A stretch of 39,228 nucleotides of DNA from Herminiimonas sp. (lineage in GTDB: Bacteria; Pseudomonadota; Gammaproteobacteria; Burkholderiales; Burkholderiaceae_D), in assembly GCA_014377845.1 (NCBI GenBank), contig JACMOV010000223.1:1-39228 (forward strand). The letters run 5' to 3'. Below the pieces are notes generated by a model. It had not been told where the DNA came from. It made no database searches and worked only from the letters and a program-made list of their open reading frames with translations. The stretch's first letter is position 1. The number at the start of each line of letters is the position of its first letter. This document shows, in pieces, positions 1 to 39,228 of the stretch. The position numbers were made by a program, and so were the translations under genes.

Positions 1-1121
1 CGCCGATCGTGATCGCCACGGGTCAGGCGCCAGACATCGTCGTCGGTCATGTTGGCGACCATCTCGAGCAATTTCGGATGCTTGCCGAAGAAATTCTTGC
101 GCACGTAAGCGCCGTCCTTGGCCTTGTAGTTCTGGTATTCGCCGTCGACGGTTTCCATCATCACCTGTTGCAGGATGCCTTCCTTGTCCTTGGCCAGCAG
201 CTCGTCCCAGCCCGGACCCCAGATGACCTTGACGACATTCCAGCCGGCGCCACGGAAATCGGCTTCGAGTTCCTGGATGATCTTGCCGTTGCCGCGCACC
301 GGACCGTCGAGGCGCTGCAGATTGCAGTTCACGACCATGACCAGGTTGTCGAGCATCTCGCGCCCGGCCATGCCGATTGCGCCCATCGATTCCGGCTCAT
401 CCATCTCGCCGTCGCCGCAGAACACCCAGACCTTGCGATTGTCGGTCTTGGCGATGCCACGTGCATGCAGGTACTTCAGGAAGCGCGCCTGATAGATCGC
501 CATCAGCGGGCCGAGGCCCATCGACACGGTCGGGAACTGCCAGTAATCCGGCATCAGTTTCGGATGCGGATAGGACGACAGACCCTTGCCGTCGACTTCA
601 CGCCGGAAGTTGAGCATCTGCTCTTCGGTGAGCCGGCCTTCGAGATACGAGCGGGCATAGATGCCGGGCGATGAATGGCCCTGGATGTAGAGCAGGTCGC
701 CGCCGTGGTCCTCGGTCGGCGCATGCCAGAAATGATTGAAGCCAATACCCAGCATGTTGGCCAGCGAGGCAAAGCTGGAAATATGGCCGCCGAGGTCGCC
801 GTCTGCGCGGTTGGTCTTGACCACCATTGCCATCGCGTTCCAGCGCATCCAGGAGCGCAGTCGTTCTTCGAATTCGAGATTGCCGGGGCAGTGTGCGCCG
901 AGGTGATTCGGAATCGTGTTGACGTAGGCAGTGTTGCTTGAAAACGGGATGTGCGCACCACGCCGGCGCGCCAGATCGACCATGCGCTCCATCAGGTAAT
1001 GCGCCCGCTCCGGACCTTCGTTTTCGATCACGGCCTCGAGCGCGTCGAGCCACTCCTGCGTTTCGATGACATCGGGATCGTTGGCGGCTTGCGCCAGTAC
1101 TTCGTCAAGCTGGGCTGACAT
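1..1121 (-). CDS. aceE: Pyruvate dehydrogenase E1 component (AceE), N-terminal part, cut by left edge
   Basis: This is the ThDP-dependent E1 subunit of the pyruvate dehydrogenase complex, which decarboxylates pyruvate and passes the acetyl group to the E2 lipoyl domain. The frame is open from an ATG at 1121 to the window edge, about 373 codons of a family that is normally near 890 residues. The start MSAQLDEVLAQ is followed by the conserved homodimeric-E1 stretches around GAHIPFSSNTAYVNTI, GDLGGHISSFASLANMLG and the ThDP/Mg-binding GDGEMDEPESMGAIG. A good Shine-Dalgarno (AGGAG in the minus strand, 1129-1133) sets the start. It is divergent from folD across an AT-rich gap. The symmetric homodimeric E1 (AceE rather than PdhAB) is the usual type in beta- and gammaproteobacteria. 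Confidence 0.96.
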   Translation of the reverse strand, partial: MSAQLDEVLAQAANDPDVIETQEWLDALEAVIENEGPERAHYLMERMVDLARRRGAHIPFSSNTAYVNTIPNHLGAHCPGNLEFEERLRSWMRWNAMAMVVKTNRADGDLGGHISSFASLANMLGIGFNHFWHAPTEDHGGDLLYIQGHSSPGIYARSYLEGRLTEEQMLNFRREVDGKGLSSYPHPKLMPDYWQFPTVSMGLGPLMAIYQARFLKYLHARGIAKTDNRKVWVFCGDGEMDEPESMGAIGMAGREMLDNLVMVVNCNLQRLDGPVRGNGKIIQELEADFRGAGWNVVKVIWGPGWDELLAKDKEGILQQVMMETVDGEYQNYKAKDGAYVRKNFFGKHPKLLEMVANMTDDDVWRLTRGDHDR

Positions 1122-1475
1122 GCTGTGTCTCCTGGGTGATGGTGCGCGATGCGCACTCGAATCGCCGTTCCGATCGCTTCTCGAATCTGGGCGAACTGCG
1201 TGGCTGGGCTGATAACGCTTTGGGCATTCTGCAACAGAATTCGTTATTAAAACTGCCAAGTCCTGAATTTTACCAGCACCTTTATGAATTTTCAAATAAT
1301 GAGATTGATTTTCATAATGCGGTATTACGCTGCGCAGCAGCGTAATTTCTGCGGCGCTCCGGGACCGCGCTGGGGCCGCTTCAAGCCCGCCTTCCGACCT
1401 CGTTCAACGCCTCGAACGCCACCACGGCAGTGACGGCGACTTATAATCGTGCTTTCGCATTTTGAATGACAAACC
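1122..1475. promoter_or_regulatory. Divergent aceE/folD intergenic region with two dyads
   Basis: This 354-base gap is much richer in A+T than its flanks, mainly between 1200 and 1350. It carries a perfect hairpin-forming dyad at 1324-1346, with arms ATTACGCTGC and GCAGCGTAAT around GCA. It also carries a looser pair, TTATGAA (1282-1288) and TTCATAA (1311-1317), and a TGAA-TT-TTCA palindrome (1285-1294). Because the flanking genes are divergent, these are more likely operator or leader elements than terminators. I cannot assign a regulator; a PdhR-like or pyruvate-responsive factor is only a guess. No gene was seen here. Confidence 0.5.
1442..1447 (+). promoter_or_regulatory. Candidate -10 box of folD
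   Basis: A perfect TATAAT lies 28 bases upstream of the folD ATG and predicts a leader of about 20 bases. No good -35 is visible at 16-18 bases upstream, so the promoter may need an activator. Confidence 0.45.
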
Positions 1476-2335
1476 ATGCCTGCAAACTTGATCAGCGGTA
1501 CCCGACTTTCGCAGGAATTACGCGTCGACATCGCGCGTCGCGCTGCACTCTTGACCTCTCGCAATCGTCAGCCGGGGCTCGCCGTGATCCTGGTCGGCGA
1601 GGACCCTGCCAGCCAGGTCTACGTGCGCAACAAGGTCAAGGCCTGCGCCGACACCGGCATTCGCTCGGTGCACGAAACCTATGCCGCCACGCTGTCGCAG
1701 GAAGCGCTCCTGGCGCGTATCGACGCCCTGAATGCCGACCCGCAGATCCACGGCATCCTGGTGCAGATGCCGCTGCCGCGCCACATCGATCCGAATGCGG
1801 TGATCGCGGCGATTTCGCCCATTAAGGACGTCGACGGCTACTCGGTGGCGAGCGCCGGCGAACTGCTGACCGGCGCGCCGGGTTTCAGGCCCTGCACGCC
1901 GTACGGCTGCATGAAGCTGATCGAGAGCACCGGCATGTCCCTGAAGGGCAAGCATGCGGTCGTCATCGGCCGCAGCAATACGGTCGGCAAGCCGATGGCG
2001 CTGCTGCTCTTGCAAGCCAATGCAACGGTCACCATCTGCCATAGCAACACGCCGGACGTTGGACTGCATGTGCGCCAGGCCGACGTGGTGGTCGCTGCGG
2101 TCGGCCGACGCAACACGGTCACTGCCGACATGGTCAAGCCAGGCGCCATCGTCATCGACGTCGGCATGAACCGCGACGACGCCGGCAAGCTCTGCGGCGA
2201 CGTCGATTTCGAACCCGTGTCCGCAGTTGCCGGCGCGATCACGCCGGTGCCAGGTGGCGTCGGTCCGATGACGATCACGATGTTACTGGTCAATACAGTC
2301 GAAGCTGCCGAGGCAGCGGAAAAGAAGGCAACGCC

Positions 2336-2339
<4 letters not shown>
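1476..2339 (+). CDS. folD: Bifunctional methylenetetrahydrofolate dehydrogenase/cyclohydrolase FolD
   Basis: FolD is a cytosolic one-carbon enzyme. It oxidises 5,10-methylene-THF with NADP and hydrolyses the methenyl product to 10-formyl-THF. The 287-residue length is normal. Visible family marks are the catalytic lysine segment YVRNKVKAC, the [13 protein letters not shown] substrate loop, the DVDGY motif, the dinucleotide-binding [13 protein letters not shown], and the C-terminal [11 protein letters not shown]. The start codon has only a weak ribosome-binding site. The stop codon overlaps the next ATG (ATGA at 2336-2339), so translation of the downstream oligopeptidase is probably coupled. 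It is divergent from aceE. Confidence 0.97.
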
Positions 2340-4438
<2,099 letters not shown>

Positions 4439-4501
4439 CCGGAATTGACTTGACCGCGGCCTTGCCTGGGCCGACACTTGAGGATATTACTTGGAGGTAA
4501 C

Positions 4502-5131
4502 ATGAAGCCGACCTTGCAATCTTTAGCGCTGGCGCTCCTCGTCTGCAGCGCCGTGGCCGACGCACAGGTCTTCAAGTGGGTCGGGCCGGATGGCAAGACG
4601 AATTACAGCGATATGCCGCCGGGCCCCAGCGTCGTGCAGTCCCAGAAGAAAGTTTTCAGTGGCAATGTGGTCGACACCGCCGACATGCCGTTCGATCTGG
4701 CTGCTGCCGTCAAGACCAGTCCCGTCACGCTCTATACCGGCGCAAAATGCATTCCCTGCGACGATGGCCGCAAGCTGCTCACCGCGCGCGGCATTCCGTT
4801 CTCCGAGAAGACAGTCAGCAGCAATGCCGACATCGCCCTGCTGGGCGGCAGCGGCGTCGAATTGCCGCAACTGGCCGTGGGGGCCAACAAGCTGCGTGGC
4901 TTCGAAGCGGGCGCCTGGAACACCAGCCTGACTGCCGGCGGCTATCCTGAATCGAGCAAGCTGCCCCGGACCTACCGCAACCCGGCGGCGGAAGCGGCCG
5001 CGCCCGTCGTGAAAAAGGAAACGCCTGCCGAGCCGACGCCGGACGCCGCATCGCCTCAGGCGGCCCGGCAATCGCGTACGCCGGCTCCACCGAAGCCGCA
5101 GGACACCACCATTCCGAACCTGCGCTTCTGA
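4502..5131 (+). CDS. Secreted DUF4124 protein with glutaredoxin-like domain
   Basis: This 209-residue protein is predicted to be periplasmic. Residues 1-19 form a signal peptide ending VADA. A DUF4124-type segment (VFKWVGPDGKTNYSDMPP) follows. From about residue 76 there is a glutaredoxin/thioredoxin-like fold starting VTLYTGAKCIPCDDGRKLL, with a CIPC redox motif at residues 83-86 and a later ELPQLAVG segment resembling the cis-proline loop. The last 50 residues are a Pro/Ala-rich tail. I chose the ATG at 4502 because TTGGAGG sits just upstream (4491-4497); the in-frame ATG at 4478 lacks one. A role in thiol-disulfide chemistry of the envelope is inferred from the CxxC only. Confidence 0.85.
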   Translation: MKPTLQSLALALLVCSAVADAQVFKWVGPDGKTNYSDMPPGPSVVQSQKKVFSGNVVDTADMPFDLAAAVKTSPVTLYTGAKCIPCDDGRKLLTARGIPFSEKTVSSNADIALLGGSGVELPQLAVGANKLRGFEAGAWNTSLTAGGYPESSKLPRTYRNPAAEAAAPVVKKETPAEPTPDAASPQAARQSRTPAPPKPQDTTIPNLRF

Positions 5132-5301
5132 ACCGGTACGCGCGAGCCTGACAGGCAGCCCGGACCGCCGCCCCGCTGACATCGGCCATCGTGCAATCGG
5201 GCTCGGCGCGACCCGCGGTACTGCTTCACGGTGTCGAAATGCGCCGAGGGCCGCACGGTGCAGCGCGGTATGATGATGCCTCCCGCAATTCTCCGACGAC
5301 C

Positions 5302-5727
5302 ATGACTCGAATCGATTTTCACAGCAATGTCGCCGACCGGATTGACTATGTCTGCCGGCTCACGCGGAAGGCGCGCGCCGCTGATTGCCAGATCGTGCTG
5401 CTGGCGCAGGACAAGGACCAGCGTGACGTTCTCGACGATGCCCTCTGGCGATTCTCAGAGCTCGACTTCCTGCCGCATGTGCACGCGGAACACCCGCTTG
5501 CGCCACGTACGCCGATCGTGCTGACCGACACCGATGCGGCGGAACTGCCGCATCACCAGGTGCTGATCAACCTTTCCGGTGCGACCCCGGCCCACTTCGC
5601 CCGGTTCGAGCGGATGTTCGAGATCATTTCCACCAACGAAGCCGACAAGGCCGCAGGACGCGAGCGCTATGCGTTCTACAAGCAGCGCGGCTATGCGTTG
5701 ACCCACTACGACGCGGACAAGCCATGA
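5302..5727 (+). CDS. holC: DNA polymerase III chi subunit HolC
   Basis: HolC is the clamp-loader accessory protein that links the psi subunit to single-strand binding protein at the replication fork. The 141-residue product starts MTRIDFHSNVADRIDYVCRL and contains the chi landmarks LLAQDKDQRDVLDDALW and LINLSGATPAHFARFERMFEI near the middle and end. An upstream in-frame start at 5191 would add a non-conserved leader and is not used here. The stop overlaps the next gene by four bases (ATGA). In many Burkholderiales holC sits between pepA and valS; here neither is adjacent. Confidence 0.92.
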   Translation: MTRIDFHSNVADRIDYVCRLTRKARAADCQIVLLAQDKDQRDVLDDALWRFSELDFLPHVHAEHPLAPRTPIVLTDTDAAELPHHQVLINLSGATPAHFARFERMFEIISTNEADKAAGRERYAFYKQRGYALTHYDADKP

Positions 5728-6170
5728 GCGCACAGAATATCGAAGCGGGAATCCCGATCCTCACCGAAGTGCTGGATGAACCGATCGACGGCGTCGACCT
5801 GCCCGAGCGCCGCAAAACGCCGCATGTGGCATCCGGCGTGCCGGCCGAGACGCAACCCCACTCCATGGAAACACCGGTGCCGGCGCCGGTGCCGGTGCAG
5901 GCCACGCTCGGCTCGGCCGGAATCGACGATTTCGACCGCGTCGAGCGCGAGGTCAGCGAACGCGTACTGCAGCAGTTGCTCGGTCAGGTCGACCTGGTGC
6001 TGGAGCAACGCATACGGGACAGTCTCGCAGACGTGCTGCAATCGGCGGTCGACAGCCTGGCCTCGGATCTGCGGCAGGGCTTGAAGCAAACCCTGGAAGA
6101 TGCGCTGGCCCAGGCCATTGCGCACGAAATGAAAAATCTCAGGAATGCGAAAATCCAAAATATGCGGTGA
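5724..6170 (+). CDS. DUF2486-like protein of unknown function
   Basis: This 148-residue protein is coupled to holC by a 4-base overlap. It begins with an acidic segment containing IPILTEVLDEP, a phrase I recall from the DUF2486 proteins that follow holC in Burkholderia relatives. A Pro-rich linker (EIPVPAPVPV-like, residues 45-60) follows, then a long predicted amphipathic helix or coiled coil (residues 70-140, repeated LxxxVDxxLxxxL patterns). There are no catalytic motifs, signal peptide or membrane segments. The tight overlap suggests a role connected to HolC or DNA metabolism, but this is inference from position only. Confidence 0.75.
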   Translation: MSAQNIEAGIPILTEVLDEPIDGVDLPERRKTPHVASGVPAETQPHSMETPVPAPVPVQATLGSAGIDDFDRVEREVSERVLQQLLGQVDLVLEQRIRDSLADVLQSAVDSLASDLRQGLKQTLEDALAQAIAHEMKNLRNAKIQNMR

Positions 6171-6209
6171 AATTTTTGTTTTATGCACATAAGTAGTCAT
6201 CAGGCTTCG

Positions 6210-6268
6210 TTTATATTAAATAAAACGACCTGGATTGATTGCCTGAGTAAAGCAGAATTTTCTACAAT
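6210..6268 (+). promoter_or_regulatory. dadA promoter with Lrp-like dyad
   Basis: The AT-rich 137-base gap before dadA holds a candidate sigma-70 promoter: TTGCCT (6239-6244), an 18-base spacer and TACAAT (6263-6268). Just upstream lies a 15-base dyad, TTTAT-ATTAA-ATAAA (6210-6224), resembling Lrp/AsnC-type sites. A plausible ligand is the Lrp-family protein encoded 1.3 kb downstream at 7754-8263. Confidence 0.5.
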
Positions 6269-6307
6269 CTGGTGACCGGATTTCAACCGCATTTTGGAGT
6301 ATTTGCC

Positions 6308-7618
6308 ATGAAAGTCATCGTTCTGGGCGCCGGCATCATCGGTACCGCATCGGCCTGGTTCCTGCGCAAGGCGGGGCATGAAGTCACCGTCATAGAGCGC
6401 CAGCCGGGTGCGGCACAGGAAACCAGCTTTGCCAACGGCTGCCAGATCTCGGTATCCCATGCCGAACCATGGGCCAACCCGGCTGCCCCGCTGAAGGTGC
6501 TGAAGTGGCTTGGCAAGGAAGATGCGCCCCTGCTCTACCGCTTCCGGCCGGAATGGCTGCAATGGAAATGGGGCATGCACTTCCTGCGCGAATGCACACC
6601 TGGCCGCACTGCCGACAACATCCGCCAGATCGTCGCAATCGCCGAATACAGCCGCCAGACCCTGCAATCGGTGCGCGCCGAAACCGGGATCGATTATGAC
6701 TGCCTGACCCGCGGCATCCTGCATTTTTACACCGACAAGAAGGATTTCGAGGAGTCGCTCCCAGCTGCAAAACTGATGCGCGAACTCGGCTGTCCGCGCG
6801 ACTCCATCGATACCGACGCGGTGATCCGGATCGAACCGGCGCTGGCCAGCATTCGCGACAAGATCGTCGGCGGCGACTTTACCGCCACGGACGAGTCCGG
6901 CGATATCTACAAATTCACCACCGGCCTGGCGCAGAAAAGCGCCGAGGCAGGGGTCGACTTCCAGTACGACACGACCGTAACGCGCTTGCTGACCGAAGGC
7001 AGCGGCGCGGCAGCGCGCATCACCGCCGTCGAGATCATCAACGCCCATGGCCGCCATGAAGTGCTGCGCGCCGACGCCTTCGTGCTCGCCATGGGCAGTT
7101 TCTCGGTGCCGCTGGCCAAGCCGCTCGGCATCGACCTGATGATCTATCCGGGCAAAGGTTATTCCGCCACTTACCAGGTCACCGATCCGTCACGGGCGCC
7201 CAGCGTATCGCTCACCGACGACGGCTACAAGCTGGTGGTGTCGCGCCTGGGCGACCGGTTGCGCGTGGCAGGCACCTGCGAACTGAACGGTTATACGCGG
7301 GAGCTCAACACGACACGCTGCGACGCCATCACGCGCCGCACGCGGGAACTGTTTCCGGGCGCCTGCGACTACGAAAACCCGGCCTACTGGACCGGCCTGC
7401 GGCCGCTGACGCCGTCGAACGTACCCTACATCGGCAAATCGAAAATCGCCAACCTGTTCCTCAATACCGGCCACGGCACACTCGGCTGGACCATGGGTTG
7501 CGGCTCGGGGCGGGCAATTGCCGACATCGTGTCGGGCCGCGTGCCGGATGTGGATTTTGCTTTTACCGGCATGCCGCGACGCAGCGCCCAGCCGCGCCTG
7601 CGACCCCTGCCGGCCTGA
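6308..7618 (+). CDS. dadA: D-amino acid dehydrogenase, small subunit type (DadA)
   Basis: This is an FAD-dependent, membrane-associated dehydrogenase that deaminates D-amino acids, notably D-alanine, and feeds electrons to the respiratory chain. The 436-residue product has the N-terminal dinucleotide fold MKVIVLGAGIIGTASAWFL and the family signature around ETSFANGCQISVSHAEPWANP. C-terminal substrate/FAD segments include GLRPLTPSNVPYIG and NTGHGTLGWTMGCGSGR. The ATG at 6308 is preferred because GGAG lies about 10 bases upstream. An in-frame ATG at 6272 would run over the ribosome-binding site. It is convergent with an Lrp/AsnC regulator, a common partner of dadA in proteobacteria. Confidence 0.94.
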   Translation: MKVIVLGAGIIGTASAWFLRKAGHEVTVIERQPGAAQETSFANGCQISVSHAEPWANPAAPLKVLKWLGKEDAPLLYRFRPEWLQWKWGMHFLRECTPGRTADNIRQIVAIAEYSRQTLQSVRAETGIDYDCLTRGILHFYTDKKDFEESLPAAKLMRELGCPRDSIDTDAVIRIEPALASIRDKIVGGDFTATDESGDIYKFTTGLAQKSAEAGVDFQYDTTVTRLLTEGSGAAARITAVEIINAHGRHEVLRADAFVLAMGSFSVPLAKPLGIDLMIYPGKGYSATYQVTDPSRAPSVSLTDDGYKLVVSRLGDRLRVAGTCELNGYTRELNTTRCDAITRRTRELFPGACDYENPAYWTGLRPLTPSNVPYIGKSKIANLFLNTGHGTLGWTMGCGSGRAIADIVSGRVPDVDFAFTGMPRRSAQPRLRPLPA

Positions 7619-7636
7619 CGCAGGCCCGCCCCTCTT

Positions 7637-7656
7637 CGGTGCAGCCGGCTGCACCG
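7637..7656. terminator. Perfect 20-base palindrome between convergent dadA and Lrp-family gene
   Basis: Arms CGGTGCAGCC and GGCTGCACCG form a strong GC-rich hairpin 19 bases after the dadA stop. No T-run follows on either strand, so it may stabilise the mRNA 3' end or assist Rho-dependent ending rather than act as an intrinsic terminator. Confidence 0.45.
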
Positions 7657-7753
7657 ATGCAGGGACCATGATCCAGATCGCATGCCGTTACGCGATCGCA
7701 GGCGGTGGCCTGTCATCCCGCGACGCGCCACCGGCGTTACGGCCTCATGCACT

Positions 7754-8263
7754 TCATTTTCCGGCGCGTACCTCGACCATGGCCGCCTTTTCATCGAAGG
7801 CGACGCGGGTTGCGAATTTCGCCCGCTTCATCGGAAAGCGGGACTGGAAATGACGCACGTTGCCGGAACCCGAGATCACCCTGCGCACGAACTGATAGTA
7901 AGCATCCATGTCAATGACATGCACCACCAGAAAATAATCATAGTCGCCCGAGACGAAGTAGCACTGCATGACCTCCGGCTCCTTGCCCATGCGCACCTCG
8001 AACTCGTGCATGTGGGCGTCCGACTGGTTCGTCAGCGACACTTCAAGGAACGCCAGCATGCCGTAACCGAGCGCGAATGGATCGACCAGGGCAACGTCGG
8101 CGGTGATGATGCCAGCCGTTCGCAGGTCACGGATACGCCGCAGACAGGTGGGTTGCGAGACATGCACCTTGGCGGCAAGCACGCGCGTCGAAATCTGATT
8201 ATCCTTCTGCAGCAGGTTCAGGATCTTGCGGTCGACTTTATCAAGCGAGTGGGATTTGGACAT
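7754..8263 (-). CDS. Lrp/AsnC family transcriptional regulator
   Basis: This 169-residue regulator has an N-terminal helix-turn-helix (LDKVDRKILNLLQKDNQISTRVLAAKVHVSQPTCLRRIRDL) and a C-terminal RAM ligand domain (residues ~75-150, with VMQCYFVSGDYDYFLVVHV). Position beside dadA and a branched-chain binding-protein gene suggests it senses an amino acid and controls one or both, and probably itself. The ATG at 8263 gives the usual N-terminus, but no clear Shine-Dalgarno is visible; a TTG at 8287 in frame is an alternative. The gap to the divergent gene at 8406 carries a dyad that could be its operator. Confidence 0.92.
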   Translation of the reverse strand: MSKSHSLDKVDRKILNLLQKDNQISTRVLAAKVHVSQPTCLRRIRDLRTAGIITADVALVDPFALGYGMLAFLEVSLTNQSDAHMHEFEVRMGKEPEVMQCYFVSGDYDYFLVVHVIDMDAYYQFVRRVISGSGNVRHFQSRFPMKRAKFATRVAFDEKAAMVEVRAGK

Positions 8264-8337
8264 GGGGAGCGGAGGGGGAATCGGCAAACTACGCGATAAC
8301 GCTTTCGTAACCTTTTTTTCTGTTGTACCGTCATGCT

Positions 8338-8353
8338 ATTCAGTAATCTGAAT
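8338..8353. promoter_or_regulatory. Inverted repeat, candidate Lrp-family operator
   Basis: ATTCAG-TAAT-CTGAAT is a 16-base dyad with an AT centre, lying in the divergent region between the Lrp-family gene and the binding-protein gene at 8406. The CAG...CTG ends with an AT core resemble the Lrp consensus. Confidence 0.4.
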
Positions 8354-8405
8354 CGTCAAGTGTTGCAGTAACCTCGATTTTTTACAATCCTCAGGAGAAC
8401 ATTTT

Positions 8406-9554
8406 ATGCAGTTCAAATCCACACTGATCCCGTTGGCCGGTGCGATTGCATTGGCTTTTGCCGGTTCCGCCATGTCGCAGGAACAGATCGTCAAGATCGG
8501 CCACGTCGGACCGATCTCCGGCGCGATCGCACACCTGGGCAAGGATAATGAAAACGGTGCGCGGATGGCAATTGATGAGCTCAACGCAAAAGGCGTGACC
8601 ATCGGTGGCAAGAAGGTGAAATTCGAACTGCTGGCCGAAGACGACGCATCCGACCCGAAACAAGGTACGGCCGCGGCGCAGAAGCTGGTGGACGCGAAGG
8701 TCAACGGCGTGATCGGCCACCTCAATTCCGGCACCACGATCCCGGCCTCGAAAATCTATCACGATGCCGGCATCCCGCAAATTTCGCCGTCCGCCACGAA
8801 TCCGAAATACACGCTGCAAGGCTTCAAGACCGCCTTCCGCGTCGTCGCCAATGATGGCCAACTTGGCGGCACGCTCGGCAAGTACGCAGTCCAGACCAGC
8901 AAAGCCAAGAACATCGCCGTGGTCGACGATCGTACCGCCTACGGCCAGGGCGTCGCAGAAGAATTCATCAAGGGTGCGAAGAAAAGCGGTGCCGTCAACA
9001 TCGTCGCGCAGGAATACACGACCGACAAGGCAACCGACTTCAATGCGATTCTGACCAAGATCAAGTCGAAAAATCCGGACGTCGTGTTTTTCGGCGGCAT
9101 GGATGCGGTCGCCGGACCGATGCTGCGCCAGATGAAGCAACTCGGCATCAATGCCAAGTTCATGGGCGGCGACGGTATCTGCTCCGAAGCACTGGCGACC
9201 CTGTCCGGTGACGGCATGAGCGATGGCCAGGTGGTGTGCGCCGAAGCCGGCGGTGTGGTCGAGTCGGAAAAGAAAGGCATGGATGATTTCCGCGCCGCAT
9301 ATCAAAAGAAATTCAACATGCCCGTCCAGATCTACGCACCGTATGTCTACGATGCGGTCATGACGATGGTCGATGCGATGGTCAAGGCCGGCTCCGCAGA
9401 GCCTGCAAAATACCTGCCGGTCCTGGCCAAGATCCAGCACAAGGGTGTGACTGGCAACATCGCATTCGACGACAAGGGCGATATCAAGGATGGTACGCTG
9501 ACCCTGTACACGTACAAGGCAGGCAAGAAGGTCTTGCTGGCAGTAACGAAGTAA
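8406..9554 (+). CDS. Branched-chain amino-acid type ABC transporter periplasmic binding protein
   Basis: This is a Leu/Ile/Val-binding-protein family member (382 residues) that would deliver substrate to a LivHMGF-type ABC permease. It has a Sec signal peptide (residues 1-24, ending SAMSQ). The family body follows: IVKIGHVGPISGAIAHLGKDNENG, an inter-domain segment with HLNSGTTIPASKIYHDAGIPQISPSATNP, and VFFGGMDAVAGPMLRQMKQLG. A strong ribosome-binding site (TCAGGAGAAC, 8391-8400) fixes the start. No permease or ATPase genes adjoin it, so it probably works with a transporter encoded elsewhere. It ends in a strong intrinsic terminator. The true ligand cannot be read from sequence; branched-chain amino acids are the family default. 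Confidence 0.93.
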   Translation: MQFKSTLIPLAGAIALAFAGSAMSQEQIVKIGHVGPISGAIAHLGKDNENGARMAIDELNAKGVTIGGKKVKFELLAEDDASDPKQGTAAAQKLVDAKVNGVIGHLNSGTTIPASKIYHDAGIPQISPSATNPKYTLQGFKTAFRVVANDGQLGGTLGKYAVQTSKAKNIAVVDDRTAYGQGVAEEFIKGAKKSGAVNIVAQEYTTDKATDFNAILTKIKSKNPDVVFFGGMDAVAGPMLRQMKQLGINAKFMGGDGICSEALATLSGDGMSDGQVVCAEAGGVVESEKKGMDDFRAAYQKKFNMPVQIYAPYVYDAVMTMVDAMVKAGSAEPAKYLPVLAKIQHKGVTGNIAFDDKGDIKDGTLTLYTYKAGKKVLLAVTK

Positions 9555-9599
9555 CCGACCCCGACGGCGCATTCAAATTTTCGCGCTGTCAAGGATGGT

Positions 9600-9644
9600 A
9601 AAAAGCAGCGAGTCCAGTGAACTGCCTACTACTCGCTGCTTTTT
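9600..9644. terminator. Bidirectional intrinsic terminator
   Basis: Arms of 14 bases (9600-9613 and 9631-9644, core GCAGCGAGT/ACTCGCTGC) flanked by A5 and T6 runs. It can end the + strand binding-protein gene and the - strand HrpF/NolX-like gene, whose stop codon at 9647-9649 is only three bases away. Confidence 0.9.
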
Positions 9645-9646
9645 TA

Positions 9647-12028
9647 TCAATTGTTATTTTGTTGCGATGCCTGATTGACGACCTCACCGGCGGCTTCGGC
9701 CCCAACCTCCTCGGTCCAGCCGCCCTCTTCATCCGCAGCCGTACTGGTCGCCGAATCCGTTCCTGATTCAGCCCTCTTAGCGGTAGTTGCGGATTCGGTC
9801 GCCACCGTGTCCGTACTCGACCCATCCCGGATAGCCGCCCTTAACCCATTATTCAGCTTCGCAGCGGTAAGACGCGCGCCGTTTTCACTCGCTTCAATCG
9901 CAATTTTAGGTTCGAAAAACTTTTCATAACGCTTGTTGAAAAGCTCGGCTGTCATCACCTCGGTTTTCCCGTCGTGCCGAACATCAGTCGAAATACCCTT
10001 CAGGTACGAATCCAGATCCGTAGACATTTGCTTCAATTCGGCGTCCGATATACCCGAAGCACGCCACTGCTTGATAGCTGCCTTGACTTCAGTAGTTGAC
10101 GTCAGACTGGCAATATCAACCGCAGTCCCTTCAAATGGTATCGGCAAGTCATTCTTTATCGCCTGATCAAAATCTTTAGCGGTGGCGGTAGCGGTTTTTT
10201 CCGCACTCGCTGCTGTTTTCCCTGCGCTCGCCGCCGTTTTTTCTGCACCCGTGGCGGTTTTTCCTGCAGTCACGCCTGCCTTGACGGCTTTTGCGCCCTT
10301 CACGGCCGCCTTGGCAGCGGCAGCACCCACCCCCGGCGCGACTGCACCGGCGACGACGACGGCCATGCCGATACCGAATTCCTTGCCCGCCTCCTTGAGA
10401 TTCTTGTTGTCCAGAGCCGCCGTCGCGAAACGTCCCATTTCCGCGCCGGCGCCGGCTGCAATGGACATCACGCCAAAGATCTGGCTGAGGCCCGGGATTG
10501 GAATCAACTCCAGGAAACCCAATGCGATCGAAGCGTATTCGCCGATTTTCACCGCCACTTTCAAAATCGGTTCGAAAACCGGCTTGATGTATTTGTTCAA
10601 AATCGGATTGATGATGCCCTTGATGGCATTCCAAAAACCATGTCCGCCTTTGACATGCTTGATCTTTGGATCGTCCGCCGCACCGTTGACCATGTCCTGC
10701 GCGGCCTGCAATTGCGCTGCTGTCTGAGGCACCTTGGGGGCCGGCAACGGCGGCGGCGTCTTGCCGGCCGTTGTGAGCTTGCTGGCGAATGCCGTAAGAT
10801 CACGCTGATCAAACTTGCCATCGTCCGCCCTGTTCTTGCGGCTCGGGCGATGACCTTTTCGCGCGTTATCGAGCATGCCAAACAGCAGCGGGTCGTCGAG
10901 CAGTTTTTGCGCCGTCGCCTTCGCATCGGGAGCGGTATTGGGATCGTCGACCATTTTTTGGAGACTGCCGCGATTGATCACCCCGTTGCCCTGCATGAAC
11001 TCCTCTGGATTGGTCGTGAGCTTGTCCAGGGCGGCCGTTTCTTCATCAGTCAGGAAAACCGTGCTGCTGGTCCAGTCAAGCATCGCGCTCAACTTGACGG
11101 TACCGCTTTTCTCATCATGGGGAATCTGGTTCCATTCCGAGGGATTATCCAGATAGAACTGCGCTGCGGCGATCAGCTGCGGCGGTATTTTCTTGCCCTT
11201 CAGGTTACCGTTGACGATGTCTTGCAGCGTGGATTGGTCCAGCTTGCCAGGCAGGCTTTCGGAGTACAGATAGAATTCACGCTTTGCATCATTGGCGGTA
11301 ATCGGACGCGGTTCCTCTGAACTGGCGTCCTTAGAATCGCTCGGAACATAGAAGTCTGCGTAATTGTGTGCGAGCTCGGCGCTGTGCTGCTGCATCTCCG
11401 GCCAAGCGGCAATGTAACCGAGCTCCTTGTCTCCCATCAGACCATCGGTTTTCCCCATGCCTCCATCTTTTTTGCCTGCATCGAGTATCCGTAGCAGCTT
11501 TGGATTGTCCCTGATCGACTCGTAGGCTTTTTTCAGGTCAGGCGGCGTTTTCGGATTATCGATCCTCGATTGCAGATCCTTGACCTTCAGTGGCATCTTG
11601 TCGCGGTGATGCAGCAGGATCGAGAGCGTATCCATCTCGTCTGCACTCATGGCCGGATGACCACTGCCGTCGTCTACCGCGGGGGGTTCCGGTGCCTCCA
11701 GGGAGGCGGATGCGCTCGCGGCATCCGTCACCGGAACATCGGTTGCAGTCGCCACCGTCGAGTCGGTTGACGCGAATTCGTCAACGGGCGTTGTCAACGG
11801 TGCAGCAGCCTCAGGCGAGCAAAACTGGTCATACAAGCCCGTTCCCGCAGGCGACGGCGTAGCCAACCACGCTTGGAATGTGGAGTTGCTCGACCCCACC
11901 ACGCCGTCGAAAGCATCCGATACCGCCGGCGACGGGCTCCACGAAGTGCTTGTTGTTGGCTCAGTCGGGGAATCTGCCGCTGGCGCTGCGAAAAACGCCA
12001 TTGGGGAACTGATAGCGACGTCAGACAT
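9647..12028 (-). CDS. HrpF/NolX-like type III secretion translocon protein
   Basis: This 793-residue protein resembles HrpF (Xanthomonas), PopF (Ralstonia) and NopX/NolX (rhizobia), proteins secreted by type III systems that help form the pore in the host membrane. Residues 1-125 are Ser/Thr/Pro/Ala-rich with no Sec signal, as in secreted type III substrates. Three degenerate modules follow (about residues 129-215, 238-325, 328-420). Each has helices around NP or DDP turns and LxxLDxA followed by a Gly/Asp-rich loop such as ADDGKFDQRDLTAF. Two hydrophobic stretches come next (about 496-533 and 548-583), then a heptad tandem repeat (about 587-614) and a hydrophilic tail. GAGGA upstream supports the start, and a PIP-box-like promoter lies further upstream. 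Base composition is more AT-rich than its neighbours. No hrp/hrc genes are in view. Family assignment is by recalled motif pattern. Confidence 0.78.
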   Translation of the reverse strand: MSDVAISSPMAFFAAPAADSPTEPTTSTSWSPSPAVSDAFDGVVGSSNSTFQAWLATPSPAGTGLYDQFCSPEAAAPLTTPVDEFASTDSTVATATDVPVTDAASASASLEAPEPPAVDDGSGHPAMSADEMDTLSILLHHRDKMPLKVKDLQSRIDNPKTPPDLKKAYESIRDNPKLLRILDAGKKDGGMGKTDGLMGDKELGYIAAWPEMQQHSAELAHNYADFYVPSDSKDASSEEPRPITANDAKREFYLYSESLPGKLDQSTLQDIVNGNLKGKKIPPQLIAAAQFYLDNPSEWNQIPHDEKSGTVKLSAMLDWTSSTVFLTDEETAALDKLTTNPEEFMQGNGVINRGSLQKMVDDPNTAPDAKATAQKLLDDPLLFGMLDNARKGHRPSRKNRADDGKFDQRDLTAFASKLTTAGKTPPPLPAPKVPQTAAQLQAAQDMVNGAADDPKIKHVKGGHGFWNAIKGIINPILNKYIKPVFEPILKVAVKIGEYASIALGFLELIPIPGLSQIFGVMSIAAGAGAEMGRFATAALDNKNLKEAGKEFGIGMAVVVAGAVAPGVGAAAAKAAVKGAKAVKAGVTAGKTATGAEKTAASAGKTAASAEKTATATAKDFDQAIKNDLPIPFEGTAVDIASLTSTTEVKAAIKQWRASGISDAELKQMSTDLDSYLKGISTDVRHDGKTEVMTAELFNKRYEKFFEPKIAIEASENGARLTAAKLNNGLRAAIRDGSSTDTVATESATTAKRAESGTDSATSTAADEEGGWTEEVGAEAAGEVVNQASQQNNN
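10191..10274 (-). repeat. Four 21-base tandem repeats inside the HrpF/NolX-like gene
   Basis: Four imperfect 21-base units encode seven-residue repeats of the form A-(G/E)-K-T-A-x-x (AGKTATG, AEKTAAS, AGKTAAS, AEKTATA). They alternate G and E at one position and directly follow the second hydrophobic stretch. Copy number could vary by slippage. Confidence 0.85.
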
Positions 12029-12139
12029 GAATGTCCTCGCAAGTAAAAGGGAGTCAGTGAGGCAGCCGTCACAAAGAAGAAGGGATTTTTAGACCAGAAA
12101 TCCTTGCAATTGCAAATTCGAAAGGCAACATGCAAGAAG

Positions 12140-12201
12140 ATAGTAAATTTGTGGGCTCGACTTGGGTCGCGGATAACCGAAGCGGCAGGGGAAAATACGA
12201 A
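12140..12201 (-). promoter_or_regulatory. PIP-box / hrpII-box promoter upstream of the HrpF/NolX-like gene
   Basis: Reading the minus strand, TTCGT (12201-12197) is followed by exactly 15 bases and TTCGG (12181-12177). After 31 more bases comes TACTAT (12145-12140). This fits the published rule for HrpX/HrpB-dependent promoters: TTCGB-N15-TTCGB, then 30-32 bases, then a YANNNT -10. The predicted transcript starts about 105 bases before the ATG at 12028. The rest of the 12029-12356 gap shows no gene. Confidence 0.72.
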
Positions 12202-12295
12202 TCTCGCAGCGCGGAAATCGCGCGTATGCTCGAAGGGCGCCGTTTCCCGGTAACGGGATCGCCGGTATCGGCAGATGCGGCGGTGCGGAAAGAAG

Positions 12296-12317
12296 AAAGC
12301 GCCGATGACGGCGCTTT
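12296..12317 (-). terminator. Intrinsic terminator after cytochrome c gene
   Basis: An 8-base stem, AAAGCGCC/GGCGCTTT with a 6-base loop, lies about 40 bases past the cytochrome c stop on the minus strand, where it is followed by a T-rich stretch. Confidence 0.7.
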
Positions 12318-12356
12318 TTGATCAACTGTGACGGACGAACCGTCCTGAAAAGAGCG

Positions 12357-12665
12357 TCACTTCAGGGACAGAACCCATTTCACCAACGTATGCGCCTCGG
12401 CTTCGGTGACCTGCGCGTTCGCAGGCATCGGCACTGGGCCCCATGCACCGCTGCCGCCTTTCAATACTTTCTGCACCAGCCGGTCTTCGGCGCCGGAATC
12501 GCCTGCATACTTAGCCGCAACATCCTTGAATGCCGGACCAACGACCTTGTTGGCGACGGCGTGGCACGCCATGCAATTCCGGGATTTCGCCAGTTCCGGG
12601 CTGGCAACCGCGGCCTGTGATACCAGAGCGCCGAGTGCGACACATAACAAGACTGACCGTTTCAT
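12357..12665 (-). CDS. Small class I c-type cytochrome (c551/c552-like)
   Basis: This 102-residue periplasmic monohaem electron carrier has a signal peptide (residues 1-21). The haem motif is CMACH (C31, C34, H35) near the mature N-terminus and the probable axial Met is M80 in VPMPANAQ. The pattern NCMACHAVANKVVGPAF is typical of c551/c552 (c8) cytochromes that feed terminal oxidases or nitrite reductase. I chose the ATG at 12665 because GAGGA stands about five bases upstream. It is monocistronic, divergent from the small membrane protein at 12811. The partner oxidase cannot be told from this window. Confidence 0.92.
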   Translation of the reverse strand: MKRSVLLCVALGALVSQAAVASPELAKSRNCMACHAVANKVVGPAFKDVAAKYAGDSGAEDRLVQKVLKGGSGAWGPVPMPANAQVTEAEAHTLVKWVLSLK

Positions 12666-12810
12666 GTTTTCCTCAAGGAGTAATTCGCGAAATATAGCAT
12701 CGCCGGGCGATAGTATCCCGCATAGTCTCAACGCCGGTGCGCCATCAAAGGTTGACGCCCGGATTGACCGTTACCGTCTTTCACAATATCCTGAGGCAAC
12801 GGAGGTCTTG

Positions 12811-13029
12811 ATGCCACTCATCCTGCTGATTGTCGGTTTGTCACTTTTAAAATATTTCGAAGTGCGGTTCGTCGCCAACCTGTCCTGGTGGTGGATCGTG
12901 GGCCTCGGCGGTGTTGCGTTCATCTGGTTCGAATTTCTTGAACGCATGCTTGGCTTCGACAAGCGCAAGGCGTTCGACGATATGGACAAGGCACGCGAGG
13001 AGCGGGTAAAGAAGATGTTCAGGAAGTAG
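12811..13029 (+). CDS. Small Trp-rich membrane protein (TIGR04438-like)
   Basis: This 72-residue protein has two hydrophobic segments (about residues 2-17 and 26-44) with the Trp-rich stretch NLSWWWIVGLGGVAFIWFEFLE between and in them. A basic C-terminal tail (DKRKAFDDMDKAREERVKKMF) would be cytoplasmic. I recognise the pattern as the small Trp-rich proteins found in Burkholderiales, whose function is unknown. GGAGG eight bases upstream of the ATG supports the start. It stands alone. Confidence 0.85.
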   Translation: MPLILLIVGLSLLKYFEVRFVANLSWWWIVGLGGVAFIWFEFLERMLGFDKRKAFDDMDKAREERVKKMFRK

Positions 13030-13061
13030 GCGCAGACTGCCTGTTTCCCTGGAATCGAACG

Positions 13062-13098
13062 AAAAAAATGGCCGGTGTCACTTCAGACCCGGCCATTT
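13062..13098 (-). terminator. Intrinsic terminator of ilvD
   Basis: A 10-base stem (AAATGGCCGG/CCGGCCATTT) with a 13-base loop. The A-run at 13062-13068 gives a run of T on the minus strand after the stem, 30 bases past the ilvD stop. On the + strand the T-run is short. Confidence 0.85.
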
Positions 13099-13127
13099 CC
13101 ACGTTCGACATCCCTACCGAAAAAGGA

Positions 13128-14801
13128 TCAGTCGGTGACTGCACCCTTGCTGGCTGAGGAGGTCAGTGCCGCAAATTTCGCCAGTACACCGCGCGTGTAG
13201 CGTGGCGCCGGTGCTGTCCAGTTAGCGCGGCGCCGGGCGATCTCGTCGTCCGGCACATTGAGCTGGATGAGCTGCTGGTGCGCATCGATCGTCACCGAGT
13301 CGCCTTCCTGCACCAGTGCGATGGTGCCGCCAGCAAACGCTTCCGGTGAAACGTGTCCGACCACCATCCCCCAGGTTCCGCCTGAAAACCGCCCGTCGGT
13401 GATCAGTCCGACCGATTCGCCCAGACCCTTGCCGATCAGCGCGGAGGTCGGCGCCAGCATTTCCGGCATGCCGGGCCCGCCCTTCGGACCGAGATAGCGC
13501 AGGATCAGCACGTCGCCCGGCTTGATCTTGTCGGCCATGATCGCATCCATGGCGGTGTATTCATCGTCGAATACGCGCGCCGGGCCGGTGATGACCGGAT
13601 TCTTCAAACCACTGATCTTGGCCACGCAGCCTTCCGGCGACAGGTTGCCCTTGAGGATCGCCAGGTGGCCTTCCTTGTACAGCGCATGTTCGATCGTGCG
13701 GATCACATCCTGGCCGGCCGGTGGCTGGCTCGGCACATCCGCCAGTTCCTCGGCCAGGGTGCGGCCCGTGATGGTCATGCAATCGCCATGCAGCAGGCCG
13801 GCGTCGAGCAACAGCTTCATGACCTGCGGTACGCCACCGGCGCGATGCAGATCGGTCGCTACGTACTGGCCGGACGGCTTGAGGTTGCAGATCACCGGGA
13901 CCTTCAGGCGCATCCGTTCGAAATCGTCAAGTGTCCACTCGACTTCAGCCGCGTGTGCGATTGCCAGATAGTGCAGCACCGCGTTGGTCGAGCCACCGGT
14001 GGCCATGATGAGCGCCACGGCATTCTCGATCGACTTACGGTTGATGATGTCGCGCGGTTTCAGGTCCTTCTTGATCGCTTCAACCAGCACCCGCGCGGAC
14101 TGCGCCGCCGAACCGGTCTTCTCGTCGTCCGGATTGGCCATCGTCGACGAGTACATCAGCGACAGGCCGAGCGCCTCGAACGAGGACGACATCGTGTTGG
14201 CCGTGTACATGCCGCCGCAGGAACCGGACGAGGGACAGGCATTGCGTTCGATGCCGTCGAAATCTTCCTGCGACATCCGGCCCATCGAGAATTCGCCGAC
14301 CGCTTCGAAGGCCGAAACGATCGTCAGGTCCTTGCCCTTCCAGTTGCCCGGCTTGATGGTGCCGCCGTAGACATAGATGCTGGGCACGTTGGTGCGTGCC
14401 ATGGCGATCATCCCGCCCGGCATGTTCTTGTCGCAGCCCCCGATCACCACGCAGCCGTCGAGCCACTGGCCGTTGACCGCGGTCTCGATGCAATCGGCAA
14501 TGACTTCGCGCGAAATCAGCGAATACTTCATGCCTTCGGTACCCATCGACATGCCGTCCGAGATCGTCGGCGTGCCGAATACCTGGGGATTCGCGCCACA
14601 CGCCTTGATGGTCGAGATGGCGATGTCGGCGAGCTTTTGCAACCCGGAGTTACACGGCGTGATCGTCGAATGGCCATTGGCGATACCGACCATCGGTTTG
14701 TCGAAATCTTCCTTTTCGTAGCCCATCGCGTAATACATGGACCGGTTGGGGCTGCGCGAAACGCCCTGCGTGATGTTTTTCGAGCGGCGATTAAAGGCCA
14801 T
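13128..14801 (-). CDS. ilvD: Dihydroxy-acid dehydratase IlvD
   Basis: IlvD is an iron-sulfur enzyme of valine, isoleucine and pantothenate synthesis. It dehydrates 2,3-dihydroxy acids to 2-keto acids in the cytosol. The 557-residue length is normal. Cluster-ligand and active-site motifs are visible: [16 protein letters not shown] and [16 protein letters not shown], plus C-terminal [11 protein letters not shown] and HVSPEA. The start at 14801 ([13 protein letters not shown]) is chosen over longer in-frame options that would run into lgt. GGGAG lies just upstream. It is divergent from lgt and ends at a clear terminator. Confidence 0.97.
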
Positions 14802-14832
14802 GAAGGCTCCCTGGCAGTATGTGGAACCCGCT

Positions 14833-14861
14833 ACATTGCCTTGCGCCGGGCAACGTGTCAA
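14833..14861 (-). promoter_or_regulatory. ilvD promoter
   Basis: On the minus strand a perfect TTGACA (14861-14856), a 17-base spacer and CAATGT (14838-14833) predict a transcript start about 25 bases before the ilvD ATG. Confidence 0.6.
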
Positions 14862-14950
14862 ATATATGATGCGTCTGGCTTCGGTTCCCGGCACATCTGC
14901 AGGGCACGGATTCACTGGCCTGCATGCCACCCTCCCCCGAAAGAAAAACA

Positions 14951-15775
14951 ATGCTGATCCACCCGATGCCCGACCCGATCGCCCTCTCCATCGGTCCGCT
15001 GGCGATACGCTGGTACGGCTTGATGTACATGGTGGCATTTGCGCAATTCATCATGCTGGGCCGCGCCCGCATCCGGCAGCCGCACATCGCGCGCGACGGC
15101 TGGCGCCGCGAGGACCTCGACGACATGCTGTTCTACGGCGTGCTTGGCGTGATCGTCGGCGGGCGCCTCGGCGAAGTGCTGTTCTATAACCCGGCATATT
15201 ATTTTTCCCATCCCCTGGAAATTTTCGCGGTCTGGAAAGGCGGCATGTCGTTCCACGGTGGTTTTCTGGGCGTGATGCTGGCAATGTGGATCTGGTCGCG
15301 CCGGGTCGGCCGCAAGCTGATGGATGTGATGGATTTCATCGCGCCGATGGTGCCGCTCGGCTATGCCGCCGGACGGGTCGGAAATTTCATCAATGCAGAG
15401 CTGCCGGGCCGCCCGGCCGACCCATCGCTGCCGTGGGCCATGATCTGGCCGAACGTCGACCAGATTCCGCGCCATCCGTCGCCGATCTACCAGGCGCTGG
15501 TCGACGGTCTGCTGCTGTTCATCATCCTCTGGCTGTTCGCGCGGCATGCGCGGCCCCGAATGGCGGTCAGCGGATTGTTTGCCGCAGGCTACGGGTGCGC
15601 CCGCTTCTTCACAGAATACTTCCGCACGCCCGACTATGAGGTCAGCTTTGCCGGCATCACGATCTCTGCCGGTCAGATGCTGTCGGTGCCGATGATCCTG
15701 CTGGGCATCGTGCTGATGGTCGTGGCGTACCGCAACGGACCATCGGCGCTGTCTGCACCGGTAGGTCCAGGCTAG
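14951..15775 (+). CDS. lgt: Prolipoprotein diacylglyceryl transferase Lgt
   Basis: This inner-membrane enzyme transfers diacylglycerol from phosphatidylglycerol to the lipobox cysteine of prolipoproteins, the first step of lipoprotein maturation. The 274-residue product has about seven membrane segments. Family motifs are [23 protein letters not shown] at the start, MSFHGG, and the signature [14 protein letters not shown] followed by HPSPIYQA. The ATG at 14951 is favoured because it gives the canonical N-terminus; an ATG at 14924 in frame would add nine residues. It is followed four bases later by a crotonase gene. Confidence 0.96.
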
Positions 15776-15779
15776 CATC

Positions 15780-16553
15780 GTGTCCGACATCCTGCTGTCC
15801 CGTACGGGGTCCATCGCCACCGTCACGTTGTCCAACCCGGGCAAGCTCAATGCCCTCGATATTGCCATGTGGCAGAAGCTGGCGACCTGCTTCGACGCGC
15901 TGTCGGCCGATCTGTCGCTGCGCTGCGTGATCGTGTGCGGCGAGAACGGTCAATTCGCAGCCGGCGCCGACATCGAAGAATTCGGCACCGTGCGTAGTAC
16001 CTTGGAGCAAGGTATTCGGTATCATACGGTTGCGATCGGCGCGGCGCTGGCCGCGATCAACAATTGCGTGCATCCGGTCATTGCCGCAATCGAAGGCGTA
16101 TGCATCGGTGGTGGCCTGGAAATCGCCTGTGCCTGTGACCTCCGGATCGCCTCGCCGGCAGCGCGCTTCGGCATTCCGATAAACCGCCTCGGATTTGCGC
16201 TGGCGCCGGGGGAAATGCCCGCCCTGCTGCAACTCGTCGGACGGGCGGCGGCACTGGAGATCCTGCTGGAAGGCCGCGTGTTCGATGCCGCCGAGGCGGT
16301 GCAGAAAGGATTGCTGACCCGAGTAGCGGAGGATGTGCCGGCGGCCGCCCAGCAGTCGGCGTTGCGGGTCGCGCAGGGGGCGCCGATGGCAGCGCGGCTT
16401 AACAAGCAGTTGATCAACCGTCTCTCACCGGTATCACAGCCGCTGACCGCCGCCGAACATGACGCCGCGTTCGCGCCGCTGGGATCCGACGATTACCGCG
16501 AGGGTGTGGCGGCATTCCTGGCGAAGCGAACACCGGTCTTCACCGGCAAATGA
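15780..16553 (+). CDS. Crotonase (enoyl-CoA hydratase/isomerase) family protein
   Basis: This 257-residue acyl-CoA enzyme starts at a GTG four bases after lgt. The oxyanion-hole segments are present (GQFAAGADIEEFG; IEGVCIGGGLEIACACDLRIAS). The first catalytic glutamate of true enoyl-CoA hydratases, expected in an FGxPE-type loop, is replaced: the loop reads FGIPINRLGF. A glutamate does occur later in APGEMPAL. This pattern, with C-terminal DDYREGVAAFLAKRTPVF, is also seen in decarboxylating crotonases such as methylmalonyl-CoA decarboxylase. With malonyl-CoA synthetase directly downstream, a role in malonyl- or methylmalonyl-CoA turnover is possible but unproven. Confidence 0.88.
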   Translation: MSDILLSRTGSIATVTLSNPGKLNALDIAMWQKLATCFDALSADLSLRCVIVCGENGQFAAGADIEEFGTVRSTLEQGIRYHTVAIGAALAAINNCVHPVIAAIEGVCIGGGLEIACACDLRIASPAARFGIPINRLGFALAPGEMPALLQLVGRAAALEILLEGRVFDAAEAVQKGLLTRVAEDVPAAAQQSALRVAQGAPMAARLNKQLINRLSPVSQPLTAAEHDAAFAPLGSDDYREGVAAFLAKRTPVFTGK

Positions 16554-16597
16554 CCGCAACCGAAACACGTATTCATAAAACCAAAAATCGAGACGCC

Positions 16598-18106
16598 ATG
16601 AATGCCAACCTGTACGCGCTGTTTGCATCCCGCTTCCCAAAAGACCGTGCCGCCTGCTGTATCGAGACCGCCGACGGCGCGCTCTACTCCTGGGATGACG
16701 TCGAGCGCGCAAGCGCCCGGATCGCCAACCTGCTCGCCAGTCTCGGCCTGCCGCCGGCTGCCCGCATCGCGGTGCAGGTCGAGAAATCGGCAGAAGCGCT
16801 GATCCTTTACCTGGCGACGATCCGCGCCGGCTACGTGTACCTGCCGCTTAACACCGCCTATCGCGCGGCCGAGATCGACTACTTCATCGACAACGCCGCG
16901 CCGTCGGTCGTGGTCTGCGCACCCGAAAACTTCGGCTGGACCTCCCAGATCGCCTTCAAGCACGGCACCGCCCATGTCTTCACGCTCGGCGAGGCGCGCA
17001 ACGGCTCGCTGCTGGCCCGCGCAACGCCGCAATCGGATCACTTCGAGACCGTACAGTCGCAGCCGGACGATCTGGCCGCGATCCTTTACACGTCGGGTAC
17101 GACCGGGCGCAGCAAGGGCGCGATGCTGTCGCACCGGAACCTGTCGTCGAATGCGCTGACGCTGCAGAAATTCTGGCATTGGAAAACCGGCGACGTCCTG
17201 CTCCATGCGTTGCCGCTATTCCATGTCCACGGCCTGTTCGTGGCATGCCACGGCGCCCTGCTCAACGGCAGCAAGACGATCTTCCTGGCGCGCTTCGACG
17301 CCGCCGAAGTGATTCGCCACCTGCCGCGCGCAACCGTCTTCATGGGCGTGCCGACCTTCTATGTGCGGCTGCTGGCCGATCGGGCATTCACGCGCGAAGC
17401 CTGCCGCACGATCCGGCTGTTCGTCTCGGGATCAGCACCGCTGCTGGTCGATACCTTCGACGGCTTCACGAAACGCACCGGGCACGTGATCCTGGAGCGC
17501 TACGGCATGAGCGAAACCACGATGCTAACCTCCAACCCTTACACCGGCGAGCGGCGCGGCGGCACCGTGGGCATGCCATTACCGGAAGTCGACGCGCGGG
17601 TGGTCGACGCACTCGGCCAGCGCTGCACGAGCGGCGAGATCGGCGCCATCGAGGTCAAGGGGCCGAACGTGTTCCATGGTTACTGGCAGATGCCCGAGAA
17701 GACGGCAGAGGAATTTACGGCGGATGGATTTTTCAGGACCGGCGATGTCGGTCGTTTCGATACCGATGGTTACCTCAGCATCGTCGGCCGCAGCAAGGAC
17801 CTCATCATCACCGGCGGTTACAACGTCTATCCGAAGGAAATCGAATCGGTGCTCGACGAGATGACCGGCGTGCAGGAGTCGGCCGTCATCGGCGTGCCGC
17901 ACTGCGACTTCGGCGAGGCGGTCACCGCAGTCATCGTCTGCCGGGCGGATGCAGCGCTGTCGGAAGCGACGATCATCGCCGAGCTCAAGGCCCGCATCGC
18001 CAATTTCAAGGTGCCGAAACGGATTTACTTCGTCGCCGACCTGCCCCGCAACACCATGGGCAAGGTGCAGAAGAATGTCCTGCGCGAGAAATTCCGGGAC
18101 GCGTAA
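16598..18106 (+). CDS. matB: Malonyl-CoA synthetase-like acyl-CoA ligase (MatB family)
   Basis: This 502-residue adenylate-forming ligase probably makes malonyl-CoA from malonate, CoA and ATP. Class motifs are present: the P-loop YTSGTTGRSKGAMLSHRN (about residue 163 on), the YGMSETTMLTSNPYTGERR segment, RTGDVGRFDTDGYLSIVGRSKD, ITGGYNVYPKEIE, and the catalytic lysine in NTMGKVQKN near the end. The start MNANLYALFASRFP and the SNPYTGERRGGTVG segment match recalled malonyl-CoA synthetases. An in-frame ATG at 16550 overlapping the crotonase stop (ATGA) would give a 16-residue longer product, so coupling is possible. Substrate is inferred from family resemblance; methylmalonate is an alternative. 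Confidence 0.88.
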   Translation: MNANLYALFASRFPKDRAACCIETADGALYSWDDVERASARIANLLASLGLPPAARIAVQVEKSAEALILYLATIRAGYVYLPLNTAYRAAEIDYFIDNAAPSVVVCAPENFGWTSQIAFKHGTAHVFTLGEARNGSLLARATPQSDHFETVQSQPDDLAAILYTSGTTGRSKGAMLSHRNLSSNALTLQKFWHWKTGDVLLHALPLFHVHGLFVACHGALLNGSKTIFLARFDAAEVIRHLPRATVFMGVPTFYVRLLADRAFTREACRTIRLFVSGSAPLLVDTFDGFTKRTGHVILERYGMSETTMLTSNPYTGERRGGTVGMPLPEVDARVVDALGQRCTSGEIGAIEVKGPNVFHGYWQMPEKTAEEFTADGFFRTGDVGRFDTDGYLSIVGRSKDLIITGGYNVYPKEIESVLDEMTGVQESAVIGVPHCDFGEAVTAVIVCRADAALSEATIIAELKARIANFKVPKRIYFVADLPRNTMGKVQKNVLREKFRDA

Positions 18107-18140
18107 TCGTCCCTTCCCGGCCGGTGTGGCAACCACGCGC

Positions 18141-18172
18141 CAAAAGAAAAGCGGCTGCACATGTGCAGCCGC
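18141..18172 (-). terminator. Intrinsic terminator downstream of 6S RNA
   Basis: A 22-base perfect palindrome (18151-18172, arms GCGGCTGCAC and GTGCAGCCGC) is followed on the minus strand by TTTTCTTTT. It lies right after the 6S RNA 3' end. On the + strand it follows matB by 44 bases but lacks a T-run, so it mainly serves the minus strand. Confidence 0.8.
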
Positions 18173-18182
18173 GCTGAATTAA

Positions 18183-18357
18183 AACCCCGCCTGTGCCGCT
18201 TTGCCGGCATCCCGAACCAAAACGGTTCAAGGTGGTCACAGTTAGTTCAATTTCGGGTTCATCGGACTAGCGACGCGCACTCCCATCAAACAAAATTCCG
18301 CAACCGATGCGCATAAATGGTTCAAGGAATATATGGCAATCGCGAACACGGCAGGGA
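18183..18357 (-). ncRNA. ssrS: 6S RNA (SsrS), about 175 nucleotides
   Basis: 6S RNA binds sigma-70 RNA polymerase by mimicking an open promoter and lowers housekeeping transcription in stationary phase. The position just downstream of zapA is the usual 6S site. The ends pair: CCCTGCC near the 5' end (18356-18350) with GGCGGGG at the 3' end (18191-18185), extended past one bulge. Inside are conserved 6S-like pieces: TGTTCGCG after the 5' stem, TTGAACC twice, TAACTGTGACCACCTTGAACC, and a GGTTCGGG return strand. A TTGACA promoter upstream and an intrinsic terminator downstream bound it. Exact ends are estimates. Confidence 0.85.
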
Positions 18358-18362
18358 CCTTA

Positions 18363-18390
18363 ATACTACTCCTCTCGATACGCCTGTCAA
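18363..18390 (-). promoter_or_regulatory. 6S RNA promoter
   Basis: TTGACA (18390-18385), a 16-base spacer and TAGTAT (18368-18363) on the minus strand place the start at about 18357, exactly where the 6S closing stem begins. The promoter lies after the zapA stop, so 6S can be made apart from zapA. Confidence 0.7.
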
Positions 18391-18405
18391 CCGCCAGCGT
18401 TGAAA

Positions 18406-18717
18406 CTAGAAAAGGTTTTCCTGGGGGGTGAGCGCGGCGTCCAGCACGGCGTGCATCACGCCGATCTTCTCCCGTACCGCAGCCATGGTCATGTCGGACA
18501 ACGGACCATCGGGCGCCTTGGTCGACAGCAGCTCGGCTGCGATGCCCAGGGCGGCGATCACGGCGATCCGGTCGTTTCCCTTGACCTTGCCCGCGTCGCG
18601 GATGGCGCACATGCGTTCGTCGAGATAGCGCACGGCCTGGTGCAGCTCCGCTTCCTCGCCGGCCTTGCATGACAACTTGAACGCCTGGCCCATGATCGAT
18701 ACGTCGAGCTGACTCAT
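18406..18717 (-). CDS. zapA: Cell division protein ZapA
   Basis: ZapA is a small cytosolic protein that cross-links FtsZ protofilaments at the division ring. The 103-residue product begins MSQLDVSIMGQAFKLSCKAGEE, the typical beta-strand/helix opening, followed by LHQAVRYLDERMCAIRDAGKVKGNDRIAVIAALGIAAELL and a C-terminal helix. It follows the ZapB-like coiled-coil gene by 10 bases and precedes 6S RNA, the classical order. Confidence 0.95.
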   Translation of the reverse strand: MSQLDVSIMGQAFKLSCKAGEEAELHQAVRYLDERMCAIRDAGKVKGNDRIAVIAALGIAAELLSTKAPDGPLSDMTMAAVREKIGVMHAVLDAALTPQENLF

Positions 18718-18727
18718 TGGGTCGCTT

Positions 18728-18973
18728 TCATGTCAGTTCCTCCTGGGATTCGGACGATGACGCTGGCTCATCCATGGCGTCCGGGTCGGGCAGGCGCGAC
18801 AGCAGCGCCGCAACCCGTTCATGGGCTGCCTGCATGCGCCGCAGCAGATCGTCGTTCTCGGCGCCGAGCGTTGCCGCATGCGCGCGCAGGTCCGCATTCT
18901 CGCGCCGCAGATCCTTGGCCAGGTCGGCCAGTTCGCCGACCTTTTGTGACAGTAGTTCGAAATCGGAAATCAT
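18728..18973 (-). CDS. ZapB-like coiled-coil protein
   Basis: This 81-residue protein is almost wholly a predicted coiled coil (MISDFELLSQKVGELADLAKDLRRENADLRAHAATLGAEN...), with an acidic Ser-rich tail (DEPASSSESQEELT). It sits 10 bases upstream of zapA in the same unit, which suggests a ZapB-type partner that bridges ZapA to the division ring; sequence alone shows only the coiled coil. I place the start at the ATG at 18973. A longer in-frame ATG at 19018 would put coding sequence across a near-consensus promoter, so I consider it less likely. The promoter position suggests a leaderless message. Confidence 0.82.
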   Translation of the reverse strand: MISDFELLSQKVGELADLAKDLRRENADLRAHAATLGAENDDLLRRMQAAHERVAALLSRLPDPDAMDEPASSSESQEELT

Positions 18974-18979
18974 CTCGCC

Positions 18980-19009
18980 ACTATAGTGGGGCAACCGAAT
19001 CGACGTCAA
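18980..19009 (-). promoter_or_regulatory. Promoter of zapB-zapA, predicting a leaderless transcript
   Basis: On the minus strand TTGACG (19009-19004), an 18-base spacer and TATAGT (18985-18980) form a strong sigma-70 promoter. Seven bases beyond the -10 is the A of the ATG at 18973. The -10 lies in a 12-base palindrome, CCACTATAGTGG (18978-18989). Confidence 0.6.
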
Positions 19010-19204
19010 CCGATTCAAGCCGGCCTTCCCGGTTTCGGTCAGCTTTGGCTGTTACCGCCTACAGTATCAACGGGAAGCACGCATGCTGGTGGACACCCGG
19101 ACCATGATGGATTATGTTCTCGAAGCAATCATCGGCTATGTGCAGCCAACCAGGAACTGGCATGCGCATCGCCTTTTCCGCTCCAGCATGCGAAAGAGAC
19201 CATC

Positions 19205-20893
19205 TTGAACAACCTCAGCGTTCGACAAAAACTTTTTCCTCGGATTTTTCGCGATCGTGGCGATCATCATCTGCCTGCTACTGGTCGCCTACAATAATTT
19301 CACGCGCCTGAGTCAGGCGAACGCTTGGGACAATCATACGTTGCAAGTGCTGCTGGCCGGCGATCAGGTCGAACAGGCTGCCGATCACATCCAGGGCGCC
19401 TACCTCGCGTTCCTGATCGGCGGCAGCGAGTCTGGCCTGGCCGACCTCGAAAAAACCGGGGTGAACTGGAGCAGTGGATCAAGGAAGCCAAGCGCCTCAC
19501 AACGGATAACCCCAACCAGCAGGCGCGGCTGATACAGATCGAAAACGATGCCCAGGAATGGTTTGCCGCGCGCGTTTTTTCCCGCATTGAAAAACGCCGG
19601 GAATTCAACAAGAAACTGATCACTGCCGACCAGTTCATGCACGATCCAATAATGACCGGCGGCTTTTCGCGGGTACAGGTCCTGCACAAGACGCTCGATG
19701 CATTCGAGGCCGAAGAAAAACGCCTCTTGGCCGAACGCAGCCAGGCGGCCAGTGAGTTGCGCCAGACAATGACGCTGGTGTTGATTCTGGGTGGGCTGTT
19801 GTGCGTCGTGCTGGCGGCAGTGATTTCGATCATCCTGTCGCGCCCCATCCTTGCGCCGCCGGGCAACCTTTCCCGCACGGTGGCAGCCATTGCCGCCGGC
19901 GACCAGTCCGCCCGGGCAACCGTGATCGGCAAGGATGCGCTGGGACGTGTCACGGAAGAGTTCAACCGCATGGCGCAGTCAATACAGGCCAACCAGCAGC
20001 GCGAACTCGATGCCACGAACACGCTCAAGAGCAAGGTCGATGCACTGCTGACCAGTGTCTCGCGCGGTGCGACCGGCGACCTGACGGGCAAGGTGATCGT
20101 CTCCGGCAGCGACGCGATCGGCCAGTTCGGCGATGGACTTTCGGCCATGTTCGACAATCTGCGTGGCCTGCTGATGAAGATACAGCGCGCCGGCATCCAG
20201 GTCACGACGTCGACCACTGAAATCGCCGCCTCCGCACGCCAACAGGAAGCGACCGGGGTCGAGCAGGCGCAGGTCAACATGAAGCGCATGGACGACACCA
20301 TGCAGAACATGGTCAATGCGACTGACTCGATCAATGCCAAGCTGGCTGCCTTGTCCGAGAAGGCCAGCAACATCAACAACGTACTGGTGACGATTACCAA
20401 GGTCGCCGACCAGACCAACATCCTGTCGCTGAACGCGGCGATCGAAGCGGAAAAGGCGGGCGACGCGGGACGCGGGTTCGCCGTGGTCGCTACCGAAATC
20501 CGACGTCTCGCCGACCAGACGTCGATAGCGACCTGGGACATCGAGCAAATGCTGAAGGAAATGCAGTCGGCGGTATCGGCCAGTGTCATGGGCATGGACA
20601 AGTTCTCCGATGAGATCCGGCGCAGCGTCGGTGAGGTACGACAGGTGAGCGAGCAGCTTTCCTCGGTGATCGTCCAGGTCCAGCAACTGCCGCCCCGCTT
20701 CGATGCGGTGCTCGAAGGAATGCAATCGCAATCGATCGGCGCCTCGCAGATTACCGAAACCATGATGCAGCTTTGCGAGGCTTCGCAGCAGACTGTCGAA
20801 TCGCTCAAGGCGACCAGCGATGCGGTCAACCAGTTGCAGCATGCGGCGCGCGACCTGCAGGCCAGCGTCGCCAACTTCTCAGTCAACGACTGA
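19205..20893 (+). pseudogene. wspA: WspA-type methyl-accepting chemoreceptor with two frameshifts
   Basis: This membrane receptor would drive the Wsp signalling complex that controls cyclic-di-GMP on surfaces. From a TTG at 19205 the frame reads NNLSVRQKL, then breaks at a T5 run (19233-19237). The true sequence continues one frame over (AIVAIIICLLLVAYNNFTRLSQ...) until a G4 run (19458-19461), where the original frame resumes (ELEQWIKEAKRL). An insertion and a deletion thus compensate; in between lie the first membrane span and half the periplasmic part. Downstream are a second membrane span, a HAMP domain and a full signalling domain. The hairpin tip reads ADQTNILSLNAAIEAEKAGDAGRGFAVVATEIRRLADQT and the WspA-like segment SAVSASVMGMDKFSDEIRRSVGEV follows. 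Unframeshifted length would be about 562 residues. Sequencing error in the two runs is possible. Confidence 0.85.
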
Positions 20894-20895
20894 TC

Positions 20896-21417
20896 ATGCA
20901 GGTCCTGGTGCTGCAACTCGCCGGCGTGCGCTATGCGCTGGAGACACGCCATGTCGTGCGCGTGCTGCCTGCAATGCGCCTGACGCCGCTGCCGCGCTGC
21001 CCGGCATACATTGCCGGCGTCATGAATCTGCATGGCACACCGGTACCCGTGCTCGACCTTGTGCGCATCGTGACGACCGCCAGGATCGAGTCGGACATGC
21101 AGGCTGCAACTGCCCGCGTGACCGATCCCGCCGGTAACGACGGCGCGTATTTCGACACCCGCATCGTCCTGGCGGAGTGTGGTCAGACCGGCGCTGCACG
21201 CAGCCTCCTGGGCTTGCGTGCAAAGCACGTGATCGGCATCCGCTCGATCGATCCGGCGGCGATCGCGCCATCCGGCGTGCGCGATCCGCACAGCGGGTTT
21301 CTCGGCCAGGTAGTCGGCAACGAACAGCCGATGCTGCAATTGATCACCCTGCAGCATCTGCTACCGGCGCATGTAGCCACATGGCTGTTCGACGCAGTCA
21401 CGGAAGCCGCATGTTGA
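20896..21417 (+). CDS. wspB: CheW-like coupling protein (WspB type)
   Basis: This 173-residue CheW-domain protein would link the WspA receptor to the WspE kinase. It starts MQVLVLQLAGVRYALETRHVVRVLP and has the conserved PAYIAGVMNLHGTPVPVLDLVRI loop, then a second half with LLGLRAKHVIGIRSI. The frame is intact. The ATG lies two bases after the receptor stop, and the stop overlaps the cheR start by seven bases (21411-21417), so the operon layout is preserved although its neighbours are damaged. Confidence 0.85.
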   Translation: MQVLVLQLAGVRYALETRHVVRVLPAMRLTPLPRCPAYIAGVMNLHGTPVPVLDLVRIVTTARIESDMQAATARVTDPAGNDGAYFDTRIVLAECGQTGAARSLLGLRAKHVIGIRSIDPAAIAPSGVRDPHSGFLGQVVGNEQPMLQLITLQHLLPAHVATWLFDAVTEAAC

Positions 21418-21969
21418 CAACGGCGCTGCAGACGATCGTGCAACGCGTCAGCGGACTGCACCTGAGCGCGCCCACCGTCTCGCGCGCCGCGCAGCGTCGC
21501 ATGGATGCAATCGCCGTGACCGGTCTTGCACCCTACATCGCGCGCATCCAGGCGGACCCGGTAGAGATGGCCGAACTGATCGAGCTTCTGGTGGTGCCGG
21601 AAACCTGGCTGTTCCGCGATCCGGAAGCGTTTGTCGCAGCCGCGCAGTTTGCCGTGCGCCGCCAGGCCGAGGTCGATCGTCCCCTGCGCATCCTCAGCCT
21701 GCCCTGTGCAACCGGCGAGGAGCCGTATTCCCTGGCGATGGCGATGCTCGATACCGGCTTCGCTTCGTACACAGTCGTTCGACATCATCTTCTGCCGTAA
21801 CCTGCTGATCTACTTCGATGAACCGACGCAGCGGCGTGCCATCGCAGTACTCGATGGCTTGCTCGATGCTGCGGGATTACTGTTTACCGGGTGTGCGGAA
21901 CTGCCGGTGTTTACAAGCCAGCGTTTCGACACCGCACAGTTGCCCCGCGCATTTGCATTGCGCAAGAAA
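21411..21969 (+). pseudogene. wspC: WspC-type CheR methyltransferase, internally deleted
   Basis: CheR enzymes methylate receptor glutamates using S-adenosylmethionine. The start MLTTALQTIVQRVSGLHLSAP and N-terminal domain are intact up to the SAM motif LPCATGEEPYSLAMAMLDTGF, then the frame runs to a stop at 21798-21800. The 3' half resumes in another frame right after the break (near 21770) as SFDIIFCRNLLIYFDEPTQRRAIAVLDGLL, a segment that normally lies roughly 80 residues further on. About 240 bases of the SAM-binding core are therefore missing. Homology ends at FALRKKAP near 21969, where sequence from a later operon gene begins. The usual C-terminal TPR part is absent. The protein cannot be functional. 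Confidence 0.85.
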
Positions 21970-22127
21970 GCCCCCGGGAGGCCGTGTTGCGGCTTGCAGC
22001 GCAACACGCCGGCGGCATGCTCCACATCGACATCAGCGACGACGGCCACGGCGTCGACGCGGAGCAGATCCGCAAAAAAGTCATCGCGCGCGAGACGGTG
22101 CAAGGCGTGCTGGACCGCGGTAGTTGA
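21966..22127 (+). pseudogene. wspE: Remnant of WspE-type CheA histidine kinase (ATPase domain scrap)
   Basis: About 54 codons resemble the ATP-binding domain of CheA/WspE kinases: ESPREAVLRLAAQHAGGMLHI then DISDDGHGVDAEQIRKKV. The DDGHG matches the G1 box (DxGxG), and the preceding ESP fits the GIExP that follows the N box. Everything before it (phosphotransfer and dimerisation domains) and after it (rest of the ATPase, CheW-like and receiver domains) is gone, and a stop at 22125-22127 ends the frame. It is fused directly to the wspC remnant, which means wspD and most of wspE were lost in one deletion. A second deletion removed the rest of wspE and wspF before wspR. Confidence 0.8.
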
Positions 22128-22207
22128 CCCTGCCGGTTGATCGAGACCGGATGCCATGATTAAAGTAGCGTCGCGAATGCGCCGATAAAGAGTCGAAGGA
22201 AAATTAA

Positions 22208-23218
22208 ATGGCCATTGCGAGCGGACACGGCGACAGTAACGACACGATATTTACCCCCTTCAAGGTTCGGGTACTGCTGATCGACGATCAGGTCATCACT
22301 GCAGAGGCGATCCGCCGCATGCTGGCCGATGAACTCGACATCGAGTTCCATTTCGTCGCCGATGCACAGGCCGCAGCAAACACGGCAATGCAGCTCAAGC
22401 CGACCGTGATCCTGCAGGATCTCGTGATGCCGGGCATCGACGGCTTCGAGCTGGTGCGGCAGTACCGCGCAACCGCCGAAACCCAGGACACCCCCGTCAT
22501 CGTTCTCTCGGCCAAGGAAGACCCCAAGCTCAAGGCGCAGGCATTCAATGTCGGCGCCAACGACTACCTGGTCAAGCTGCCGGACCGGCTAGAACTGATT
22601 GCGCGCATCCGCTACCATTCGGCGGCCTACATCAACCGGCTGCAGCGCGACGATGCATTCCGCTTCCTGCGCGAGAGCCAGCAAAAACTGGCCGACACCA
22701 ACATCGAACTGCAGAAGCTGGCCGCGCTCGACGGTTTGACCGGCATCTGCAATCGCCGCCGCTTCGACGAGGCGTTGAAGAATGAGTGGCACCGCGCGCG
22801 CCGCGACAAACGCCCGCTGTCCCTGGTGATGTGCGACATCGATCATTTCAAGGCATACAACGATTCTCATGGCCACCTGGCCGGCGACCTGTGCCTGAAA
22901 AAAGTGGCGGCAGTCCTGACCGAAAATCTGAAACGCCCGGCCGATCTGGCTGCGCGCTTCGGCGGCGAGGAATTCGTCCTGGTGCTGCCGGACACGGATG
23001 CGGCCGGCGCGGCGATCGTGGCGGAAAGCTGCCGCGATCGCGTGCAGTCGCTTGCGCTGGAATCACCGGCTGCCAACAAGGTCGTCACCGTATCGGTCGG
23101 CGTCGCCACCCTGATCCCGGAAGCGGCGTCGAATTACGACGACCTGATCGACCTGGCAGATCGCGCCATGTACGAAGCCAAGCGCGCCGGTCGCAACCGG
23201 GTGGCGCAGCTGCCTTGA
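22208..23218 (+). CDS. wspR: WspR-type response regulator diguanylate cyclase
   Basis: WspR makes cyclic-di-GMP from two GTP when its receiver domain is phosphorylated by WspE. The 336-residue protein is complete. The receiver spans residues 19-140, with acidic pair D26/D27, phospho-acceptor D71 in ILQDLVMPGIDG, and lysine in NDYLVKLPD. A helical linker follows, then a GGDEF domain (about 175-335) with DGLTGICNRRRFDE, the active motif GGEEF at 252-256, and an inhibitory I-site RPAD (R243-D246) five residues before it. Domain order, length and positions match recalled Pseudomonas WspR closely. GAAGGA upstream supports the ATG. It is the only fully preserved catalytic member of this operon, so it either acts orphaned or is controlled by another kinase. 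Confidence 0.93.
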   Translation: MAIASGHGDSNDTIFTPFKVRVLLIDDQVITAEAIRRMLADELDIEFHFVADAQAAANTAMQLKPTVILQDLVMPGIDGFELVRQYRATAETQDTPVIVLSAKEDPKLKAQAFNVGANDYLVKLPDRLELIARIRYHSAAYINRLQRDDAFRFLRESQQKLADTNIELQKLAALDGLTGICNRRRFDEALKNEWHRARRDKRPLSLVMCDIDHFKAYNDSHGHLAGDLCLKKVAAVLTENLKRPADLAARFGGEEFVLVLPDTDAAGAAIVAESCRDRVQSLALESPAANKVVTVSVGVATLIPEAASNYDDLIDLADRAMYEAKRAGRNRVAQLP

Positions 23219-23239
23219 GCATCCATTTGGAATTCTGCT

Positions 23240-26200
23240 TTAGTCGAACGGCAGCAGCGCGCCGTCTACCGTGATCAACGCGGTGCGGATGGCCGACTCA
23301 CCAACGACTGCCTGCAAGGCGCGGCGGTACTCCGCCAGCTGCCGGGCATGCGCGACCAGATCATCCGGTCCGGCGCTACGCTTGTAGTCGAGTATCCAGA
23401 ATTCATCATCGAACCGGACCAGGCGGTCGATCCGCATCACGACCCCATCTGCCATCACGTCGACTTCATTGTCGGCACTGCGAAACAGCGCCGGATCGAA
23501 GAAACGCCGCAGATGTGGCTGCGACAGGATGCAGCGCGCCTGGCCGCACGCAAGGGTTGCGGCATCGATCGAGCAGCTGAGCCAGTGCGCGGTCAATCCA
23601 GGCGGCGGTACGCTGACAGGCCAGGTCGATGCGGCCGTGATGCGCTCCATTAATCCATGCAACAGGATGCCCTCGCCAGCGGCTGCCTGCGCCGCTGCCG
23701 AGAGGGCCGGTGCAACCGTCTGCGCTGCGCTCGCTGGCGGCGCAAGCAGCGGCGGCGCGAACAAGGCAAGTGAAAAGAATCCCTCCTCCGTAGTGCCGGA
23801 AGGCTGCGCGGCAGCGACCTGCGGTGTGACCTGTGCGGCCGCCTGCAGCCGCGCATACCAGCTGTCTGCCACGACGCCGTCGGTTCCCGCCTTGCGGCCG
23901 CCTGCCACGCCGCTGATGATGAGCAGACGGCGCGCCCGCGTGGCGGCGACATACAGCAGGTTCCAGTCTTCCTGCTCTCGCAATTGTTCTTCCTGCTCAA
24001 AGAATGACGCCCGGACGATGCCGCGCTCGGCGCGCCGGCCGAAGGCAGAAAAATGCGTCGGCGCGGCGGCATCCTGCGGCCACACGCACAGCACGCCGGC
24101 ATCTTCCCGCGCCGCCTCGCTGTGATTGGCGTCGAGCAGCACGACGATCGGCGCTTCCAGCCCCTTGGCGCTGTGAATCGTCAGGATGCGTACCGCGTCG
24201 ATGCCGGCGTCGATCGCCGCTTCATCTGGCGCATCGCGCGCCGCGTTGGCTTGTAGCGCGCGCAGGGCATCGATGAACTTCGGCAGGCTCGGATAGCGGC
24301 CGCCGTCGAGATTGAGCGACAGTTCGATGAAGGCATTCAGGTTGCCGATTACCTGCGCGCGCTGCAGCGCCGTCGCCGATTGCGCGTAGCGCGCCACGAC
24401 ATCGCCCTGGGCGATCAGGATGTCGAGCAGGTCGTGCACCGGCAGGCGCGGGGCGGCGTTGCGCCACTGCGACAGCAATCGTGCCGCGCGCGCCAGCGCA
24501 TCGGCATCACGCGCGTCGCCGGTTTCGGAAACAACAGCCTGCAGGCGATGCCACCAGGTGTCTTCGGTGCGGCCGGCGAGCGAGATCAAGCCGGCGTCAT
24601 CCACGCCGAAGATCGGGCACTTGAGCACATGCGCCAATGCGCGATTGTCGCCCGGGGTGATCAGGAACGTGAGCAGCGCCACCAGATCGCTGACTTCCAG
24701 CGACTCCAGCAGCCCGCCGCGTTTGTCGGAGACGAACGGGATGCCAGCTTCGCGCAATGCCCGCTCGTAAGCAGCCAGGTGGGCGCGCTTTTTGACCAGC
24801 AGCATGACATCGGACCAGCGCGTCGGAGCAACCTCACGTGCAGCATCCGGCGCTGCGTGCGCATCCAGTTCGGTCCGCGCCGCCAGGATCGCCTGTGCGA
24901 CGGCAGCGCCCTCTTTGCGCCGGCGCAGGTCTTCCTCTTCCTCGCGCGGCATCGTCAGCGGGTCGCGCAGTTCGGCGATTGAAGCCGCCTGCTGCGCTGG
25001 CTTGGATTGCTCCTCCGATTCGCATGTGTCGGGTAGCGGCTTTAAAGCATCCGCACCATCGGACCCATCCGACCCATCGACGCTACCAGCGACCGCAACG
25101 TGGTCTTCTGCCGGGTCATCCTGTCCCGCCAGCGGCAGCCGCCACACCGCGCCGCTCTCCCCGGCCAGGGTGGTCTGCGCAAAATACAAGGGATTGGCGG
25201 CGAAGGTCTCATTGAGAACCGCAGTGATGGCGACGGCGTTGCGGCGAGTCTGACTGGTGCGCAGCACGCGTGCGCCCTGCGACTGCAGCAACGCGCGCGC
25301 CGCCACGAATACCCTGGGCTCGGCACGCCGAAAACGGTAGATCGATTGCTTCGGGTCGCCGACGACGAAAACGCTCGGGCGCGACGTATCGTCGCCGTAA
25401 GCCTCCAGCCAGGCGCGCACCACGCTCCATTGAAGGGGGTTGGTGTCCTGGAATTCATCGAGCAGGACGTGCCGGTAACGCGCATCCAGACGACTCTGCA
25501 GGTACGCCGCATGCTGCGCGTTGCCGAGCAACCGGTAGACATGCCATTCCAGGTCGGCGAAATCGAAGACCCGGCGCTCGGCTTTCAACGCCTGGTAGGC
25601 ATCCAGGAATGCGGCGGCAACCGTCATCAGCGCCGCGTTTACGGCGATCACGGTGCGCTCGTGGCTGCGCGCGCGCAGGTGCTGCAAGGCCGCGCCCACC
25701 GAGATGAATTCCTCCTCGAACCACGACTGCCCGGCGGCACCGGATTCGGCCTCCAGTGCCGCAATCAACGCCTTGGTGGCGGTGTTCTTGCGCGGCGCAT
25801 CCTTGGCATCGAAAAACTCGTTGCACAGCGCATCAAATGGCTCGATGCCGGCGGCGCCACTCAGGCTGGTTTCGATCGCGACCGCGCGCCGCTGATTGGT
25901 CGCCGTGCCCTTGCCGAGAAGCCGGGCAATCCAGGTGATACGCGCAACCAGCTGCGCGTCCTGCCAGAGCGACAGCCGCGCATCTTCATGCGCATCGATG
26001 CCGCACAGGTCGATCAGTTCATCCAGTGGCGCGTTTGCCTGTGCGGCGGCCCACCATTCGGCGCGCTTGGCGACGAAGGCGTCGAGCAGCGCCTGCGCCT
26101 GATGGTCGCCCACCAAACTGTAGAGCGTCTGCAGGGCGGTGCGCACCGGCGCGTTGGCGACGTCGTTGAGCAACTGCATGAAGCGGTGCGTGGTCTCGCT

Positions 26201-26749
26201 CAGCAGTTCCGCCGTGCCCTCGGTCAGCGCATAGCCGTGCGGTACACCGGAGGCCAACGGTGCAATCTGCAGCAGCCGCGCGAACCAGCTGTGGAAGGTG
26301 TCGATCGACAGCGCCTGCGGACTCGACAGAATGCGCTCGTACAGCCCACGCGCCACCGGCATCAGCCGCGCCAGGTCCGCCGGTGCGATGCCGCGCTCGC
26401 ACAGCAGCGTCGCAACATCCGCATCGGGCCGCAGGGCGAGGTCACGCAGCAGCGCCATCAGCCGCTCCTGCATCTCCTGCGCCGCCTTGCGGGTAAACGT
26501 GATGGCAAGCAGCCCGGACGGTTCGCAACCGGCCAGCAGCAGGCGCAGCATCCGCGCCACCAGCAGCCAGGTCTTGCCGCTGCCGGCACAGGCTTCCACC
26601 ACCACCGAGACCGCCGGGTCGCAGGCCGCCCCGATGAAGGCTTCCGCATCGGCCGCCGCGCCGTCGATCGTGTAGGCCAACGCCGCCATGCGCGTATCGG
26701 CAGTCACCGGACCGGCATCGAGGTCACCATCCCGGCCGGCCAGCTTCAC
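23240..26749 (-). CDS. addA: AddA-type helicase-nuclease subunit (UvrD superfamily)
   Basis: AddA, with AddB, processes double-strand breaks for RecA-dependent repair. It combines a 3'-5' helicase with a C-terminal nuclease. The product is about 1169 residues. Motifs in order: Walker A ACAGSGKT (K59), ITFTRKAAQEMQERL, the Walker B box LLDEFQDTNPLQW, GDPKQSIYRFRRAEP, LTIHSAKGLEAPIVVLLD, YVAATRARRLL, and the PD-(D/E)XK nuclease end with HGLMER and WILDYKRS. I place the start at a GTG at 26749 that overlaps the addB stop by four bases (GTGA) with AAGGGG upstream. GTG 26752, GTG 26767 and ATG 26689 are alternatives. It is convergent with wspR, 21 bases apart. Confidence 0.93.
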   Translation of the reverse strand: MKLAGRDGDLDAGPVTADTRMAALAYTIDGAAADAEAFIGAACDPAVSVVVEACAGSGKTWLLVARMLRLLLAGCEPSGLLAITFTRKAAQEMQERLMALLRDLALRPDADVATLLCERGIAPADLARLMPVARGLYERILSSPQALSIDTFHSWFARLLQIAPLASGVPHGYALTEGTAELLSETTHRFMQLLNDVANAPVRTALQTLYSLVGDHQAQALLDAFVAKRAEWWAAAQANAPLDELIDLCGIDAHEDARLSLWQDAQLVARITWIARLLGKGTATNQRRAVAIETSLSGAAGIEPFDALCNEFFDAKDAPRKNTATKALIAALEAESGAAGQSWFEEEFISVGAALQHLRARSHERTVIAVNAALMTVAAAFLDAYQALKAERRVFDFADLEWHVYRLLGNAQHAAYLQSRLDARYRHVLLDEFQDTNPLQWSVVRAWLEAYGDDTSRPSVFVVGDPKQSIYRFRRAEPRVFVAARALLQSQGARVLRTSQTRRNAVAITAVLNETFAANPLYFAQTTLAGESGAVWRLPLAGQDDPAEDHVAVAGSVDGSDGSDGADALKPLPDTCESEEQSKPAQQAASIAELRDPLTMPREEEEDLRRRKEGAAVAQAILAARTELDAHAAPDAAREVAPTRWSDVMLLVKKRAHLAAYERALREAGIPFVSDKRGGLLESLEVSDLVALLTFLITPGDNRALAHVLKCPIFGVDDAGLISLAGRTEDTWWHRLQAVVSETGDARDADALARAARLLSQWRNAAPRLPVHDLLDILIAQGDVVARYAQSATALQRAQVIGNLNAFIELSLNLDGGRYPSLPKFIDALRALQANAARDAPDEAAIDAGIDAVRILTIHSAKGLEAPIVVLLDANHSEAAREDAGVLCVWPQDAAAPTHFSAFGRRAERGIVRASFFEQEEQLREQEDWNLLYVAATRARRLLIISGVAGGRKAGTDGVVADSWYARLQAAAQVTPQVAAAQPSGTTEEGFFSLALFAPPLLAPPASAAQTVAPALSAAAQAAAGEGILLHGLMERITAASTWPVSVPPPGLTAHWLSCSIDAATLACGQARCILSQPHLRRFFDPALFRSADNEVDVMADGVVMRIDRLVRFDDEFWILDYKRSAGPDDLVAHARQLAEYRRALQAVVGESAIRTALITVDGALLPFD

Positions 26750-29574
26750 CACGCCCCCTTGCGGCACAGGCCGCGTACGTCACAGTACTGGCAGACCGAT
26801 TCGACACCGGAGGCGCGCAGACTCGCGCCCTCGGAAATCGCCTGCATCGCATTGCCGATCTGGCGTTGCAGCCGCCGCTGCCAAGCGGCGTAATCCGGTG
26901 CGGGTACGGCGGCGATCTTGTCTTTCTGCGGTTCGAGCGAGATGTAGCTGGCGCTGGCGGTCGGCGCGGCCGACAGCAGGCCGTAGAACGGCAACTGGTG
27001 ATCTTCGCTGGCATCGATTTTCTTGCGGAGTGCAGTGACGCTGCTGGTCTTGTAGTCCAGCACCGCAACCTCGCCATCGGCATTGCAGTCGACGCGGTCG
27101 ATGCGGCCATGGAGCAGGATTCCACCAGTGCTCCAGCGCAGCGGATGTTCGCGCCATTGTTCGCCAGCGACGAATTGCCAGCCGTCGGCCTCGCGAGCAC
27201 TGGCCCAGTCGAGATAGGCCGGCTGCGCCTTTTGCCAGCGGTCGCGATAGCCGAGCGCCGCAGCGCTCTTTGCAAGCTCGATGCCGAACACTTCGTCCGT
27301 GATCGCCTGCAAGAAGGCACTGTGCGGCGCCTGTCCGATGACACCATCGCGCAGGCCGGTGTGATAGCGGTTCAGGATCTGGTGCAGCCAGTCGCCGTAG
27401 TCGCGCTTTTCCAGTTGCTCCGACAGTTCATCGAGACCGGACAGGCCGAGCATGCGGGTGGCGAAGAACTGGTACGGGCAGGCGACCAGGCTGGCATAGC
27501 CGCTGGCCGAGAGTTTCTTCGGCAGCAGATGCGGCGCGGCCGGCGCAGGCATGACCGGCGGTGTGGCCATCATGCGGATCGACGGCAGCGCCGCGCGATG
27601 CTGCGGCAGCGGCGCGTGCGATACGGGCGATACGGGCGATACGTGCGATACGGGCGATACGGGCGATCCGCGCAGCAGCGCCAGGTCGAGCCGCGCGATC
27701 CAGTTGCTGACCGGGTTGGGCTGGCCATCGCGATGCGCCTGCCAGGACAGGACCACGAGCGGATTGGTCGACACCAGTTCGGCAAAATCGCGCAGTTGCT
27801 GCAACTGCCGGGATTCCGCCGTCGGCAGGCCGAGTTCGCGCCGTACCGCGTTGGCAAAGAACAGGGTTTCGCTCGCGGTCGACGGCAGGTGGGTTGCGTC
27901 CGCACCGACCACCAGCACCGCATCGAAGCGGCGCAGATGGGTGCCGTTCAGGGGCAGCATGACCACCCTCCGATCGGCGGCCAGCGGCCGGAACGGCGTC
28001 GACTCCATCTGCAGGCTGACGCAGGCGCGCCATTCGGCAAATGAAAAGCTCTGGTGCAAACCGGTGCAGGCGTCACCGATCATGTCCAGCATCGCCTTGA
28101 CCTGCACGCCGGCCGCATCTTCCGCGTACGCTGCGCCGACGCCGAAATCATCGAGCGCGGCAGTCGTCAATGCCAGCCAGCCGCCGATCGTGTGCCGCTC
28201 CCGAAAGCCCTGTGCCTGGGTTGCGAGTTGCTGCATCCAGTCGCGCAACGGCCCGTCCGGCACCGCGGCTGTCACGCTGCGCCAGCCGCCGAGAACGTTT
28301 TGACGCCGCAGCGCCAGTTCGATCGCCATCACCTGATCGGCCTTGTCGTCGGCTGCAGCAAGCAGGAATGGCGACTTCAGGAAGTCGAGCAACGCAGTGC
28401 TTTCTGCACGCGAGGTGACGACGTCGAACCAGGCGGCCAAGGTAGCGGCAGCGCGGGTGGTCGACAGCTTCCAGCCGGTTTCGTCATCGACCACGACCCC
28501 GGCGCGTTGCAGCAGCGCGCGGATACGGCGTGCCGTGACGCGGTCCTGCGCCACGATGGCGATCGCGGACTTGCCCTGCTGGAGCCAGTCGACGATGGTC
28601 TGCGCACCTGCCTGCGCTTCGTCTTCGAGACTGGCGGCGGGATACACGGACAGGCAATCGGGCACTGCCGCAGTTCCAGCGGTGTACTCAACCGATACCG
28701 GTTCCTGCGGATTGTCGTCGAACAGGTCTTGCTGGGCGGTCGTGATTGGCCGCATTTCCGGGAGCGCAAGCAGCTCGGGCCATGCGCTCGCAAACGCCGG
28801 TTCGATCGCCGCCAGGCGCCAGTCAAGGAGGATCTGCAATACCGGTTGCCGGTTCGACCAGGCATCAAGAAACGCCTGCGCAGCCGGATCCGGCGCAACA
28901 GGCGCAACCCAGATCAGGGGCACGCGGGCGTCCGCAGCCAGCGCCAGCATCCGGCCCAGACGGTCGACCAGGGGATCGTCGGCATCGAGCTGGGTTTTCC
29001 AGACCGACCACACGAGTTGCGCTTCATCGGAAAGCACCTCACGCGCCATCGGCGGCAATTGCATGAGCGCCGACTCCCAGCGGGCCTCCGCACTGTCGGG
29101 TTCTCTCGCCATCGCCGGCCACAGTGCGGCGGTCAATTCATCGGACAAGGCCAGCAGCGTCTGTGCCAGCGGCAGCAGATCTGTATTGCGGCGGGCGGTG
29201 AACAGTTTTTTGAGCCAGGCATGCTGGCGCAGTTCTGCATACAGCGCCAAGAGCCGCTGGTTGCCGGCCATTCGCACGGCCGCCGCGGTACGTTCACCAT
29301 CCGGTGGCTGCTGGTCCAGCCATGCCTGCATGGTGCAGATGCGCGGCGGCAGGAAGGCGCCGCCGAGGTGACCGGCGAGCGCCGAACGCAACTGCTGCGC
29401 ATGCCCCAGCGTCGGCACCACCACCCGCAGTTGCGACAGGTCGGCGGCACCAGCCGCGCCGCTGCCCGCCGCATCCTGGCCGGCGAACAGCAGGGGCAGC
29501 GTGTCGAGCAAGCCGCGCGCCGCCGACTGCCAGTAGCCGGCGCCCGGTGCGATCGTCAGTGGGGGGAGATGCAT
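26746..29574 (-). CDS. addB: AddB-type nuclease subunit with iron-sulfur cluster site
   Basis: AddB is the second subunit of the AddAB recombination enzyme. It has a degenerate helicase fold and a C-terminal RecB-type nuclease. The 942-residue product has an N-terminal part lacking a usable Walker A. In the last third are the first cluster cysteine (LVACPYQFFATRMLGL), the nuclease core HGRIDRVD and VLDYKTSS, and the trailing cysteines CQYCDVRGLC, the arrangement of Fe-S nucleases of this family. The gene precedes and overlaps addA, giving an addBA operon on the minus strand. No clear Shine-Dalgarno precedes the ATG at 29574. A 9-base tandem repeat encodes the linker just before the nuclease domain. 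Confidence 0.9.
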   Translation of the reverse strand: MHLPPLTIAPGAGYWQSAARGLLDTLPLLFAGQDAAGSGAAGAADLSQLRVVVPTLGHAQQLRSALAGHLGGAFLPPRICTMQAWLDQQPPDGERTAAAVRMAGNQRLLALYAELRQHAWLKKLFTARRNTDLLPLAQTLLALSDELTAALWPAMAREPDSAEARWESALMQLPPMAREVLSDEAQLVWSVWKTQLDADDPLVDRLGRMLALAADARVPLIWVAPVAPDPAAQAFLDAWSNRQPVLQILLDWRLAAIEPAFASAWPELLALPEMRPITTAQQDLFDDNPQEPVSVEYTAGTAAVPDCLSVYPAASLEDEAQAGAQTIVDWLQQGKSAIAIVAQDRVTARRIRALLQRAGVVVDDETGWKLSTTRAAATLAAWFDVVTSRAESTALLDFLKSPFLLAAADDKADQVMAIELALRRQNVLGGWRSVTAAVPDGPLRDWMQQLATQAQGFRERHTIGGWLALTTAALDDFGVGAAYAEDAAGVQVKAMLDMIGDACTGLHQSFSFAEWRACVSLQMESTPFRPLAADRRVVMLPLNGTHLRRFDAVLVVGADATHLPSTASETLFFANAVRRELGLPTAESRQLQQLRDFAELVSTNPLVVLSWQAHRDGQPNPVSNWIARLDLALLRGSPVSPVSHVSPVSPVSHAPLPQHRAALPSIRMMATPPVMPAPAAPHLLPKKLSASGYASLVACPYQFFATRMLGLSGLDELSEQLEKRDYGDWLHQILNRYHTGLRDGVIGQAPHSAFLQAITDEVFGIELAKSAAALGYRDRWQKAQPAYLDWASAREADGWQFVAGEQWREHPLRWSTGGILLHGRIDRVDCNADGEVAVLDYKTSSVTALRKKIDASEDHQLPFYGLLSAAPTASASYISLEPQKDKIAAVPAPDYAAWQRRLQRQIGNAMQAISEGASLRASGVESVCQYCDVRGLCRKGAW
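27618..27671 (-). repeat. Six 9-base tandem repeats in the addB linker
   Basis: Six units of GCGATACGG (third unit ends in T, last one diverged to GCGATCCGC) encode a Pro-Val-Ser/His-Val-Ser tripeptide repeat in front of the nuclease domain. The unit length keeps the frame, so copy number could change without breaking the gene. Confidence 0.9.
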
Positions 29575-29915
29575 CGCTGTTCGTACAAGGAGATGGGTTC
29601 TGGGCGTATTCTATGCGACGCTTGATTGAAAATAATCCGGCCGGCACCGGATTTCATAAAAATAGGTTATAGTTTCTCCAATCCCCGCTGCATCGTGTCC
29701 TGCCTGCCCTTCCGGAGACTTGAACGCGGCATCATGCCCGGTACGATTGCCATCGACAATGAAGCCTGGGCGATGCCCCTGCAAAGAAGATACCGATCCG
29801 GCAGCTGTCCCCCCGCTGATGCATGCAGAGCGAACCCATCCGTAAGACACCATTCCAGCCGCGGCGCCATCCCGACAACGCGACTCCATCCTTTTATCCT
29901 CAAGCTGAGGCAACA
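29575..29915. other. Divergent addB/trxA intergenic region
   Basis: This 341-base gap is AT-rich at 29620-29680. It carries a TATAGT (29669-29674) that could be a trxA -10, but no convincing -35. The remainder (29690-29900) is GC-rich leader sequence. An in-frame extension of trxA up to 29823 is open but not conserved-looking. I saw no recognisable riboswitch. Confidence 0.35.
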
Positions 29916-30242
29916 ATGAGCGAAAACATCAAACACATCTCGGACGCATCGTTCGAGCAGGACGTACTCAAATCCGACAAGCCGGTGCTGGTCGACTTCT
30001 GGGCAGAATGGTGCGGTCCGTGCAAGATGATCGCCCCGATCCTGGAAGAGATTGCCAAGGAATACGACGGCAAACTGCAGATTGCAAAAATGGATGTGGA
30101 TGCGAACCAGGCGGTGCCGGCGAAATTCGGTATCCGTGGTATTCCTACACTGATTCTGTTCAAAAATGGCGTTCCAGCGGCACAAAAGGTCGGCGCCATG
30201 GCAAAAGGCCAGCTGACCTCGTTCATCGATAGTAATATCTGA
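29916..30242 (+). CDS. trxA: Thioredoxin 1
   Basis: TrxA is the main cytosolic disulfide reductase. It reduces ribonucleotide reductase, methionine sulfoxide reductases and others, and is itself reduced by TrxB. The 108-residue length and active site [13 protein letters not shown] (C33, C36) are standard, as are the cis-proline loop [14 protein letters not shown] and the C-terminal helix. GAGG lies upstream of the ATG at 29916. It precedes rho by 285 bases, a conserved neighbourhood in betaproteobacteria. Confidence 0.97.
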
Positions 30243-30243
30243 A

Positions 30244-30317
30244 CGAGACGCCGGCGTAGCAGGAACATGCATTTCCGGCAGCGCGGTGGTGGACTATTTG
30301 GTCCCACCATCGTCTCG
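30244..30317 (+). promoter_or_regulatory. Possible structured RNA element between trxA and rho
   Basis: Directly after the trxA stop, CGAGAC (30244-30249) can pair with GTCTCG (30312-30317). They enclose two inner hairpins: GCCGG (30250-30254) with CCGGC (30275-30279), and GGTGG..GAC (30285-30294) with GTCCCACC (30301-30308). The result is a three-way junction. There is no T-run, so it is not a plain terminator. It may protect the trxA 3' end or belong to a rho leader; Rho commonly controls its own gene through its leader. Confidence 0.35.
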
Positions 30318-30527
30318 CAGTCAGGCGAGGACGCCAGTGACGCCAGTGATTTCGCGGCGCACCACGCTTCTCGGCACGATTCCGTTTCAGACCCATTTTG
30401 TTGTTTTACCGATGTCTTTGCCGCGGGCCGTTCAAGCGCATGTCGCCGCGCCCCGCACGCTGACTGATTCACACCACGCACTTCCCTCCCCCACCTATTA
30501 CATTCCCATCCCGGGACACTCACTAAA

Positions 30528-31793
30528 ATGCATTTATCCGAATTAAAGGCGCTCCACGTCTCCGCCCTGCTCGAAATGGCAATCGGCCTGGACATCGATA
30601 ACGCCGCCCGCCTGCGCAAGCAGGAACTGATGTTCGCCATCCTGAAGAAGCGCGCCAAGTCCGGCGAACAGATCTTCGGCGACGGCGCCCTCGAAGTGCT
30701 GCCGGACGGCTTCGGCTTCCTGCGCTCGCCCGACGCCAGCTACATGGCCTCGACCGACGACATCTATATCTCGCCGTCGCAGATCCGTCGCTTCAACCTG
30801 CATACCGGTGACTCGATCGAAGGCGAAGTACGCACCCCCAAGGATGGCGAGCGCTACTTCGCACTGGTCAAGGTCGATAAGGTCAACGGCGAATCGCCGG
30901 AGATGTCGAAGCACCGCATCCTGTTCGAAAACCTGACGCCGCTGCACCCGAACAAGATGCTCAACCTCGAACGCGAAATGCGCGGCGAGGAAAACATCAC
31001 CGGCCGCATCATCGACCTGCTGGCGCCGATCGGCAAGGGCCAGCGCGGCCTGCTGGTGGCGTCGCCGAAATCCGGCAAGTCCGTGATCCTGCAGCACATC
31101 GCGCATGCGATCACCGCCAATCATCCCGACATCACGCTGATCGTCCTGCTGATCGACGAGCGGCCGGAAGAAGTCACCGAGATGCAGCGTTCGGTGCGCG
31201 GCGAGGTGGTCGCATCGACCTTCGACGAGCCGGCCACCCGCCACGTGCAGGTCGCCGAGATGGTGCTGGAAAAAGCCAAGCGCCTGGTCGAAATGAAGAA
31301 GGACGTCGTGATCCTGCTGGACTCGATCACCCGTCTGGCACGCGCCTACAACACCGTGATCCCTGCCTCCGGCAAGGTGCTGACCGGCGGCGTCGACGCC
31401 AATGCGCTGCAGCGCCCGAAACGCTTTTTCGGCGCCGCCCGCAACATCGAGGAAGGCGGCTCGCTGACCATCATCGCCACCGCGCTGATCGAAACCGGCA
31501 GCCGCATGGACGACGTGATCTTCGAGGAATTCAAGGGCACCGGCAACATGGAAGTGCACCTGGAGCGTCGCCTCGCCGAGAAGCGCGTCTACCCGGCGAT
31601 CAACCTCAACAAGTCGGGTACCCGCCGCGAGGAACTGCTGATCAAGCCGGACCAGTTGCAAAAGATCTGGGTCCTGCGGAAACTGCTTTACAGCATGGAC
31701 GAAATCGAAGCGATGGAATTCATCATGGACAAGATGAAGGCGACCAAGAACAACGCCGAATTCTTCGACATGATGCGACGCGGGAATTCCTGA
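30528..31793 (+). CDS. rho: Transcription termination factor Rho
   Basis: Rho is a hexameric RNA-dependent ATPase that ends transcription at C-rich sites. The 421-residue product is full length. The N-terminal helical part ([18 protein letters not shown]) leads to the cold-shock-like RNA-binding domain ([21 protein letters not shown]...[19 protein letters not shown]). The RecA-type motor follows, with Walker [35 protein letters not shown] and the arginine-rich end. No Shine-Dalgarno is seen before the ATG, but the N-terminus is canonical. A very strong intrinsic terminator follows. Confidence 0.98.
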
Positions 31794-31815
31794 TCCACTC
31801 TACCTGGCACAGCAG

Positions 31816-31852
31816 AAAAACGCATGCAGATCGAACTGCATGCGTTTTTTTT
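31816..31852. terminator. Bidirectional intrinsic terminator after rho
   Basis: A 9-base stem, CGCATGCAG/CTGCATGCG, with a 6-base loop, flanked by A5 and T8 runs that lengthen the stem to 14 pairs. It ends rho on the + strand and can end the glutathione S-transferase gene on the minus strand. Confidence 0.93.
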
Positions 31853-31891
31853 CGTCTGCCGGTCGCGGCGGCTGGATGCAGGCGGGCCGGA

Positions 31892-32572
31892 CTACTCCGA
31901 CGATCCCACCAACTCGTAGACACCGCCGCGCTCGAGAGCGCGACGGTAGGCCGGCCGTCCGTGGATACGCTTCAGAAAATCCATCAGCCGCGGCCGGCTC
32001 CGATTCAAGCCGCCCCGCGCTGCGGCCGCCTCCAGCGGAAAACTGATCTGCACATCGGCCGCGCCGAACTGGGCGCCGGCGAACCAGTCGGCCTTGGCCA
32101 GTTCGGCTTCCATGTAATCGAGATGCCGGTCGATCTGCGGCTGGATGAACGACGACTTGGCTTTCTGTGCAATGGCGCGCGCGATCGGCTTGACGAAGAA
32201 CGGCATCTTGGTGCTTTCGATCCGGTCGAAGATCAGCTTCATGAGGAGCGGCGGCATGGCCGAGCCTTCGGCGTAGTGCAGCCAGTAGGTATAGCGAAGC
32301 CGCTCGGGCGTGCCGGCTTCCGGTTTGAGGCGCCCTGCGCCGTAGCGGTCGACCAGGTATTCGACGATTGCGCCGGACTCCGCAATGGTCAGGTCGCCGT
32401 CGGTGATGACCGGTGATTTTCCCAGCGGATGCACAGCGAGAAGTGCCGGTGGCGCCAGCATGGTCTCGGCATCGCGCTCGTAACGCTTGATTTCGTATTC
32501 AAGCCCCAGCTCTTCGAGCAACCAGAGGATGCGCTGGGAGCGCGAGTTGTTCAGGTGGTGGACAGTGATCAT
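31892..32572 (-). CDS. Glutathione S-transferase family protein
   Basis: This 226-residue cytosolic protein has the thioredoxin-like N-terminal domain of GSTs (MITVHHLNNSRSQRILWLLEELGLEYE), the PVITDGDLTIAESGAIVEYLVDRYG glutathione-binding segment with conserved ES, and an all-helical C-terminal domain (RLRYTYWLHYAEGSAMPPLL..., FGAADVQISFPLE). The serine in NNSRSQR is a plausible catalytic residue. The ATG at 32572 is chosen for the canonical start with GGAAAG upstream; longer in-frame ATGs exist. Substrate unknown. It lies between rho and rpmE2 in what looks like an accessory block. Confidence 0.92.
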   Translation of the reverse strand: MITVHHLNNSRSQRILWLLEELGLEYEIKRYERDAETMLAPPALLAVHPLGKSPVITDGDLTIAESGAIVEYLVDRYGAGRLKPEAGTPERLRYTYWLHYAEGSAMPPLLMKLIFDRIESTKMPFFVKPIARAIAQKAKSSFIQPQIDRHLDYMEAELAKADWFAGAQFGAADVQISFPLEAAAARGGLNRSRPRLMDFLKRIHGRPAYRRALERGGVYELVGSSE

Positions 32573-32678
32573 CGGGTGCTTTCCAAAAAGAGCCGGCATG
32601 GGGAAAGCGCATCGTACAGGAAGGCTGACGGAGCGCGCCGTTCGCACTCGCGCATGGCCAAATGACCGCAGTAAAACA

Positions 32679-32720
32679 TTTCATCCTGTTAATAAAATGC
32701 TATATTCCTTCTTGTAAGAA
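32679..32720 (+). promoter_or_regulatory. Candidate promoter and dyad before the haem-sensor gene
   Basis: The only AT-rich stretch in the 217-base divergent gap holds TATATT (32701-32706), with a weak TTTCAT (32679-32684) 16 bases upstream. A 12-base dyad TTCTT-GT-AAGAA (32709-32720) sits over the predicted start site. It may be an operator. Confidence 0.4.
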
Positions 32721-32789
32721 TCGTAATAAACGGGGCCAGTCCGGAGCGATCTGAACCACCGCCCTTCATCCTCGCCTGCAGGAGCCGCA

Positions 32790-33662
32790 ATGAGTTTGTT
32801 AGTCCGAATCAACATCGCACTGGTCTTGATCTTTCTGGTCGGCGCGTCTGCCGCAGGATGGGTCTCCAATACCATCCTGGTCGACAACGCCAAGCGCGAA
32901 GCGATCGATCAGGCGCGACTGATGATGGAGAGCGCCAGTGCGGCGCGCAGCTACACCTCCACGGAAATCCAGCCGTTGCTGGAAGGCCAGCTGCAATCCG
33001 TGTTCCTGGCGCAGAGCGTGCCGTCCTACGCGGCAACGCAGAACATGAACAAGCTGCGCGAAACCCATCCCGAATACGGCTACAAGGAAGCGACCCTGAA
33101 TCCGACCAATCCGCGCGATCGGTCCGCCGATTGGGAGCGTGACATCATCGACCACTTCCGCAACAACGACACGCAAAAGGAAATGATCGGCGAACGCCTG
33201 ACGCAGACCGGCCCGGCATTGTTCCTCGCGCACCCGCTGCAGATCAATGACGGCAAGTGCCTGGCTTGCCACAGCACGCCGGCCGCAGCGCCGGGGCCAA
33301 TGCGGGTCAAGTACGGTGAAGCCAACGGCTTCGGATGGAATCTGCATGAAATCGTCGGCAGCCAGATCGTCTCGGTCCCGCTCGCCGCCGCGCTCAAAAA
33401 GGCCGATGCGACCTATCGGGTGTTCATGCTGTCGCTGGCGGGGCTGTTCGGCCTGCTGTTCATCAGCATCAACGCCCTGGTTCACCTGATGATTCTGCGG
33501 CCGATGGGCAAGATCGCCCGCCTGGCCGAACAGGTCAGCAGCGGCGACATGGCGGCGCCGGCGTTTGCCACGAGCGGAAACGACGAGATCGCCAAGCTCG
33601 GACGCGCCTTCGACCGCATGCGCCGCAGCCTGGAAAAATCGCTGGCCATGCTGCAGTCCTGA
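32790..33662 (+). CDS. Membrane c-type haem sensor: Tll0287/DUF3365-like domain plus HAMP, no output domain
   Basis: This 290-residue protein has an N-terminal membrane anchor (about residues 5-27) and a periplasmic domain (28-208) of the Tll0287/DUF3365 type, with a c-type haem motif CLACHS (C157, C160, H161). A second membrane segment (about 210-234, MLSLAGLFGLLFISINALVHLMI) and a HAMP domain (about 232-285, LRPMGKIARLAEQVSSGDM...DEIAKLGRAFDRMRRSLEKSL) follow. It then stops. Proteins of this build usually continue into a kinase, GGDEF or receptor output domain; here there is none. A good ribosome-binding site (AGGAG) precedes the ATG. The next gene, 18 bases on, encodes a cytosolic TIR protein, which could be the separate output. 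Redox or gas sensing is inferred from the haem motif. Confidence 0.85.
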   Translation: MSLLVRINIALVLIFLVGASAAGWVSNTILVDNAKREAIDQARLMMESASAARSYTSTEIQPLLEGQLQSVFLAQSVPSYAATQNMNKLRETHPEYGYKEATLNPTNPRDRSADWERDIIDHFRNNDTQKEMIGERLTQTGPALFLAHPLQINDGKCLACHSTPAAAPGPMRVKYGEANGFGWNLHEIVGSQIVSVPLAAALKKADATYRVFMLSLAGLFGLLFISINALVHLMILRPMGKIARLAEQVSSGDMAAPAFATSGNDEIAKLGRAFDRMRRSLEKSLAMLQS

Positions 33663-33680
33663 CAGGCCGGCACGACGATC

Positions 33681-34487
33681 ATGAGCGCCAGCGTCTTCAT
33701 CAGCTACTCCAACCTCGATCGCATGGTCGCCGAGGCGCTGTGCAGCGCGCTCGAGGCCAGCGGTACGCGTTGCTGGATCGCGCCGCGCGACATTTCGCCA
33801 TCCCGCGAATGGGCTGAAGAAATCATCGACGGCATCAATGGCGCGCAGGTGATGCTGCTGGTGTTTTCGAGCCGCTCCAACGGCTCGCCCCAGGTGCGGC
33901 GCGAGATCGAACGCGCCATCCACAAGGAAGTACCGGTCATCCCGTTCCGCATCGAGAACGTGATCCCGACCAAGAGCCTCGAATACTTTCTCAGCGCGCA
34001 GCACTGGTTCGATGCCTTCGAAGCGCCGGTCGACACTTACCTGCCGCGGCTGTGCGACCTGATCGTCCGCCTGTGCAAGACCAGCGCAGGCCAGGCCACC
34101 ACGCAGGTCCCCGCAGCCGATCGCGGCGTGCCCTTCACGGGCAATCCGTACGCGACGTTTGCAGCCATGCCGGTGCCTGCTGCACCTGCGCCACCTGCCG
34201 CACCGGCTGCCGCGCCGGTTACGTCTTTCGCCGCCACCGCATCATCGGGGCGAGCAACGGAACCGGCAACCGGCGTGGCGCGCAACGGCTTTCCGGAAGC
34301 CTTTCTGGCCCTGCTCGAAACCCAGCTTGCCGCCTACATCGGTCCGATCGCCCGGATCATCGTGCGCAAGTCGGCCGCGCGCACCACCGACCAGCAAAGT
34401 CTGCTTGCCGCGCTGGCAAGTGAGCTCGACATGCCAGTCGAGCGCACGGCATTCCTGGCGGCCTGCCGTCAACGGCTCGACCATTGA
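33681..34487 (+). CDS. TIR-domain protein with extra C-terminal helical domain
   Basis: This is a 268-residue cytosolic protein. Residues 3-130 form a TIR domain: SVFISYSNLDRMVAEALCSALE, CWIAPRDISPSREWAEEI, AQVMLLVFSSRSNGSPQVRREIERAI, and VIPFRIENV...LEYFLSAQHWFDAF. E75 (in VRREIE) sits where NAD-cleaving TIR enzymes carry the catalytic glutamate. A Pro/Ala-rich linker (about 145-198) leads to a conserved-looking C-terminal domain (about 203-268, AFLALLETQLAAYIGPIARIIVRKSAARTTDQQSL...). I recall this domain from the ends of bacterial Ser/Thr kinases and cyclases; its function is unknown to me. It follows the haem sensor by 18 bases and precedes rpmE2. NAD cleavage, a cyclic signal or pure scaffolding are all possible. 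Confidence 0.88.
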   Translation: MSASVFISYSNLDRMVAEALCSALEASGTRCWIAPRDISPSREWAEEIIDGINGAQVMLLVFSSRSNGSPQVRREIERAIHKEVPVIPFRIENVIPTKSLEYFLSAQHWFDAFEAPVDTYLPRLCDLIVRLCKTSAGQATTQVPAADRGVPFTGNPYATFAAMPVPAAPAPPAAPAAAPVTSFAATASSGRATEPATGVARNGFPEAFLALLETQLAAYIGPIARIIVRKSAARTTDQQSLLAALASELDMPVERTAFLAACRQRLDH

Positions 34488-34525
34488 AGCGCTCCCGAAG
34501 ATGGTGCAAATGCCTGATTTCCTTG

Positions 34526-34531
34526 TATAAT
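34526..34531 (+). promoter_or_regulatory. Candidate -10 box of rpmE2
   Basis: A perfect TATAAT preceded by TG lies 101 bases before the rpmE2 ATG and 39 bases after the TIR gene stop. It suggests rpmE2 has its own promoter; the -35 is weak. Confidence 0.5.
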
Positions 34532-34631
34532 CCTGGACTTTTCCCGAACCGGGCAAGTGTTCACCAATCGGGTCACGAGGCATGACGACCGACGAAGTGG
34601 CGATTGGCTACCCAACTTATCAGAGGCATAC

Positions 34632-34901
34632 ATGAAAGACGGCATTCACCCAACCTACCGCGACGTCGTGTTCCACGACCTGTCGTGCGACTTCAAGTTC
34701 ATCACCCGCTCGACCGTGCAATCGCGCGACAAGATCGAATTCGAAGGCAAGCAATACCCACTGGTCAAGATCGAGGTGTCATCGGAATCGCATCCTTTCT
34801 TCACCGGCAAGCACAAGATCGTCGACACCGCTGGCCGCGTCGACAAATTCCGCAAGAAATTCGGCGCCGTCGGCTCCAAGACGCAGGTCACCAACGAGTA
34901 A
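34632..34901 (+). CDS. rpmE2: 50S ribosomal protein L31 type B
   Basis: This 89-residue ribosomal protein begins [28 protein letters not shown] and ends with [22 protein letters not shown]. The zinc-binding CxxC of type A L31 is absent, which marks it as type B. AGAGG lies just upstream of the ATG at 34632; a longer in-frame ATG at 34557 is rejected. In related genomes as I recall them, L31 type B often follows rho directly; here three accessory genes intervene. A UUCG-loop terminator follows. Confidence 0.96.
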
Positions 34902-34947
34902 TCGGCAACCGGCGATTCGTGACGGGGCGCGCATGCTTGTGCACCAG

Positions 34948-34969
34948 GGCAGCTTCGGCTGCCTTTTTT
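34948..34969 (+). terminator. Intrinsic terminator of rpmE2
   Basis: Stem GGCAGC/GCTGCC closed by a TTCG tetraloop and followed by six T, 46 bases after the rpmE2 stop. Confidence 0.92.
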
Positions 34970-35141
34970 GTTTCATGGAGCCGGCCCTGAAAACAATTTG
35001 CGGCACAATAGCGCCGGACCGGATCGCACGCGTCCGGGCCGCGTCACTGGCGATCGACACCCCAGCCGCCATGGCTCCGCCCGTTCGCATACGCCTTTGC
35101 GTCCACCTTCGAACCACCCTGCCCTTTCCGTTTCCGCATCG

Positions 35142-36860
35142 ATGAAACCCGTCCGCCTGCCTGCCGCCGCCACGCTCGCGCTTCCGCGCTGGGGCTTGTT
35201 CGTGCTGGCGCTGCTGTACATTCTGCCGGGCCTGTTCGGACGGGATCCATGGAAGAACGACGATGCCGGCAGCTTCGGCATCATGTGGACCATGGCGCAT
35301 GGCGGGATTGCCGACTGGCTGGCGCCGCATGTGGCCGGTCTGCCGATGCCGCAGGAAGGCCCGTTCGCATTCTGGATCGGGGCGTTCTGCATCAAGCTGT
35401 TCGGGCCGTTGATGGGCGACGTGATGGCATCGCGGGTTGCGGCGATCGGCTTCTTCCTGCTCGGCACGCTCTCGGTCTGGTACGCCACCTATCTTCTTGG
35501 CCGGCGGGCTGAAGCCCAGCCGCTGCGCCTGGCCTTCGGCGGCCAGCCGGAGCCGCTCGATTACGGCCGCACGCTGGCCGATGGCGCGGTGCTGATCTAT
35601 CTGGGCTTTTTGGGCTTGCTCGTGCACAGCCACTCAAGCACTGCCGGCGCCCTGCAGGTGGCCCTGGTGGCCTTCATCCTTTACACGGCGGCACGGCTGT
35701 TCGATACGCGATCGATGCGCATGACGATCGCGCTGGGCCTGGCGCTCGGCGTCTCGGTGCTCACCCGTGGCCTGGTGGTGCCGATCGGCCTGGGCGCGGC
35801 GATCCTGGCGCTGGCCGCCATGCGCGACCGCGCGCTCCTGCCGCGCCTGCTGCTGGTCGCGCTGCCGCTGGCGATACTGTTGCCAGCCGCCTGGGCGCTT
35901 GCCTGTTCGCTGATGCAGCCGTTCGACCGAATGCCGGTATCCGACTGGCTGGACTGGAATGCGCGGATGCTGTCGTGGCCCGCGTGGGAGCCGTTCAAAT
36001 ACTTCATGAAGAACGGCATCTGGTTTGCCTGGCCAGCCTGGCCGTTCGCCGGCTGGGCGGTGTATGCCTGGCGCAAGCAGTTCGGCGCGCTGCATATCGC
36101 GCTGCCGCTGCTGTTTTTCAATGTGGTGGCAGTGCTTGCCATCCTCGATCCGGTGGCAGATGAAAACATCCTGTTGCCGCTGCTGCCGCCCCTGGCGATG
36201 CTGGCCGCGTTCGGCCTGCCGACCATGAAGCGCGGCGCGATCAATGCGGTGGACTGGTTCTCCGTCATGACGCTCACTACCTGCGCGGCCTTCATCTGGG
36301 TCGGCTGGATTGCCAAGCAGACCGGCTGGCCGGTGCAATTGGCGCGTAACGCGTTCAAGCTGGCGCCGGGATTCCGGCCCGAATTCAGCTGGGTCGCCTT
36401 CCTGGTTGCCGCCGCCGCCACCGCCGGCTGGTTCGTGCTGGTCAACTGGCGCATCTCGCGCCGGCCGCAGGTGCTGTGGCGGGCCGTGGTGCTCTCTTCC
36501 GGCGGCGTGATCCTGTGCTGGCTGCTGCTGATGACGCTCTGGCTCCCATGGGGCAACTACATGAAAAGCTATGCTGGCGTCGCGCAACAGATCGCGCACT
36601 CGCTGCCGCCGGTGCGCAACTGCGTCAGCAGCGATGTCGGCCCGGCACAGCGCGCCTCGTTCGCCTTCTTCGGACAAATTCCATTTGCGCGCTTTACGTC
36701 GATGCGCTGCGATTTCCTGCTCCTGCAGGACAAGAGCCGTGTCGGCGCGGGCGACGAGCCCCTGCTCAAGCACGCGGGCGACAACTGGCTGCTGCTGTGG
36801 GAAGGCCACCGACCTTCGGACCGGGATGAACGCTTCCGCCTGTTCCGGCGGGTTCCGTAA
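35142..36860 (+). CDS. GT-C family membrane glycosyltransferase (GT39/83, ArnT-like)
   Basis: This 572-residue inner-membrane protein has about a dozen hydrophobic segments. In the first extracytoplasmic loop is RDPWKNDDAGSF, where D40/D41 match the acidic catalytic pair of the GT-C superfamily that uses polyprenyl-phosphate sugars. The tail (about residues 475-572, beginning near SYAGVAQQIAHSLPPVRN) is a soluble domain as in ArnT/PMT-like enzymes. The ATG at 35142 is preferred; the open frame extends upstream to 34968 into the rpmE2 terminator and is not conserved-looking. Acceptor (lipid A, glycan or protein) is unknown. A MATE transporter gene follows after 64 bases. Confidence 0.88.
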   Translation: MKPVRLPAAATLALPRWGLFVLALLYILPGLFGRDPWKNDDAGSFGIMWTMAHGGIADWLAPHVAGLPMPQEGPFAFWIGAFCIKLFGPLMGDVMASRVAAIGFFLLGTLSVWYATYLLGRRAEAQPLRLAFGGQPEPLDYGRTLADGAVLIYLGFLGLLVHSHSSTAGALQVALVAFILYTAARLFDTRSMRMTIALGLALGVSVLTRGLVVPIGLGAAILALAAMRDRALLPRLLLVALPLAILLPAAWALACSLMQPFDRMPVSDWLDWNARMLSWPAWEPFKYFMKNGIWFAWPAWPFAGWAVYAWRKQFGALHIALPLLFFNVVAVLAILDPVADENILLPLLPPLAMLAAFGLPTMKRGAINAVDWFSVMTLTTCAAFIWVGWIAKQTGWPVQLARNAFKLAPGFRPEFSWVAFLVAAAATAGWFVLVNWRISRRPQVLWRAVVLSSGGVILCWLLLMTLWLPWGNYMKSYAGVAQQIAHSLPPVRNCVSSDVGPAQRASFAFFGQIPFARFTSMRCDFLLLQDKSRVGAGDEPLLKHAGDNWLLLWEGHRPSDRDERFRLFRRVP

Positions 36861-36924
36861 CCGATTCCAGCTGCGCCATGATCGTCTTTTCTACGTGTCG
36901 GCCCCTGAGGCCGGCGGCTTGCCG

Positions 36925-38331
36925 ATGACCCCGCCTGCCACCGGCCGCAGGCAGGACATGCTGCGCCTGGCTGCGCTGGCGTGGCCGATCCTGGTCGGCC
37001 AGCTGGCCGTGATCGCCAACGGCGTGATCGACACCGCGATGACCTCCCGCTTCTCGGCCACCGACCTGGCCGCGCTGGCCGTCGGCGCATCGATCTATGT
37101 CAGCGTGTTCGTCGCAGCCAGCGGCGTGCTGCAGGCACTGGCGCCTGTGATCGGCCACCTGTTCGGCGCCCGCCGGCTTGCCGCCATCGGCGTCGAAGTC
37201 AAGCAGGGCGCCTGGCTGGCGCTGTTCCTGACCATCATCGGCTCGGTCATCCTGGCGTATCCGCACCCGTTCCTGACGCTGGCGCATGCCTCCCCGGCGC
37301 TCACGGAAAAAGCCACGCTCTACCTGCAGATCCTGGCGCTGGCCTTGCCGGCGACATTGGGTTTCAAGGTGTATGCGGCGCTCAACACGGCGCTGGCAAG
37401 GCCGAAGGTCCTGATGATCCTGCAGATCGCGGCGCTGGCCCTGAAGGTGCCGCTCAATGCCTGGTTCATCTTCGGCGGCTACGGGATCCCGGCGTTCGGC
37501 GGGCCCGGATGTGCGATCGCCACCACATTGCTGGCCTGGTTGAGCCTCTTGGCGGCATTGCTGCTACTGCGTTTTTCGCCGTCCTACCGGCCTTACCGCA
37601 TTTTCGGCAGCGGTTTTGTGGCACCGACCTGGGCGGCGCAGCGCGCGCTGCTCACGCTCGGCCTGCCGATGGGACTGTCCTACCTGATCGAGGTGACCGC
37701 CTTCACGTTCATGGCCTTGTTCATCGCCCGGCTCGGCGAGGTCGCTGTCGCCGGACACCAGATCGCCGCCAATTTCGGCGCCGTGCTGTACATGCTCCCG
37801 CTGTCGATTGCGATCGCCACCGGCGCGCTGGTAGCACAGGCGATCGGCGCCCGCGACATGCGCCAGGCGCACAGCATCAGCAATCATGGCATCGCGCTGG
37901 CCGGCGGCGTTTCACTGGTAGTTGGCGCAATCGTGTGGCTGCTGCATGAAAAGATCGTTGGCGCTTATACACCAGATGCGCGGATCATCGCGGCGGCTGC
38001 ACCGCTATTCCTGTTCATTGCGTTGTACCAGGTGTTCGACGCAATCCAGGTCAGCGCCGCATTCGTGCTGCGCGCCTATCGGATCACGCTGGTGCCGACC
38101 GTGATGTACGCAGTGGCGTTATGGGGTGTCGGCCTGGGTGGCGGCTACGTGGCCGGGTTCGATACGTGGCGCATCATGCCAGCGGCGCTTCAAGGCGCCG
38201 CCGGTTTCTGGCTTGGCAACAGTGTCAGCATTGCGATCGTCGCCCTGGGCTTGCTCTGGTATTTGTGGCGTGTCCAGCGCCGCGCCGATCATGCAACCCC
38301 GGGCGCGACCACCGTTTCGAGAGCCGCGTAG
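36925..38331 (+). CDS. MATE family efflux transporter
   Basis: This 468-residue inner-membrane protein of about twelve segments exchanges Na+ or H+ for cationic drugs or metabolites. It has the duplicated MATE architecture: LAWPILVGQLAVIANGVIDTAM at the start of the first half and LGLPMGLSYLIEVTAFTFMALFIARLGEVAVAGHQIAANF at the start of the second. The ATG at 36925 is the best fit to family N-termini; the frame is open further upstream, and a GTG near 36895 is an alternative. Its 3' end overlaps the convergent HDOD gene by 43 bases. Substrate cannot be told. Confidence 0.92.
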   Translation: MTPPATGRRQDMLRLAALAWPILVGQLAVIANGVIDTAMTSRFSATDLAALAVGASIYVSVFVAASGVLQALAPVIGHLFGARRLAAIGVEVKQGAWLALFLTIIGSVILAYPHPFLTLAHASPALTEKATLYLQILALALPATLGFKVYAALNTALARPKVLMILQIAALALKVPLNAWFIFGGYGIPAFGGPGCAIATTLLAWLSLLAALLLLRFSPSYRPYRIFGSGFVAPTWAAQRALLTLGLPMGLSYLIEVTAFTFMALFIARLGEVAVAGHQIAANFGAVLYMLPLSIAIATGALVAQAIGARDMRQAHSISNHGIALAGGVSLVVGAIVWLLHEKIVGAYTPDARIIAAAAPLFLFIALYQVFDAIQVSAAFVLRAYRITLVPTVMYAVALWGVGLGGGYVAGFDTWRIMPAALQGAAGFWLGNSVSIAIVALGLLWYLWRVQRRADHATPGATTVSRAA

Positions 38332-39228
38332 CACGACAGCTCGCTCGCCGAAAGATCGCCCATGACGGATGCATCGGGCACCTGCTTGCCATTGCGAACC
38401 AGCAGGTCGAGCTTGCTGAGGTAATCCGCCATCAACAGGATGCCGCCCACCGGTGACATTGCCAGGTCGCGCCGAACCATCGATTGCTCGTCGATTGCCC
38501 GCACCACGTCGGCCGGAAAATTCCATTCGCCGGCAATGCTCGACGACAGCCTGCGTGCCTTCGGCATCAGGGCATTGCAGAAGGCCGTGGAGCCGATCTG
38601 CTCGTTGCCATCCGCACCCTGATCCATCACGCGCAAGGCCACGATCAGGCCGACGTTCTGGATCAGACCGGCGAGGAAGGAATCGAAACCGTTCAGTCCG
38701 GCGTCCTGCGCCAGCAGCCGGCTGGCGACCGCGCAGCGCTCCGAATGTTCCCAGATGCGTGGCGCAACGAGGCGGTTGAAGTGGCCGGATTTCATGTCGA
38801 TGATCGGCCGGAAGGCGACACTGGTGATCAGATGCCGCAGACCGTTTTGTCCCAGTACCATGACCGCATGTTCGATGCTCATGATCGGATCTTCCTTGGC
38901 GTAGACGCTGCTGTTGGCAAGCCGGATCACCTCCGCCACCAGGACCACGTCGTTGGAAATCTTGCGCGCCAGATCGGTGCCGGAAAAATCGTTCGTGCGC
39001 AGGCTTTGCAGCAATTGCGGGATCACGCCCGGCATGCGCCGTACCAGCTGGGCGCCCGCGTGGGGCATGGCGAGAATGTCGTCGAAGCTTGTCAGAATCG
39101 CCTGCTCGGCGCGCGTCGTCTGCAGATCGGCGTAATCGCTGCGCGCAAACAGCCACGCTGAAAAATTTGCGTTGATGTCTTCTCGCACCAGCCATGAGAT
39201 GCCTGCGGCAGTAGCAGGCGCCACGGCC
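38289..39228 (-). CDS. HDOD-domain protein, cut by right edge
   Basis: The frame is open from the right edge to a TGA at 38289-38291, at least 312 codons; the true start probably lies outside the window. From about 130 codons before the middle it shows an HDOD domain, a degenerate HD phosphohydrolase fold used in signalling. Visible segments are MPGVIPQLLQSLRTNDFSGTDLARKISNDVVLVAEVIRLANSS, SIEHAVMVLGQNGLRHLI, WEHSERCAVASRLLAQ and FLAGLIQNVGLIVAL. The HD pair expected in an active enzyme is not evident (GLIQNVG in place of GLLHDIG). It overlaps the MATE gene tail by 43 bases in convergent orientation. Its role in regulation is inferred from family only. Confidence 0.88.
   Translation of the reverse strand, partial: AVAPATAAGISWLVREDINANFSAWLFARSDYADLQTTRAEQAILTSFDDILAMPHAGAQLVRRMPGVIPQLLQSLRTNDFSGTDLARKISNDVVLVAEVIRLANSSVYAKEDPIMSIEHAVMVLGQNGLRHLITSVAFRPIIDMKSGHFNRLVAPRIWEHSERCAVASRLLAQDAGLNGFDSFLAGLIQNVGLIVALRVMDQGADGNEQIGSTAFCNALMPKARRLSSSIAGEWNFPADVVRAIDEQSMVRRDLAMSPVGGILLMADYLSKLDLLVRNGKQVPDASVMGDLSASELSCYAALETVVAPGVA

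Follow-up and report, generated by a model that had tools for sequence, protein, structure and literature searches.

The window analysed here, a stretch of 39,228 nucleotides from Herminiimonas sp. (G000, a draft genome of 231 contigs), carries at 19205-23218 a wspABCDEFR operon in ruins whose last gene, wspR, is intact (Table 1). In a translated comparison of the window (tblastn), with the intact reference operon of G237 (locus L122) as query, the pieces came in the order A-B-C-E'-R, as the first-pass annotation had it, with E-values from 5e-9 for the wspE scrap to 1e-147 for wspR, far outside what chance would give. The Pfam and NCBIfam profiles concurred, with HAMP and MCPsignal, CheW, CheR, a CheA/HATPase scrap, and Response_reg and GGDEF. 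Two genes reported as missing were indeed not found: wspD gave no match in the window at 1e-3, and the sole match there to the wspF query was the receiver of wspR. The window thus shares with the Wsp R-system of beta- and gammaproteobacteria its gene families and order, with wspR 3'-most, but A, C and E are broken and D and F absent. It therefore holds no intact wspA-F in one operon, nor a WspE with Hpt, ATPase and receiver; the order and homology of its pieces at an orthologous site mark it as the remnant of a Wsp operon by descent.

Table 1. Features of the wsp locus and its flanks in the window
Feature	Position	Strand	Basis
zapA, conserved left flank	18406..18717	-	ortholog adjacent in G001 (L121), G002 (L137) and, in g24, G115, G206, G224
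zapB-like gene, left flank	18728..18973	-	Pfam ZapB E 1.6e-5, under cut-off; same-place ortholog in G001, G002
wspA 5' remnant, two reading frames	19205..19439	+	tblastn; N-terminal frame read by eye
wspA remnant, HAMP and MCP signalling domain	19466..20893	+	tblastn 19466-20887 (frame 2); Pfam
wspB (CheW-like), open, full length, strongly diverged	20896..21417	+	tblastn; Pfam CheW
wspC (CheR), N-terminal part	21411..21758	+	tblastn; Pfam CheR
wspC, C-terminal part, other frame	21769..21984	+	tblastn; Pfam CheR
wspE (CheA) ATP-binding scrap, directly 3' of wspC	21987..22103	+	tblastn; NCBIfam CheA
wspR: receiver, stalk, GGEEF diguanylate cyclase, intact	22208..23218	+	336 aa open frame; phmmer; residues
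addA, right flank	23240..26767	-	3' of wspR in intact g24 locus of G059
addB, right flank	26746..29574	-	synteny as for addA

The 5' piece of wspA matched WspA residues 12-79 at 19236-19439 (frame 3, 50% identity), with a frame break near 19230. The gene has two such breaks, sited at short homopolymers, so the frameshift noticed earlier was real, but an in-frame loss of 41 codons from one arm of the main piece had been overlooked. wspB, which matched the reference at 20896-21408 with 41% identity and Pfam CheW at E 2.2e-16, had been described, together with wspR, as the only whole gene; both are full length, but wspB is not unscathed, because 31% of the sites invariant in six relatives are altered. 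The N-terminal part of wspC (21429-21758, frame 3) was 50% identical to WspC residues 4-110 (Pfam CheR E 5.6e-9) and the C-terminal part (frame 1) 51% identical to residues 187-260 (E 7.2e-12). Reference residues 111-186 are absent, the CheR profile being covered at 2-56 and 134-191, which bears out the suspected loss of the SAM core. The wspE scrap starts at 21987 (frame 3) and spans residues 378 to ~416, the alignment reaching 430 through a stop; NCBIfam CheA matched at E 6.6e-5, and Pfam HATPase_c at 0.029, under the cut-off. The reduction of wspE to a scrap was therefore correctly seen, at an aligned length of ~39 ATPase-domain codons rather than ~54, and the fragments at 21411-22127 did align as CheR and CheA. 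At least five separate lesions can be counted in the operon, but the order in which they arose cannot be read, and a stepwise loss, as had been proposed, is not shown.

No second wsp set was found in G000, the sole operon-scale DNA match in the genome being the window itself. A search of the genome for WspF gave no match at 1e-60, and no WspE kinase was found outside the window, in agreement with the earlier view that the kinase and methylesterase of WspR are gone. The genome has one CheB, on contig C203, with a CheA match 3.6 kb away. Four places scored above cut-off for the CheA dimerisation family; their identity to WspE references is no more than 30-38%, as compared with 52-94% among intact operons of the family.

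WspR itself matched the reference at 22238-23203 with 69% identity. It aligned by phmmer (E 6e-110 over 315 residues) with the WspR-type chain 3bre, which we take to be WspR of P. aeruginosa. Receiver, stalk and a GGEEF domain with its active site are all there, and the alignment confirmed the presence of D71, GGEEF (252-256) and the RxxD inhibitory site (R243 and D246). The phosphoacceptor and its pocket are complete (D26, D27, D71, S101, K123), and because these five canonical residues are kept, WspR of G000 is not a pseudo-receiver, that is, a receiver in which one or more of the DD, D, T and K residues are missing. In an alignment of 51 rows, wherein G000 and the same-genus genome G001 were each entered twice, GGEEF was present in 51/51 and the first acidic position was Asp in 49, both exceptions being the single G001 gene. 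P. aeruginosa WspR (PMC2270323) has the same receiver-stalk-GGEEF architecture with an I-site, but no Wsp receptor, kinase or methylesterase was found in the G000 genome. Promoter and terminator scans gave no signal clearly above chance.

The arrangement zapA-zapB'-wsp-addAB-trxA-rho is one that this locus has in common with genus g24. At the orthologous site, G059 (g24) carries an intact wspABCDEFR-addA-addB-trxA-rho, and G115 and G224 carry zapA-zapB'-wspABCDEF-addA. In the WspR tree, G000 and G001 clustered with G059 and outgroups with a support of 97; the WspA tree gave a similar grouping with weaker support (82 and 49). The locus of G001 reads zapA-zapB'-wspR-trxA-rho, with an intact WspR of 338 aa and no match to wspA-F on the 15 kb contig that carries it. 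This WspR has kept its catalytic and inhibitory sites and has lost one metal-binding Asp (the D26 equivalent), which makes it a pseudo-receiver; a non-acidic residue at the first of the acidic pair is found in ~20% of pseudo-receivers according to PMC12632262, and WspR of G000 differs from such proteins by its five canonical residues. In G001, CheA and CheB occur in two further chemosensory clusters (C108 and C304). We considered them as a relocated Wsp system and rejected this, their 28-38% identity to Wsp references being that of other chemosensory clusters; since they hold CheA, a kinase may nonetheless act on WspR in G001. A third genome of the genus, G002, has neither wspA-F nor wspR, which shows that wspR is dispensable. 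Loss of wspR hence also occurs in the genus, beside its retention in G001.

Selection on wspR was purifying on both tips, with omega values of 0.073 (G000) and 0.074 (G001). Neutrality was rejected (p 7e-12 and 6e-10, respectively), and an omega of 0.15 was already disfavoured (2dlnL 6.2 and 5.5). Both domains were constrained on both tips, with omega at 0.03-0.04 for the receiver and 0.09-0.10 for GGDEF. A special conservation of the receiver in orphan WspR was considered and rejected, as a receiver identity above that of GGDEF is usual in intact systems too. The dN/dS comparison of wspR with the remnants, suggested by the first-pass annotation, thus gave a value for wspR, but omega of the remnants was poorly estimated: the G000 branch was saturated for several pieces, with fitted lengths up to the bound. 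We therefore turned to the lengths of amino-acid branches and to counts of changes at conserved sites. The amino-acid branch of G000, taken relative to the remaining tree, was 0.136 for wspR and 0.207-0.333 for the six remnant pieces, all of which evolved faster than wspR. By count, conserved sites had changed more often in the remnants than in wspR, but this surplus was only borderline (Fisher p 0.056), with 15% changed in the wspE piece (background range 0-17%) and 11% in the main wspA piece vs 10% in wspR.

The wreck in G000 is young. The wspA piece of 474 codons has no stop, and in 400 runs of simulated neutral drift it stayed stop-free in 7% at 0.2 substitutions/codon and in 2.5% at 0.3; wspR did so in 16-26% of runs at 0.2. 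Given this youth, an intact WspR in G000 proves little alone and may reflect lack of time, so the argument for retention rests on G001. There, WspR was kept after the loss of the whole sensor half, which suggests that the enzyme can be useful alone. This tips the balance towards "kept" in the choice, left undecided at first, between a retained WspR and one that is simply last to decay.

On balance, we favour the reading that a probably vertically inherited Wsp operon recently had its sensory half destroyed in G000, and that WspR was retained as an uncoupled diguanylate cyclase. The lesions, the common locus, the intact WspR and the purifying selection upon it are observed; beyond them, we infer that WspR would still be produced and still make cyclic di-GMP. 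Its output would depend on how much of the enzyme is present and on product feedback via the I-site, with no part played by the WspA-WspE phosphorelay that was lost. WspR may have been kept because this output is useful, or because a new signal that reaches the receiver is. G001 would stand further along, with no wspA-F at the locus (an undated deletion) and part of the phosphorylation pocket gone. The five phosphotransfer residues still present in G000 run counter to uncoupling, and the promoter scan, with its lack of a signal clearly above chance, gives the reading no help.

These unaltered residues, the youth of the wreck and the absence of wspR from G002 would all fit a WspR that nothing retains in G000 and that is merely the last gene to decay. 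We hold this to be rather unlikely, given that G001, whose locus has lost the remainder of the operon, has an intact wspR at an omega of 0.074, and that a solitary WspR-like gene is present in G016 as well. A re-wiring of WspR to another kinase, be it the CheA of the CheZ-CheA pair on C73, the CheA on C179 or that of the C203 cluster, appears improbable. The four CheA matches in G000, the pair on C73, the constrained receiver with its phosphotransfer residues and the two other clusters of G001 make it conceivable, but no direct link between WspR and these kinases was found, the conservation of the receiver over that of GGDEF does not exceed what intact systems show, and the first acidic pocket residue is gone in G001. 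Finally, a collapsed or mis-joined contig is very hard to believe, for although the draft is fragmented and the wspA breaks lie at homopolymers, large neighbour genes are open (1175, 942 and 700 aa), the one direct repeat reported in 19200-22300 with a length of 14 nt or more is of 18 nt (89%) and lies within wspB, away from the junctions, and wspD, wspF and most of wspE, whose lack rules out base errors as the whole cause, were not found on any other contig.

Published work on WspR bears on the uncoupled cyclase in both directions. In De et al. 2008 (PMC2270323), purified receiver active-site mutants behaved like wild type (unpublished data there), and activity in cells was affected by expression level. 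Structural work led to the proposal of a phosphorylation-independent regulation, but De et al. also report regulation of WspR by phosphorylation in vivo, which counts against an uncoupled cyclase. The dependence of WspR on its phosphorelay is thus unsettled, and the three genomes of this genus constitute a natural experiment on it: one has a wrecked array beside wspR, another has only wspR of the operon at that site, and the third has neither.

More broadly, we put forward tentatively that Wsp consists of two separable modules, which come apart repeatedly in the family. WspR might persist free-standing and phosphorylation-independent, evolving towards a pseudo-receiver (G000 early, G001 late, possibly G016), and WspA-F might persist without WspR. 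G016 showed no WspF match in its genome and no other wsp match in 19 kb. Other candidates fell away: G648, taken from an order-wide draw as a second orphan, has a rearranged cluster (CheR, WspR, double CheW, MCP, CheA, CheB), and G185 has part of wspF at a contig edge. G182 lacks wspF only. The reverse split was seen in 8 of the 120 WspF-bearing genomes of the family, which gave no WspR match. In G621, a WspF-like match (E 8e-62) came with no match to WspR. If the modules are separable, such arrays must signal to something else, and the window would catch the first route, WspR without array, under way. Should a lone WspR prove to be active and under selection, a cyclic di-GMP output can outlive its own sensor, and a different output would be expected for arrays that lack WspR.

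In our literature search on Wsp and WspR loss and orphans, none of the titles listed dealt with a solitary WspR. In Kessler et al. 2021 (PMC8552884), all of the 794 clusters with wspA-F synteny had wspR or wspH and none lacked WspB or WspD; this synteny filter would overlook a solitary wspR. The Burkholderia WspH system reported there is likewise uncoupled from cyclic di-GMP synthesis, but with a hybrid kinase in the place of WspR and an intact array, whereas G000 has kept WspR and lost the array.

The window makes up the entire contig C143 of the Herminiimonas draft genome G000 (3.36 Mb, 231 contigs, completeness 96.3, contamination 3.0). As reference for a translated alignment of 19205-23218 we took the intact argG-wspABCDEFR stretch of G237 (locus L122), which belongs to the same family. 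The fragments proved to be wspA, B, C, E and R, with matches at E 5e-9 to 1e-147 and two family libraries in agreement, which bears out the first-pass annotation of a decaying Wsp operon ending in an intact WspR. As proposed there, wspA is frameshifted, wspC lacks its SAM core, and wspD and wspF are missing: in 19205-23218 the G237 wspD found no match and the wspF reference matched the wspR receiver only. Read by eye, wspA starts out in frame with a TTG at 19205, and its main piece has also lost 41 codons from one arm of the signalling hairpin, the remainder to the 3' end being full length (205 versus 206 residues). Given how chemoreceptors are built, a one-sided deletion this large would be expected to spoil the hairpin. 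The reduction of wspE was likewise found, but its length was about 39 codons by alignment and not the 54 or so first estimated. Taken alone, the wsp remnant is a pseudogene cluster of an ordinary kind.

State of the wsp genes in the G000 remnant, relative to the G237 reference operon
Gene	Position	Strand	State
wspA	19236-19439 and 19466-20887	+	reference matches in two different frames
wspB		+	open, full length
wspC		+	reference residues 1-110 kept; 187-260 kept in another frame; SAM-binding core between them absent
wspE scrap	directly 3' of wspC	+	~39 codons of ATPase domain, then stop
wspR	3' of wspE scrap	+	open across 336 codons

In genus g24, one locus reads wspABCDEFR-addA-addB-trxA-rho (G059) and two read zapA-zapB'-wspABCDEF-addA-addB-trxA-rho (G115, G224), zapB' being a zapB-like gene; these flanks are those of the window. 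Elsewhere in the family, wsp adjoins argG in 8 of 14 wsp-bearing comparison loci, argG not being seen in the remaining six, some of which are truncated by contig ends. The WspR tree clusters G000 and its congener G001 with G059 and outgroups (support 97), and the WspA tree places G000 beside g24 and outgroups, less firmly (support 82 and 49). Shared flanks and trees together suggest that the operon was probably inherited in place. In three g41 genomes, wspA is tandemly duplicated before wspB (L124, L125, L141). Elsewhere in the window, a NolX/HrpF-like gene (9647-12028, minus strand; Pfam NolX, E 5e-90), of a family associated with type III secretion, adjoins a gene resembling a branched-chain amino-acid binding protein, and at 32790-34487 (plus strand) a Tll0287-like protein with HAMP is directly followed by a TIR_2-domain protein.

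The G000 wreck is young. Its main wspA piece runs for 474 codons without an in-frame stop, and in neutral-drift simulations (400 per setting) it stayed stop-free in 7% of runs at 0.2 and 2.5% at 0.3 substitutions per codon. Since wspR itself remained stop-free in 26% (G000) and 16% (G001) of runs at 0.2, an intact WspR in G000 proves little by itself. The weight of the case for wspR having been kept lies with G001, which no longer has the remaining operon.

Our collection contains three genomes of the genus (G001 89% and G002 86% complete), and each shows a different state. G000 has the wreck, wspR and addAB. G001 reads zapA-zapB'-wspR-trxA-rho, and wspR is separated from the zapB' frame by about 150 bases; wspA-F matched nothing on this contig, addAB is absent between wspR and trxA (L121:2892-3500), and addA had no match at 1e-40 across the genome. 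G002 reads zapA-zapB'-addA-addB-trxA-rho on one contig without any wsp gene, and its genome gave no WspR match at 1e-60. Over window 2336-8299, G000 looks nearer to G002 (identity blocks 81, 81, 83, 75 and 70%) than to G001 (76, 75 and 82%), but the zap stretch (G002 80%, G001 83%) and a GST gene (79 and 86%) give the contrary signal. If G000 and G002 are sisters, the array would have been lost independently in G001 and G000, and G002 would later have lost wspR.

Selection was estimated with a purpose-written codon model (GY94 type, F3x4). For wspR, the G000 and G001 tips had omega values of 0.073 and 0.074, against a background of 0.106; neutral evolution (omega = 1) was rejected for both (2dlnL 47 and 38), and likelihood profiles excluded values above ~0.13 (2dlnL for G000/G001 2.96/2.59 at 0.12 and 6.2/5.5 at 0.15). 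Both WspR domains were constrained on both tips. Several remnants were saturated and gave no usable omega, hence amino-acid branches and counts of sites invariant in six relatives were used. The ratio of the G000 branch to the rest of the tree was 0.136 for wspR, and 0.254 and 0.207 for the wspA pieces, 0.319 for wspB, 0.261 and 0.333 for the wspC pieces and 0.246 for wspE. Conserved sites were changed at 10% (G000) and 11% (G001) in wspR (background 1-9%). The G000 remnants gave 36% (0-8%) and 11% (0-4%) for wspA, 19% (0-11%) and 22% (0-6%) for wspC, and 15% (0-17%) for wspE. As for wspB, initially described as whole, it is open but not unscathed, with 31% changed (2-7%). Pooled remnants versus wspR gave a Fisher p of 0.056.

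WspR of G000 carries D26, D27, D71, S101, K123, GGEEF and R243/D246. The first acidic position is D in 49 of 51 aligned WspR rows, both exceptions being the G001 gene, in which the proline after D-L-V-M is also changed; PMC12632262 gives ordinary receivers as 100% acidic at this position. De et al. 2008 (PMC2270323) mention, as unpublished data, that purified WspR resembled wild type when its receiver active site was altered; they also describe activity in cells as set by expression level and WspR as regulated by phosphorylation in vivo. Together with the intact I-site, these results suggest that a solitary WspR could be a self-limited cyclase. We lean, with some reserve, towards a recent destruction of the sensory half and retention of WspR as an uncoupled diguanylate cyclase. 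Our confidence was lowered slightly because G001 has two further chemosensory clusters, on contigs C108 and C304, with CheA, CheW, MCP, CheR and CheB matches. They could supply a foreign kinase for the G001 WspR, which slightly raised our estimate for a re-wiring of WspR, though we still judge it improbable. Judged by their 28-38% identity to Wsp references, neither cluster is Wsp itself. That on C108 (L174) holds CheA, two MCPs, CheW, CheR, CheB and receivers; G000, by contrast, has one CheB gene only. One point of interest is a G001 WspR that outlives its operon while part of its phosphorylation pocket is lost.

The wreck is probably not an assembly artefact, since the large neighbouring genes are open, the single repeat found around it lies away from the junctions, and no copy of the missing genes turned up in the rest of the genome. 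A search of G000 for another intact wsp set found none: DNA matches outside the window were short and confined to MCP or GGDEF parts, WspF had no match at 1e-60 among the seven candidates scored, and all four CheA-type matches showed only 30-38% identity to WspE references. Chance similarity is dismissed. On G000 contig C73 (L157:5800-8603) a CheZ-CheA pair has no MCP, CheR or CheB match adjoining; similar CheA genes occur on G000 C179 (L158) and G001 C190 (L160).

Across 295 family genomes (WspR E <= 1e-85, WspF E <= 1e-60; seven candidates per genome scored), WspR was found in 117 and WspF in 120. WspR without WspF occurred in G000, G001, G016, G182 and G185, the last discarded as a contig-edge case. 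G016 has a solitary WspR-like gene (58% to Ralstonia WspR). In G182, wspABCDE is directly followed by wspR (L154:3593-10834), wspF is not at the locus and the genome gave no WspF match at 1e-60; we read it as a natural wsp system without methylesterase. Another point of interest is the reverse split, WspF without a WspR match, in 8 of the 120 WspF-bearing genomes; WspR lay beside wspF in none of the loci fetched from these eight. Each of wspA-F was at least partly detected in G081 (L167), G115 (L161/L170), G144 (L164), G206 (L168), G219 (L163) and G224 (L169), the G113 contig (L165) ends within wspE, and G151 (L162) shows the wspE 3' part and wspF only. In G081 and G151 the gene after wspF encodes a possible replacement output, a PAS-GGDEF protein that in G081 also has an EAL domain. 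In the clusters reported by Kessler et al. 2021 (PMC8552884), wspR or wspH is present in 794 of 794 and none lacks WspB or WspD; a solitary wspR would escape their synteny filter. An order-wide draw of 399 genomes gave WspR in 14 and WspF in 13. Its sole apparent orphan WspR besides G000, in G648, was rejected, a rearranged cluster being present: this 2.6 Mb single-contig genome carries CheR, WspR, double CheW, MCP, CheA and CheB together in a Wsp-like arrangement (L173:3398-11618).
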